DNA of 64,000 bases from Haematococcus lacustris (lineage: Eukaryota > Chlorophyta > Chlorophyceae > Chlamydomonadales > Haematococcaceae), in contig JASKMD010000012.1 of assembly GCA_030144725.1 (NCBI GenBank), positions 10,344,431 to 10,408,430 on the forward strand, in the 5' to 3' direction. The notes beneath the pieces are model-generated. The model had not been told where the DNA came from, did not search any database, and was given only the letters and a program-made list of their open reading frames with translations. This document shows, in pieces, positions 1 through 64,000 of this stretch; position 1 is the first letter of the stretch, and each line of letters opens with the position of its first letter. The position numbers and the translations under genes were made by a program.

Positions 1-501
1 CATGATTCGGCACCGGGTGTGACCGGGCATCCCGTCAGGCAGTGAAGCCCCCCCCACAGCAGCCACCCACAGCAGCTGCCTGCGCTGTTGGAGCACATGT
101 CCCTGCACACACACAGGTCCACCCTCAACAGCGTTGATGTGCATGACTTCACGCTACAGTTGCCTAAGCTTCGCACTGCGGTGCGGCTGGAGGAGGTGGC
201 TGCAGCCTCAGATCCGACTGCCGATGCGCATGCTCGTGTAGAGCAACCTAAGCGGCGCGGGTGGTCGCAGCGATGACAGCATGCCCCGAACCGGCTCAAA
301 TTTGAATTACTAACTTTGATGCTTTGCTGTGCACGGCCTACTGGCTGGATAATTATTCTGGATGGGTGAAAGATAGCTGGCTGGGTTGGCTACATACTGA
401 GCCACCTAGCATTAAATTTGGCGCAGCGAGTGCAGAGTTACAGCCGTTCTACTACCAGGGGTCGGTTTACTGTCATTTTTTGAATGTTGGGAGCGCCTGA
501 G
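1..501. other. No gene resolved
   Basis: No convincing exon, RNA gene or element seen. Short open frames here lack splice support and recognisable motifs. Confidence 0.4.
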
Positions 502-598
502 GGGTGGCCTGGGCCAGCCAAGGGCACCACATGAGCCCCCGCACTGGCGCCTCAAACCGCTTGCTCCAGGCTGACCGCAACAACCGGTTCTGCACCTG
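502..598 (-). pseudogene. Fanzor/TnpB-like fragment
   Basis: About 97 bp nearly identical to part of the larger remnants at 12823-12918 and 21715-21812. On the minus strand it encodes the block around RSAWSKRFEAPVRGLMWCP that precedes the RuvC-III motif in those copies. Neither the RuvC-III motif nor any terminus is present, so it is only a scrap of the family. Confidence 0.55.
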
Positions 599-751
599 AC
601 GGGGCCTATCCAGCCCACTGTGTCAGGCTCGCCCTTGCGCTTTGGCTTGGGTACCTTGGGTTTGGGCTGTTTGGGCTCATCCGCGCCCTTGCGCTTCGTA
701 GACGGCACTTCGCGACTCTATCCACTCTCACGACTCTCACTCTCGCGACTT

Positions 752-826
752 ACATTGGCAACAGTTACATTGACAACAGTTACATTGGCAACAGTTACAT
801 TGACTGGCTCAGCTACATTGGCAACT
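752..826. repeat. 18-bp tandem repeat
   Basis: Four or so degenerate copies of an 18-bp unit built on TTACATTGGCAACAG and TTACATTGACAACAG, just downstream of the SCAF1/PHRF1-like gene. No function inferred. Confidence 0.7.
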
Positions 827-944
827 TTGACTTACATCCTCTTCAGCCCAAGGTATTGCCAGTCCTGACTGGGCTGCAGCCTGCAGTGCCTTGGTTACAA
901 TGCAGCCAGTGCTGGCAATCAGGCGGTGCCCCTGTCTTAGGCAG

Positions 945-3407
945 TCAGCCCCCCTCCCCACTCCTCCCTTCCAACTGGCGCACTGCCTCCACCGTCTTCA
1001 CGACCAGTCTCATCACAGCCTGGTGCTCACGCAACAGAAAGTCCGCACTCTGCGCCCCCTTGTGGTGCTGCATCACCTTGTCAACGCACCTACATGTCAC
1101 AGCCGGCGTCACAACCAGCATCAGCGCCAGCATCAGCGTGAAGATCCCAGCCAGCACTAGGGCAGCATCAGCAGGACGGGCATGTGGTGATGCCCTTTTG
1201 GGCTGTGCCTATCCAGAGACACAGGCAACCAGGCCAGCAATGCACATGTTTGCTGGCTGGCAGTGCACTGTAATCACCCTCCACAATACACTGACATGCT
1301 GGGATGCGACATATGGGAAGTCCAGAACTCAGAATCACCAGGAAGTGGGAAATCAGGAAATCAATAGCTATCTGCGTATGCACCTGTGCGAGTGCAGCGT
1401 TATGCTTGTCACTCACTTGCGCACAATGACCTTGTACTGCTCCTTGGTCACCATGGCTGCGCGGTACAGGGGGTCCAGCACCCCCCGCACAAACTCCGTG
1501 ACCTGGCTGACTACGCTGCTGGCCATGGCAGGCAGCGGCACTGCTTCCAGCTCCGATGCAGGGGGCTGGGGTGCCGGGGAGTCAGTGGGCAAGGGGGGTG
1601 GAGATCCCTCAATGACGTAGCTGGGACCGGGACGCGCCCCAGGTCCAACCGGCACGGCGACCGGGTCACCCAGCGGTGTGTACAATCCCGACTGCCCGAC
1701 TCGCTCGTCCTGTTTGTGCGGTTTCCGGCTGCCTGAACGTCGCTCACGACGGCTGCGGCGTGCTTCGTGGTCGCGGTCCGCACGATGCTCCTCACGTACG
1801 CGACTACGACTCCTCCGCTTGCTCCTTCGGCTGTCATCCCGCTGAGCCGGCTCAGCTCCCGAAGTGTGACCTCGGCGTCGCACTTCCCGGCTGCGGGAGC
1901 GGTGACTTCCATCCTCGCGCGCTCCCTGAGCGCCCTGAGCGCCTTCTTCCAGCTGACTTGAAGAGCATTGGGAGACGTTAGGTGGAGTTACTCGCGCGGA
2001 GCCTACTGCAGTCTGAGCACTTGTATGGGGTGGGCTGGCATTGCAGTGTTGTGCATTTAGTCCAGGCGTAACGGGTTCAAGTCCCACCTGTTCGGCTGTT
2101 GCATTGACAGGGATGCCAGGCAAAGAGGACATTGGTGTTGAAATGGCACTGCCTGTAAGCAGGCCAACTTGGTTGTGACCTTGTTCTGTTCCTGCTGCTG
2201 CTGTTGCTGCTGTTTGTCGTGCTCCATCTCCTGCCCATCCTGCTGTCGGTGCCGCTGCTGCTGCTTTCAATGGTGCTTCTTCTCCGGCTGCTGCCTGCCC
2301 TGCTGCTGGTGATCCTGTCGCTGTTGATGATGGTGGTAGTGGTGGTGGTGCTGCTGCTGCTATTGCTGGTGGCTTCACTGCTTCTACTGACACCTGTGTT
2401 GCTTCTGCTGGTGGTTCTGCTGCCGCCCCTTCAGGGGCAGTCTGGCCAGCTGGTGTGGCCACGGCTGCTGTTGTACTCTGCAGGTCTGCAACTGGGTGGC
2501 AGGCAGTGGGGTGATGGAGTAGAGCAGGGAGGGCAGGGGCAGCTGGGTCAGGGGCAGCAGGAGCAGGGGCAGGGATACAAGGGATGGGTGCTTGCTGCGC
2601 AGCTGCCGCTGAAGGGGCTGCTGCTGGAGGGGCAGCTATGAGGGCGGCAGCAGGGGTGGCTGCCGAGCCAGACTCAAGGCCATCAGCCTCTACTGCAGTC
2701 GTAGGTGGGGTTGCAGGGGCAGCTGCTTCAGGGGTGGCTGCTGCGGTGGTGGCTGCTGCGGGTTGAGAGGCCTGTGGGCTGGTTGGCACTGCCCCCATGG
2801 GGAGGCTGATGTGCTGCTGCTGCTGCTGCTGTTTCTGCTGCCGCTGTGTATGGGATGCAGCGTCGCCATCACTAGCTTGCCAAGCCTGGTCTCCTGGTGT
2901 GTGGTCAGCAGTTGGTGTGACAGAGAGTGACCCCTTTGCCAGGTCACCTCTGGTGCAAGCGCCATGCACTTGCGGCAGTGCCTCATCACCTTCACCGGGC
3001 TGTTGGCTCATCAGGCTCTGCTCAACATGAGCTCTGGACACCTCGACAGCAGGCGAGCAGCGTGGGGTTTGGCAGTGCGCTGACGAGGCTGGGAGGGAGG
3101 CCTCATTGGTGGAGCCGGGGACGTGTTGGTCCTGGGCTGCTCCAGCTGTGCTGGCTTGCGCAGGGGCGATGGCAGGGCCAGGGGCAGCAGCAGGGTCAGG
3201 GCCAGGGTCAGGGTCAGGGTCAAGGGCATGGTCAGGGGCAGCGGCGGGGTGAACGGCAGGGGCAAGGCCAGGGGTATGAGAAGAGGCCATGGGAGGACCA
3301 GTGGTGGTGGTAGGAGGAGGGGCAAGGGACGGGCCAGGGGCAGGAGCAGGGGTAGCTGTAGGGGCAGAGGCCTCCTGGTCTGGGTTGTGTCTGTCCTGGG
3401 TGTTGCC

Positions 3408-3439
<32 letters not shown>

Positions 3440-6400
3440 GGATGCCAGCCACAGCTTGGTCTGGGCCCTGGGCAGTGGCGCAGACACCCGGCTCCTGGTC
3501 CCAGTGAGGGTGATGGGCCGCGGCAGGCACAGGGGCTGCACCCTGTGGGGTGAGACACGCCTGGGGCGCGGTGGGGCCGGTGGGCGCGCTGCTGCCCTCC
3601 ACCTCATCCCCCAGCTCTGAGTCAAACAGCTCGTCCCAGTCACACGCCTCACCCCACACCACCACCACCTGGCCATCAGGGTTTGTAAGGGGGCCGGGAC
3701 AACCAGGCGGCTCCGCCCCTACTGCCCCAGCACCAGCCCCTGCACCAGCCCCTGGCGCTGGCCCTACCCCTGGCCCTGACCCTGGCCCTGACCCTGACCC
3801 TGATCCAGACCCAGCCTTGTGTTGAGCTGTTGCTGCATTCACCAATTGCTGCTGCTGCTGCTGAATAGAATGCTGCTGAGACTCCTCCTCCAGCCTGTCC
3901 TCCCCACCGCCCTCCAGCAGCCCCCCTTCCTGGCTCGTCCCACCACCCTTCTCCCCCGCTGCCCCCTCCCCCTCCCCTCCCACCCCTCCACACCCCTCCT
4001 CCTCATCCTCGCTAGAGGACCCAAACAAACTGACATCCACCCCCGCACCCGCCCCCTGAACCTCCACCCAGGACGACCCTCCCTGCTGCTGCTGCTGTTG
4101 CCTACGCTGCACCCAGCTCCTGCCATCGCCCTTGCTGCCGCCCCTCCCACCGCGCTCCAGCTGCTGCTGCTGCTGCTGCTGCAGCAAAAGGAAGGCAGCC
4201 TCTGCTGAGGCTAGGCTGCTGCCGTGGCGTGCCATCCAGGAGTCCAGGAGGGCGGCAGGGGCGTGAGTGCGCAGGGTGGCACAGCTGCAGGGGGAGAGGG
4301 CGGCGGCTTCAGTGTACGCGCCCTTGCTGGTCACCTGGGACACCGGACCGCCCAGGGGTGCAAGCAGCCAGTGAGACATCAATGTGGCGAGGAAAAACAG
4401 TCAAGGGTGAGACAATAAAAAGAGTGAGACAGGTTAAGAGTGGGACAGGTTAAGAGTGTGACAGTGAAGGGGGCCAGGAGGAGGAGGATTATTCACCTTT
4501 GTCAGTCAGCAGTCAGCAGTCAGCAGTCATTGCGATTCAGCACTGGGAACAGTACTGCCACAGCGCAGAGGCATTGAGCAGGTAGGTAGTGCTTGGTAGG
4601 TAGGGGATGTGACGCAGCAGGTGGGAGCAACAGGCAGGACAAGGTAACGCAGGAGCCCCTTGTCATGGGGTCAGTGGGAGCGCCCGTGGTGTCCCAGGCG
4701 GCCTGTTGGGCACTGCCTTCCGCACAGTGCGCCACACACAGTTGCAAGCTACCGCGCAAAGGGTTCAACAGTTGGTGATACCTGATCTAAGGGCGCCCTT
4801 ACAAACCCTGATGGCCAGGTAGTGGTGGTGTGGGCACCACAAAGTGCACAGCTGAAAAGAATGAAGGTGTAGGAAAGGGTCTGGACTCCCCAGGCTGGTT
4901 GGAGATGGCCTCAGGGCGGTTGGAGAGCCAGTGTCGGTCCCGGGCAACCGTCAGTGCACTAGCAGCGGAACACAACGCACCGGCCTAGCCTGGCCTACCT
5001 GCCCACCTGCTCGCCTGCCCTGCTTGCCACCCTGCCCCACTGCCCTCCTGCCCCCCTGCCCCCCTACCTGCCTACCTGCCCACCTGGACCCCTGCCCCCC
5101 TACCTGCGTACCTGCCTGTACAGATGAGCTTCGTGGGCCAGGGCGGTGGCAGAGGCCAGCTTGCGCAGCTCAGCATCCCCCCGCACCGACTGCAGGCCAG
5201 CACCAGTGACACACATGGGTCACACCATGACACCGGACCCCTCACACCCTAATGTCACTCCTTGCCAGCTGATGTCACACCTCACACACCTCCACATCCT
5301 CACACAGCTGTGGCGCACAGCAGGGCCCCAATCAAGAGGCAACTGACCCTTACAACTACCCCAACCGCCCCCTCACTTAGCCAGGGCAGGGTTGATGTCA
5401 TTGATGTGTGAGAACATTGTACAGTGTGTGGAGTCTGGGCCAGCCCATGCATGCATGGTGCATGCCATCGCACATGACTAAACAGTGAGATGAGAGACCC
5501 ACCTTCTCAGCAGCTGCCTGGGTAAGGCGCCCGTCCGCAGACCCCCTGCCTGCCCCTCCCCCCGACCCAGCTGGCTCAGGGGCGCATGCAGCCGCCAGCT
5601 TGAGCAGCAGCAGCAGGTAGCTGCCCACCTGGCTGTTGCAGGCCTGCTGCCGCTGCAGACGAGGAATGCTTGAGCGAGCCACAACCGGCACAAAGGGCTG
5701 CTCAGGCAGCGGCACACAGGCCAGCAGGAGGGCAGGGTCAGCTAGGGGGGCCCCGGCCCCGGCCCTGCCCCCAGCCCCACCCCCTGACCCAGGACCCCCC
5801 TCTGCTGCCGATACCCTGGTTGAGGCAGCAGGCGCTGCTGCTGCTGACTGTCTTTGTGCGGCCGCCACTCTTTGGCTGCCAGCTTGGGCGGCTGGCCGGG
5901 CCCCCCTGGCAGCCCCCCCACCCCTGCTGCCTGAAGGCACACTGGAGCCCGGCCCCCCTCCCCGCCCCCCCGGCTGCCCCTGCCCCTGTCCTCTGACACG
6001 CCCTGCGCCTGAGGCAGCAGCTGCAGTACCACCAGTACGGGGACTGCAGCTGTTGCCCAGGATGTCATCAAACTGCAGGCTGCTGGCTGCCCTGACCACC
6101 ACTGCTGCTGCAGGCGCGGGGGCAGCCGGCTTCAAGGCCACGCCTGCCCGCTTGGCCCACAGGGCAGCAGCACTGGGGGCAGCAGGGGGGCCCGCTGCCG
6201 TGGGAGGGGTCAGAGAGGCCTGAGAGGCTCTGGCTGCAGGGGGGAGGCAGGGGGGGGCGCCGGGGGGAGGGGGAGCAGCAGCAGATGTGGTGGGGGGGGC
6301 TGCTGGGCCTGGGGCAGGCAACCCTTTTCTGAGGGGACTGGTATTGCCAGCTACCGTGGGGCTGTGAGGGGAGGAGGGGGAGGAGGGGCCTGGGTCGGGC

Positions 6401-7664
6401 AGGGTACTGACAGCGGCAGCAGCGGAAGGGTTGTCTGGGGCGGCTGCAGGCAGGGAAAGTGGCCAGGGTCAGGGTCAGGGTCGGGGTCAGGGTCGGGGTC
6501 GGGGTCAGGGTCAGGGTCAGGGTCAGGGTCAGGGTCAGGGTCAGGGTCAGGGTCAGGGTCAGGGTCAGGGTCAGGGTCAGGGTCAGGGTCAGGGTCAGGG
6601 TCAGGGTCAGGGTCAGGGTCAGGGTCAGGGTCAGGGTCAGGGTCAGGGTCAGGGTCAGGGTCAGGGTCAGGGTCAGGGTCAGGGTCAGGGTCAGGGTCAG
6701 GGTCAGGGTCAGGGTCAAGGTCAGGGTCAGGGTCAGGGTCAGGGTCAGGGTCAGGGTCAGGGTCAGGGTCAGGGTCAGGGTCAGGGTCAGGGTCAGGGTC
6801 AGGGTCAGGGTCAGGGTCAGGGTCAGGGTCAGGGTCAGGGTCAGGGTCAGGGTCAGGGTCAGGGTCAGGGTCAGGGTCAGGGTCAGGGTCAGGGTCAGGG
6901 TCAGGGTCAGGGTCAGGGTCAGGGTCAGGGTCAGGGTCAGGGTCAGGGTCAGGGTCAGGGTCAGGGTCAGGGTCAGGGTCAGGGTCAGGGTCAGGGTCAG
7001 GGTCAGGGTCAGGGTCAGGGTCAGGGTCAGGGTCAGGGTCAGGGTCAGGGTCAGGGTCAGGGTCAGGGTCAGGGTCAGGGTCAGGGTCAGGGTCAGGGTC
7101 AGGGTCAGGGTCAGGGTCACCTCCACCCAGGAGGCCAGCTGCCTGCAGCACAAGCTCCCTGGCATTTAGTCCGAACCGCGGCGCCGCCTGCAGCTGCTCC
7201 CGTGAAGGCAAATGCCCCAACAGCCCTCCTGCATGGTTTTCCTGCTTGCAGTCTACTGCACTGCCCCCTAGCGAGGGAATAAGAGCAGGCTGCCGGGGTA
7301 GGGCAGGGGCTGGACGGATATGGATGGCCGGTGGAGGAGCGGGGTTTGTTGCTGCTGCTGCCTCTGCTGCTGCCTGACGCTGCTTCTCAAGGGAGTAAAG
7401 GGAGGCTGCTTCAGCCCTCAGAGCACGTCGGTTGCAGGCCACGGCTTCCTCCACCCGCTTGCGCTTGTTTATGCCTGGCACAGGCACAGTCAGCACCACC
7501 ACTGGTAACACTGCTAGCAACACTGTCAACACTGCCAACAATGACAGAGGGGTTGGTGCTTGAACAGACACGGCTCATGGCCCAAGGTGTTATCCACGAG
7601 GACGGTTGTTACCTGCGACGAGCGTTTGTCCGCATTGCGCAAACGCTGGAGCGCGCTCGTCCAT
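945..7664 (-). CDS. SCAF1/PHRF1-like C-terminal-domain protein
   Basis: Hand-built model of six exons: 7664-7613, 7474-7121, 6443-5503, 5189-5112, 4334-1417 and 1089-945. All junctions are GT-AG with compatible phases, and the total of 4,488 nt gives 1,495 aa and a stop. The N-terminal part has a basic KRKRVEE segment. The middle is Ala/Pro/Gln/Gly-rich low complexity with an acidic SSEDEEE patch. Near the C terminus an RS-type stretch (SRRSKRRSRSRVREE) precedes VLDPLYRAAMVTKEQYKVIV and, across the last intron, DKVMQHHKGAQSADFL. That pair of helices resembles the C-terminal domain of SCAF1 and PHRF1, proteins linked to RNA polymerase II CTD and splicing, so a nuclear RNA-processing role is inferred. 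No RING or PHD finger is seen, so SCAF1 is the closer analogue. The 5' end is the least certain part; intron 2 is almost entirely a hexamer satellite. Confidence 0.7.
6460..7120. repeat. (GGGTCA)n hexanucleotide satellite
   Basis: About 110 nearly perfect copies of a GGGTCA hexamer, with early GGGTCG variants and one GGTCAA. It fills intron 2 of the SCAF1/PHRF1-like gene. The 5' splice site GTGACC lies in the first repeat-like unit at 7120 and the acceptor CTGCCTGCAG lies just past the other end. All frames are free of stops, which creates long artificial open frames (Asp-Pro, Gly-Gln, Val-Arg repeats) that should not be read as proteins. Confidence 0.95.
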
Positions 7665-8119
7665 CGGCCCGCTCCGATGGCGCTGGTGGCCCAGAACTGA
7701 GTGGAACCGGAGTGGGGTGTGACAAACAAATTATGAAGGGGAACAGACCACACCAGGTTAGCCTTGGAGAAGAAGTTGCTACACAATGCTGCAGCGGCGG
7801 AACTGCACCCTTCACTGCCGCGTGTCGGCCCTCGACACGGCGACCTTCAGGCCCAACCCTTGGTGGCAGCCTCTGCTGGTGCACGACTCTGGTGGGTGGC
7901 AGCGCCCAGCATGTTGGCGTAACAGCTATCTTCTTCATCTTCGTCTGCACGTGAGTGTCCCGTCTTCGTTTCAGCGGCCGTGTTGCAATGTCACATGAAT
8001 TCCTACCGCACCACTACAGCTCCATCGTTGTCACTTCTCTTGTACACTGTCTTGCAAAACGTCACTGGTCTAGTACTTGGCCGGTCTGGCAATCCGAGGG
8101 GCTTGAGTGAAGGGGTGCT
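7665..8119. other. 5' flank of SCAF1/PHRF1-like gene
   Basis: No gene recognised. Expected to hold the promoter and leader of the minus-strand gene starting at 7664, but no motif stands out. Confidence 0.35.
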
Positions 8120-9060
8120 CTTCTGTCTATACCTGTAGCACGTGGCATGGGCGCCTTCCACCCATGCTATGGCCTGACCCCTGTGACAAGGGGTGTGGCC
8201 TTGAACTGGCACGACTGAGATGCGCGGTTGCAAGCTGATGACAGCTAAAAGACAGCACATTACTGTGCAACAGCAAGCTGCTGCCGTTGGGCCTTGCGTG
8301 GGCGGTCTCGCAGCCCTTGTCGTTCAGAGCTGGCAGGTCAGGTCATAAGCACAGCTCCAGCAGGCGCCACCTGCTCACCCAATGCGCTGCATGTCTAGAG
8401 CTGCATTGCAGTCCCAGCCCACGCACCTGCCGGGCTGTGGGCTAGTGGGCTGGGTGAGCAGCCTTGTCCTTGCCCTCGCCATTGCCCTTGGCGGGCTGGG
8501 TGGACACTGCTGCCTGCTCAGCCTTGTTGCGCTTGGCTGACGGCTGGATACTGGGCCCAGGCCCTGAGGCTGCTGGCTGTGTGGCTGCCTGGCTGCGTGG
8601 GAGCTGTGGGGGCTGGCATGGTTACAATGGTAGCTAGGTCGGGTAGGCTTGTTGTTCTGATCATGATCCTGATCCTGAGCTGTGGGGGCTGGCGGGAGAG
8701 CACCTGAGGGCACCACATCAGGCCCAGACTGGCCGGTCATGCTGCTGGCTCCATGATGGGCGCAGCAGCCGGTGGTCCACCTGCCCTGCTCGTGGGCTTG
8801 CGTCTATCCAGCTTGTTATCACACTAGTGTTGGCCGTTCACTGCTGGGCCGACCTGCCCCGATCTGCCCCGCCACTGGTCTGTACCCTTCGGCCTACCCG
8901 GCCGACCTACTCGGATACTACCTTGCAGCAGGCTCACAGCACTACACCCAACCGGATGCCGATGCCAGCTGCGCTGAAGAAGACCACCAGCTGCTTGACA
9001 CAATGGTGGTGCTCCATAAACAAATCAGAGATCTCCTCCTTCAGCTGCAGGTATGCACAC
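8120..9060 (-). pseudogene. Decayed Fanzor/TnpB-like element
   Basis: Reading the minus strand from 9054, a recognisable segment encodes EHHHCVKQLVVFFSAAGIG, followed by degraded sequence with stops, a GLMWCP block near 8715, and VGWDCNAALDMQRIG near 8375-8440, matching the RuvC-III D-x-N-A-A-x-N/D motif of TnpB/Fanzor nucleases. Frameshifts and stops rule out a working protein. The remaining part down to 8120 is noncoding and resembles the noncoding end of the copy at 20185-20935, so the family seems to have a conserved 3' segment. It lies between two host genes. Confidence 0.6.
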
Positions 9061-9254
9061 AAGGCACTCAAGGCACAATCAACACGGCAACCACTTTTTC
9101 ATTCATGCCTCCCACCACCTGATGCATGACCCTAATGCACCAACCCCGCTTACACACACATTGGAGCAAAGCAAACCGTGACCAAGCTTGGCATCATTGG
9201 CATTGGCTTGGCATCATTGGCATCATCGCCCGGCGCTGCTTTGCTTTTTGCCAG

Positions 9255-9404
9255 GCGCTGCGCTTTGGGGCATCTGTGACGGTGGGTGACCGCCAGCTGG
9301 CCTGTCTGGGGTTAAACGGGCTGTTGTGGATGCGGTATGGTGGTGTGGAGGATGTCACTCAAGCAATGCTCCCGGAACTGGACTGCCGCATCCGGGTGTT
9401 GTTT
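9255..9404 (+). CDS. Possible orphan exon, unrecognised
   Basis: A frame bounded by an acceptor-like TTTTTGCCAG and a donor-like GTAAGG encodes a compact stretch including GDRQLACLGLNGLLWMRYGG and ends near a Lys codon followed by TAAG. It reads like real protein but no family is recognised and no neighbouring exon was found. It could be a relic of a duplicated gene or element. A 17-bp inverted repeat built on ACTGGACTGCCGCATCC lies at 9377-9393 and 9458-9474. Confidence 0.2.
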
Positions 9405-9474
9405 AAGTAAGGAACAGAGTATTCAATCCAAAGTCTGAATAGCTAGCTCTGCTCACATGGATGCGGCAGTCCAG

Positions 9475-10383
9475 TCAAACAAAAGTTATTCAACATGGAC
9501 CATGACATTCGACAGCCGTCCTTTCATAGCCGCCGTTAGTTTGGCAGCGTCTGGCAGCGTGGGTTAGCGAAGGAGCATCCTCTAACAGAGCAGAAGGGAC
9601 TTGCAGCATCGTTTTCAGGGACTAGCGTTTGCCATGCACCAGCAAGCACACAAGTCTGGCCCTACGACTGCCTGTCTGCCAGCCCAACATCAGCTGCATG
9701 AGCGTTAACCTACAGATACACTGCTCCCATGTACCAACACACTAAGGCATTGAAATGCGCTCAAGGCTCCAAGCCCACAGCTTCAGCAGAGTCTATCACA
9801 AGCACCGTCACCACCACCAGAGCTGCTCAGCTGCCAGCATCCATGCACCCAATAAAGCCGCATCATCTCAACAGCAACCATGTCAACACTGGGTTCAGTG
9901 CCTCTGCTCCACACCCCCGTGACCACTCACCCCTGTGGCCCTTTCACCTACCCTCCCTCACCAACCTACCCTACTAGCTACTAACCCTTACTCTGCACTG
10001 TTCGGGATGCTCAACCTGCCCAGATGGTTCATCCCATGCGCAGCAGCCTGATCCACCCCCCATGACCTTGCACAGCTCATGCCTGCGTCGTCACAGCCGC
10101 ACCCCTGCCTCACTGCCGCTGCCCGAGCAGGTCTCAAGGGAGACATATGGAAGAGTTGCCCCTCAATGTCTAGCCCTACCCTGTGATGTTCACACCTGCT
10201 CCCCTGGCCTTGCATCCAACCCCTGGGTGGGAGGGCCCACCAGGCAACTGGTGTTTCCTCCCCTGCCCTGTGCCGAAGCCACCCCTGCCCATCCCAGCCC
10301 CTGCTGAGGCCACCGCTGCTGGCTCACAGCTCTGACTTGCATCCAGCCTGAGCTGCAGCCAGGGGTGCGCCTGTGCGCCATGG
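9475..10383. other. No gene resolved
   Basis: Downstream flank of the CFAP144-like gene. No supported exon or repeat recognised. Confidence 0.35.
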
Positions 10384-11341
10384 TTACAACACCCCATGCT
10401 CGTTCATCCTGCTCCTATGCTTGTGGTCGAACATGGGGTTGGCAGGTATCAACGGCTGCGTGGCGAAGAAACCATACCTGCAGGCCAACAAGGGAAGGGC
10501 ACCAAGCAATGAGGCAGGCCAGGGCACAGCGGTGCAGGGCAAGAAGAAAGGGGCTAGTAGGGCTGGAGATGTGACACCTAGCAACGTGATCAGGATTGAG
10601 ATGCAGTAAGGCATATGTGGAAGTCCTGTGGACCCCAGGCAGGGTGGGCCCCGTGAAACAGCCACTCTATGCAAGGCCATACAGGGAATGCAGTGTGGCA
10701 TTGTGGGACACGCCTGTGGACCATAGGTGGGGTGGGTACCTAGGTGCAACTCATTGCATGGCCATGCCAGTGGGTGGTGTGGAAGGAGGACCTGCATGTG
10801 AACGGGGCCACACCAGTCACTGCACCATTGACTCACTCCATGTTTGCAGTGACGGGCAGGGCAAACCGCTCATGTGGCTGCTTGTCTGTGTTCTTCAGAC
10901 TTGACAGGTCCTGCAGGAGGGTGGTTGCCGCTTGGATGGCGGACCCGTTGGGGTTCTGGGTAGGCACTGTGCGGTTGGGCTTCTCAGGAAGGATGTCCAC
11001 TGCGTACGCACAGGCAGACTGCCAACTTCCCAACAGCAGGCCACAGCTTGCACACACAAGAATGCTACGGTGCACAGTTATCGAGGCAGTGGAATAGCTT
11101 ATATGCAGACGCTATAGGCAAGCAAGCCGCGGTGTGCACTCACAGTGCCGCGCATCGGAGATGCTGAAGTTCGAGTTGAGCTTAAGCACCCGGTTCTCCT
11201 TCTTCACGTGCTCTGCAGGCCAGGGACGCCAAGCGATTCGCATCAATGCGGTGTCGACGGCTGAAACATGTGAGTACACGCACCCTCCCAGACGCGGTTC
11301 TGTGCGGTGTAGTTCGCCAGCAGCTCCTTTGTGCTAGACAT
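10384..11341 (-). CDS. CFAP144/FAM183-like flagellar protein
   Basis: Four exons (11341-11284, 11212-11144, 10999-10837, 10477-10384) join in phase through GT-AG introns to give 384 nt, 127 aa and a TAA stop. The protein starts MSSTKELLANYTAQNRVWEE, then has KKENRVLKLNSNFSI, LPEKPNRTVPT, and a C-terminal PHERFALPVTANMEYGFF followed by MFDHKHRSRMNEHG. The layout, with a charged N-terminal helix, a KP motif and P-x-T-x-N-x-E-x-G(F/W) near the end, resembles the CFAP144 (FAM183) family and other ciliary microtubule inner proteins. Size fits that family. A flagellar axoneme location is inferred; family assignment from memory is moderate, but the gene model itself is strong. Confidence 0.6.
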
Positions 11342-11989
11342 CCTGCTAATGGGCGTACTGTTGTCTCTGCCACTGACGGGGAGTATCTAGTTGTAGATGC
11401 CACTGAGAAGAACACAAGTTGTACTCCAGGTGCCCCTGTGCCAGTGCTTAGATTGCACCAATCTCAAGTTCTAAGGATACACGTATTGAGCACTACGCCG
11501 ACGGTCGAAAGCGAGCTCTAGCGATGTTGATGCTAGAGTGGTTTATGGTGAACACTGCGAGAGTTGCGAGTTTACATGGGGTCTAACTTTGCAATGAGCG
11601 TTTGAAAGGCGATGACCGCCTCGATACGTACGGTAGGGCACGACTGTTAACGTTAACATCCTGATGTTTGGGCCTGTTAACGTTAACGCCTTGAGCCTAA
11701 CACCCTGACGACCCGGAGTGCGATGGGGGTTTGGTTGAGGTCTTCCGGCACATAGTATGCACGAATATGCAACACAGTACGCTCCCGACATCTAAAGAGC
11801 CAGGCAATAGGTTTCATTGAGTGGCTTTGCCTCCGAGCGGCTAAGCAAGCCGCTGAGTAAGCCGCGCAGTCATTGTGGTCCTTTTGTTGCAACGATTTTC
11901 GACACGGCTGGTTGCGCCTAGCATAACAAGCACACAAGCTTGACTAGCTTGTTGACCTTGTTTAATGCTGAAGTTGTAATGTGCCTCCC
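11342..11989. other. Intergenic, upstream of CFAP144-like gene
   Basis: No gene recognised. A GTTAACGTTAAC palindromic motif occurs at 11646-11657 and again at 11677-11688. Confidence 0.4.
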
Positions 11990-12215
11990 GTGGCGCCATA
12001 GAGAGATGTAGCCCCCCGGAGTATACTTAGCTAGTCCCGCTAGTGCGGAGAGTGCTTGGCTAGTTAGCCTGATAAGCCCCGCAGCCTGACTTGCACGACT
12101 GCACTGACTTGCACGACTGACTTGCACGGCGCACTTTGTGCATTTGCGCTTGCAATGCTTGACGCCATCATGCCTGCCACCACCCCAGCTAACGGGACAA
12201 TAGCCTCTTTCGTCA
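11990..12215 (-). repeat. Dispersed repeat, copy 1
   Basis: About 225 bp whose reverse complement reappears at 33340-33560, including repeated GTGCAAGTCAGT-type units and GGGACTAGCTAAGTAT. Probably a transposable-element fragment; class not determined. Confidence 0.7.
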
Positions 12216-12403
12216 CCATTTCACCGCGCGGGAAGGCTGCGTGTGTGCATTGGTTCGAACATTGGGGTCGCGGTTGCTTCGCCTTCCATCGCGACTGCGG
12301 AGCGCCACCTGGCGGTCGTGTTAAACATTTGTTAAACATTCTCCCTTTGTTAAACATTGTTTAACAAACCGGGTCATGCTCTAACGTACGGCTGGGAGAC
12401 TCA

Positions 12404-12598
12404 AACATATAATTCCCCTACGGGTAACGGGTAACGGGTAGGGGCTGTGCTGTCTGTCGTCCGAACTGAGTGTCTGCGACCTAGCAGCCGGTACCAATAC
12501 CTGATGTCCTACCCCCACCCCCTTGCGAGGGTTCAGGCGATCGATGTTGGCATGAAACACATGCTCTGATGTACGCAACAGCTTAAGCATTGCCTAGT
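12404..12598 (-). other. Conserved noncoding right end of Fanzor-like copy
   Basis: About 190 bp 3' to the coding remnant match 21310-21487 closely. It ends in a stem CCCCTAC/GTAGGGG at 12415-12421 and 12438-12444; the 16-nt loop holds tandem GGGTAAC units. In TnpB and Fanzor loci the guide RNA overlaps this position, so it is a candidate guide-RNA-type end. Transcription is not shown. Confidence 0.4.
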
Positions 12599-13065
12599 GC
12601 ACACATGCTACTGTGCTGCAGGCTGCTGGGCTTGGGCCTTCGGGTGCTCGGTCCCGCAGCTTCTTGAAGCCCAATGCGGGGTACTCCTTGCCCTTGGCAC
12701 GAAGCCTTCCTCGGTGTGGCCACCTGCACAGCTCCAGTGGGCGCCACTTGCTCTCCCCTGCCCGCTGGAGGTTGAGGGCTGCGTTGCAGTCCCTGTCCAC
12801 CCATTTGCCAAGGTCCCCAGGGATGGCCTGGGCCAGCCAAAGGCACCACATGAGCCCCCGCACTGGCGCCTCAAACCGCTTGCTCCAGGCTGACCGCAAC
12901 GACCGGTTCTGCACCTGATCTTCCAGCCTTCAGACCTGGTGGGCTTGCTGCTGTCCAGCTCCTCCTCACAGGGCTGGGGGCTGTTCATGACTGAGCTGAC
13001 CCTGCTGGTGCGGAACTCATCCCGCATGACGCCCACGACCCGCAGCTGCATCAGCCTGCCCCATG
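12404..13065 (-). pseudogene. Fanzor/TnpB-like element remnant
   Basis: On the minus strand the coding remnant runs from 13065 with VVGVMRDEFRTSRVSSVMN, an EFRTS segment typical of the approach to the zinc ribbon of TnpB/Fanzor, through a frameshift near 12920, then RSAWSKRFEAPVRG, and VDRDCNAALNLQRAGES (RuvC-III) near 12775, ending near 12600. Zinc-ribbon cysteines expected after TS are replaced by serines. The RuvC-I and RuvC-II regions are absent, so this is a C-terminal piece. The noncoding 190 bp after the stop are conserved with the copy at 21312-21895. It abuts the 3' end of the phosphotransferase gene on the same strand. Confidence 0.65.
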
Positions 13066-13068
13066 CCG

Positions 13069-14103
13069 TCAACTGCTGCTGCCCTGCCCAGCTCCCTCAG
13101 CTGCTGGCAAAGGCTTGATGACGAAGCAGCTGATACCCAAGAAGGCACAGATCTGGGACACCACTGCCGTGACGTAGCTGGTCCAGGCCAGCAGGGCCAC
13201 CGTGTGGGTGATGAGGGCCAGGTGGAGGGGCGGGAAGGTGCGGGCCACCAGGCTGTTCAGCAGCAGCGTGGCAAAACACGCCAGCGGCAACAGCCCTGGC
13301 TGCAGAGGCTGTTTGGTCTGCGGCGCAGGGCAGCAAGAGATGGGCACACTCTATGCCATGGTGGGTTGAAGTCACACCTGGGTGAGTCACACTTCAGAGT
13401 AATGGTCAGGCTTTGGATCAAAAAACTTGGCTCAGGAATGGTGTTGTGAGGACAGGCAATGTCGTGTGTGAAGGAAGTTCCGTGAGTGAGCAGGTGCCGT
13501 GCTTAGGGTACCTTTTCTAGGCTAAATCCTTGCGTGTGTGGCATCACCCTAAGGGTCACACCTTGGTTATAAACACATGGCTAGGTCACGTTGGAGTGAT
13601 GTGGTGTGGCATAGTGTCTACCCCCTTGGCAATTCTGCACGCATGCCCGACTCTGTCGCCTTGAAGCAGCTACCCTTACGCCTTGGGCTTGGCCAGGCAG
13701 CTGGCCATGCAGGGCAGGTAAACAAATAGTGCCCTTGGCACTCTTACAGCTGCAACATATTGAGTAGGGAGTAATGTGGAGTGAGGGAGTAGGGAGCATA
13801 GCGGCTGGTCAGGCAGGGCAGGCGGACATCCATCTGTATACATGGTGATGACCCCCCTGGCACTCAATTTCGTACACTCTGGGTAGGGAGTGATGTGGAG
13901 TGATGTGGTGTGACCAGGTGGCCTGCGAGGTGTGCCGCACCCACCATGTGGCTGATGATGAGGTGTGAGGCCTGCAGGGCGAAGAGGAGGCCCCAGGCGC
14001 TAAACAGCAGCCGGCACTGCACGGCCTGCAGGCAGCCTTGGCCACAGCCTTGACCCAGGTGCGGCTTGAGCAAGGCTAAGAGTGGCGCATCCTTGGCGTC
14101 AAG

Positions 14104-14135
<32 letters not shown>

Positions 14136-17100
14136 CCAGGGCAACGGCGCAGGCTCCCAGCAGCACCGGCAGGAGCAGCAGCAGCAGGTGGCGGGCAGCA
14201 GCCCTCGCTCCGAGCTGCTTGCTGCCTCTCTCCTGCGCAGACAGCGGGCCATGGCAGGCAGGGGTGGAAGGGACATGGCAGGCAGCACCGAGGTGGGGAG
14301 TGAAGAGGCTGAGGTGTGGTTGTGGCAGCGAAGACAGCCAGACTGCGAAACATACGGCTTGCCCACCCTTGCTACCCCTGCCTCCCCTCCCCACCCCCAA
14401 ATGAGGGATGCCTGTGGGGCCGGTGCCCCTAGCACCCCCTACAGGCCGCGCCTACAGCCCCTGCACCCCACCCCACCCCAGGCCCACACTTCACCCCTGC
14501 CCACCCCTCCCTCAGCCCCACCTACTGCCAGCAACCCTCCATATCCCAGGGGCCAAGATGCCACCCCTCTCTGCCCTGCCTTGGCTGCCCCCACCCCCCT
14601 GCCCTGCCCCTGCTGCCCCCCACCCTTCCCACCCCTCCCCTGCACCCTTAGCCCCTTGAGCCCTCACCACGCTGCACCATCCGCCCCCTTCAGCCCCCAC
14701 CCTCCACCGCACCTCCTGTGGCAGCGGCTGGCTGCTCCTGAAGGTGCGCACCACGTTGTGCGCCCCCTGCGCCACCCCTGCCAGCGACACCACCAGCAGC
14801 GCTGCATCGGCCACTGTCAAGCCCCCCAACCCTGCGGCAGCAGGCCCCGCCCATGAGCCCAGCCATGCCCAGAGGGGGGCGAAGCAGGCGGGGAGGCTGA
14901 GGCGCTGGCGCCAGAAGGCTAGTCCGCCGGCTGCGGAAAGCAGGTGGGTGGCGCAGATGCTGTAGTTGGCCTCCAGGACGCCGTAGTGGGCCGTGCCGTA
15001 CACCATGATCTGGGCAGTGGGCAGGCAGGGGAGGGTGAGGAGGGGGGTGAAACTCAGCCTTGGTACAGGGGAGGGGGAGGGGGAGGGGGAGGGGGAGGGG
15101 GAGGGGGAGGGGGAGGGGGGGAGGGGGAGGGGGAGGGGGAGGGGGAGGGGGAGGGGGAGGGGAGGGGGAGGGGAGGGGGAGGGGGAGGGGGAGGGGGAGG
15201 GGGAGGGGGAGGGGGAGGGGGAGGGGGAGGGGGAGGGGGAGGGGGAGGGGAGGGGGAGGGGGAGGGGGAGGGGGAGGGGGAGGGGGAGGGGGAGGGGGAG
15301 GGGGAGGGGGAGGGGGAGGGGGAGGGGGAGGGGGAGGGGGAGGGGGAGGGGGAGGGGGAGGGGGAGGGGGGAGGGGGAGGGGGAGGGGGAGGGGGAGGGG
15401 GAGGGGGAGGGGGAGGGGGAGGGGAGGGGGAGGGGGAGGGGGAGGGGGAGGGGGAGGGGGAGGGGGAGGGGGAGGGGGAGGGGGAGGGGGAGGGGGAGGG
15501 GGAGGGGGAGGGGGAGGGGGAGGGGGAGGGGGGAGGGGGAGGGGGAGGGGGAGGGGGAGGGGGAGGGGGAGGGGGAGGGGGTATTGGGCCAAGTCAGCTG
15601 GCCAGCGCTCGGCCACGGAACCTAGCCTCCACCTGCAAGCGCTGGGTCACCCACCCCTGTGCTGGTACTCCTCCCACTGGGCCAGCATCCAGGGCACAAA
15701 GATCTGCAGGACGGGGTGCGCAGCAGCAACTGTGTGGGCCTTTGTGGCACTCTGGGTTCAGGGCGCCAGGGGCAAGGTAGGAGGAGACCTGACCCGACCC
15801 CTCCGACCTGGCTGACCTGCCTGTCTTGCACCTTCTGCCCCTGCAGCCCCTGTGGGCCTTCACCTAACCCCCTGCTCTGCCGCTGCCGCACCCTGCCCCC
15901 TTTCCCCCCAGCCCCCCAGCGGCTCACCCCCAGGCAGCCGGCCACCATCTTCCAGCTGCACCCCACGCCCAGGCTGCAGGCAATGTTGGCCAGCATCATG
16001 TGCCTGCAGGGGGGGCGGACAGGGAGGCGAACAGGGGCGGCACACAGCACACACTCCACCGCAGGGCTCATACCCCACCCACCAGGCCAAAGCACCCTCA
16101 CCTCAGGGCTCCCCCTCCTCAGGGGTCCCTCCTCAGAGGTCCTCAGGGTCCCCCACCTCAGGGGTCCCCCTCACCTACCACACCATACCCTAACCCTATC
16201 ATTCTCCATCCAACCCCTCCAAATCCTACACCAGACTTCATGTCACCATGCTCCATGACCTGCTCACCCCTGCCCTGCCCTACCCTACCTAGACCCCTCC
16301 CTAGCATGCAGCGCGCACAACGGCTGCCCTGGTCAGCCTGACCTGCTGGCCACAACCCATGCTCACCCCTGCCTAACCCCCTCCCTGCACATCACCCAAG
16401 CCCCGGTGGCCATCTGAGCGCCAGCCTGCTATGGCAGCAGCAAGGGGGGTGGCGGTGCACTGGTAGGCACTGCAAGGTTGGGGTGGGCAGCAAGTATCTA
16501 TTTTTGCGCTTTAGACGTCGGGTTAGACATTGCCTTGCGCTATGAATGCGTCCAAGCAAGGTTAACTACAAACTTGAGCTTTTAAAGCTGGGCCATGTAA
16601 AGATAAACACTGGTGGGCAGTGCAGGGTACAGTGGGGTGTGGGTAGGGTGGGTGCCCGAGGAAGCTGGGGGGGTGGGATGAAGAAGCTGACCCAGGCTCA
16701 GACAGGGGTGGCCTTGGCTAGGGGATCGGGCGTGGCTCACAATGCCAGGGCGTCGCAGCCGTGGTCGAACAGCTGCCCCAGGGGTGAGCTGCTGCGGGTG
16801 CGCCGGGCCTGCTTGCCGTCCATGCAGTCCAGGTTGCAGTATAAGCTGCGGGAAGGCGCGGGGCAGGTCAGTGACACACCCCAAGCACTAAGGTGTTGCA
16901 TGAGGTTGGGGTCAGGGTCGGGGTCAGGGTCAGGGTCAGGGTCAGGGTCAGGGTCAGGGTCAGGGTCAGGGTCAGGGTCAGGGCCAGCGTCAGGGCGATA
17001 GTCCCCCGCATTCCAGTAGGGACTGGGGCAGCGGGCCAGCTATGCAGGCAGGCAGGGGAAGCAGGTCAGGGGTAGCAGAGGAGGCAGGCAGCTGAGGCGG

Positions 17101-17581
17101 TAACAGAGGAGGGCAGGCAGGGTGGCAGACTCACGCCCACGGCCAGGGCTGACCAGAGGTAAACCCAGCGGGGGCGCATCACCTGGGTGCAGGCAGGCAG
17201 GCCAACACAGTGGGGCTGGCCTGCTGCTGGGGTGGTGAGGGAGGAGTGAGAATGGAAGTTGAGCCCAGTATTGCAGCTCTGTCGAGAACATGCTCCAGCA
17301 TGGCACGACCTTGCAAGTCATATCTGTATTCTGCGACAGGCTCTAGCTGCCTTTGCTAAGAGCAACATGATGTTTGCCCCCCCGTCCCTGTCCCTGCCCC
17401 TGCCCCCGTCCCTGCCCCCGTCCCTGCCCCTGCCCCTGCCCCTGCCCCTGCCCCTGCCCCTGCCCCTGCCCCTGCCCCTGCCCCTGCCCCTGCCCCTGCC
17501 CTGCCCCTGCCCCTGCCCCTGCCCCTGCCCCTGCCCCTGCCCTGCCCCTGCCCCTGCCCTGCCCCTGCCCCTGCCCCTGCC

Positions 17582-17671
<90 letters not shown>

Positions 17672-18270
17672 CCCTGCCCCTGTCCCTGCCCCTGCCACCC
17701 ACTGCTGAAGTCCGGTACATAGATGATGTTCAGGATGTATGCGGAGGCGATGCACATGGTGGCTGCCAGGGTGATCAGGTTAGGCGCCAGCCAGAGTGGC
17801 AGCCGCTGCACGCACGCTGCAGTCGGCAGGGCTGGAGCGGCATTGTCAGAACGTCAAGTACAAACCCATGACCTGACCCTGCATTGCGCTGCAGGGCATG
17901 GCACCCAGCACCCATCTCCTGCCTTGTGAAATGCGTTTGTCTCACCATTCCAGAATGGCTGGTGCCAGTCGTCCAGCTTGGTGTAGCCCCCTGCCGTGTT
18001 TCATGACACGAGTATCAATAGCTACGTGCACAAGGTGTGAGGTCTGCTCTCCAGCTCATAGCACAGGTTGCAAGGGGGGCAGATCATGCAGACACAAGCT
18101 GCCACCAGGGCGTGCCAGTGCAGGGTACATGCTTCTAGGAGGAGACAGTGCAGGGTGCATGCCCCAGGAGACTACAACCAAACACAGATGAGGAAGAGGC
18201 TAGCGGCCTCACCTGCTACATACTTGTAGCTGCGAAGACCCTCCAGGGCTTCCTTGCTCAGTGGCTGCAT
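13069..18270 (-). CDS. Aminoalcohol phosphotransferase (choline/ethanolamine)
   Basis: Transfers phosphocholine or phosphoethanolamine from the CDP form to diacylglycerol, the last Kennedy-pathway step, in ER/Golgi membranes. Exons as read: 18270-18213, 17990-17946, 17816-17699, 17182-17135, 16845-16741, 16003-15928, 15703-15655, 15009-14713, 14232-13945, 13317-13069. The start reads [17 protein letters not shown]. Exon 3 has [11 protein letters not shown]. Exon 5 has the CDP-alcohol signature [20 protein letters not shown] followed by GCD, with all catalytic Gly/Asp/Arg positions of DGxxARx8Gx3Dx3D. QWEEYQ and an HM-TKQP junction also match the family. Many hydrophobic segments follow. Junctions 3-4-5 and 7-8 do not keep phase as written, so a microexon or sequence error is likely there. 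Three introns contain hexamer satellites. A poly-Ser tract lies in exon 9. Confidence 0.75.
15067..15582. repeat. (GGGGGA)n satellite
   Basis: About 85 copies of GGGGGA with occasional five- and seven-base units, in intron 7 of the phosphotransferase gene. The G-rich strand is the non-coding (plus) strand. Long open frames across it are artefacts. Confidence 0.95.
16905..16985. repeat. (GGGTCA)n satellite
   Basis: About 13 copies of the same hexamer as at 6460-7120, here in intron 4 of the phosphotransferase gene. Confidence 0.9.
17380..17697. repeat. (CCCTGC)n/(CCCTGT)n satellite
   Basis: Hexamer array starting immediately after the exon 3 donor of the phosphotransferase gene; CCCTGC units give way to CCCTGT units near 17585. 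The coding strand is G-rich here, unlike the array in intron 7. Confidence 0.9.
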
Positions 18271-18655
18271 ATCCTCGTAGCCCTTGCTTCAATGCCCAGT
18301 GGGCACAATGACTACAAATAGCCAGGAGTTAGGGATGACGCAGTAATGCAAGTAATAGCTTCGGCGTCATTTGAAGCGAGTGTGGGAATGCAATTCTACT
18401 ACTGTTGGACGTCTAGCGTCACTAGGGACGCCTTCGTCTTTGACATCACTTTGGCGTCCTGATCGGTTGTCGGTTGTGGACACAACTTCCGCGCCTTCCC
18501 CCCTCACCTCCAAAACCTTGCGGATACGATGACACTGCAGGATCAGCAGGTGAGGGATCCATCCGTCCAAGGCTCTGTCCAATTAACAGCTTGCGACCAT
18601 TTGCTTTGTATTCGTTGCTGTGTTGTACCAGAGGTTGGCAAAGGCCCTGGCACGC
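18271..18655. promoter_or_regulatory. Divergent promoter region
   Basis: 385 bp separate the start codons of the phosphotransferase (minus) and the histidine phosphatase (plus). Both promoters must fit here or in leader introns. It contains no repeat element. No specific motif is assigned. Confidence 0.5.
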
Positions 18656-21600
18656 ATGGACGCTTGCCACGCTTGCACTTTACATGTAACAAGACATGGA
18701 GAGACGGGTGAGAGCCGGCAGCTTTCTTCTCATAACATCAACATTTACTGCGCCACAAACCCGCCCAGCCCTTGCTTGCCAACCCCTTTCCGCCAGAGGG
18801 CTGCAATACCCAATCAGCCCCAACTCACTGGCCCAGCCAGACCATGGCAGCCTTGTCGCCCGTCTACAAGTGTCATCAAAATGATCACAGCAATGCCAGC
18901 TCCAGCGTGTCCCTCATACAGCCAATGGGTAATGAGTACCACGCAAAGGCTGAGTCATAGCGCCTGTTTCTGGAGTGCTTGTCTTGCTTGCTTGACAGAA
19001 CAAGTTTCCTGAAGGGAATCAATTCTGCTCGATCCTCAGTGTGCGGTTCCTTCTCACATGCTTTGCATGTACCATGTTCATCTAGTGTTGACTGTTTGCG
19101 TTGCGCTGCTGTGGCGTTGCAGATTGGAACAAAGAGCACCGCCTGCAGGGCCAGTTGGACCCTGACCTCAATGACACAGGCCGGGTACAGGCCATGCAGG
19201 TAGGGCCGTCATGTCGGCTTCAACCGTGACATCAACTCTTGAACTCATCAGCTCATCAGCTCTCCAACTCATCAACTCATCAACAATCATGAGGCTAGGC
19301 AGAGCAGCACTCAGCCCATGGGATGGCAGGCACACGACAGGCATGTGCATGTGCTCTTTTGAACTAGCTGCTGCGCCCATGTACCATGCGTAACCATGCA
19401 GAAAGTGCATGCATGATGCTATTTTGCTGCCACTCGCCGTGTCATCGTCCTCCCTGTCTTCAACATTCCAGCTCCCTGTTCCTGTAACTAAACGTTGCCC
19501 AGCGGCAGTAACAGGGGAGGGGTGGTAACGGTGTGTGCTGTGAGCCTTAGGGGCTGGCCTTGAGGTTTGAAGGCCTCCCTCTCCCCTCTCTCTCCCCTCC
19601 CTCTCCCCTCCCTCTCCCCTCCCTCTCCCCTCCCTCTCCCCTCCCTCTCCCCTCCCTCTCCATGTGGTCAGCTAGTCACCTCCAAGCTGCTCCTCTACCT
19701 CCCGCTTGTCCACCCCTCTACCTCCCCTTCCCTCGCGCCATCACCATCATGCGTGGCGACGGCTCATGTGTCCATAGCGTAGCAACCCCACCTACACCGG
19801 CGTTAGGTCACACTTCTCAAGTGTCCACGACTGCCCATGTGTGCATAGCTCAGCAACCCCACTGGGTGCTGGCTGTGCTTTGTGGCTTCAGCTAGCGGAG
19901 CATTTTGCGGGCAGCCACCTGGACGCCATCTACTCCTCTGACCTGAAGCGGGCGGTCAACACTGCACAGGCCATTGCTGAGGGAAGAAGCATGCAGGCAG
20001 GTACGAGCCACCTTTCCTAGCAGCTACTTACAGCTAGAGAGATCAGTGCCCAACCTTGCCCGCACGCACCCACATCCGAAACTGCTCCATTTGAACCCCT
20101 CCTTAGCAGCAAGAGCTGCTGCCAGTGCAGCCAATGCTTCACACCACCTGCTGTAAGGCACAGCACCTCCCTTACCGGCCCAGCGGGTATCTAGTACCAC
20201 GCAAAAACTGAGTCATAGGATCACTCACTAGGGTTAATGTTTTGTTTGTAAGGGGTAAAACTCCCATGCACATGACATAGGCGCCTTCCACCTATGCTAT
20301 TGCCTGGCCCCTGTGACAGGGCCACAGCCTAGTCCTGGCATGACAAACGTGACCCTTGTGACAGGGCCACAGCCTAGAACTGGCATGACTCGCATGCGCG
20401 GTTGCAAGCTGATGACAGCTAAAGAGGGCACACCCTACTGTGCCTCAGGCTGCTGGTGCTCGGCCTTGGGTGGACAGTATATTGCAGCCCAGGTCAGGGT
20501 ACTCCTGGCCCTTGGCTGGCAGCTTAGGCAGCTCAGGTCATAAGCACAGCTCCAGCGAGCGCCACCTGCTTCTCCCAATGCGCTCCATGTTCAGCGCTGC
20601 ATTGCAGTCTCCCCGTTTACCCACTACCTGGCTGTGGTGTTGAAGAAGTGGGCTTGACAGCCTTGCCATAGCCTAGAACGTGGCCTGATGTAAGCTGAAA
20701 CCTGGTGTCCTGGCCCACCCTCCTGCCAGGCTGTGGCGCTGAAGAGGTGGGCTCAGCAGCCTTGCCCTTGCCCTTGCCCTTGTCGGGGCCCTTATTGCCT
20801 CGACAGCCTTGCCTTGCCTGTGCCCTTATGCTCGGCCTCGGTGCGCTTGTCTACTGGGGCAGCACATGGCCCAGGCCCCGCAACGGCTCCCTCCAAGCTA
20901 GTGGGGCTAGTGGGGCTAGTGGGGCTAGTTAGGCTAGTGGGGCAGCAAATGGCCCAGGCCCCACCATTGCTGTTTTAAAAGCCACCTGCACCTTGTTGCC
21001 ACCTGCTTGTTGCCGCCTAAGGCGACACTTGACTGTAACTCCCCGCTGCTGACTGGCATTGGGAGTCATCATGCTGGGTTTCTCCCCTGTGGCTGTGACT
21101 GAACAAACAGCCATGGGGCTGCGAGTGGCTGAAGCCTGCTTGCCTTGTATGGAGTTTGCCAGTAATAGTTTGGCTCCTCAATCATCTGCATTGGCCAAGA
21201 CAGGCCAGGAACAACCCTCAATGTCCTCCTCCTCCCGTACTCACAAAGCGGCATGTCATTGAGCAACAGTGGCAGTCAGTTGGTGTAGTGGTTGTTGGCG
21301 GTCAGCATGCCAGCACATAATTCCCCTACTAGCGGGTAGGGGCTGTGTTATCTGTAGTCCGAGCTCTTTGTCTGAGACAAGCATCCGGTACCAATACCTA
21401 ATGTCCTACCCCCACCCCCTTGCAAGAGTCGGGCGATCGATGTTGGCATGAAACACATGCTCTGATGAAAGCAAGAGCTTAAGCATTGCCTAGTGCACAC
21501 ATGCTACTGTGCTGCAGGCTGCTGGGCTAGGGCCTTGGGTGCTCGGTCTGGCAGCTTCTTGAAGCCCAACGCGGGGTACTCCTTCACCTTGGCAGGAAGC

Positions 21601-22623
21601 CTTGCTCGGTGTGGCCACCTGCACAGCTCCAGTGGGCGCCACCTGCTCTCCCCTGCCCGCTGGATGTTGAGGGCTGCGTTGCAGTCCCTGTCCACCCATT
21701 TGCCAAGGTCCCCAGGGGTGGCCTGGGCCAGCCAAGGGCACCACATGAGCCCCCGCACTGGCGCCTCAAACCGCTGGCTTCAGGCTGACCGCAACGACCG
21801 GTTCTGCACCCGACCTGGCTGGGGCTTCCAGCCTTCTGGCCTGGTGGGCTTGCCGCTGTCCAGCTCCTCCTCACAGGGCTGGGGGCTGTTCATAATTGCC
21901 AGCATGCCACAAGTGCACCACGCACCACACTCCCCAGCAGCAGGAGTTCCATTGGCAGCACCACCAGCAACAGTGACAGTGCACGTGGGGGACATGGTGG
22001 ACTGGACGGTGCGCTATGACATGTGGTTAGAGGCCTTTCCCGCTTGCACGTCCAGGTGGTGCAGCGTGCCGGGTTGCGGGAGCGGCACCTGGGTGAACTA
22101 CAGGGCCTCACCCGGCAAGAGGCCGCGGTCAAGTGCCCGCAGGCTTGGGCGGCGCTACAAGTCGACTCCCAGCGGCCCGGGACGTTGCTGGAGGGCCGCG
22201 ACGTGCTGAGGAAGCGTGTGACCGCGGAGGTTGAAGCCATCGCGGTTGCGCACCCGGGTGCGTTGCCCCACATTTACCTGCACACCACCGACGCCGCCGC
22301 CTTGACACGCCCCGCGCAACAGGATCTGAGTTGAGACTTTCAAAGGGGTTGCAAGCCATCACGTATGCCCCACTGTGACATTCAGGGCTGTGCGAGTGCT
22401 GCTGATGTTTTTCGCAGGTCAAACCGTTCTGCTGGTGGTGCACGGTGGGGTGATCCATGCGCTGCTCGACAACACGGCTGGCAGCACGGCAAGGAAGGCT
22501 GTTGTCAACGGCAGCATCCACACACTGAAGGTGCAGGGCCGGTGCTGGGCGCTGGTCGAGGAGTTGAACCCTTGCAGGGAGGGAGGTGCCGGCGGCTTTG
22601 GTGGCGGGGTGGCAGAGGGTTGA
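18656..22623 (+). CDS. Histidine phosphatase, phosphoglycerate-mutase family
   Basis: Five exons (18656-18707, 19123-19199, 19892-19999, 22056-22257, 22418-22623) join in phase through GT-AG introns: 645 nt, 214 aa plus TGA, the usual family size. The start MDACHACTLHVTRHGETD carries the RHG loop, with His14 the expected phospho-acceptor. Exon 2 gives NKEHRLQGQLD, exon 3 has IYSSDLKRAVNTAQAI, exon 4 LRERHLGELQGLT, and exon 5 the second catalytic His in VLLVVHGGV (about residue 155). All hallmark positions are present. Family members dephosphorylate small phospho-metabolites such as sugar phosphates; the substrate cannot be told. No clear transit peptide. Intron 3 is 2 kb and contains two Fanzor-like remnants; intron 2 contains a CTCCCT-type repeat. 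Confidence 0.85.
19565..19662. repeat. CCCTCCCTCT tandem repeat
   Basis: Roughly nine pyrimidine-only tandem units in intron 2 of the histidine phosphatase gene. Confidence 0.85.
20185..20935 (-). pseudogene. Decayed Fanzor/TnpB-like element in an intron
   Basis: Minus-strand remnant in intron 3 of the histidine phosphatase gene, heavily broken by stops. A relic of the D-x-N-A-A region is seen near 20590-20620 as a degraded AMQR-type segment. The noncoding end at 20185-20420 matches 8120-8270 (including GCGCCTTCCACC and GCAAGCTGATGACAGCTAAA) and also 22960-23130, showing that this subfamily has a recurrent terminal segment. Confidence 0.5.
21312..21895 (-). pseudogene. Fanzor/TnpB-like element remnant in an intron
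   Basis: About 580 bp closely matching 12404-12990, same strand. The minus strand encodes MNSPQPCEEELDSGKPTRP, QNRSLRSA, a TGA where the other copy has Trp, GLMWCPWLAQATPGDLGKW and DRDCNAALNIQRAGES (RuvC-III). The nonsense codon and missing N-terminal domains make it dead. The right end has a stem CCCCTAC/GTAGGGG at 21323-21329 and 21336-21342 with a 6-nt loop. It lies in intron 3 of the histidine phosphatase gene, antisense to it. Confidence 0.65.
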
Positions 22624-23985
22624 CACCTCACTACCAAAGTATTGCATAGGGCACAGGGGCCCACGACATCGTGATCTTAGTCAGGAACGTACCACCGGTG
22701 TGGGGTTTGTGGTGTCCGAGGGTCCGACTGTAGCTGAGTGCTAGCTGAGTGAGGTCACCCATAGTCGAGCATGTCGTTCCATGTTGAATGGGTGATGTTT
22801 GTCTGAGCCAGGAAACTGGTTATGAGAGGAAGGCAAGGGATATGGTGTGGGCTGCCTGTTTGTGATGCATGTCTGGCGGTGTGGCAAAGGCATGGCTGGT
22901 AGACGTTGGCTAAATCTGAGGACCCCTCGCTAGGGGTGGTGTTTTGTCGGCACCAACGCAACGCAAGGACCAACGCCAAGGCCGAGTCATGGGGTCATTT
23001 ACTAGGGGTGATGTGATGTCTGTATAGGGAAACCTCCCTTGCACATTGCATGTGCGCCTTCACGTACATTACCGCCTGGCCTTTGTGACAGCCTAAAACT
23101 GGCACGACTGACATGCACGATGCATCATGATAAGCACTGCGGGATGTGTGCAAAACACTGCAGCCAACAAGACACTCTGTCGGTCAGGCTTGCCAGCGCA
23201 GCACTGAGCTGGGGCACTGTGTCGTATTGTGCTTGTATAGCAGCTGACATGGTTCCCGCTCACATGGTAGCAGCTGCTTCCAGTATGGTACAACAATGGC
23301 TGCAGCCAATGGGCTGTTTTGCTGTCAACAGTATTCCCGGTAGCCGGCACCAAGCAAGCAGCCTCCATGGAGTCATCCACCCTGAGATGTTAGGTTGTGC
23401 TATGGCATGCAATCTGACAGCTTGCCAGGCACTCAAGCATCGTCAGACAGCAACAAGCAACAACAGGCAACGGCAACTGTTAAATCCCGGAGACCATCGG
23501 AACAACACTCTCCACAAGACACGTGTTGCAGGGTGTTGGCCTGTTGGTAGGGTAGATGGTGGGTGCAGGCCAAGCCCCAGGCGCAAGCGCTAAGTCTTAC
23601 CAACACAAATCCTCGTCCATCCTGGTGGCACATTCCGTTCACATTGACCATTGAGCTCCCCATCCTCAGGCCTGTCATCATGGTGTTGGTAACACTTGCG
23701 TTGGGCCCTCTCTGTTAAGCCATACGTGATGCCGCTTTATCCTGCGCACCAATCATTGCAGCGTACACCATGGCCATCACTAGCAACACCATTTGGCATT
23801 TGCTAGACATTGTTCATGCAAGCCTGGCTGGCAGCCTGCACTGTAGTGTTATAGCCTCTCCTTAGTGGGGCTCAGGTGCATGTCGCTGCTGTGCTGCCAT
23901 CACCACTGCAGGTACCTGATGCAACTACCCATGTTTGGCGTAAGCGTGGACTGCATGCACATGGTAGTGGTGCCATGCTAATGCC
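22624..23985. other. Convergent intergenic region
   Basis: Lies between the 3' ends of the histidine phosphatase and the HSPA12-like gene. The segment 22960-23130 matches the terminal part of the Fanzor-like remnant at 20185-20400. No gene is supported. Confidence 0.5.
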
Positions 23986-26900
23986 TTATTTATGGTCCAA
24001 AAGATACCTGACGTCCAGTGCCATGCGCTTTGCAGGCTCATGCAAGCAGTGTTGCAAGTCTCTTGCCTGCGGGAAGGGTATGATCTTCTCGTCATAAGAA
24101 CCAGTGGCTTTGTTCACAGCGCTGACACAGACTTCTGTCAGCCCAAAGTTGAACTTCACGTGGACTGCCCGGTCCGCTGTGTCTGTGGAGTACTCTGGCA
24201 CTTGCACCGTGAGGGGGATGGGAGTGAGGGGTTGCATGCCCATGGTGCCGTCCTCCACAAACCTGCCCAATGCAAGCCATCAGCTCCAGTTCTTCCTACC
24301 CTGCTTGCATCATAGGTTCGGCTGCAAGCTGGCAGGCTCACATGACCATGTCCTCAGGGCTAGTAAATACCAAGGCCAAGCAACATCAGGCAACAGGGTC
24401 AAGAAATGCAAGGTATGGCCTGGGCAAACACTCACTCAACAGCATTGTCGTCACAAGCAAACAGTTTCACGTCCACTTGTTTTAACGTCTTGTACAGCGG
24501 CTCAAAGTAGTGCACCACCTCCTGGTCGTCAGCCACCTGCACCATGCCAAGGAGGACAGCGGTGAAGGCACTCGCTCTTCAACCTACGTCCACATGTCAT
24601 GATACCAAGGGCATATATTGGGTGTCCCTGGCCATTGACGTCTGTAAGTGTAACGGGAACATGCAGATCAAAGCATGCACTGACCAGCTCATCTTTCTTC
24701 ACATAGCATTGGAACTTGCAGTCGGTCATGTAATCACACTTCTCCCGGTGCCAGAACTTGCCGGGAGCGCCCTCAGTCCACTGCGCACAGGTCTTCACAC
24801 CGTAAGCCATGCGGCTGCGGCGGGCGTGGATGAGAGCAGGATTGAAGCCGTACTGCACAGCACCTGCATGTGGTATGCCCAGGGCAGGACGAAACATGGC
24901 AATGGACCATGGCAGGACGGACCATGGCAGGACCAAACATGGCATAGGGGCCTCACAGGGCCATAGGCCGAGTCCCCGTACCTCCTGCCCCTTGGTCCAA
25001 CCCCCCCTACCCATTGCCACCCCTCGCGCACAACTCACCAGCCATCACCGCAATATGACAGCCACGCGGCACCACCACCTTGTCGGCCAGCCCCCTCACT
25101 GCTGCCCTGACCTTGGTTCCCAGGTACGAGCTCCGAGCAAACCCGCCCACTAGCAGCACCTGCTTTAGCATGGTACTGACATCGCATGAAAAAGGTGGCT
25201 TGAACAGCTCAAGCCGTCCGCCTTAAGGCTGCTGGGCCTCCCTTTCCCTCACTAGATATGCAGGGCACTGGCATGCAGCTGCAGGACAGCAGATTCCACC
25301 TTGCAGCTCTGCCATGCAAGGAGTGAGCGCTGGTGGATGGCAGCCAGCTTTGTACATACCATGGAGCAGGGCCCACCACCTTCGATACGCCTCGCTGCGT
25401 TAAGCTGGCGGACCGCGAGGCGGCACACCTCCTCGACTGGTTCTTTGAATATGGCTCGCATCTCAGCACTGCTGAGCTCCAGCTCTGAAATCTCGCTCTG
25501 TCGCTGCCACAGTGAGGCCTTCTGATCCCTTGTCATCAGTGCAATCAAATCGCGCGGGATAGGCACCCTGCAGGTCATGGTCCCACGGTTGTGGCAGGCA
25601 GGGTATGACGGTGTGTGGGAACCAGAAGGCAGATGGGTAGGGGGCGACACATAACCGAACGCCTTGAACATCTCCTGTGGCTGCGCACCTATTGACAGTG
25701 TGCACCCAAGGTGTTGCAGGTGAAGGGGTTTCAGTTCCAGGCAGTCCCAGTGCGTGTGAGAGAAGCAGATGGGAGGACGCATAATGAGACGTCTGCTAAG
25801 GCTGCAGACCTGTAGGTGACACTCTCTTCATAGCCGTCAGAGTCCAGCCCGAGGCAAGCTAGCCTGTCAGCCAGGCTGGGGCCGAAGCTATCACCAAAGC
25901 ATCTCTTGACAGCCTCCCACCTGCACACCATCATGGCACGGGCTTGCATGGCAGAGCGTCATTGAGCCAGTGAACAACACTGCTGCCCTGACAGCCGGTC
26001 CTTACCTCTCCATAACTTGGCTCTGTAGGGTGGCAGGGTTTCGAGCTGCCCAAGTGTCAAAGGCATCAGCGCCCACAGCACTGCGGTAATAGGACCTGCG
26101 ATGTAAACGTCATGCAGGCAGCCATACAGGCAAGTGGTGAGGCAATGTATGACAACACATGCATGCACAGTGAAGCACCGTGCCTGGGACACCCTAGTCG
26201 GTGCCCGTCTGTGCGTAACCGCCAGGGGCAACAGGGGATGAGATTGAACATCCGCCACCAAAAATGGCCACACAACCTCAATAGTGGCATCCTATGATGG
26301 ATTGCGTAAGTCACCTGAACTCCTTGTCCACGTACACGCTGCCGCACAGCACCCCATCTGCGCAGGCTGCCTCTGACAGTACGGTCTGGCCGCCCAGCGC
26401 CTTGCACTTGTGCACCGTGGCATCCGCTGTGCCGCCGCCCACATCCAGCACCATCACTGACATGCCTGCAGCATTAAGGGCAGATGAAAAGGTGTGGCTT
26501 CGTGCTAGGTATAGGTATGATCCAGGTACAGGGAAGCACAGGGTACTTGCCTGGCAGGAGGGGCGGGGCCTGCAGCATCAAGGGCAGATGAGAAGGAGTG
26601 GCTTCATGCTAGGAACAGATAGTCAGGTGTAGGGAAGCACAGGGCTGGCGGGCAGGCAGGTGTGACGAGGCAAGTAGGACCTAGAAGGCAGGTGGGCGGG
26701 CAGAAGGCAGCATTGGTGGGCAGGCAGGCAGTGTTGGTAGCTTCCCCACTCGCCTGGCACAAGGAGCGGAACCTTCTCGACCAAGGCATGCAGAGCTGCT
26801 GCCTCTGGCTCCAAAATGATGGTCAAGGCTTCACTGTTGACTCGACCAGCAAGGTGTGCTGCACGGCGCATGGAGGCCTTGCTTTGCTCACTCCACATGG

Positions 26901-28221
26901 CGGGCACCGTGAGGCACCTGGCAGGGCATGGATGGCACATGCTGATCCAACGACACTGGCAGGAGGCCAGGGAGTTGTGGCAGTGCCAATGTGAAAGAGT
27001 GAGAAACCGCACTGCCCAGCCGTCATACAAGGAAGGCGGTTTAGCAGTGTAGACCAACAGCAACAGGTGCCTCTGCGCCCCACCCTGGATCAGCCTGGGT
27101 GCTTGTTGATACGAGCGGAACGGGAATGGGCCAGGGAGGTGGGCGAGCAAGAATCCAGAAGCAGCAGCCCTGGGTATCCTAAGCGGTGCAAAGGTCCCTG
27201 CGCCTCGACCTGCACTATCAAGGGTTTCCTCGACGAAGGTGAGTGCAGCGTGCAATGCAAAGTCCTGTTTGCCTCAACTTGCCCAACCCACGGCTTTGTG
27301 CCCACCAATGGTGAACGGAAGTGGATGCAACACTTTAGAACAGTGCAACGTGCCGTGCAACATCTCTGCTCCTCCAGCGACTGTTTCCCACTGCTACATC
27401 ATTCATTGTTACTCAATGCTACTGAATACTATGGGGCCCCACCATTGGATGTTACGCGGATGGGCGACAGCCGCTCCAACCTTTTCCTTCAGCTGCACCA
27501 TGGTGTAGCTGTACAAGTACTTGAGAAAGTCAGTCATGACCTGGGCAGGTTGGGGGTTTGCAACAGATGCAACAGTGAACCGTCCAATGTTCAAACAGTT
27601 TACACTAACAATTGTACCCACCATTCCATGTAGCAAGTTAGCACATTCATGTGGGTATGTGGTCATGCAACTTGCTGCCCAGTGCGGCGATTTAGCCAGA
27701 GCAATAGCCAGAGCAAGTAATATTGCATGCTAGACCTACACAAGGTGCATGTGATGCCATCAGTGCCGATTATGCCCACAAAGCTGCCCTTACTATTTCT
27801 GGCGTCAAGCCTCGCGGCCACCCTGCGGCGAGGTCGGGATCGTGTAGCGCCAGTTTAAAGTCCGTAAGCAGATGGTACTGGCTCATGTCCTGGTCCGCGG
27901 CCTGGCCGAGTTTTTCCCACTTGCGCAAGGCGGCGTCACCCCACGCGATGGGCGTCCTGCAGGTCGCACTAACGCAACGTTCACGGACATCCGCGATCCC
28001 AAAAGAGCGCTAGCACCTGTCCGCGCTTACCGGCCATTGTAGAGCAGCGCGGAACGGGTCTTTGGATAAGGTTTGTGCTGGCCGGGCCACGGGTCGTGCA
28101 CTTCAACACACGTCAGGTCCTTTTCAGTCGTCCTTGTCGCGAACGCAAAGCCCGAGCCGTGCGTGCCGATGTCTAGCGATACGAGAAGGGAACGCGGCGA
28201 AAGCTGTACACCCGACTGCAT
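23986..28221 (-). CDS. HSPA12-type Hsp70-like protein
   Basis: Twelve exons: 28221-28031, 27956-27794, 27540-27443, 26917-26754, 26465-26315, 26095-26006, 25920-25810, 25567-25360, 25159-25039, 24863-24685, 24536-24436, 24262-23986. They total 1,854 nt in phase, 617 aa plus stop, close to animal HSPA12A/B size. Family marks in order: VSLDIGTHGSGFAFATR (ATPase phosphate-1 loop), IAWGDAALRKWEKL, YHLLTDFKLALHD, LTVPAMWSEQSKASMRRAA, VMVLDVGGGTADATVH (phosphate-2), VLLVGGFARSS (adenosine motif), and AVQYGFNPALIHARRSRMAYG. The Hsp70 substrate-binding domain is absent, as in HSPA12, so it is a divergent actin-fold ATPase of unknown client. Intron 4 appears to use a GC donor (CCAG|GCGAGT). Neighbours give no functional clue. 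Confidence 0.85.
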
Positions 28222-28467
28222 CGCGACGACCTACTTCTAGGCGACGATGAGCGGGCAGTAGCGACAATGGTAGCGGGCGTATGAACGGATTGATCTCATC
28301 ACACTGCCCGTGAAACGCCGTGAAATATCCCGCAAAAACCCCGCGACATGTTTATCGCGCGGCCTTTGTTTTTTTTTAGAGCGGTTGGCTTAGGGTACGC
28401 CAGTGATGCGCTGGGATGGGGAAGGTGGTGAGCAGCAGCCCTCGCTCCCAGCTGCTTGCTGCCTCTG

Positions 28468-28859
28468 GCAGGGGCAGGGGCAGGGGCAGGGGCAGGGGCA
28501 GGGGCAGGGGCAGGGGCAGGGGCAGGGGCAGGGGCAGGGGCAGGGGCAGGGGCAGGGGCAGGGGCAGGGGCAGGGGCAGGGGCAGGGGCAGGGGCAGGGG
28601 CAGGGGCAGGGGCAGGGGCAGGGGCAGGGGCAGGGGCAGGGGCAGGGGCAGGGGCAGGGGCAGGGGCAGGGGCAGGGGCAGGGGCAGGGGCAGGGGCAGG
28701 GGCAGGGGCAGGGGCAGGGGCAGGGGCAGGGGCAGGGGCAGGGGCAGGGGCAGGGGCAGGGGCAGGGGCAGGGGCAGGGGCAGGGGCAGGGGCAGGGGCA
28801 GGGGCAGGGGCAGGGGCAGGGGCAGGGGCAGGGGCAGGGGCAGGGGCAGGGGCAGGGGC
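28468..28859. repeat. (GGGGCA)n satellite
   Basis: About 65 perfect GGGGCA copies, 250 bp upstream of the HSPA12-like start codon. Open in all frames, producing artificial Ala-Pro, Gly-Gln, Arg-Gly and Pro-Leu open frames. Confidence 0.95.
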
Positions 28860-28984
28860 GCCACAACTTCTCCTGCCCAGCACCACAGCTGCTCCTGCCT
28901 TGCCCCACAGCTGCTCTGCAGCACAGCTGCCTAGCACAACAATTGCTCCTGCACAGAAAAAAAGCTGCTCCTGCCTTGCCCCAC

Positions 28985-29215
28985 TGATCTTACAGACTTG
29001 TTTTGCAGATTGCAACAACACCATAACTACATCTGAGTAGGCATCTGCCTCTGCCCTGCTACGTGCCCAGGCAAGAGTGAAGATTAAGTTGTAGCATCTG
29101 CGTTTACCTCGGGACTCAACCAGTGAACCAGTGAACCAGCGGCCACTGCTCTCGCGATGAGATGCAATACCATGCTGCTGTGAAAAGAAAGCTTGCCGAT
29201 GATGCTTTGTTAATC
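28985..29215. repeat. Dispersed repeat, copy of 59030-59260
   Basis: Roughly 230 bp in direct orientation with 59030-59260 and only a few differences. It begins with TTACAGACTTGTTTTGCAG, which resembles a splice acceptor, so it may derive from a gene or element exon. Its minus strand is open but not recognised. Confidence 0.75.
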
Positions 29216-29459
29216 TTGCTGTGACACGCCCTGAGGAAAATTCAAATTTTGACGAACGGAGCCCATAGGCCACGGATAGCAATTGCGCCTGGTGCGTTGC
29301 AATCGTACTTTTTCGCTGTATCCCGCTGATGGTTGTGCCTGGCCTGGAGCCTGTGGCGCCCTCCACAATAAATGTGCTTAAGACGCAAGCTTGCTATTGG
29401 GTGCTAGTTGTTGTAAGGTCGCACGGGTCTGAATGCCTATCGCAACACCGTGCAGCATC

Positions 29460-29640
29460 ACGTGACGGTCCAGTCGAGCGCGACGGTGGCGGGAGGTGCA
29501 TCCATAGTCCTAGTTATATCTACTAAGTGGCGCAGCACCATTAAGAGCGATATGCCCCATGCCTCGACCTGCCAAAATTCGGTGTTCCTCTGACTAGCGC
29601 CAGGCACTAGCCAGGGCTCCATCCGCGACCATTGTCACAC
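29460..29640. repeat. Dispersed repeat, inverted copy of 58533-58705
   Basis: Reverse complement of 58533-58705 with moderate divergence, including GCCAGGCACTAGCCAGGGCT. Origin unknown; at 58.5 kb it lies directly next to a LINE ORF1 remnant. Confidence 0.7.
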
Positions 29641-30147
29641 ACATGTGGTCACCCCCGCCATTGGCTGCACCCCCATGGCTCAAGACATAACATCTAACTC
29701 ATTTTTGCACGGATGAAGCCGCCGATTGGTGCGATGGGCTGCTTGTGGCCTGACGAGTGTGCTGCCAGTCCCAACGATTTGCCGGGTAGCTGGCCCCCAA
29801 CATGCGACGTGTTCTTGGGCCTCGTAGACACTCCTAGTAACTGCTTTAGGCAGCCTGGACCCAGCTCGGAGTGAATTCGCATCGTGACTGGACATTGCAA
29901 GTTTTCAGGTCGGCACGCAACAGTGTTGCTACGTCACAGCACGCATTGAGACCCTTTCCCAAGCTAGGGGCGTGACTGCGAAGGCGGATTGCTGGCAGGT
30001 GCAAGCCGTCGAATTACAGGTTGCACAAGATGCTTAACGCATTGGTGCCTGTGGCTCCCAAGCAACCACGAGCTACAAAAATGGGACAATGCGGTTCAGT
30101 AATTGTGTTGATATGTGTGTTCGCCGCTATGCAGGCTAGTGAAGGCC
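29641..30147. other. No gene resolved
   Basis: Upstream flank of the Gag-like gene. An acceptor-like CGCTATGCAG at 30126-30135 suggests a possible leader intron; no LTR is recognised. Confidence 0.35.
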
Positions 30148-32006
30148 ATGGTTGGCAAGAAAAGGGGAGTGAAGGCTAACTGTGCCAATGTGCAGAAAGC
30201 GAGGGAGGTTATGGCACAGCGGAGGGCTGCAGAGGCTGCTGGTCCCATTGAGTTTGGGGCGCAAGCAGGGGCTGTTGCTGCTGAGGCTGAGGCCCAGGCT
30301 GATGCTGGTGCTGATGAGGCTGATGCGCAGTTGCACCAGCTATAGGCAGACCCGCAGCACAGTGAGCAGCAGCTTGCTCACAACCAGCGCATGCAGCATC
30401 TACAGCAACAACTCCAGGACCTCCAGCGGAGTGAGCTTCACCGCAAGGAGCAGCAACTTGCTGATTCGGTGGCGCAGCAGCGGTCAGATCTGCTGCAATG
30501 GGAGCAGCAGTTAACTGAGCGGCAGCACCAGCTGGAGCAGCAGCAGGCGGACCTTAGCCGGAGGGAGCAAGATCTTACAGAGCGGCAGCACCAGCTGCAG
30601 CAGCAGCAGGCAGACCTGGATTCCAGGGAGCAGCAGCAAGCTCGCATCCAGACATTGCCACAGCAGCTTCACAGTTTACAGCAAGAGCTCTTGCAGCAGC
30701 AGCAGGCAGACCTGCTACTGATGCAACAACAGGTGGAGAAGCAGCATTTGGCTTATTTGCGAACTATCAGCAACAACCACCCCCTCCCAGACCCTTCTCC
30801 ATGCTCTCTCGCAAAGTTGGCAAGCCCACTTCAAGGGTGAGTTGTGTGGTTGCACACTGCCTGTAGATGCACATGCCATCAAGTGCCACAGCAACTGCCA
30901 ATCACTGAGCTCACATGCGCTGCCCGGTGCACGTCAGGGCACGCCATGACACCACACTGACGCACATGCAGTGTGGGATGCATGTGTGCATGTGCAGGCA
31001 TCATATTGTGGCCCCCGCATTGTCCACCCCAACCCAGCCAGCGCCAAGCAGCCCTTCCTGCCTCCCACCACCACCTCTGCATGGGGGCACAGCCACTGAG
31101 TTGGCTGTGAGAGCCTGGGGGCAGGCATTGACGGAGTTCTTTAGCGCATGCAGCATGCATGGGGATCTATGGGTCCCCTACGCTGCTAGTCGTCTCACGG
31201 GGGGTGCAGAGGTGTGGTGGTTCCACCAGGTGTTTAACAACACCCCCGCTGCCACGTGCTGGATGGCCTTTGTGGGAGGCCTGTGTGAGCATTACACCCA
31301 ACCCTTAGAGCGCGCATGGCAGCCAGCCGCGCAAACTTCAGCCGTGATTAAGAGGGAGTGGAGGGAGCAGATGTTAGTGCATCCTGAGCTGGTGGGGAAA
31401 GTGTGTGGGGCTGCTGTGCTGACTGACTGGGCTAACAAGCATTTTGCTGTGCCATGCCATGCACAAGACACTAGTGCCAGCCACAGGCAACGTGGCCACA
31501 TCATGTTTCGGCGCTATCTTGTGTTGGACGACGCTAGGCAAGCAACTGTATGCTGCATGTCTGAGGCTGATGTGGAGCGCATGCATAAAGATGTGAAGGG
31601 GTGCAGGGCGATGCATCGCATGGTGTTCACACCTGACGGGGACCAGCCTCAATGGGCCATGGCTGGTTGTGCGTGCAGCACGTGCATGAGTGTGCCATGC
31701 TTGCCGTGCATGAAGCCTGACACTACCACCCCACTTAAGCCCATGCCCATGTTTCAAGACACTGTGAAGGAGGTGAGGGAGGACGAAGAGTGTTATGCAT
31801 TGTTGATGTTGTTCCATTCCGATTTGCTGCATGATGAGGTGTGCTTTGGCAAACTGACCAACAAACACTGTGAACGATATCGCATGCACATGGGGTGGAA
31901 GAGGGAAGAGGGACGTCGGGAATTGCGTCGTTGGGTGCTGAGAGAGTTGCAAAGTGAGGAGCTGGAGGCCGAATATGCGGCGGACAATGGATATGGCTGG
32001 GTGTAA
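30148..32006 (+). CDS. Gag-like protein with Gln-rich coiled coil
   Basis: Start at ATG 30148 (MVGKKRGVKANCANVQKA). Exon 1 runs to 30836 and encodes a long Gln/Leu/Glu coiled coil with repeated LTERQHQLQQQQADL-type heptads; it contains one in-frame TAG at 30343-30345. A GT-AG intron (30837-30997) joins in phase to exon 2, which encodes LTEFFSACSMHGDLWVPYAA, LTGGAEVWWFHQVF and WMAFVGGLCEHYTQPLE, the pattern of Ty3/gypsy-type retrotransposon Gag. The rest, to residues near YAADNGYGWV, is charged and unrecognised. No zinc knuckle, protease, RT or integrase follows. It is either a decayed or non-autonomous element or a domesticated Gag. The TAG may be a nonsense mutation, or the frame may start at a downstream ATG. 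Confidence 0.5.
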
Positions 32007-32550
32007 GATGCACGGGGGTCTACTTTGGAGCATCACCAGCGGCCCGTACTAATGGCGTACTAATGGCCGAGATTGTGACTGGGTGCATGGTGCAAGAGAG
32101 TCAACTTTTCAGCAGCACAGACGGCCCACAAAGGAGGGCATCGCGTTTTCGGTCAAGGGACACGTTAGAACTCCTCACAAAGAATCGATCAAGCTTGTCA
32201 GCCCAGCATCTGACGTCCTGGTTGGAAAGTTACGAGGACAATAAAAAAGCCCACATTTCGTGAAATCTGACATGGGGTCGCGAGACGCAAAAAAAAGTGT
32301 GCGCAGCCATGCAACTGAGCCACTGAGCGCGATAGCTGCTCGCTGATCCCAGCCCCACTAAGCAGCCCATTCCCGGCACAACGCGACCCCCTCTTCCAAC
32401 ACCCCCGCCCGACCCGGCACAGGTGCATATCAGCCCGAGCAGCCCGCTAGCCTCGCGCTCGTGAGCTGCACAGCCCTGCGCAAGAATCGCTGTAAAATTC
32501 TTAAAGACCGGTAAGATGTTATCAGGGGTGCAGCCAATGGCGGGGGTGAC
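32007..32550. other. No gene resolved
   Basis: Short AT-richer stretch between the Gag-like gene and the foldback element. No supported feature. Confidence 0.35.
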
Positions 32551-32712
32551 CATGTGTCCGTTGCAAGCACATCTACACAATAGGTAAGGTTGCTGCAACA
32601 TGCAAATGAGGTGTGAGTGACAGCTTCACAGCAAGCCCATGGCACGCCCAGCCATGCCACAACCATTAGAACTAATAAAATCGTATGCCACTTTGCTAGT
32701 GGCCTGTTATTA

Positions 32713-33013
32713 CCCCAATGAAACTACAGCCCAAGTTTCATGTGGCACTGCCAGCTGCCAGGATGGTGGAAGGACGCCGGGCAGGACCTGCAGCCACATG
32801 CGCCAGCCCACCCCCCTGCCCCTGCAGCCTTGCCCCTCCCTGCCCCTCACTGCTACTGGTTGGGGTGCTGGAACCTTGGCATGCCTTCCTGCAGCCGAAT
32901 AGGATGGCACATGGTGGTAGTGAGAGGACATGAGGTTGTGGGGTTGCATACCCATGTTAGTGCTGAACGAATCGTTAGTGCCACATGAAACTTGGGCTGT
33001 ACTTTCATTTGGG
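32713..33013. mobile_element. Nested MITE (~300 bp)
   Basis: Terminal inverted repeats of about 35 bp: left CCCAATGAAACTACAGCCC, right end the complement of CCCAAATGAAAGTACAGCCC, both continuing into AAGTTTCATGTGGCACT. No coding capacity. Lies in the loop of the foldback element. Confidence 0.75.
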
Positions 33014-33034
33014 TGCAAACAGGCCACAAGCTAA

Positions 33035-34066
33035 GGGCGCGTTTCCAATGGACGGAGAAAAGAGAAAAGAGATCGCCCATGTGCATGAATTCAAACGCGT
33101 TTCCAATGGACGGAGAAAAGAGAGAAGAGATGCATGGAGGCCACTTTCCAGCCGCCGCCTACGCCTTCATTGATCTACACACGAGCTACAGTGCTTCATT
33201 GATCTACACACGAGCTAGAGTGCTCGGCTGGTGTTTCACTATGATGTAAATGTGCTTGGAGCATGCCATGGCTGGTCGGCTGTAGCTTTGGGGGTTGGCT
33301 GTAGCTCTGGGGGCGATCTTTTCATATGGTATGGGAACAAGGACGCAATTGTCCCGTTAGCTGGGATGGTGGCAGGTATGATGGGGTCAAGCATCGCAGG
33401 CGCAAGTGCACAAAGTGCGCCGTGCAAGTCAGTCGTGCAAGTCAGTGCAGTTGTGCAAGTCAGGCTGCGGGGCTTATCAGGCTAACTAGTCAAGCACTCT
33501 CCGCACTAGCGGGACTAGCTAAGTATGCTCCGGGGGGCTACAACTCTCTATGGCACTGCTCCGCGTTGAAATTGCGGTGCTCGTCAAACAGCTGATGCGC
33601 CCTCAGCTGATGCGCCCTCAGCAACAATACGGACGAGGACCATCTCCTGGGCATTTGTCCTCTTCATCAGCTCCTGCGGCTTAGGTGGCGACGCAGAAGC
33701 GGCAACGGGACATTGGCAACGGGACGTCAAACAGCGATGCCCTGGAGAAACAGCCCAGCCTAACCCAGCTCTCGCTGCGGCTCCGGTGCAAAAGGTCACA
33801 TCTCTCGGTCACATCTCTTTTTCTCCTGGGGGGGTCGGCCTGGAGGACCCTAGCGGAGAAAAAGAGATGAAATGGAGCTCACTCTAGGAGAGTTATTCGT
33901 CTCTATCTCCGCGCCTTGGAAACGGGAGAAAAGAGATCCGGACCGTTGGCGGCAGTTAGAGGGACATGGGCTGGCGGCGATCTCTTTTTCTCTTTCTCTT
34001 TCTCTCTTTTTCTCTTTCTCTCTCCGATCTCTTTTCTCTTTCTCTCCGTGCATTGGAAACGCGCCC
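33035..34066. mobile_element. Harbinger-like nonautonomous element
   Basis: Terminal inverted repeats GGGCGCGTTTCCAATG at the left and its complement at the right, continuing into GGAGAAAAGAGA-rich arms. Flanked by TAA on both sides (33032-33034 and 34067-34069), matching the TWA target duplication of PIF/Harbinger elements. Without a transposase the superfamily call rests on the ends alone. The interior carries a dispersed repeat also found at 11990-12215. Confidence 0.65.
33340..33560 (+). repeat. Dispersed repeat, copy 2
   Basis: Reverse complement of 11990-12215; here it is inside the Harbinger-like element. Confidence 0.7.
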
Positions 34067-34214
34067 TAAGAGGCATACCATTTTATTAGTTCTCATGGCT
34101 GTGGCATGGCTGGGCGTGCCATTGGCTTGCTGAGACGCTGTCACTCACACCTCACTTGCATGTTGCAGTAACCTTACCTGTTGTGTAGATGTGCTTGCTA
34201 CGGACACATGTGTG

Positions 34215-34545
34215 TGCCAACGCACTCGTGCAAATTAAGGGCTGGCTGGCTTGAAAAACTTGAGAGTTCAGGTCTGAAACTTGGCATGTAGGTTGTTGAG
34301 ACCTAGGGGAGGTCAAGACTCTCTTGGGCCAAAGTGTAATTCTCACTCGGTGTCGAGTTGTTGGACCAGGTGTGGGGCTGTGACCCTGATTTTGGCTAAG
34401 GGAGTTGGCACCGAGTGATCAAAGTGTCTTTTCATGAAATGTGAGTATGAGAGGTTGTAGAGGGTGGTTACAGCTGCCCAACCTAGTAGGTAGCATGCAA
34501 AAAGTCCAAGCCAGTGATGAGCTATGGCCCGTGTCCTAGGACCCT
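34215..34545 (-). mobile_element. LINE inter-ORF fragment, second copy
   Basis: Reverse complement closely matches 48690-49015, the sequence directly before ORF2 of the large LINE (shared landmarks: CGACACCGAGTGAGAATTAC, GGACACGGGCCATAGCTCAT). It ends within a few bases of the beginning of ORF2 and is joined to a palindromic array at 34540, just as in the large LINE. It is therefore a truncated second copy on the opposite strand. Confidence 0.8.
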
Positions 34546-35600
34546 GCGCAGGGTCCTAGCGTCACCATGGTCGTAGGACCCTGCGCAGGGTCCTGGCGAC
34601 CCTGCGCAGGGTCCTACTGACCCTATGAGTCAGGAGTTTTCCAGGTTTTGTTCTGACCCTGTGTGCCAGGACCTTGTCAGGCTTCCCGCAGACCCTTTGC
34701 TAGGTCCTGTCGTTTCTGTTTGGTATCCTCCCGACTCTGTGTGCCAGGACCCTGCGCAGGGTCCTACGACCATGGTGACGCTAGGACCCTGCGCAGGGTC
34801 CTACAGACCCTGCGCAGGGTCCTGGAAACCCTGTGCAGGGTCCTGCTGACCCTGTGTGCCAGGACCCTGCGCAGGGTCCTACGACCATGGTGACGCTAGG
34901 ACCCTGCGCAGGGTCCTACAGACCCTGCGCAGGGTCCTGGAAACCCTGCGCAGGGTCCTGCTGACCCTGTGTGCCAGGACCCTGCGCAGGGTCCTACGAC
35001 CATGGTTAGAATTAAAATTAAATATTAGAACAACTATTTTGTAGCTTATTTTTAATATTACATGTATTTAATATTTAAAAGGCGCTAGGACCCTGCGCAG
35101 GGTCCTACAGACCTTGCGCAGGGTCCTGGTGACCCTGCGCAGGGTCCTGGCGCTCTGGCCTTCTGCAGGGTCCTACTGACCCTTTGTAGGGTCCTACTGA
35201 CCCTGTGAAGGGTCTTGCTGACTAGCACAGGTCGGTGGCATCTGGATGAAAGCCATAATGAAAATTTCAAAAAAATCCCTATCATCATGTTCTTTAGGAT
35301 TCTTAGTGCTGATGAACATGACTAAGTGCTTCAGACCCTGTGCAGGGTCCTGGTGACCCTGTGCCGGGTCCTAGTGACCCTGCACAGGGTTACAGTGACC
35401 CTGCGCAGGGTCCTGGTGACCCTGCGCAGGGTCCTAGTGCACAGGCCTTTTGCAGGGTCCTGTTGCCCATTTGCAGGGTCCTGGTGACCCCGTGCAGGGT
35501 CCTAGTGACCCTGCGCAGGGTCCTGGTGCACAGGCCTTTTGCACGGTCCTAGTGACCCTTTGTAGGGTCCTACAGACCCTCTGCAGGGTCCTGCTGACTG
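34540..35600. repeat. Palindromic spacer array A
   Basis: Many copies of the perfect palindrome GGACCCTGCGCAGGGTCC, spaced by 15-40 bp and mixed with half-sites and degenerate copies. An AT-rich island lies at 35010-35078, and a block around GGTCGGTGGCATCTGGATGA is present twice (35231 and 35606). It corresponds to the inter-ORF spacer of the LINE family. Confidence 0.85.
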
Positions 35601-35649
35601 GCAGAGGTCGGTGGCATCTGGATGAAAGCCATAATGAAAATTCCAAAAA

Positions 35650-36283
35650 AATCCTCGCAACATGGCATGCAACCTCGCAGCCTTCTTGTCACCCAGCCAA
35701 CTTGCAACGTCCCTGCTCTACAACACGCCTAGCACAAACGCGATGTACGTGCTCTACATTGCGACATCTCGTACTGCCGTAAGTCGATGAACAACGCCTA
35801 AGGTGCGTCTCTAGCTAGTAGCGACTTCCAATTGCAATGAGTCAGCTCCACGCATTCAGAGCCTCGTAACTCAGCTCGCAGCCAGGCCCGAAACTATGCT
35901 CGCTTCCAGTCACATCGCACCTAGCTAGCTAGCTCAGACACGCAACTTAGCCGCAACTTAGCCTAGCCAGCAGTGCAGCCCCAGCCACTTCCCCTACCAT
36001 GAGGCAGCCAACCCGGATGCTAGGCGTACAACCATCTACGTCGCTAGCTCAGCCACGCAGTCCAGCTACTTCACCAGCATCGCAGCCATCCACACAACCT
36101 CGCAATCTCGATATGTTACAGCCACGCAGCAACGCAAAAAGCCAACGTAGCAAGCCTAGCCACGCATCGACACACAACGACCGAGCCTCGCCGTTAGCCA
36201 TGCAAACATCCATGCGAAGTTGTCAAGGTGAGTGGCTATCCCTCTGCAAGTATGTGGCACCGCTTAACATCTGGCATGCCTTT
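35650..36283. other. LINE insertion-site flank
   Basis: No gene recognised. Ends at the left target-site duplication. Confidence 0.4.
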
Positions 36284-36310
36284 TGTGCTGCTGCAGGATT
36301 AATGGTTTGA
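36284..36310. repeat. 27-bp target-site duplication, left
   Basis: Identical over 27 bp to 56256-56282 (core GCTGCTGCAGGATTAATGG). It ends directly before the LINE 5' end at 36311. Flanking bases outside the 27 bp differ. Confidence 0.9.
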
Positions 36311-36397
36311 AATTTCGATAGCGATTTCCTGGAGCATCTACGCCAGTTCTCAACGACCTGTTAGCAGGACGGTGACGAGCAAGCCGAGAGCTTCCAA

Positions 36398-39300
36398 ATG
36401 AGCTTCGATTCACCAAAGCCGAGTTGTAACCTCCGTGGACAGACAGCAGCAATGACGGTGGACGCGCCTGCAGGTAGAAGCAGGCGGTGGCTTATCGTCT
36501 TATGCGTTGTTCTGTGCCTGTTCTGCGCTGGGCGGTGCCGAGCTGCGATCGGGACATGGTCCTTTGAGACCCCCCCGCAGCTTGAGCACCGCCCAGAAGG
36601 CTTTAAAAGCCGCGCAAACATGGCGTTGGCTATATGCCAACCTGCGGCCCTGTGCCACTACAACTGGGATTTTCCCAACAGCAATCTGCCACATACAAGC
36701 CCCGTCAAACGACGTGGTGCACTCCAACTACCAGCCTTGGCTGCTACAAGCAGGCACATCCAGCCGCCTGACACAGAATTACATGCTATACACAATGGCA
36801 TGAAGGATCACCACCACCCTACAGTCCTCGCTGCTACAGCCAGGCACAACCAGCTGTCTCACACAGAGCAGCAAACCGTCCAAGTTGACATGCCGGCTGA
36901 CAAGCTACATGCCGCTCAGCCCCACCACCACCTGCCAGCCCTGACCGCTGCAGGTTGGCATGCTCACCCATATGACACAGCGATGCAAGCTACACATGTT
37001 GACATGCAGGCTGACAAGCTACATGCAGCTCAGCCCCACCACCACCTGCCAGCCCTGACCGTTGCAGGTTGGCATGCTCACCCATATGACACAGCGATGC
37101 AAGCTACACATGTTGACATGCAGGCTGACAAGCTACATGCAGCTCAGCCCCACCACCACCTGCCAGCCCTGACCGCTGCAGGTTGGCATGCCCACCCATA
37201 TGACACAGTGATGCAAGCTACACATGTTGACATGCAGGCCGACAAGCTACATGCCGCTCAGCCCCACCACCACCTGCCAGCCCTGACCGTTGCAGGTTGG
37301 CATGACCAGCCGTATGACACAGCGATGCAAGCTACACATGTTGACATGCAGGCTGACAAGCTACATGCCGCTCAGCCCCACCACCACCTGCCAGCCCTGA
37401 CCGCTGCAGGTTGGCATGCTCACCCATATGACACAGCGATGCAAGCTACACATGTTGACATGCAGGCTGACAAGCTACATGCAGCTCAGCCCCACCACCA
37501 CCTGCCAGCCCTGACCGTTGCAGGTTGGCATGACCAGCCGTATGACACAGCGATGCAAGCTACACATGTTGACATGCAGGCTGACAAGCTACATGCCGCT
37601 CAGCCCCACCACCACCTGCCAGCCCTGACCGCTGCAGGTTGGCATGCCCACCCATATGACACAGCGATGCAAGCTACACATGTTGACATGCAGGCCGACA
37701 AGCTACATGCCGCTCAGCCCCACCACCACCTGCCAGCCCTGACCGTTGCAGGTTGGCATGACCAGCCGTATGACACAGCGATGCAAGCTACACATGTTGA
37801 CATGCAGGCTGACAAGCTACATGCCGCTCAGCCCCACCACCACCTGCCAGCCCTGACCGCTGCAAGTTGGCATGACCAGCCGTATGACACAGATATGTTA
37901 TACATACATGCTGACATGCAAGACATCCACCAACAACCATATCCTCCTCACCAACGACCACAGCCCACACACATCGGGATAATCTTAAGACAACAAGACA
38001 AACTGGTGAATGTGCTTATGCTCATTTTGATATGCACACACTTGCTTACCACTCTCTATCAACGCATGAATCACCCCCTTAAGCCAACAAGAAAGGATTC
38101 CAAACGTTGCCTCAAGAAGCACAAGAAATTACTAAGCCGTATCAGAGCAACGGTTAGAACCACATGTTACAACCTTATGACAGGGATAGACGGTACTCAA
38201 GCAGCCTCTTGTGCCCTCTGCAAGCTGGCCAACAGGTTTCACCTCTCCACACACGGCGCCAACAGCAGCCACCCTTTCACAGTCAACCAGTTCAATAGCA
38301 CGCTGCATGTTTATTGCACCTACCAGGTTGCAGTGAATAGCAATGAAACAGAAAAGACACCTTGCACCGTGGACCCCCTATCTGCCGCCCGGGCCACCTT
38401 GAACCCCATAGCTGTCGCAAGAGCTGTCTACGTGGCCTGGCTGTTACTAGCCGCTGGGGATGTTGAAGCTAATCCAGGCCCAACCATCAAGCACTTTAAG
38501 CAAGACAAAGATAGCTCGGCATGCCAGGTTTACTCCCTGAACAATGCTGCGGGACATGAATGGGTCACCATGCAAGACATAGACAATTTTTACGAGACCA
38601 GGCTCCCTCAACTAACTGACCACCTTGAGCGCGGCGCATGGCTGATGGCACGAGGCGTTGATGGCTATTCCGACGAAGTCATTGAAATGTACCTACGTAC
38701 CCATTACGGACTTACAGTACAAAGCATTGCCCAACTCAACCAACCCAGTGATTGGTCCACTGATAATCTAGGGCACCTCGCTGGCCAGTACGGCACACAC
38801 ACGTTTTTGTGCAAAAAGCCAGGCCACAGCATGGCCATGAAGTGCATGAACGGCACATGGAACTTGCTGGACTCCATGAAAACGACACCTACACCTCTCT
38901 CGCACATCCCTGCTGCAACCAAGCGGACTATGCACCAACTCTTTATCATCACGCCCAATACCCGCTCACGAGAGCAGATACGCCGATGCGAGGAAAAGGG
39001 CATCCATCACATCATCAGCCATGTGGAGCAGACAGGCGATCATGATTCCAACCCAATAGCATCCGTCCCCGCGTACACCCCGACCCACCACCCCACTCAT
39101 ATGTACATGGAAGGGCAATACGAAGAGTGTTGCCTAGTACATGCATTGAACATGGCCATGGGAAAGAAATACATAGACTACCACGCTGTCATTGACCACT
39201 GCAAGCAGTTAAAAGAGCACCTGCAACACCTTGCACAAAAAGCACGAGAAGAAGGATATGCTATCCGAACCCTCACAACCGACCACATCTATAGCGAGAA

Positions 39301-39916
39301 AGGCAAGTTTTCCACCGACACACTGAACCACTACCTGTACCGCAAATACCATGAGGTACGCACATACTTGCACCCAGCAACAACCTACCTACCAACCCAC
39401 AGTATCACACCAGAAACAATCACCACAACCATCGCAAGCACCGGCGCGACAAACACGGATGCTGTCCTCTTACTATCACACCACCATGCAACTGTCATCA
39501 AACATACGCAACATGGTTGGTATCAACTGGACTCGTTGAACCGGAGGCCAAAGCCACTTTCCACACCTAACGACTGGAAACACCTCCAAGGGAACCTGCT
39601 CACCATCTGCACTGGTAATGTGAAAAACACAAGATACATTAGGAGAGAGATCTGGATAGCGGACCCGTTGGAGGCCACCACCACATCAGCACTAGCAGCA
39701 CACTTCCAAGATCACACTGACCCGATTGATCTTACCACAGACAACACAGAGGCAAGAGAGGCCACCGACCACACAGAGATACTCGCCCCACCACTCCTAC
39801 AATTTAGTCCCTGCGTTTGTCCCTGCGTTCTACCGACCTTGTCCGATCGGGCTGAAATTTTGATAGATGGTAGTTTGCAGAAAATAAAACATATTTTTCA
39901 GATAGATTTTTTTTGA
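36398..39916 (+). CDS. LINE ORF1: 2A motif and tandem cysteine protease
   Basis: ATG start; 1,172 codons, the last ~40 of them encoded by an inserted MITE. Residues 27-50 (RRWLIVLCVVLCLFCAG) look like a signal or membrane anchor. Residues ~164-505 are nine 38-aa His-rich repeats. A second hydrophobic segment is near 536-553. Residues 688-695 read DVEANPGP, a canonical 2A ribosome-skipping motif with expected break between Gly694 and Pro695. Downstream are two Josephin-like papain-fold domains. The first has Cys709 in ACQVYSLNNA, His810 and Asp825 (WNLLDS). The second has Cys912 in ECCLVHALN, His1030 and Asp1045 (WYQLDS). A deubiquitinase-like or processing protease role is inferred. Such an ORF1 is unlike the usual RNA-binding type. 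Confidence 0.8.
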   Translation: MSFDSPKPSCNLRGQTAAMTVDAPAGRSRRWLIVLCVVLCLFCAGRCRAAIGTWSFETPPQLEHRPEGFKSRANMALAICQPAALCHYNWDFPNSNLPHTSPVKRRGALQLPALAATSRHIQPPDTELHAIHNGMKDHHHPTVLAATARHNQLSHTEQQTVQVDMPADKLHAAQPHHHLPALTAAGWHAHPYDTAMQATHVDMQADKLHAAQPHHHLPALTVAGWHAHPYDTAMQATHVDMQADKLHAAQPHHHLPALTAAGWHAHPYDTVMQATHVDMQADKLHAAQPHHHLPALTVAGWHDQPYDTAMQATHVDMQADKLHAAQPHHHLPALTAAGWHAHPYDTAMQATHVDMQADKLHAAQPHHHLPALTVAGWHDQPYDTAMQATHVDMQADKLHAAQPHHHLPALTAAGWHAHPYDTAMQATHVDMQADKLHAAQPHHHLPALTVAGWHDQPYDTAMQATHVDMQADKLHAAQPHHHLPALTAASWHDQPYDTDMLYIHADMQDIHQQPYPPHQRPQPTHIGIILRQQDKLVNVLMLILICTHLLTTLYQRMNHPLKPTRKDSKRCLKKHKKLLSRIRATVRTTCYNLMTGIDGTQAASCALCKLANRFHLSTHGANSSHPFTVNQFNSTLHVYCTYQVAVNSNETEKTPCTVDPLSAARATLNPIAVARAVYVAWLLLAAGDVEANPGPTIKHFKQDKDSSACQVYSLNNAAGHEWVTMQDIDNFYETRLPQLTDHLERGAWLMARGVDGYSDEVIEMYLRTHYGLTVQSIAQLNQPSDWSTDNLGHLAGQYGTHTFLCKKPGHSMAMKCMNGTWNLLDSMKTTPTPLSHIPAATKRTMHQLFIITPNTRSREQIRRCEEKGIHHIISHVEQTGDHDSNPIASVPAYTPTHHPTHMYMEGQYEECCLVHALNMAMGKKYIDYHAVIDHCKQLKEHLQHLAQKAREEGYAIRTLTTDHIYSEKGKFSTDTLNHYLYRKYHEVRTYLHPATTYLPTHSITPETITTTIASTGATNTDAVLLLSHHHATVIKHTQHGWYQLDSLNRRPKPLSTPNDWKHLQGNLLTICTGNVKNTRYIRREIWIADPLEATTTSALAAHFQDHTDPIDLTTDNTEAREATDHTEILAPPLLQFSPCVCPCVLPTLSDRAEILIDGSLQKIKHIFQIDFF
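36887..37912 (+). repeat. 114-bp coding tandem repeat, nine units
   Basis: Units start at 36887, 37001, 37115 and every 114 bp to 37799, each encoding 38 aa with QPHHHLPALT and GWHAHPYD. From unit 4 on, units alternate between TVAGWHDQPYD and TAAGWHAHPYD, giving a 228-bp higher-order period. Frame is kept throughout, inside ORF1. Confidence 0.95.
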
Positions 39917-40137
39917 AAAAATCAAAGGCGGCTGCGCTGTGGCCCTGGAGCGTAGGTGCAGGGATAAGTGCAGGGATAGGTTGCGGGCCACAGCGCAACA
40001 GCTTTTGGATTTTTCCAAAAATTTTTCTTAAAAAATCTGTTTTATTTTCTGAAAACTACCATCTATCAAATTTTCAGCCCGATCGGACAAGGTCGGTAGA
40101 ACGCAGGGACAAACGCAGGGACTAAATTGTAGGAGTG
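39792..40137 (+). mobile_element. 346-bp foldback MITE in ORF1
   Basis: Ends are CACTCCTACAATTTAGTCCC and its complement; the arms remain largely complementary inward (CCGATCGGGCTGAAA, TTGATAGATGG) around a GC-rich centre. A second 346-bp copy lies at 45182-45527 in the opposite orientation. The CACTC ends hint at a CACTA-type origin, but no clear 3-bp target duplication is visible. It puts a stop into ORF1 at 39914 and splits off the C-terminal part. Confidence 0.85.
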
Positions 40138-40138
40138 A

Positions 40139-40726
40139 CTGCCCGTGCCCGTGCCCGTGCCCGTGCCCGTGCCCGTGCCCGTGCCCGTGCCCGTACCCCC
40201 ACTGCCCGTGCTCGTGCCCGTGCCCGTGCCCCTGCCCGTGCCCGTGCCCGTGCCCGTGCCCGTGACCCCACTGCCCGTGACCGCCTTTGGCGCCGACAAT
40301 AACTCTACACTAGACACCAAGCGCAACACTACATTAGAAGACACCCCATTACAAGAGGAACCTGCCCGGTCGCGACAGCGCCGGGACATTCCCACCGTTA
40401 CCCTCCGCCCGCCAGTCCCCCCAGGAAAGCCGCGTACCAACCGACCCACAACGCGTGTCGATACCAACACTGACCCGTCAGCTAAGCGGGTACGAGCCAC
40501 CAAGGCACACCGCAACGACACGCACACACAAACCCTCATGTCCCAATACCTCTGCAAACCCACAACCGAAGCCCACACCACAAGGCTCAACCCCAACATA
40601 GCCGCGACACAACAAACCACGCCGGACACACTCGCGCCGATTAAGGCCGGAAGTCGCCTACGTCATTTCTTCCCGGGAGGCATACTGCAGATAGCCCCAG
40701 GAAAGGCCGACTCATCGCCGTTGTAA
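40139..40726 (+). pseudogene. ORF1 C-terminal continuation after MITE
   Basis: Open in the same phase as ORF1 immediately after the MITE. It begins with a Pro-Val repeat encoded by (CCCGTG)n and continues as a basic, Thr/Pro-rich tail ending near GKADSSPL. The end of this segment (40640-40760) recurs in reverse orientation at 58396-58530, next to another palindromic array, which marks it as the family's ORF1 end. Probably no longer translated as part of ORF1. Confidence 0.7.
40141..40264 (+). repeat. (CCCGTG)n repeat
   Basis: About 20 copies, a few with substitutions, encoding Pro-Val dipeptides in the ORF1 tail frame. Confidence 0.9.
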
Positions 40727-40785
40727 TCGTTGAAAAACTCAAAGTTGCTGCGATGTTATAACTATTTGAAAAGTTACCTAACCCT

Positions 40786-42020
40786 GTACCGGGTCCTACT
40801 GACCCGTTACAGGGTCCTAGGCCACAGGGTTCTGCCGCACGGCTACAGGGTCCTGCGACACATTCTCACAGGGTTCTGCCGCACGGCTACAGGGTTCTGC
40901 CACACTTTCTCACAGGGTTCTGCCGCACGGCTACAGGGTTTTGCGACACGTTCTCACAGGGTCCTGCCGCACGGCTACAGGGTTTTGCGACACGTTCTCA
41001 CAGGGTTTTGCCGCACGGCTACAGGGTTTTGCGACACTTTCTCACAGGGTTCTGCCGCACGGCTACAGGGTCCTGCGACACGTTCTCACAGGGTTCTGCC
41101 GCACGGCTACAGGGTCCTGCGACACTTTCTCACAGGGTTCTGCCGCACGGCTACAGGGTCCTGCGACATTTGTCTACAGGGTTCTGCCGCACGGCTACAG
41201 GGTCCTGCCACACATGGCTACAGGGTTCTGCCGCACGGCTACAGGGTCCTGCGACACTTTCTCACAGGGTTTTGCCGCACGGCTACAGGGTTTTGCGACA
41301 CGTTCTCACAGGGTTTTGCCGCACGGCTACAGGGTCCTGCGACACGTTCTCACAGGGTTTTGCCGCACGCCTACAGGGTCCTGCGACACTTTCTCACAGG
41401 GTTCTGCCGCACGGCTACAGGGTCCTGCGACACGTTCTCACAGGGTTTTGCCGCACGACTACAGGGTCCTGCCACACTTTCTCACAGGGTTCTGCCGCAC
41501 GGCTACAGGGTCCTGCGACATTTGTCTACAGGGTTCTGCCGCACGCCTACAGGGTTCTGCCACACATGGCTACAGGGTTCTGCCGCACGGCTACAGGGTC
41601 CTGCCACACATGTCTACAGGGTTCTGCCGCACGCCTACAGGGTTCTGCCACACACGGCTACAGGGTTCTGCCGCACGCCTACAGGGTCCTGCGTCACACT
41701 TCTACAGGGTTCTGCCGCACGCCTACAGGGTCCTGCCACACATGTCTACAGGGTTCTGCCGCACGGCTACAGGGTCCTGCCACACATGTCTACAGGGTTC
41801 TGCAGCACGCCTACAGGGTTCTGCCGCATGCCTACAGGGTTGTGCGACCCACGTCTACAGGGTTCTGCTGCACGCCTACAGGGTTGTGCTACCCACGTCT
41901 ACAGGGTTCTGCCGCACGCCTACAGGGTTGTGCGACACATGTCTACAGGGTTCTGCCGCACGCCTACAGGGTCCTGCCACACACGTTCACAGGGTTCTGC
42001 AGCACGTCTACAGGGTTCTA
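40786..42020 (+). repeat. Spacer array B, 44-bp units
   Basis: About 28 tandem units of 44 bp, each made of two ~22-bp halves (CAGGGTTCTGCCGCACGGCTA and CAGGGTCCTGCGACAC plus a variable tail). It starts right after the ORF1 tail with CTGTACCGGGTCC and ends at the stop of the Tnp2 gene. Because 44 is not a multiple of 3 and no unit has a plus-strand stop, three overlapping frames stay open; these are not genes. Confidence 0.9.
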
Positions 42021-45000
42021 GCTGCGGCTGAGGCTGTGCGCTGGCACAAAGAACATACGTCCGTAGCCCTCCCCGTCCTCAAAGCTGGTCACAAAGACTG
42101 TGAAGATCTTGGTGGCATCAAACATATACCAATGCTGATCTCCATAGCCCTGGTGCATGCTGCCCATGGCTGACTGCTGCGGGCGGTCCTCAATTGGTGG
42201 ATGGGGGTCAGCCTGCCGCTGTGATGCACCGGCTGCAAGCCTCTGGGACTTCCTGGTGCCACCTGTGCTGGCTGCCTCCGCTGCTGCCTGCTCCACCCCA
42301 CGCTTTGCTGACCTGTGCTGCTGTGGCCCACCTATACCGCTGGGCCCAGCAGCCCCTTCTGCATCTCCGTCTCCTGGTGGCTCTCCCCCCCCCCTGGCCT
42401 CCTGCGTTAGCCACTGCTCCAGCTCCTGCTGCTTGCTGTGGCCTGGGAACAGCCTGACCAGTTGCTGCCAAACATGAGGGGTGGGATGTAGGGCGGGTCA
42501 AGTAGATGCGGCTGACTGCTAGGCGTAGGAACACCCCAGGCAGCTTGGGGTGCTCCAAACGAACCCAGAACAGCACATGGCCAGCCCAAATGGCCCACTT
42601 GTCGTCATCGAGCCTGAACGGGATGCTGACCCAGGTGTTGTTGCGGGTTGAGGGGCGTTTGTACACACTGCTGAACACGATGGTGCCATTGCAGTCTGCT
42701 CGCTGGTAGTACCGCACTGGATACGGGGGTGCAGGGTCAGCGACCTGTAGATCCTCCTTGGCCTCCTCCTCTGCCTCCCTTGCGGTTAGGGCCTCACCGA
42801 ACACCTGCTTGACGTGCCATGGGCGCCATGGGGTGGCATCGTCGCTTTTCTGCAGATCCTGGACTGCCTTTATGCAGCCCCTCATCATGGCACCCGGGCT
42901 GTTCTGCAGTGGGCACTCTGCATTGCCCGCTCCCAGCAGCAGGGCCTGCTGCCCGTCCTGTGTCAGCTCATCCTTCAGGCGGGCCTTGTAGTCCTGCTGT
43001 GCCTCCGGCTCAGCCCGGTCAAGCAGCCTCTTGCTGGCGTTATGCCCGGCCACCCGCATGGCAATGTGGGCATCCAGCTGGGCTCCAGGAATGCCGCTGG
43101 TGGTGATGGACTTCAAGTCATGCAGGTCACGCTCGATCCAGAGCTCGCCAAACAGGTATGTCCTGCCCACATTGCTCTCTTGCATGAACAGCCTGTGCAC
43201 ACCACAGCCATGATTCCATGTTCATGCATGGTCTGCCTGCTGATGCATGCATTGTTGATTGGTAAGGTTGGCCTGCATGCTACTGTTAAAACTCTCACCT
43301 GCAAGCCGTTGTGTGGAGGTTGGGGCAGACTTGGTCAGTAGGTACAGACAGCTTGTCCCTGTTGTCGCCGTGCGCAGCTGGAAGCAGAGGATCACGGCGG
43401 CAGCGCTCCAACCTGGCTGCATAGGTCTTCAGATGTGCATAGCCTGCCGCCATCCCCGCAGGTGTGGCGCTGTTCTCCGAGCCTGAATTGGGCAGACAAA
43501 TCCTCATTGTTAGGTATATGTTAGTCATCATGCACCGGGGGATTGTTAGGTATATGTTAGTCATCATGGGACCGTGCCTGTAGATGCTTGTTTGTAATTT
43601 ACCAGGTGTCAAGTAGTGCAGCATAGCGCCCTCCAAGGCTGTCCACAACCCACGGTAGGGCTCTGGCAAAAGGTTGCCCCGCAACACGATGGGTGAGAAG
43701 TGCACATACCAGTGCTTGTAGTCCTCCATGCGCCATCCACTGCATGATGACATGGGCATTGCAGCACCCGGGCAATCATAAGCGTGTCATGACATGCACC
43801 TTGCATTGTCATCATCCTTGCCATTCAGTTGTGATATGATTATGACATACTGCACAACATGATTATGACTTACGTGCGGTTGGCAAGGTCTCCCAGGTCC
43901 CGTCCCAAGTCAGATGGGGATTGAATGGCTGCTCCACGCTTCACTATCTCACGCCGCACATCAATGTGAAGGCCATCTGCACTCATGAACCACTCCAGCT
44001 GGTGCTTCAGCAAGCCATACATGAAGCTGTGGTACACAGGCACCAGGTGGGCCAACCGGGCGTCCAGGTGTTGCAGCAGCAGGGGCAGGAGGGGCTGAGC
44101 GTGGCAGCCCACCACCCTAGGTTCGCCTTGAGACCACCCATGGATGAAGGGGGCACCTCGGTCCATGATCTGCTCGTGGCTGAACTTCATGCGCACGTCA
44201 TAGATGAGCACATACTCCTGCAGTCCGCCACCGCAAGCAAGGATGGTGTGTGCCAAGGGATCCTTGTGTCTGATTTCAATTTCACATGCTGAAGTGTGTG
44301 TCAAGTGTTACATACCTCCCGGTTGGAGCCTGGTAGGGTCTGCAGCGTTGGCAAGTCGTAGCCGAGGGGCGCCTTCTCTGTGGGGGGGTTGGGGGGCTTG
44401 CTGATGTTGCAGTTGTAGCACATCTTGAGGGCGCTGTGGCCCATGGCCCTGGTCAAAGTGGCTCTACATGCACACAATCACGCAATTCATTCCTCAATGG
44501 TTGTAATATGTTTGTGGGTGGTACATGGCAGGGTACAAGTTGTATAGGGATAGACTGGATTGGGAGGTGGTGGAATCATTTGTAGGTGCAAGCTGTTCGC
44601 CTTTGTCTCACTCACGTGGCTGGGGTATCAGCGATTGATACCACTGGGACTCCAATGATGCGGACAGGCTCAACACGGGCTGGAGCCACACCATCAACAC
44701 CTGGGCCTGGGTGTGGCTCCACTATCACACCCAGGTCACCCGGGCCCTCGATGTGCTTGCTGACTTCCTGGCAGATGGCTTTCATGTAGCCTGTCAGGTG
44801 AGACTGGTGCTTCCCTCCGTTGATGACGGCCAGCACTGAGCTGCACGCCCGCTTGCCGCACACCTCAGCCGGCACATCCAGCAGCCTCAACAGAATCACA
44901 CCCACTGACCAGGTGCCGTTCTTGCCCAGGGTCATCCAGTCAACCCCAATCATGAAGTGGGCTGTGCTGGGGGAGGTGGCCACAACCTCTGGTAGCTTGG

Positions 45001-46180
45001 GCTGCATCTCTCGCCATGCAGGGCCTGCCAAACAACAACATCATGGTATGGTGCATGTCACTGTACTAATCACCTGGCTATGCCGTCAATTCTATGCCAT
45101 GGTCAACCCATGCCTACTCACTTGCCCGGAAAGAGCCAGCAGGTGGGTCCACGCCCCGAGCTCGCCTGAACCAGGTCATCACACTCCTACAATTTAGTCC
45201 CTGCGTTTGTCCCTGCGTTCTACCGACCTTGTCCGATCGGGCTGAAAATTTGATAGATGGCAGTTTTCAGAAAATAAAACATATTTTTCAAGAAAAATAT
45301 TTGGAAAAATCCAAAAGCTGTTGCGCTGTGGCCCGCAACCTATCCCTGCACTCATCCCTGCACTCTAGCCATAGGGCCACAGCGCAGCCGCCTTTGATTT
45401 TTTCAAAATATTTTATCTGAAAAATATGTTTTATATTCTGCAAACTACCATCTATCAAAAATTCAGCCCGATCGGACAAGGTTGGTCAACACGCAGGGAC
45501 GGACGCAGGGATTAATTTGTAGGAGTGCACGTCCTTGCGCTCCATGATGTTCTTCACCACTGTGTCCCAGCCGAACAGAGACATGCTCCACCGAGGCTTC
45601 AAGGTGATCTCCTGTGGGCTCCCTGTAACCAAGCAAGGGGCAGCTTACAACATATGTATACCTCTACAAGTGTCATTGAGAATTGACCATGCCCATGTAG
45701 ACTGGTTTCACCTTTCTTCTTGTCCACATGGAAGCGAGGTGTCTCACAGTAGTAGCACTTGTCATCCTGGTGGGCGAGCCACTCAGACCTATGCATGCAT
45801 GCACATGAAGGTAACCTTGACCCCAACAAACACCATGTGTAATGCGCCATGTATGCATAGCCTAATCCACACCCTTTCCCCTGACCTCACCGTCGTATCT
45901 TCGGGTAGGCGAAGCCTGGGCAGTACTTGTTGTTGGCCTTGTTGTCCTTGCCCGCGTTGCACACATGCACCTCGTACTCATTTGCGTGCTGGACGCCCTG
46001 CAAACTCATCAGCTGGTAGAAGCTGGTGATGAGGTTGAGATCAGGCTGGTTTGCAAGTAGCCTACGGATCAGCTTCAACACCCCCTTCATCTGCTCCTTG
46101 GTCAGCCTCATGTCCAACAGCCTGCTCAGCTCGTCCATCATGTCCTTGCCTGTCAAGGGGCAGTTCCTGTAATGGCATGC
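42018..46180 (-). CDS. CACTA-type transposase (Tnp2/Transposase_21)
   Basis: Multi-exon minus-strand gene, exons approximate: 46170-45893, 45790-45712, 45624-45528 (broken by a MITE) and 45181-45130, 45026-44626, 44463-44310, 44290-43875, 43745-43605, 43480-43305, 43205-42480, 42300-42018. Landmarks in Tnp2 order: a helical N-terminal part (LTKEQMKGVLKLIRRLLANQ), DDKCYYCETPRFHVDKKKG, IGVDWMTLGKNGTWSVGVIL with a nearby KRACSSVLAV, MGHSALKMCYNCNISK, WYVHFSPIVL with YRGLWTALEGAMLHYL, and FGELWIERDLHDLKS (DUF4218-like). Stop is directly at array B and the 5' end directly at array C, which are inverted relative to each other. The transposase cuts and pastes DNA. A MITE in an exon suggests it is inactive. 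Confidence 0.7.
45182..45527 (-). mobile_element. 346-bp foldback MITE in Tnp2 gene
   Basis: Same element as 39792-40137 in opposite orientation (the AAGCTGTTGCGCTGTGGCCC arm is on the other side). It breaks a Tnp2 exon between codons for NIMERKDV and TWFRRARG. Confidence 0.85.
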
Positions 46181-46254
46181 ACAATGACAAGCAACTACTA
46201 TATTGAACAGCTCCCTACTTGTGATACTAATATCTGTTATTTCTAAGTACCTGA

Positions 46255-48680
46255 ACCCTGTAGACGTGTGCGGCAGGACCCTGTAGGCATGCGGCAGAAC
46301 CCTGTAGACTAATGCAGCAGGACCCTGTAGCCGTGCGGCAGAACCCTGTAGACATGTGTCATAGGACCCTGTAGCCGTGCGGCAGAACCCTGTAGACATG
46401 TGTCGCACAACCCTGTAGGCGTGCGGCAGAACCCTGTAGACGTGTGCGGCAGGACCCTGTAGGCATGCGGCAGAACCCTGTAGACTAATGCAGCAGGACC
46501 CTGTAGCCGTGCGGCAGAACCCTGTAGACATGTGTCGCAGGACCCTGTAGCCGTGCGGCAGAACCCTGTAGACATGTGTCGCAGAACCCTGTAGGCGTGC
46601 GGCAGAACCCTGTAGACATGTGTCGTACAACCCTGTAGGCGTGCGGCAGAACCCTGTAGACGTGTGTCGTACAACCCTGTAGCCGTGCGGCAGAACCCTG
46701 TAGACGTGTGTCGCAGGACCCTGTAGGCATGCGGCAGAACCCTGTAGACTAATGCAGCAGGACCCTGTAGCCGTGCGGCAGAACCCTGTAGACATGTGTC
46801 ATAGGACCCTGTAGGCGTGCGGCAGAACCCTGTAGACATGTGTCGCAGAACCCTGTAGGCGTGCGGCAGAACCCTGTAGACGTGGTTCGCAGGACCCTGT
46901 AGGCGTGCGGCAGAACCCTGTAGACATGTGTCGCAGAACCCTGTAGCCGTGCGGCAGAACCCTGTAGACATGTGTGGCAGGACCCTGTAGGCGTGCGGCA
47001 GAACCCTGTAGACGAGTGTCATAGGACCCTGTAGGCGTGCGGCAGAACCCTGTAGACGTGTGTCACAGGACCCTGTAGGCGTGCGGCAGAACCCTGTAGA
47101 CGTGTGTCGTAGGACCCTGTAGCCGTGCGGCAGAACCCTGTAGACATGTGTCGCAGAACCCTGTAGGCGTGCGGCAGAACCCTGTAGACGTGGGTCGCAC
47201 AACCCTGTAGGCGTGCGGCAGAACCCTGTAGACATGTGTCGCAGGACCCTGTAGGCGTGCGGCAGAACCCTGTAGACTAATGCAGCAGGACCCTGTAGGC
47301 GTGCGGCAGAACCCTGTAGACATGTGTCGCAGGACCCTGTAGGCGTGCGGCAGAACCCTGTAGACATGTGTCGCAGGACCCTGTAGGCGTGCGGCAGAAC
47401 CCTGTAAACAAACGTCGCAGGACCCTGTAGGCGTGCGGCAGAACCCTGTAGACATGTGTCGCACAACCCTGTAGGCGTGCGGCAGAACCCTGTAGACATG
47501 TGTCGCAGGACCCTGTAGGCGTGCGGCAGAACCCTGTAGACATGTGTCGCAGGACCCTGTAGGCGTGCGGCAGAACCCTGTAGACGTGGGTCGCAGGACC
47601 CTGTAGGCGTGCGGCAGAACCCTGTAGCCAAACGTCGCAGGACCCTGTAGGCGTGCGGCAGGACCCTGTAGCCAAACGTCGCAGGACCCTGTGGGTGTGC
47701 GGCAGGACCCTGTAGACAAACGTCGCAGGACCCTGTAGGCGTGCGGCAGGACCCTGTAGCCAAACGTCGCAGGACCCTGTGGGTGTGCGGCAGAACCCTG
47801 TAGACATGTGTCGCAGGACCCTGTAGGCGTGCGCCTGGACCCTTAGACAAACGTCGCAGGACCCTGTAGCCGTGCGCCAGGACCCTGTAGACAAACGTCG
47901 CAGGACCCTGTAGCCCCAAACCTGGTGGTATGGTGCCAGGACCCTGTGGGGTGTTGCCAGGACCCTGTGGGCCAGACCCTGTGGTGTGGTGCCAGAACCC
48001 TGTGGTGTGATGCCATGACCCTGTGATGCCAGGACCCTGTGGTGTGGTGCCAGAACCCTGTGGTCCAGGACCCTGTGGCTGTGCAGCAGGACCCTGTGGT
48101 GCCAGAACCCTGTGGTGTGGTGCCAGAACCCTGTGGTGAGGTGCCAGGACCCTGTGGGCAAGGACCCTGTGGTGAGGGACCAGGACCCTGTGGTTCCAGG
48201 ACCCTGTCATGTGGTACCAGGACCCTGTAAGCCAGGACCCTGTAGGTGTGCAGCAGGACCCTGTGGTGAGGTGCCAGGACCCTGTGGTGCCAGGACCCTG
48301 TGGTGAGGTGCCAGGACCCTGTGGGCCAGAACCCTGTGGTCAGGTGCCAGGACCCTGTAGGTGTGCAGCAGGACCCTGTGGTGTGGTACCAGGACCCTGT
48401 GGTGCCAGAACCCTGTGATGAGGGGCCAGGACCCTGTGAGCCAGAACCCTGTGGTGTGGTACCAGGACCCTGTGAGGAAAGGCACTCATCGTAGGACCCT
48501 GTACAGGGTCCTGGCACACATGGTCAAAAGCATCCAAACGGGGTCAACAGATCCAACCACAAGCTATGGAGGAATCCTAACATGGTTCTATCACATAGGG
48601 ATGCAAGAAATGATTAAAACATCTACACTCATCAGGTACACAGGACCCTGTACAGGGTCCTACGACCATGATGACGCTAG
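46255..48680 (-). repeat. Spacer array C
   Basis: About 37 units of the 44-bp repeat in reverse orientation to array B (CAGGACCCTGTAGGCGTGCGG, AGAACCCTGTAGACATGTGTC) up to ~47900, then shorter CAGGACCCTGTGGTG-type repeats to 48480. Near 48495 and 48645 are full palindromes GGACCCTGTACAGGGTCC. All minus-strand frames stay open by the same 44-bp effect. Confidence 0.9.
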
Positions 48681-48689
48681 GAACCTGTA

Positions 48690-49002
48690 CAGGGTCCTAG
48701 GACACGGGCCATAGCTCATCACTGGCTTAGACTTTTTACATGCCACCTACTAGGTTGGGCAGCTGTAACCACCCTTTACAACCTCTCATACTCACATTTC
48801 ATGAAAGGTCACTTTGGTCACACGGTGCCAACTCCCTTAGCCAAAATCAGGGTCTCAGCCCCACACCTGGCCCAGCAACTCGACACCGAGTGAGAATTAC
48901 ACTTTCGCCCAATAGAGTCTTGTCATCCCCTAGGTCACAGCAGCCCACATACCAAGTTTCAGACCTCAACTCTCAGGTATTTCAAGCCAGCCAGGCCTTA
49001 AT
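48690..49002 (+). other. LINE linker before ORF2
   Basis: About 310 bp, conserved in the reverse copy at 34215-34545. The ORF2 frame is open from 48931, after TAG at 48928, but contains no ATG. Confidence 0.75.
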
Positions 49003-52000
49003 TTGCACGAGTGCACTGATCCTTGTACGAGCCAACACAACAACCCCCCAACCGAACTGCCCCAAGCAACCCTCAACAGGCAACACATCACCCTCACAAC
49101 CTTCAATGTCAGAGGCCTACACAGATCTAGAAACGAAGTCCTTAACCTGGTGCACAAACAAAGTCCGGACATCTTAATCCTCACAGAAACTATGACCCAA
49201 CCCAAGAGCAACAACTCTAGCCCTGGCTGGCTGAAGAGGGTTATGCCCAACTACACCGTCCACCGTCACGAAGGCCATAGTGAGGTCCTCATTGGCATCA
49301 GACACGATCTAGCTATCCAAATGCAAGCCACCATGATGCCGCCGTGCACAGATGCGAACGTGAACACCCGATGCGTCATCCTAAACCTTCGCCAACGACA
49401 AAGCGAGGAACTCACACTCGTCGCCACGTACTGGCCGTCAGGGAACAACGACGACGCGATCCCGCTAAGGAAGAAGATGCAGGAGCACATACGGACTGCC
49501 ACTGGACAACTGCCCGGCTCACTCATCCTGGCGGGAGATATCAATGCCACGATGAAAGCAGAGGACCGCTCCGAACACACTGAATACCCACAAGACCACA
49601 TGATGAGGGAGTTCGCCACAGAGATGCGCCTGTCCGAAGCTGACTCCGGCGACCGGGCCTGGACCTACCAGCAGCCACACTGCAACAGCCGCATCGACGC
49701 CATCCTGACGCGCGATGCGAGACACGGACCTGGGCACCGCACCCATGTCGACACACAAGCGTACCTTAGTGACCACAGACCGCTCACCGCCACACTGACC
49801 ACAACCAGGCTGGGCATAGAACTAGCAGCCACACATAAACCCCTGAAACACAGCCATACCATTCTCACAACCCCAATTACCAATAATGACAGGGAAGCCT
49901 ACCGCCTGGCAGTGCAACAACCCAGCTCAGGCGCTCCACAACTACATGCACACCTGACAGCATACCTAGCTCCCATGTACACAGACGCTATCCACTTCCT
50001 GACCACACTAGACAAGGCTAACCCACAACAACCACAACGCCTAACACTAGTGGCAGGCCTCCCGGCTAGAGAAGCTGTCGACACCGCAGCCACCATGCTC
50101 ACAACGCTCCTGGAAACCTGCAGAGGAACTGCCATGCAGACATGCAACACCAAGACATTGACCAGAGGAGGCCAGCATTACCAACGCAGGAGCATGTGCA
50201 AGATCAGACTGGCACTAGGGAAAAAGCTCAAAACCACCAGAGAACTCAGCCGGAGGGCTAGAAGGTTATACAAACAAAACGGCGTCCACCCGTCTATCGA
50301 TGACCTACTCCCAGAGACAGACACGACCAACGCGGAGGTAAGGGAGGCGGTGCAAGCACGCCAGGGCGACGGTACAACCGAAAACTACGTGCAAGCCGCG
50401 CTCGCCCAGCTGACCAACTCCTACCGCGACCAAATCCACAAACTAGATGACGACGACTCCGCACTGGCCATTGCACAGGCGCGTCTCAGAATGCAACACC
50501 TCATCAGCACCCAACCCAAAAAAGCCAACAAATACATACTACGCCCTTCTCGCACCGACCACAAAGGACTGCAGGCACTAGCCGACCCCGATACCAAGAA
50601 CATCTGCACCGCCCCGGCCGACCTCAACCAAATTATCACCACCGCCTACAGACAAAAGCTCACGCCGCCGACTCCCAAAACCGGTCACTACACTAGCACA
50701 CAGACCAGAAACTATCCCTGGACCCGCCCCAAAGCCGACGACCCCTTCACGTTGCACACCTGCCAAAATGTACACTGGCTGCACACAGCCATCATGGACA
50801 AAGCAGGATTTCAAGAATGCATCAGCAAACTGTCAGGTGGCAAAGCACCTGGCCCGGACGGCATTGAAAACGAGATCATCAAGATGCTGCCATGGGAGAT
50901 GAGGGACACCATCCACCAGCTGTTTATCGTCATGTGGGCCACTGGCTGCACACCCACAGCATGGAAAGCCAGTGACACCTGCCTGCTATACAAAGACAAG
51001 GGCCAGGAAACAGACCTCAACGCCTACAGACCTGTGGGGCTGGCCAACACCATCTACAAACTCTGGACCAGCCTCATAACTAGGGCGCTGTGCGAGTATG
51101 CTGAAGCTAATGGGATGCTAAGTAACTGCCAAGCAGGCTTCCGCTCCCACCGGGACACCACACAACAGCTCCAAATGTTAGTCATGGCCCTCGAAGACGC
51201 CAACCTAGCCAAAGTAGATATATATGCGCTCCTGGTCGACTTCACTAGTGCCTTCAACACCACTTGTCAAGACAAACTGCTATGGATTATGCATGACTTA
51301 GGCTTTCCCACCGACGCTACAGATGCGGTGCGGGACCTCTACACGGGGGCAACGACACGCTTCAACACTCCGTACGGTCACACCGACCCGGTACCCGTTG
51401 ACCGGGGCACCATCCAGGGCGACTCCCTATCACCTTTCTTATTCCTCATCTACATCGAACCCCTACTGCGTTGGCTCCAAGTAGGAGCGAGGGGGTACAA
51501 ATTCACATCCGATACAAACGACAGCGCCGGGCGATTTACCATCGGCAGCATCGCCTATGCAGACGACATCGCTATCCTATGCAACTCAATCAGCAATCTA
51601 CGCTGCCAGGCCGACAAGCTCTCCGCCTACTCGGACTGGGGCCACCTCATCATATCCCACAGCAAAACCATCGCCACAGCGGCGCTCCACAAAGCGCACC
51701 AATCCGGCAGATGCAGCACCACGGCAGAAGCGGAAAAGCAAGCCCGCAGAGAACTACAAGTCGTAAAGCTACAAGGGAAGCCTGTCACCTACCTCCAACC
51801 GACCGCCCCCTTCACTTACCTAGGTGTCCTACTTACCATGACGCTCAACTGGAAACCACAACACATAGCCATGATGACACAACTCAGACAGAAGCTAGAA
51901 AGACTACGACGCTCGTTTGCCAGCGCGAGACAAGCCATCCACATCATCAAAACAGCCATCATCCCCAGTCTGGCTTACAGTTTCTGCGTGGTCCCATGCA

Positions 52001-55000
52001 CACCAGGAGATCTAGACCTCTACGACAGAGCAATCAACCAATGTGTTAAGAAAAAACTCAGACTCCCACTAGGCACAACCAATGCCGTCGTCAGGGAGGA
52101 CATCGACAAGCTCGGCCTGGGCATCAGCTCAACAGCCAAAGAGTACCATTCCAGAAACACTACAGCCCTCTTACACAGTCTCCAGTCCACAGACACCATA
52201 CATGCCCACATAACCAGAAGCATACTACACAAACAGATTACCTGGCTCTACGCTCAAGCTGCCAAGCATGGACACCGCATCCTCATTATGCTACAACACA
52301 CCCTACGCGCCAGACAACTCCTGCATGCTACCACTGCGCAACTCACTGCCACACAGGAAGGACAAGACCTCTACCCTAAGGAAACCAAACTACTTGGACA
52401 ACTCATCACACAGAATACTAGCGCCCTTCCACTTGACATAGTTAGTGCCTGCATGACGTGCCTCAAAAGCCTGGGCATCCGACATGCCACAGAGCTCCAA
52501 CACACCATCGCTGGCAGCACCTACATCATCTCAGGAAAGATGCTTAAAGAACGCTTCCACAACAAGGTCAAACAAAAACACTATATCGCCCTCAACAGAC
52601 TAACGACCATGGCGACCCAGGACAGATGCCCAACCACAACAGAAGCGAAAGACATCGCAGCCAAACGAGACACCACCTCCGACCTGCCCGCTGCGCAAAG
52701 ACTTATTAAACCATGGGCCGCGGGCTTGACGGAGCTTGCACCAACCGACGTCGAAGAAGACACAAAGCACCGCTACGCTGATATCAGGGCGTATGTGATT
52801 GCCAAGAAGCCCACATCGGGAACACAACCGCCCAGCCCGACGCACGTGACCGAACATGCAACACAACCGCCCGCAGCCCAGGAGGCCATCAAGAGCAACT
52901 CCCGGCTGCTAAGACGAGAGAACAAAGAAGCACAATCGCCCCCAACGAAGCCCACCCGACCCAAGGCGGGCACGAAACGGAACACTGAGGGCAGACAGAT
53001 CCAAACAATCCCGAAGGATATCGTGCGCATAGTAGGCCTTGACCTTCCAGGGCTCTCCAGCTGGAAGGTGGATAAAGCCTGCCGATGTAAACCCAAGGAC
53101 CTAGGCAGTATACTAGGGGCCATGTACGGCCACCAAGAGGCCATTACCAGCATAGAGGGCTGGCAATGGGACGGCATCAACAAGGAAAACTACTACAAGG
53201 TGCATTGGAAGCCCACAGTCATAGATAGATGGGCATTACCACTATGTGCAGAAGAAGGCTACACACCCACACACATAGAACCCATCAGCAGGGAAGAGGC
53301 TAAAGACGTATGCACATGTGAGCTATGCTGGCTACCAAGAGGAGACAGCCCAATGTGCCACAACTGCAAGAGGGCCTACCACCCAGCCTGCCTTGAGGAA
53401 GCCCTCCTGTCGGGACACAAGGAACCAAGCCACTGGCTGTGCCCAATATGCAAGTTTGGCAGCAACGAGTTCAAAACGACTATGCGTCTATCAGCGCAAT
53501 CGGACCTTATACGAGTTCATTGGCGCCCCACCCTCGAACCGGCACCTCTCATCACGGCACACCTGGACTACCTGGCGCGACGCAGCGACTATGAAGAGGA
53601 AAATAAGAGGATACACGAAGCTAGATACGCGCGGCCTGACACACAGCTGCCAACACACACCCGGCAGGGACTACCGGACCCGCACACCTGGCTGCCCCGG
53701 TGCACCAACCTTCACTCGAAGGCCACCTTCCACACGTACCCCATTAACCCGCAGACGGACATCGTCGGGACGGGCAGATGCGAAACCTTCCTCCAACTGC
53801 ACCCCCACATGACCACCCCCGCGATGAACGTAAGCACGGGGGAGCCCATCATGCCCAAACACAACCTAGTGCAACACGTAACGGTTCACGACGAGTCGGG
53901 TCGCACAGTAGGCCTCCTGACCAAACAGCAACACCAACACCTACACGCTTGGTTACAACACACACCACACACACGCAACCTGGCCACAGAACTGGTGGCC
54001 CTCCTAAGGAGACAAGACACACAGAGCAGCCGCCACCCCATGAGACTGGCACAGGACAGAGCCCTTACCACCTTGCACACCACACGATCCTTTACAAGTA
54101 CCGTCCAGAGGTGGGCGGACCCACTCACAGTTAGACCAGAAACTACTACCTACTGGAGCCCCGACATCAATGACACCGCCTTTGGCGCACACCACAATTG
54201 CCTACTCGTACGTCACACTGGGCTGTCCACATGGAACGTACCAGCCGATGATGCGGTGGCCCTGAAATGCGTTAACCATGCTATACACTCAGCACACCAG
54301 GAGGAGGCCATGGCCACCATCATGTTGATCCCTGGTAAAAAGGGGATCTCTTACCCCAAGTACATTGACACCTTGAGACGGTACCCAGAGTACTGCCAGC
54401 ACCTGGCCAGCATACCTCTCACCAATACCAACTGCTCCAAACTTGGCAAACACGCCACCCTCCTCGTCTACGTCATATGGAATGAGGCAGGGCAACTACT
54501 CACCACCAAAAGCAACCCGCAAGGATGGATGGCGAGCACAGCCACTGCCCTACATCCGGACCGGGAGACACACCCTTTCCATCACAGACCCAATAACCAA
54601 AGACAGCCAGCCACCCTCCCCAGTGGCCACAAACAGTACCTCCGCCTCCCGCTAGACAGGGCCCTACCTACGCCGGGGCACTCACGCAACCAACACCAGC
54701 TCACACACCACTCTACCACGCTACCACGGATGGCCATCACCGAATGGACCACTGTAGCGTACACTGACGGGAGCTGCATTAAGACATCCGAGCCAGCCCC
54801 GGCACGCGTCGGGGCGGGGGTCTATATTCCAGAAAACAACGCCCTGATTACCATTGCACTGAACGACCCAGAGAACAACACCATCAACAAAGCAGAACTC
54901 ACAGCGATACACGCGGCACTCAAAGCGGGAGCCAGACGCATCGCCACCGACAGCCTCTGCTCCCTCTATCAGATCCGCCGAGCTCTCGCTAACCCTATGT

Positions 55001-56151
55001 CCCTCATCAATCATAGACATAACGACATCCTGACAGACATCGCCACCCTCATCGTCGACAGCCCCGACACGATCCAATTCTTCAAAGTCAAGGCCCACTC
55101 GGGCGTCATCGGAAACGAAGGCGCAGATGCCCTTGCTAAGCACGCAGCGTTACACCCGGAACAAGCCAACACACAAGGGCACCACCCGACAACACGTAAA
55201 GAGAGGGGCATATGGCTAAGCAACGGGACCGACGGCGAAATCCTCGCCCCACTGCCGGACTGCCGCCATAGCGTGCGAGCACACATGCACAGCAGGCACA
55301 AGTTAGGCCTCGCCAACCAAGACAGCATTTACTATCAGATGACCCAAGATATCACCAAAGCTGCGGCAAAGGGAGCGGCCGAAAGAGTGATGACCGACAC
55401 GAACATCTCCATCCCTGCGCAAAGAACCGCCTTACTCTACCGAACCGGAGGGCTCTACAACCAAAAGCTGGCTATGCGCTGTAAAAAGGCGGCAGACGAC
55501 CGCTGCCCACTCTGTGGGGAGGCTGACAGTGCCACACACCTCCTCTCGGGCTGTAGCGCGACCCTACCACTTGTGCAAGAAAGGCACAACGGGGCCGGCC
55601 GCCTTATCGCCAAAGCCATCAGCAAAGGAACCCTCGGCGGGTGCATCCGGTTTGCGGACACCGGCAGCTGGGAGAAGGGTGCAAAAGACAACCTCGACCT
55701 CCCTAACGACACACTACACACAACACTACGGGCACTTGGCCTCAGGACAGCAACGACCAAAAATACCACCAGACCAGACATCCTCATGGTGACGCCCCTA
55801 CAGAAGACGGGCAAACGTGGCAAAGCCATCAAACGGGTCACTATCATAGAAATCAAATACTGTGCGGACTCCAGATGGGCAGAACAACTGGACAAAGCTC
55901 TCAACCAACACACGAAACTGGCACACACCATCCGCAAGGAAGGCCACACGGTCGAGATCCGACCCATCCTACTAGGTATAGGCGGCATTACATATGAAAC
56001 ACACACGCGCCAACACCTTTTGGCCCTTGGGGTCACCCAAAACAACGTCATCAAGCTACTAAACAAGCTCACGAGACATGCGGTAGAGGCAGCCCACTCC
56101 ATTGCCAAGAACAGCTACAGGCTACGAGCTACTAAATGGGGGGGGGGGTAG
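49003..56151 (+). CDS. LINE ORF2: APE, RT, PHD, RNase H, RLE
   Basis: Over 2,380 residues, uninterrupted. The coordinate start is a TTG; the frame is open from 48931, and the first ATG is codon 64 (49192), after part of the endonuclease. Domains (numbering from 49003): APE with Asn35, Glu62, GDIN 178-181, RID 230-232, SDH 256-258; RT from ~598, with Asp746 in VDFTSAFN, GTIQGDSLSPFLF, and YADD 852-855; a basic linker; a PHD-type Cys4-His-Cys3 finger with Cys1439, 1442, 1452, 1455, His1460, Cys1463, 1480, 1483; RNase H with Asp1922, Glu1965, Asp1983, Asp2042; then a CCHC knuckle 2168-2184 and RPD2259 with E2283-x-K2285, a restriction-like endonuclease. It would nick target DNA, prime reverse transcription and remove RNA. 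RPD-to-E spacing is longer than in R2. Confidence 0.9.
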   Translation: MHECTDPCTSQHNNPPTELPQATLNRQHITLTTFNVRGLHRSRNEVLNLVHKQSPDILILTETMTQPKSNNSSPGWLKRVMPNYTVHRHEGHSEVLIGIRHDLAIQMQATMMPPCTDANVNTRCVILNLRQRQSEELTLVATYWPSGNNDDAIPLRKKMQEHIRTATGQLPGSLILAGDINATMKAEDRSEHTEYPQDHMMREFATEMRLSEADSGDRAWTYQQPHCNSRIDAILTRDARHGPGHRTHVDTQAYLSDHRPLTATLTTTRLGIELAATHKPLKHSHTILTTPITNNDREAYRLAVQQPSSGAPQLHAHLTAYLAPMYTDAIHFLTTLDKANPQQPQRLTLVAGLPAREAVDTAATMLTTLLETCRGTAMQTCNTKTLTRGGQHYQRRSMCKIRLALGKKLKTTRELSRRARRLYKQNGVHPSIDDLLPETDTTNAEVREAVQARQGDGTTENYVQAALAQLTNSYRDQIHKLDDDDSALAIAQARLRMQHLISTQPKKANKYILRPSRTDHKGLQALADPDTKNICTAPADLNQIITTAYRQKLTPPTPKTGHYTSTQTRNYPWTRPKADDPFTLHTCQNVHWLHTAIMDKAGFQECISKLSGGKAPGPDGIENEIIKMLPWEMRDTIHQLFIVMWATGCTPTAWKASDTCLLYKDKGQETDLNAYRPVGLANTIYKLWTSLITRALCEYAEANGMLSNCQAGFRSHRDTTQQLQMLVMALEDANLAKVDIYALLVDFTSAFNTTCQDKLLWIMHDLGFPTDATDAVRDLYTGATTRFNTPYGHTDPVPVDRGTIQGDSLSPFLFLIYIEPLLRWLQVGARGYKFTSDTNDSAGRFTIGSIAYADDIAILCNSISNLRCQADKLSAYSDWGHLIISHSKTIATAALHKAHQSGRCSTTAEAEKQARRELQVVKLQGKPVTYLQPTAPFTYLGVLLTMTLNWKPQHIAMMTQLRQKLERLRRSFASARQAIHIIKTAIIPSLAYSFCVVPCTPGDLDLYDRAINQCVKKKLRLPLGTTNAVVREDIDKLGLGISSTAKEYHSRNTTALLHSLQSTDTIHAHITRSILHKQITWLYAQAAKHGHRILIMLQHTLRARQLLHATTAQLTATQEGQDLYPKETKLLGQLITQNTSALPLDIVSACMTCLKSLGIRHATELQHTIAGSTYIISGKMLKERFHNKVKQKHYIALNRLTTMATQDRCPTTTEAKDIAAKRDTTSDLPAAQRLIKPWAAGLTELAPTDVEEDTKHRYADIRAYVIAKKPTSGTQPPSPTHVTEHATQPPAAQEAIKSNSRLLRRENKEAQSPPTKPTRPKAGTKRNTEGRQIQTIPKDIVRIVGLDLPGLSSWKVDKACRCKPKDLGSILGAMYGHQEAITSIEGWQWDGINKENYYKVHWKPTVIDRWALPLCAEEGYTPTHIEPISREEAKDVCTCELCWLPRGDSPMCHNCKRAYHPACLEEALLSGHKEPSHWLCPICKFGSNEFKTTMRLSAQSDLIRVHWRPTLEPAPLITAHLDYLARRSDYEEENKRIHEARYARPDTQLPTHTRQGLPDPHTWLPRCTNLHSKATFHTYPINPQTDIVGTGRCETFLQLHPHMTTPAMNVSTGEPIMPKHNLVQHVTVHDESGRTVGLLTKQQHQHLHAWLQHTPHTRNLATELVALLRRQDTQSSRHPMRLAQDRALTTLHTTRSFTSTVQRWADPLTVRPETTTYWSPDINDTAFGAHHNCLLVRHTGLSTWNVPADDAVALKCVNHAIHSAHQEEAMATIMLIPGKKGISYPKYIDTLRRYPEYCQHLASIPLTNTNCSKLGKHATLLVYVIWNEAGQLLTTKSNPQGWMASTATALHPDRETHPFHHRPNNQRQPATLPSGHKQYLRLPLDRALPTPGHSRNQHQLTHHSTTLPRMAITEWTTVAYTDGSCIKTSEPAPARVGAGVYIPENNALITIALNDPENNTINKAELTAIHAALKAGARRIATDSLCSLYQIRRALANPMSLINHRHNDILTDIATLIVDSPDTIQFFKVKAHSGVIGNEGADALAKHAALHPEQANTQGHHPTTRKERGIWLSNGTDGEILAPLPDCRHSVRAHMHSRHKLGLANQDSIYYQMTQDITKAAAKGAAERVMTDTNISIPAQRTALLYRTGGLYNQKLAMRCKKAADDRCPLCGEADSATHLLSGCSATLPLVQERHNGAGRLIAKAISKGTLGGCIRFADTGSWEKGAKDNLDLPNDTLHTTLRALGLRTATTKNTTRPDILMVTPLQKTGKRGKAIKRVTIIEIKYCADSRWAEQLDKALNQHTKLAHTIRKEGHTVEIRPILLGIGGITYETHTRQHLLALGVTQNNVIKLLNKLTRHAVEAAHSIAKNSYRLRATKWGGG

Positions 56152-56216
56152 GGGGTCTATTGCTTCTCGACGGTGGGAGCAGGCCGCGCCCCAGGCGGTA
56201 GCTCCTCCCTTAATGC

Positions 56217-56255
56217 ACGCCGGTGAATACCGGCGTAGTCTTCTTCTTCTTCTTC
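56217..56255 (+). other. LINE 3' hairpin and (TTC)5 tail
   Basis: Perfect stem ACGCCGGT/ACCGGCGT with loop GAAT at 56217-56236, then TTC repeats at 56241-56255 that run into the target duplication. A 3' stem-loop plus simple-repeat tail is what a LINE RT typically recognises; recognition here is inferred. Confidence 0.75.
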
Positions 56256-56282
56256 TGTGCTGCTGCAGGATTAATGGTTTGA
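56256..56282. repeat. 27-bp target-site duplication, right
   Basis: Perfect match to 36284-36310. Confidence 0.9.
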
Positions 56283-57699
56283 CCCTTCCCCTTTGCCACC
56301 ACCACCTCCCAAGCCGTCGTCGCACCTTGCCCCACTCCCTATCCTACCTTGCAGCCTGGAGCAACCTCCTCCTCCCCTCCCTCCTTCCCTCCCTCCTTCC
56401 CTCCCTCCCTCACGCCCTTTCTCACGCCCTCCCTCACGCCCTCCCCCCCTCTACATGTCTCTACAGGTGGCTACAGGTCCCCTTACCTTCCTGACCTACC
56501 ATTCCCCTTCCCTTCCCACTCGCCCTTGACCTCACCCTCACCCTCACCCTCACCTTGGCAGGTGAGTAAGCATGCATGTTGTGGTTCGTATTGCCTTGCA
56601 TTTGGGAGCCTATGCTGGGTTGCATCAGAGAAGCCACCAGCAAGGTTTGAGCGCTTGTACACCTCTTCGCAACACACAACGAGCTTGGAGCGGTAGCCAG
56701 GACTTCCGGTGGGTGCACATGCTCTGGTGGTGTCAGCCTACCCAGCCCAGTTCTGGTCATGCATGTCCTTATTCATCTGCTTGCTGGCTTATCTTTGCTT
56801 GCAGTTGTTGACAGCTTGAGTATGACAAGTGTAGCAAGGCTTGGTGATTGCAAGCAAGGTGGTAGCGGCGTGACATGGAGGGGGGCATTGAGCATAGCTG
56901 TAAGTGGCCAGTCCCTGCACATGAGTTGTCACCAATGCCAAGCCTAATTGCAAGGATGCCTCTTGCTGCCGCAGGTCTGATGGTCACACTGCTGCCCCTT
57001 GCCCCCTTCTCCCTTCGCCCTTCCCTGCCCAATCCCACCACCACCACATCCGAGTCTGCCACCTACCTCCCCTCCTCCCCTCCCCTCTCCTCTCCCCCAC
57101 CCCATGGCACCCAGCAGCCCTTGGCGTAGCAGCATGGAGTGGGCAGCCTGGAGCGGGCAGCCCGGAGTGGGCAGTCTGGAGCGGGCAGCCTGGAGCGGGC
57201 AGCCTAGAGCGGGCAGCCTGGAGCGGGCAGCCTGGAGCGGGCAGCCTGGAGCCAAGCCTAGCCCAGCCTAGCCTAGCCTAGCCCAGCCTAGCCTAGATCA
57301 GCCTGATTTGGTGCCATGGGGCATAGGCAGCAAGGCAAAGTGCCTAGCAGTCCCGTGATGAGGTGTTAGCCCATAGCAAGTGCATCCAATCCTTGTGGTT
57401 GTGCTCATGGCATGGTTGTGAGTAAGGCATGAGTCGTTGTGTTGTTGTTGTTGTTGCAGTGGTATTGTGTTGTGGTGTTGTGTGGTGTTACCAGCTTGCA
57501 TCAATGCATGTGCTTAGCAATGCATGCCGTTTGTAGTGGTGTTGCATACATTGTAAGGTTGTACCATAAGACATGACATGGCAGGTTTGCGCGTGCAAGG
57601 TGAATGTCATGATGGCTTAGATGACATGCACGTGAGCAACAAGAGGGAGAGTGCATGAGGGGTCATGTTGTAGTAGCAAGTACAAGAATCATGCCTTGT
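56283..57699. other. LINE right flank
   Basis: Pyrimidine-rich to 56560, then unassigned sequence. The minus strand at 56630-56720 encodes a protein-like SKLVVCCEEVYKRSNLAGG, perhaps an exon, but no gene is recognised. Confidence 0.3.
57135..57251. repeat. 15-bp minisatellite
   Basis: About eight copies of GGGCAGCCTGGAGCG, followed by CCTAG-type pentamers to 57300. Confidence 0.85.
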
Positions 57700-58390
57700 A
57701 GACCCTGTAGACTGGTCAGCAAGACCCTGTATAATGATCAGCAGGACCCTGTAAAAACTGCCATCAGAACCCCGCACAGGGTCACCAGGACCCTGCGCAG
57801 GGTCACCAGGACCCTGCAAATGGTCAGCAGGACCCTGTAAAACTGCCATCAGAACCCTGCACAGGGTCGCCAGGACCCTGCGCCGGGTCACCAGGACCCT
57901 GCGCCGGGTCACCAGGACCCTGCGCAGGGTCACCAGGACCCTGCAAATGGTCAGCAGGACCCTGTAATAACTGCCATCAGAACCTTGCACAGGGTCGCCA
58001 GGACCCTGCGCCGGGTCACCAGGACCCTGCGCCGGGTCACCAGGACCCTGCGCAGGGTCACCAGGACCCTGCAAATGGTCAGCAGGACCCTGTAAAAACT
58101 GCCATCAGGACCCTGCGCCGGGTCACCAGGACCCTGCGCCGGGTCACCAGGACCCTGCGCAGGGTCACCAGGACCCTGCAAATGGTCAGCAGGACCCTGT
58201 AAAAACTGCCATCAGGACCCTGCGCCGGGTCACCAGGACCCTGCGCCGGGTCACCAGGACCCTGCGCCGGGTCACCAGGACCCTGCGCAGGGTCGCTAGG
58301 ACCCTGCAAATGGTCGTCAGGACCCTGCAAATGGCCGATGCGCTAGGACCCTGCGCAGGGTCGGCAGGACCCTGCGCAGGGTTTTTTCGG
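57700..58390. repeat. Palindromic spacer array D
   Basis: CAGGACCCTGCGCAGGGTCAC-type units with 22-bp spacing plus ACTGCCATCAG blocks forming a ~120-bp higher-order unit. Adjoins a reverse ORF1-tail fragment at 58396. Confidence 0.85.
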
Positions 58391-58395
58391 ATTTC

Positions 58396-58530
58396 AAATG
58401 GTAATAACATCGCACGAACTTTGAGTTTTTCAATGACAACAACGGCGTTGAGTCGGCCTTTCCTGGGGCTATCTGCGGTATGCCTCCCGGGAGAAATGGT
58501 CCTGGTGACTTCCGGCCTTAATCGGCGCGA
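58396..58530 (-). mobile_element. LINE ORF1-tail remnant
   Basis: Reverse complement matches 40640-40760 with scattered changes (shared TTGAAAAACTCAAAGTT-like and GGCATACCGCAGATAGCCCC-like segments). Followed in its own 5'-3' sense by array D, reproducing the ORF1-end/array junction of the large LINE. Confidence 0.75.
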
Positions 58531-58532
58531 GT

Positions 58533-58705
58533 GCGGTCGCGGATGGAGCCCTGGCTAGTGCCTGGCGCCAGTCAGAGAAACACCGAATTCTGGTCAGTCA
58601 AGGCATGGGGCATGTCGCGTTTATTGGTATTACGCCACGTATCTGAGCAAACTAGGACTATAGATGCACCTCCGGCTCCTGTTGCGCTCGATTGGACAGT
58701 CACGT
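58533..58705. repeat. Dispersed repeat, inverted copy of 29460-29640
   Basis: See 29460-29640. Its junction with the LINE ORF1 remnant is at about 58531. Confidence 0.7.
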
Positions 58706-59029
58706 GGTTTTGAAACTCGTCGCTGGAACAATTTGTGCGATGCCCAGTGATAGAGACCACTACTATAGGCTCATCCGCGGGGAAACATCTTCGCCCACCA
58801 CCATCGCGGCCGAACTAGAGGCCAGCGACACAGACACGGCTTGAGCTATAGAGCGGGCTGGTGCAAACGCGATGTCCTGAGGTGGCCTGTGTGACCCAAA
58901 CTGACCCATGCGAACATTTTATTAGGCGTGTCACAGCTGAATGTCCATGACATGGTGCACCGGAATGATGCACCGGAATGTCCATGACATGGTTGTGTAA
59001 AAGGTTTTATCAGAGTTGGGAGGGTCTGA

Positions 59030-59260
59030 CTTACAGACTTGTTTTGCAGATTGCAACAACACCATAACTACATCTGAGTAGGCATCTGCCTCTGCCCTGC
59101 TACGTGCCCAGGCAAGAGTGAAGATGAAGTTGTAGCATCTGGGTTTACCTCGGGACTCAACCAGTGAACCAGTGAACCAGCGACCACTGCTCTCGCGATA
59201 AGATGCAATACCATGCCGCTGTGAAAAGAGAGCTTGCCGATGATGCGTTGTTAATCTTGT
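59030..59260. repeat. Dispersed repeat, copy of 28985-29215
   Basis: Direct-orientation copy, very similar over ~230 bp. Confidence 0.75.
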
Positions 59261-59414
59261 TCATCTGTCGACCGATCTTCAGATGTTGACCAATGGGACT
59301 AATGAAATGACAACGTGTTCAACTGATCAACCCATACTGAACACACAACGCCTCCCTCCACAAGCTCCATTTCCTTGCTGGTATCACCCCTCTGCATCAG
59401 GCTGGTAGGCACCC

Positions 59415-61765
59415 TCACATAACTGGGATTTGCTTGGGCTGCTTGGGCGGCGCTTGCTTCACCTTGGGCAGAGACAAGGTCAGCAGACCATCCTTCATGC
59501 TGGCCTGTAGGGTGTCCACCGCTTGCATGTCCACGTCCTGCAGCAGGCAGGGCAGCAAATCACGGGTATTTAGGCAATGCTGTCAACAGCACCCATCCAA
59601 AGCACAAACCTCCGCATGCGTTACACCCTGCCCTCGTCCTGGCCCCCCACCCACTGGACATCACCTGTCACCAGCCATCACCTCACACATCATCTATGCT
59701 CAACAAGCACGAGGTTGCCTTCCCAGGCCTGCCACTTCGCTGCCAGCCCAGCCCGGCCCAGTCCCACAACAGGGCCTATGCACATGTCAGTGACCACAAT
59801 GCTGGAATTTCAAGCCTGCCACTTCACTGCAACGCCGACATCACCTAGCTCCCTGATGCAGCATATGAGCTGTGAACCCACCTCAGGTAGCCGGACCGAC
59901 GCCGAGAAGCTGCGCCGGCGCATCGTCTTAGCGGTAGGGCCCGCGCCCTCCACATCAGAGGCGGCTTTCCCGTTGCCTGCCTCGCTATTGCTACCCTCGG
60001 AGCTCTCGGCACGGAGAGTAAGCAAATGAATCTCCGGATCCAGATGCATCTACGGCGGAGACAGCGCGGGACATCACGTATCGGTGACCAAACATTTTGT
60101 CATGCACAGCAGGAAGGCACAGCTGGACAAACAGGCATAGCTCGACTGTCGCACTCATCAGGACTGTCACACTAACCACTTATTGTATCTGCCCTTAAGC
60201 ACAGATCCGAGTGCTGTGATTGCTGCTGGTGCTGGGAGTCATGCTCGCCTGGACATCCTCCTTAGCCAGGCCTGGCAGTTCAACATGCAGCTGCCAGTCC
60301 TGCTCCCGCTCCACCCACTCCAGCTGCGTGCAGCAACATACAACATGCATGTCGCATTGCATCATTCTTCCCTGACTGTTACAGCACTGGCACAGCAGCA
60401 GCAGGATATGGGGCAGCAGGAGGGACAGCCGCAGCAGGTGGAGAAAAGAGGAGCTGCGTAAGGTAGGCAAGCGCCCCAATGATGCCTTCCAGGTGCGAGC
60501 AGCTGCGGCGTCATGCTTGCAAGGTCTAGGGTCCTGATCGCACCTCCAGCGTGGTAGGAGTTTGGGGGAGTGGCAGGCTGAGCTGGGCTAGGCTGAAGCT
60601 GTGTTGTGAGCATGGACTACCACTGCTGCTGCTGCTGCTAGCTGAGGTAGGCAAGGGCAAGCGCCAGGCGTAAGGCTGCTAGCAGAGAGGCAGGGTTCAT
60701 GGGGCACGAGGCAGGGGAGGGGCAAGGGGCATCAGGCATGCGGGAGCAGGGGCATGAGGCAGAGGTCCAAGCATCCTGGCAACCATGTAGTCCTGCACCT
60801 GGGGCAAAGAAGAGGCAAGGGCTGGCATGCGGGCGTCCAGGCTTGGCAGCGAGTCCCGCAGCATCGGGCTCAAGAGGTTGCGCCCGAGCCGAGAGCCTGC
60901 GCCAGTAGCAGCATTTCGAGGCGGTGATTAAGCAGGGGCAGCAGCGTGGCAGGGGCAGGGGCAGGGACAGGGTCAGTAGCGTTGTAGGGGCGAGGGCAGC
61001 AGCGCAGTAAGGGTGGGGCCAGCGGCGTGGCAGGCGCAGGGGCAGCAGTGTGGCAGGGGCAGGGGCAGGGGCAGCATGAATGGTGTCAGCAAAGGCTGGG
61101 GAGCTGGGGCCTTAAGCACAAGTGAGGCAACAACCAGGGCAGCAAATCTATCTGCAGCTTGTGCAGCAATACCTGAGGCAATACCTGAGAAGAAGGGGTC
61201 GTTGTCAAAAACATTGAGCAGTGAGTCAAACTCCCGCTGCATCATAGATAACGCGTCATTCATCCGCCTGTAGGGGGAGTGGGGCAGCAGGGAGTGGAGG
61301 TGAGGTGAGACTGCATCAGGGCTGAGGCTGTCGTGAGTAAGCAGCTGCAAAGAGTTAGGGCAAGGGCAGGGGTATGGGGCATACGATCCGCAGCATTCGC
61401 GTCGCAGCAGCAGGAGCAGGAGCAGCAGCAGCAGCAGTGGCAGCCCATTCTATCAACACAGCCTAGCCCAGCTCAGCCTGCCACTCCCCCATAACTCCTA
61501 CCACGCTGGAGGCACCAACAGGACCCTGAACCTTGTAAGCATGTCGCTGCAGCTGCTCGCACCTGAAAGGCATCATCGGAGCCTTGCCATAGGGCTGCAC
61601 GGAAGCGGGTTGACGGGGCTTGGTTGTTTCGACGGGGACTCCCTCGGACGGTTGATGGTCCGCCTTTGCGCGAGTTGCGAAAGCGATGCGTCCTCGTGTT
61701 GGGCGAGTGCATATCACAAGGCACAAACGCGCGCTGCGGGCCGCGCCAAGGGTTGCGTGCATCAT
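59415..61765 (-). CDS. Plastid-type small heat-shock protein (HSP20 family)
   Basis: Six exons (61765-61563, 61267-61185, 60896-60799, 60323-60249, 60049-59882, 59537-59415) total 750 nt in phase: 249 aa and a stop. The N terminus MMHATLGAARSARLCLVICT is Arg/Ala/Ser-rich and looks like a chloroplast transit peptide. Then RRMNDALSMMQREFDSLLNV, a helical arm, and an alpha-crystallin domain from about residue 129: WVEREQDWQLHVELPGLAKE, HLLTLRAE, an inserted charged loop, FSASVRLPEDVDMQAVDTLQ, and DG-LLTLSLPKVK. It ends KQIPVM, close to the IxI/V tail used in oligomer assembly. Role: ATP-independent holdase binding unfolding proteins, probably in the chloroplast. Intron 4 seems to use a GC donor (CCAG|GCGAGC). 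No heat-shock element was assigned. Confidence 0.85.
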
Positions 61766-63049
61766 GTGTTGCGTAGCTTGGGAGCTGTAGGCTTTGTTCT
61801 GATTTCACTCACGCTGTGCACCGCTTGAGGGGGAGTAGGGAAAGACAGGGTATTCAGGGTCACACGCTACGTAGGGAGTGAGACTCCGAGACTTCCAGCC
61901 GGCCTTCCAGAACAATCAAGGACCGTCCCCCTGTAGAACAGCAGGTGAGGGGGTTGAGAATAGGGTCAAGGGTCAAGGTGAAGGGTTTAGAAGTGCTGGG
62001 AGGTGGTGGAATCAAGGTGGCTGGGTAGTAAGGCGCGCCCGGAAAAATCTTTAAGATATGACCCAATATGATCAAGCCAGAGAATATGATGAAATATGAT
62101 CAAGCCAAAACCGAACCAAAGTCAGTTGCACATCAACAACAAGCTATGGGCCCTGTTCCCAAGTTTCTAGAATCCCATTTGCTCTCAATCGCTGCACTTT
62201 TCGGCAGTGTGCAAAAGTGGCTGGCGCGATGTGCAGTCTGACCTCACACGGTTCTCCTGCACACCTGTAGCTGCTTGGGGAGCGTCTCAGCAGCGCAAAT
62301 GGACAACCCGTGGCGACCCAACCGTCGGACCCAACCGCCGAGCATTTCAAATTTGCTGACCCTTTTTGTTAAAGCAATAGCATGCAACCTTAGCATCGCA
62401 CCACACACAGGTTGCTCCGGCCGCTGCAGTTGAGTAGCTTGACAACTTTGAGTAAGGAGCATGGAACCCGGACATGGCGTGTAGCCAATAACATTTTGCG
62501 CATGACCAAGGCTACAGAGATCGATTGCAATAGGATACAGAGAGCCTCATTGCCGTGGTCTCAAGCTCAATGGTTAACTGCGCAGAGAGTAGAGGAGTGT
62601 TGCGGCGGGGTAACTGCAACTGAGAGCGGTACTGGTTTGGAAGGCGTCAAACCCTCTTCACACTCGGGGTTCCCAGGTGGGTTAGTGAGGACATCTGCCA
62701 CATTATCCTCTTGACTACGGACCCGGTCATATCCCATCTTTAAGCCATCATATTCAGTCATATGACCAATTCCTCAGCAAGTCATATGATCGGTCGCGCC
62801 CTACTGGGTAGGGACAAGTCAAGGCTCAGTAAGAAATCTTACAAATGGGCTTTGCCCCATGTGTCCTTGCAGGTGGCTGCGGCCAGTATACGGCAAGTCA
62901 AAGAGATCCCAAGTCAGGGGCTTGATGTGTTCAACAAGCAACGTCATTAGGTAAGCACCGGCCTGACACAACACATGTGCATGGCGTTATCATGTCCCAC
63001 ATGACATGACACATGACCAAACTTTCGCCTGCCGCCCTCACATCTATGT
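61766..63049. other. No gene resolved
   Basis: Upstream of the small heat-shock gene. Contains TATGATCAAG/CATATGA-type short repeats near 62050-62110 and 62720-62800. No supported gene. Confidence 0.35.
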
Positions 63050-63053
63050 GCAG

Positions 63054-63250
63054 GTTCCATCACCGGGACGTCTCAGCCGCGCTGAACATTCGCCGCTGTG
63101 CAGTCGGCACGGGGCCACGTCCCACTGAGCCGTGCAGCTGGGAAGGCCGCCCAGCCATGCCAAAGCCGGGCAAGCCAGGCCAGTAGTTGGTGGATATACC
63201 CGACAAGGCCCTGCTGCACAAGTGGCGGCGCAAGTTCCAGCAGTAGCCAG
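63054..63250 (+). pseudogene. Second Fanzor-like subfamily fragment
   Basis: Encodes FHHRDVSAALNIRRCAVG, a RuvC-III-like D-x-x-A-A-x-N motif, followed by PRPTEPCSWEGRPAMPKPG and a stop, then KALLHKWRRKFQQ. Differs from the DRDCNAALN copies, so a distinct subfamily. An acceptor-like CAG precedes it. Only the C-terminal end is visible. Confidence 0.5.
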
Positions 63251-63583
63251 CTACAGCAAGACAACCCCAACAACAACAAATACTGAACCCCTTGCAAAGG
63301 AGATGTGTGTTGGTTGGAGATACTAGGGCTCTAGCTACAGGCACACACACCAGAATGGCTGAGCTGAAGTGGGCACTAGGCACACTAGCAGTGGCCTTTA
63401 CAATGATGAGTTTGCAACCTGTGTTTCGATCACAACTCTTGCTTGTTTTGGTGTGGCATGAGGGCTGTAGGGATCAAATGTTGTTCGTCACACCTAAGCT
63501 GTCCCGACTCCCACTCGAGCCTGCCACTGCCCCCTCCCCCTCCCACGCACCACCCCTACCCTAAATCTGAGCATCGCCAGTGT

Positions 63584-64000
63584 ATGGCTGCCCTCTCCCG
63601 CCGCCCGGCTCTGGGCGAATCCGGGAGCGCAGCAAAGCGACAGCGCACAGAGCAGATGTGCGAGTGGGGCAGTGCATCAAATGCGACTGCGAAGGTTAGT
63701 GTTTTGGGCGGTTACGAACAGCCATTGCGCTTTGCGGTTTCAGAGCCTGGTCTCTACAGACTTCGGCATTGCAGATCGCGGGTGGCTCTGCATCAATCCC
63801 GCCCTGCGCCTATGGTGAGGGGTTTACCGTTCTCCAGCCTTTTTGCCGGTCTTATCTCACCCTGTGAGGTGCTCCCAAGGCCTACGCATATAGCTTTGAC
63901 ATCTTCATAAAGCTGTAACATCGTGCAGGTGACAGCCGGAGCTGCGGAAGCCAGCCGCACCCTCGGCGCACCTGTACAGAGAAGGAAGTAAGTTGTTACT
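63584..64000 (+). CDS. Possible 5' exons of an unrecognised gene
   Basis: ATG at 63584 opens MAALSRRPALGESGSAAKRQ and runs to a donor-like GTTAGT near 63695; further acceptor-like CAG sites follow and VTAGAAEASRTLGAPVQ-like coding ends near the window edge. No family recognised; exon structure is a guess. Confidence 0.25.

Follow-up and report, generated by a model that had tools for sequence, protein, structure and literature searches.

This locus of Haematococcus lacustris raises the question of whether a 2A-like motif placed deep inside the reading frame of a LINE divides its product into two proteins. In the window, i.e. the whole 64-kb stretch of DNA that was analysed, the peptide DVEANPGP forms residues 688-695 of the ORF 36398-39916, in frame at nt 38459-38482, and is directly preceded by AVYVAWLLLAAG. 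ORF translation bears out the first-pass annotation, which had reported a complete consensus match after a hydrophobic leader; the leader reads WLLLAAG. The pattern D[VI]E.NPGP occurred once in the six-frame translation of the window and in none of 60 first-order Markov shuffles, and the peptide carries the C-terminal D(V/I)ExNPGP consensus of 2A/StopGo sequences. 2A activity needs a suitable upstream context of about 18-30 residues; at the level of sequence, the aligned copies share a conserved hydrophobic WLLLA leader in this place. The reading that we favour, and regard as probable, is that of a Dualen/RandI-type LINE with one giant ORF, in which an internal 2A (StopGo) yields two proteins and the N-terminal modules can be exchanged at that point.

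The element is a single-ORF LINE of Dualen/RandI type, a class set by domain content. Intact copies consist of one giant ORF, traced to the stop codon in three of them, with the order signal-like N-terminus, repeats, 2A, two Josephin domains, APE, RT, PHD-like finger, RNase H and CCHC plus PD..ExK nuclease. The LINE context proposed by the first-pass annotation is supported, whereas its 'ORF1' had to be abandoned as a natural unit: the stop codon that ends the window ORF at 39916 was brought in by an inverted-repeat insertion (Table 1), and in intact copies the frame continues past that point through APE-RT-RNase H-RLE. A long open frame is in itself no proof of an intact element, since copy L026, listed with an open frame of 4,105 aa, has a stop 558 residues past the motif. 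The endonuclease pair of the class, APE and RLE, is encoded together with RT, RNase H and a cysteine protease. APE was identified by Pfam; for the C-terminal nuclease there was no Pfam match and no credible PDB match, so the RLE half of the class assignment rests on the motifs CCHC, RH, PD and ExK. In an alignment of 19 elements selected for having CCHC and PD, RH and E were invariant and K was present in 18, and a pattern search gave a CCHC-like match in 43 of the 54 relatives listed, followed by [RK]PD in 26 of the 43. All four copies examined at both ends showed the hallmarks of non-LTR insertion, target site duplications (TSDs; 27, 13, 14 and 15 nt) and (TCT)n tails, and copies L029-L031 have the same kind of 3' tail as the window copy. 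The last 7 nt of the 5' TSD, GGTTTGA, may be the 5' end of the element, because copies L010 and L024 also have GGTTTGA there.

Table 1. Features of the LINE copy in the window, in positions of the 64-kb stretch. The slash in the motif marks the predicted break.
Feature	Position	Strand	Basis or remark
5' target site duplication, 27 nt	36284..36310	.	identical 27-nt copies at both flanks
N-terminal product up to ...NPG, 694 aa	36398..38479	+	ORF
Signal-peptide-like hydrophobic stretch WLIVLCVVLCLFCAG after RSRR	36488..36532	+	hydropathy 2.87 over 15 aa
His-rich tandem repeats, 114-bp (38-aa), 8.9 copies	36884..37892	+	
Second hydrophobic segment, then basic stretch (possible TM)	38003..38059	+	hydropathy 2.02
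Pre-2A module, few invariant residues including N-x-T	38087..38437	+	alignment of 18 copies
2A-like StopGo motif WLLLAAGDVEANPG/P	38438..38482	+	ORF reading, genome counts, family alignment
Josephin-like domain 1 (C709, H810, D825)	38480..39070, end approximate	+	
Josephin-like domain 2 (Q907, C912, H915, H1030, D1045)	39104..39712, end approximate	+	Pfam PF02099 E 3.2e-12; Josephin-2 6pgv E 2.6e-4 by profile
Younger inverted-repeat insertion, 128-nt arms, 91%	39792..40137	.	cuts ORF short in window copy
LINE ORF resumed: PV-rich repeat and linker	40138..40630	+	same protein in copies L005, L011
Second younger insertion, ~8.4 kb, inverted 44-bp satellite arms	40631..49014, ends approximate	.	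junction versus L011
Remainder of LINE ORF to stop	49015..56151	+	
APE endonuclease PF03372	49099..49776	+	E 1e-11
Reverse transcriptase PF00078	51016..51828	+	E 5.5e-22
PHD-like finger PF00628, below Pfam's cut-off	53317..53451	+	
RNase H PF00075	54751..55149	+	E 9.3e-17
CCHC knuckle and RPD...ExK restriction-like endonuclease	55504..56148	+	motifs read directly
3' (TCT)n tail	56239..56255	+	
3' target site duplication	56256..56282	.	

Immediately downstream of the motif, Pfam recognized Josephin in two stretches of the window ORF (E 5.5e-15). When the domains were scored singly against PF02099, the second gave the value listed in Table 1 and the first E 0.0063, below Pfam's cut-off; the Cys-His-Asp/Asn triad of Josephin peptidases is found in both. 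The second domain alone matched Josephin-2 at E 0.099 and more clearly as a profile (Table 1), and an NCBIfam search with the Josephin domains gave nothing credible. In an alignment of 36 copies, which was no random sample (20 had been selected for their long open frames and 15 for motif codon variants), the catalytic C, H and D of domain 1 were intact in 36, 36 and 35 copies, respectively, and each catalytic residue of domain 2 in 34; all remaining cells are gaps in the truncated copies L032 or L046. The tandem Josephin-like domains with preserved Cys, His and Asp described in the first pass thus hold up, with Cys912, His1030 and Asp1045 at the positions it gave and Cys709, His810 and Asp825 as their first-domain equivalents. 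dN/dS across family copies, also proposed there, points in the same direction: over 15 pairs it was 0.07-0.42 for both Josephin domains and the pre-2A module wherever dS was measurable, with one exception (0.44, pre-2A module of L033 and the window copy), as compared with 0.65-4.6 in an out-of-frame control for the two Josephin domains. For the pre-2A module dS was unmeasurable in three of the 15 pairs, one being L040/L044, in which L044 is without the upstream module. Both Josephin domains and the pre-2A module are under purifying selection. Degeneration of the Josephins was rejected, as the triads are intact and dN/dS is low.

Ubiquitin or SUMO is the target of the Josephin and Ulp1 families, and this speaks against the reading in which the pair is not a deubiquitinase at all but a protease that processes the polyprotein by cleavage between domains of the LINE itself. 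We regard such processing as rather unlikely, although the replication protein is large (~3,000 aa) and has many domains, and Ulp1-like proteases occur in the relative P0122 and, according to an excerpt of PMC4640811, in other LINEs. Most likely, the Josephins are predicted deubiquitinases that would shield the replication protein or its RNP, with polyprotein processing as the second choice.

The LINE family is very abundant in Haematococcus lacustris. Exact DNA matches to D(V/I)ExNPGP numbered 590 in the genome (408+182), versus 3 and 0 for the reversed patterns. Among the 146 motif sites listed on contigs C1-C56, all 16 drawn at random are directly followed by Josephin 1, and the same holds for 15 of 15 sites selected to cover varied codons, two of which are cut short. 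Chance occurrence of the motif was considered and rejected, and so was the idea that the window copy is an isolated oddity. When copies on C1-C56 were collected with the second Josephin domain, i.e. by a search without the motif, 30 of 31 matches on nine contigs kept the motif 565-816 nt upstream on the same strand. With a tandem-Josephin query that included the motif, 24 of 25 matches on C1-C56 kept it exactly, one partial match starting after the motif (C11:7688107) being left out; the copies scored were the best 150 of 847 and the best 105 of 854, respectively. The leader W-L-L-x-A-x-G shows little or no variation across 13 families, in which the free x of the motif is A, V or P and all leader and motif codons vary except that of W; ten of the 13 families were fetched by the motif, whose letters are invariant in these ten owing to the way they were chosen. 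Several divergent families have retained the 2A, and the first-pass proposal to look for motif and catalytic residues in other copies has found both conserved.

Outside Haematococcus the 2A is sporadic and not general. D(V/I)ExNPGP was found in 3 of the 53 listed relatives not labelled Haematococcus, and in one of the 11 such relatives that have a Josephin with at least 100 residues before it, some of which may be incomplete. The motif-Josephin arrangement recurs in P0095, which is not labelled Haematococcus; a protein search with its 2A-Josephin region matched only itself.

These distributions bear on the idea that the motif is kept only because it belongs to a hydrophobic helix or linker at the C-terminal end of the pre-2A module, with no skipping and one fused protein. 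The hydrophobic leader would suit a membrane segment as well, but such a constraint does not predict NPGP. The copies found by Josephin 2 alone retain the exact StopGo consensus even though the preceding module falls to 22-31% identity between several classes, and in relatives with a different N-terminus the consensus appears again, twice in P0095, once in P0122 (together with a degenerate GDVHPNPGP) and once in P0124. We therefore find a mere helix or linker improbable and return to the 2A reading.

According to that reading, the N-terminal product would end at NPG and measure 535-1,469 aa in copies whose start was seen. Of 20 copies picked for long open frames, 16 begin with MS and continue with basic residues and then a hydrophobic run; three of the others run beyond the fetched stretch and the start of L018 differs. 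Equivalents of the signal-like stretch in two other subfamilies have hydropathies of 2.17 and 2.29, and the copy number of the His-rich repeats varies among closely similar elements. The second hydrophobic segment ranges from 1.01 to 2.13 across 18 copies, with values of at least 1.6 in seven and below 1.6 in 11. As this segment is weak in many copies, a membrane reading leans mainly on the signal-like start. The first-pass description of a membrane/His-rich N-terminal part consequently stands for the His-rich character, to which a signal-like start is added, and only partly for the membrane, in the seven copies reaching 1.6. The pre-2A module gave no Pfam family for the window copy and one weak match, in a single copy, when all 18 were compared with Pfam; its profile had no convincing match among 54 relatives (best full E 0.0017, scattered pieces).

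The 2A lies at the boundary where families come to differ in their N-terminal modules, the pre-2A module falling to 22-31% identity between several classes. Topologies conflict across the 2A: trees built upstream and downstream reject each other (AU p 1.7e-6 and 9.4e-10) for 18 of the 36 copies, near-identical ones and L044 and L046, which are without the upstream module, being left out. Within 153 mutually non-independent pairs, 57 of the 69 strongest identity changepoints lie within ~20 residues of the 2A. Together, the mutually rejecting trees and the clustered identity shifts suggest that N-terminal modules have been swapped between families at the 2A, and exchange appears to be the mechanism.

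Faster evolution of the N-terminal part without any exchange could partly explain the changepoints at the 2A, since the downstream side is the more similar one at 54 of the 57. A pure rate effect is nevertheless hard to credit: synonymous divergence is also discordant (dS 0.22 in the pre-2A module versus 0.95 in Josephin 1 for the window copy and L034; 1.20 versus 0.35 for L034/L045), some pairs are reversed (window copy and L032, 68% identity upstream and 39% downstream), and the topologies conflict both ways at AU p <1e-5. A further breakpoint lies between the two Josephin domains (L035/L043, 38% versus 80%), and therefore exchange is not confined to the 2A.

In the mechanism that we propose for the favoured reading, the ribosome would fail to make the Gly-Pro bond at NPG/P and release an N-terminal product with signal-like sequence, tandem repeats, second hydrophobic segment and conserved pre-2A module. 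Translation would then go on into a replication protein of about 3,000 aa that starts with proline and contains two Josephins, APE, RT, PHD-like finger, RNase H and CCHC/RLE. Such a split would probably serve to place a putatively ER- or membrane-directed front part and a nuclear reverse transcriptase on separate chains, since a single chain could not accommodate both. In Chlamydomonas the 2A of FMDV is functional, with some fusion left uncleaved (PMC6952782, in excerpt). Since signal sequences at the N-terminus can inhibit a 2A that follows them (part of PMC2978324), skipping may be partial here. As the 2A would turn the two halves into independent proteins, N-terminal modules could be exchanged between families there. 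More tentatively, the 2A may be an evolutionary docking point: by freeing an ER-directed front protein from the replication half, it would let LINE lineages swap whole N-terminal modules time and again (these form several classes, for the most part with 22-31% identity) on an unchanged Josephin/APE/RT/RLE backbone; the LINE would then be organised like a picornavirus polyprotein, with an exchangeable front cassette and a front product that may have its role in membranes or between cells.

If the favoured reading is true, an internal 2A is added to the Dualen/RandI LINEs, in a green alga whose genome holds 590 motif copies, and it becomes clear how a giant single-ORF LINE yields two proteins, with deubiquitinase-like domains tied to the replication half. 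The locus would also represent a natural experiment on module exchange at a ribosome-skipping site. The many natural algal 2A variants supplied are candidate co-expression tools for Chlamydomonas and Haematococcus.

Among known systems, ataxin-3 is a Josephin deubiquitinase. Compared with such enzymes, the Josephins described here form a tandem pair of low identity inside a retrotransposon; Q-x4-C-x2-H-x-L-N and the H...D 15 residues apart align with Josephin-2 6pgv, and Josephin 1 is more divergent and, in the class to which the window copy belongs, has no Q at -5. A cysteine protease is reportedly typical of Dualen, as the 2005 Dualen abstract is said to state. With the Dualen/RandI elements of green algae the LINE has in common, as far as excerpts of the sources go, APE plus RLE, the former and a PD-(D/E)xK-type endonuclease defining the group (PMC4640811, PMC3636483), as well as RNase H (PMC4640811) and a short-repeat 3' tail, Chlamydomonas SINEs paired with RandI elements having (ATT)n or (CTTT)n tails (PMC3747384). 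No Dualen/RandI element among the matches listed was reported to have an internal 2A behind a long N-terminal product, tandem Josephins or exchangeable N-terminal modules. Likewise, no Josephin-bearing LINE was among the literature matches listed, in which 'josephin' probably matched mostly the name Josephine. The 2As of such LINEs as were known are reported to lie near the N-terminus, in APE-type clades; here, the 2A lies ~690 residues in, before a protease pair, in an APE+RLE element. What is shared with 2A-bearing LINEs is D(V/I)ExNPGP in a LINE ORF, given for trypanosome L1Tc and for sea urchin and other animal elements in PMC4981915. No capsid homology was found, and the pre-2A module had no Pfam match of note. 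In picornavirus polyproteins, as a passage of PMC4981915 describes, the 2A separates an upstream (capsid) product from the replication polyprotein; by analogy only, the 2A of the algal LINE likewise parts an upstream product from a replication half.

The first-pass annotation had read DVEANPGP, a 2A-like ribosome-skipping motif, as residues 688-695 of a LINE reading frame, and this placement was exact. The motif is the only match to D[VI]E.NPGP across the six frames of the window, and none appeared in 60 Markov shuffles of it. Two Josephin-like domains, Jos1 and Jos2, follow in tandem as had been proposed: Pfam PF02099 matched with an E value of 5.5e-15 over the whole ORF, and with 0.0063 (Jos1, below the cut-off) and 3.2e-12 (Jos2) when the domains were scored singly. 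A 16-sequence profile reached Josephin-2 (6pgv) at E 2.6e-4 in an alignment pairing Q-x4-C-x2-H-x-L-N plus the H...D pair; Jos2 of the window as single query gave an E value of 0.099 only. Family membership suggests a deubiquitinase role for these domains.

Features of the window's LINE copy and of its surroundings
Feature	Position	Remark
Hexamer array	6464-7119	CAGGGT, 109 copies
Hexamer array	15068-15581	GGGGAG, 86 copies
Hexamer array	28467-28859	GGCAGG, 66 copies
ORF with 2A and Josephins	36398-39916	1172 aa
38-aa repeats	36884-37892	
2A motif DVEANPGP	38459-38482	inside the ORF
Inverted-repeat element	39792-40137	source of stop at 39916
8.4-kb insertion	~40631-49014	second break in the frame
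Remainder of LINE frame	49003-56151	ORF with APE, RT, RNase H and PHD-like finger (below Pfam cut-off)

The assignment to an ORF1 was not upheld. In three copies, each covered by two overlapping pieces (L010/L029, L021/L030, L024/L031), the frame could be traced to a stop at the 3' end of the element, and thus this is a single-ORF LINE rather than an ORF1/ORF2 element. The window ORF ends early because the inverted-repeat element, one of two younger insertions that break the frame, supplies its stop. This insertion has 128-nt arms, starting CACTCCTACAATTTAG, and a resembling sequence was seen by eye just before the 2A in the copy L044. The 8.4-kb insertion carries ~1-kb inverted arms built of a 44-bp satellite, and L032 shows, by eye, the same insertion start.

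In the own genome (308 Mb) at least 105 copies of the motif-Josephin region were scored (82-100% identity), 37 of them in frames that span 3,400 aa or more from stop to stop (maximum 4,916 aa; in one case the match itself contains a stop). From the motif through the end of the fetched stretch 19/20 fetched copies were open; L026, with a stop 558 residues past the motif, shows that frame length alone does not prove intactness. All four copies checked at both ends had a (TCT)n tail and were flanked by target site duplications (27, 13, 14 and 15 nt).

The Haematococcus element family carries the 2A as a constant component. Degenerate DNA patterns matched the genome exactly 408 times for DVExNPGP and 182 times for DIExNPGP, versus 3 and 0 matches of the reversed-pattern controls. 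All 15 sites picked for codon variety precede Jos1 (L032 and L046 are cut short thereafter), and all 16 sites drawn randomly from the 146 listed on contigs C1-C56 run straight into it (E 4e-43 or better), three meeting a stop within 217 residues. Conservation in other copies, on which the first-pass reading had been made to depend, was likewise seen starting from the proteases: on the same contigs 30 of 31 Jos2-only matches carry the motif upstream on the same strand, at a distance of 565-816 nt; of 25 tandem matches there, whose query itself includes the motif, 24 have it unchanged. Across 13 families the leader W-L-L-x-A-x-G was constant or nearly so, and codons of leader and motif varied at all positions but W, with 2 to 5 per position. 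The free residue x of the motif was A, V or P in these families, and E, M and T also occur. A single copy, L017, reads AADVE in place of AGDVE. Since 10 of the 13 families were fetched by motif, the constancy of its letters there reflects how they were selected. This bias affects neither the leader nor the synonymous changes, nor the search that started from Jos2.

Both catalytic triads were intact wherever covered in 36 copies picked for long frames or by motif: Cys709, His810 and Asp825 in 36, 36 and 35, and Cys912, His1030 and Asp1045 in 34 each, the missing residues belonging to the truncated L032 and L046. Purifying selection, which the first-pass annotation had proposed to look for, was apparent from dN/dS values (Nei-Gojobori, 15 pairs) of 0.07-0.42 for Jos1, Jos2 and the conserved pre-2A module wherever dS was measurable, except for the pre-2A module of the distant pair L033/window (0.44). 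Shifted out of frame by one base, Jos1 and Jos2 gave 0.65-4.6, mostly ~1.

Sequence identity differs between the two sides of the 2A. It was 26% upstream versus 90% downstream for L036/L040, 27% versus 78% for window/L036 and, in the opposite direction, 68% versus 39% for window/L032; in three pairs profiled finely the shift lay within ~75 nt of the motif. Maximum-likelihood trees of 18 copies (138 upstream and 398 downstream columns) reject each other's topology (AU p 1.7e-6 and 9.4e-10). A strong changepoint was found in 69 of 153 pairs, which are not independent; in 57 of the 69 it lies no more than ~20 residues from the 2A, and in the other 12 it lies further away. A faster rate upstream could partly explain the changepoints at the 2A, as the downstream side was more similar in 54/57 of them. 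Synonymous distances of pre-2A and Jos1 were also discordant (window/L034 0.22 vs 0.95; L034/L045 1.20 vs 0.35), a pattern that differing rates of protein evolution do not account for. The apparent module exchange is not limited to the 2A: in L035/L043 identity was 38% in Jos1 and 80% in Jos2, placing a second module boundary between the two.

In 16 of 20 copies the upstream product opens with MS, followed by basic residues and then a hydrophobic stretch resembling a signal peptide, whose hydropathy is 2.2-2.9 in three subfamilies; three other copies extend beyond the sequence fetched, and L018 has a different start. In the window's family tandem repeats follow, and the product measures 535-953 aa (nine copies), compared with 1,439-1,469 aa in other subfamilies with the start seen. 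The number of 38-aa repeats differs among closely similar copies (window, L009-L017), so the array length changes quickly. Further along the product there is a second hydrophobic segment with a basic stretch behind it, then a module in which a few residues, including an N-x-T site, are invariant. The membrane part that had been proposed found partial support, as the second segment was convincing in some copies only; 7/18 reach a hydropathy of 1.6, the threshold used. Pfam found no match in the upstream module of the window copy and one weak family in 1/18 copies. Signal-like start, hydrophobic segment and related features suggest that the product may be targeted to the ER or a membrane.

Most likely, the ribosome would skip at NPG/P, so that the front protein is released and translation goes on into the replication protein. 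Algal ribosomes are capable of this, since FMDV 2A is functional in Chlamydomonas, with residual fusion product left, according to PMC6952782. N-terminal signals can inhibit 2A (PMC2978324), so split and fused protein may plausibly occur side by side, a mixture of the kind that PMC4981915 describes for 2A signal sequences. Sequence, frame, copy number, conservation, selection and the conflict between trees are direct results; activity and location are inferred.

For the motif-Josephin region 16 of 17 database relatives are labelled Haematococcus lacustris, the host. The remaining one, P0002, is listed as a Bosea sp. protein; it shares 87% identity with the window's LINE and is probably algal DNA within a bacterial assembly. 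An RT-region search gave 281 proteins, 120 of them listed; among the 53 entries of P0083-P0136 without Haematococcus label, three carry the motif. P0095 has two motifs and the start of a Josephin after each, P0122 one motif plus a degenerate GDVHPNPGP ahead of a Ulp1 protease, and P0124 one motif with no protease recognised. In 11 relatives a Josephin match (domain E <1e-3) is preceded by 100 residues or more, and P0095 is the sole 2A carrier among these; two Josephins also occur in P0119 and P0085. Josephins are thus widespread in this LINE group, and the 2A is the rule in Haematococcus and sporadic elsewhere. Residues 632-705 of P0095 hold its two motifs with a Josephin fragment between them, which looks like a duplication of a unit made of the 2A and the Josephin start. 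Many related LINEs (P0095, P0122, P0124, P0088 and other listed ones) have a PCIF1-like domain (PF12237) between PHD finger and RNase H. Pfam did not detect it in the window's element, and NPP[FYW], which we take to be its catalytic motif, was absent from P0083-P0136.

2A sequences in LINEs and Dualen elements were already known separately. Among the matches listed and in the open-licence literature we found no Dualen-type LINE in which an internal 2A is combined with tandem Josephins and lies where modules were apparently exchanged, and within that scope this combination appears new. The C-terminus of the element has a CCHC knuckle followed by RH...PD...ExK; in 19 elements selected because they contain CCHC and PD, K was present in 18, and both RH and E were invariant. 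A CCHC-like match occurred in 43 of 54 listed relatives, with [RK]PD after it in 26 of the 43 by our own pattern. Dualen/RandI elements are defined by APE plus RLE in PMC4640811 and PMC3636483, and the window's element likewise combines an APE with the C-terminal CCHC and RH...PD...ExK.
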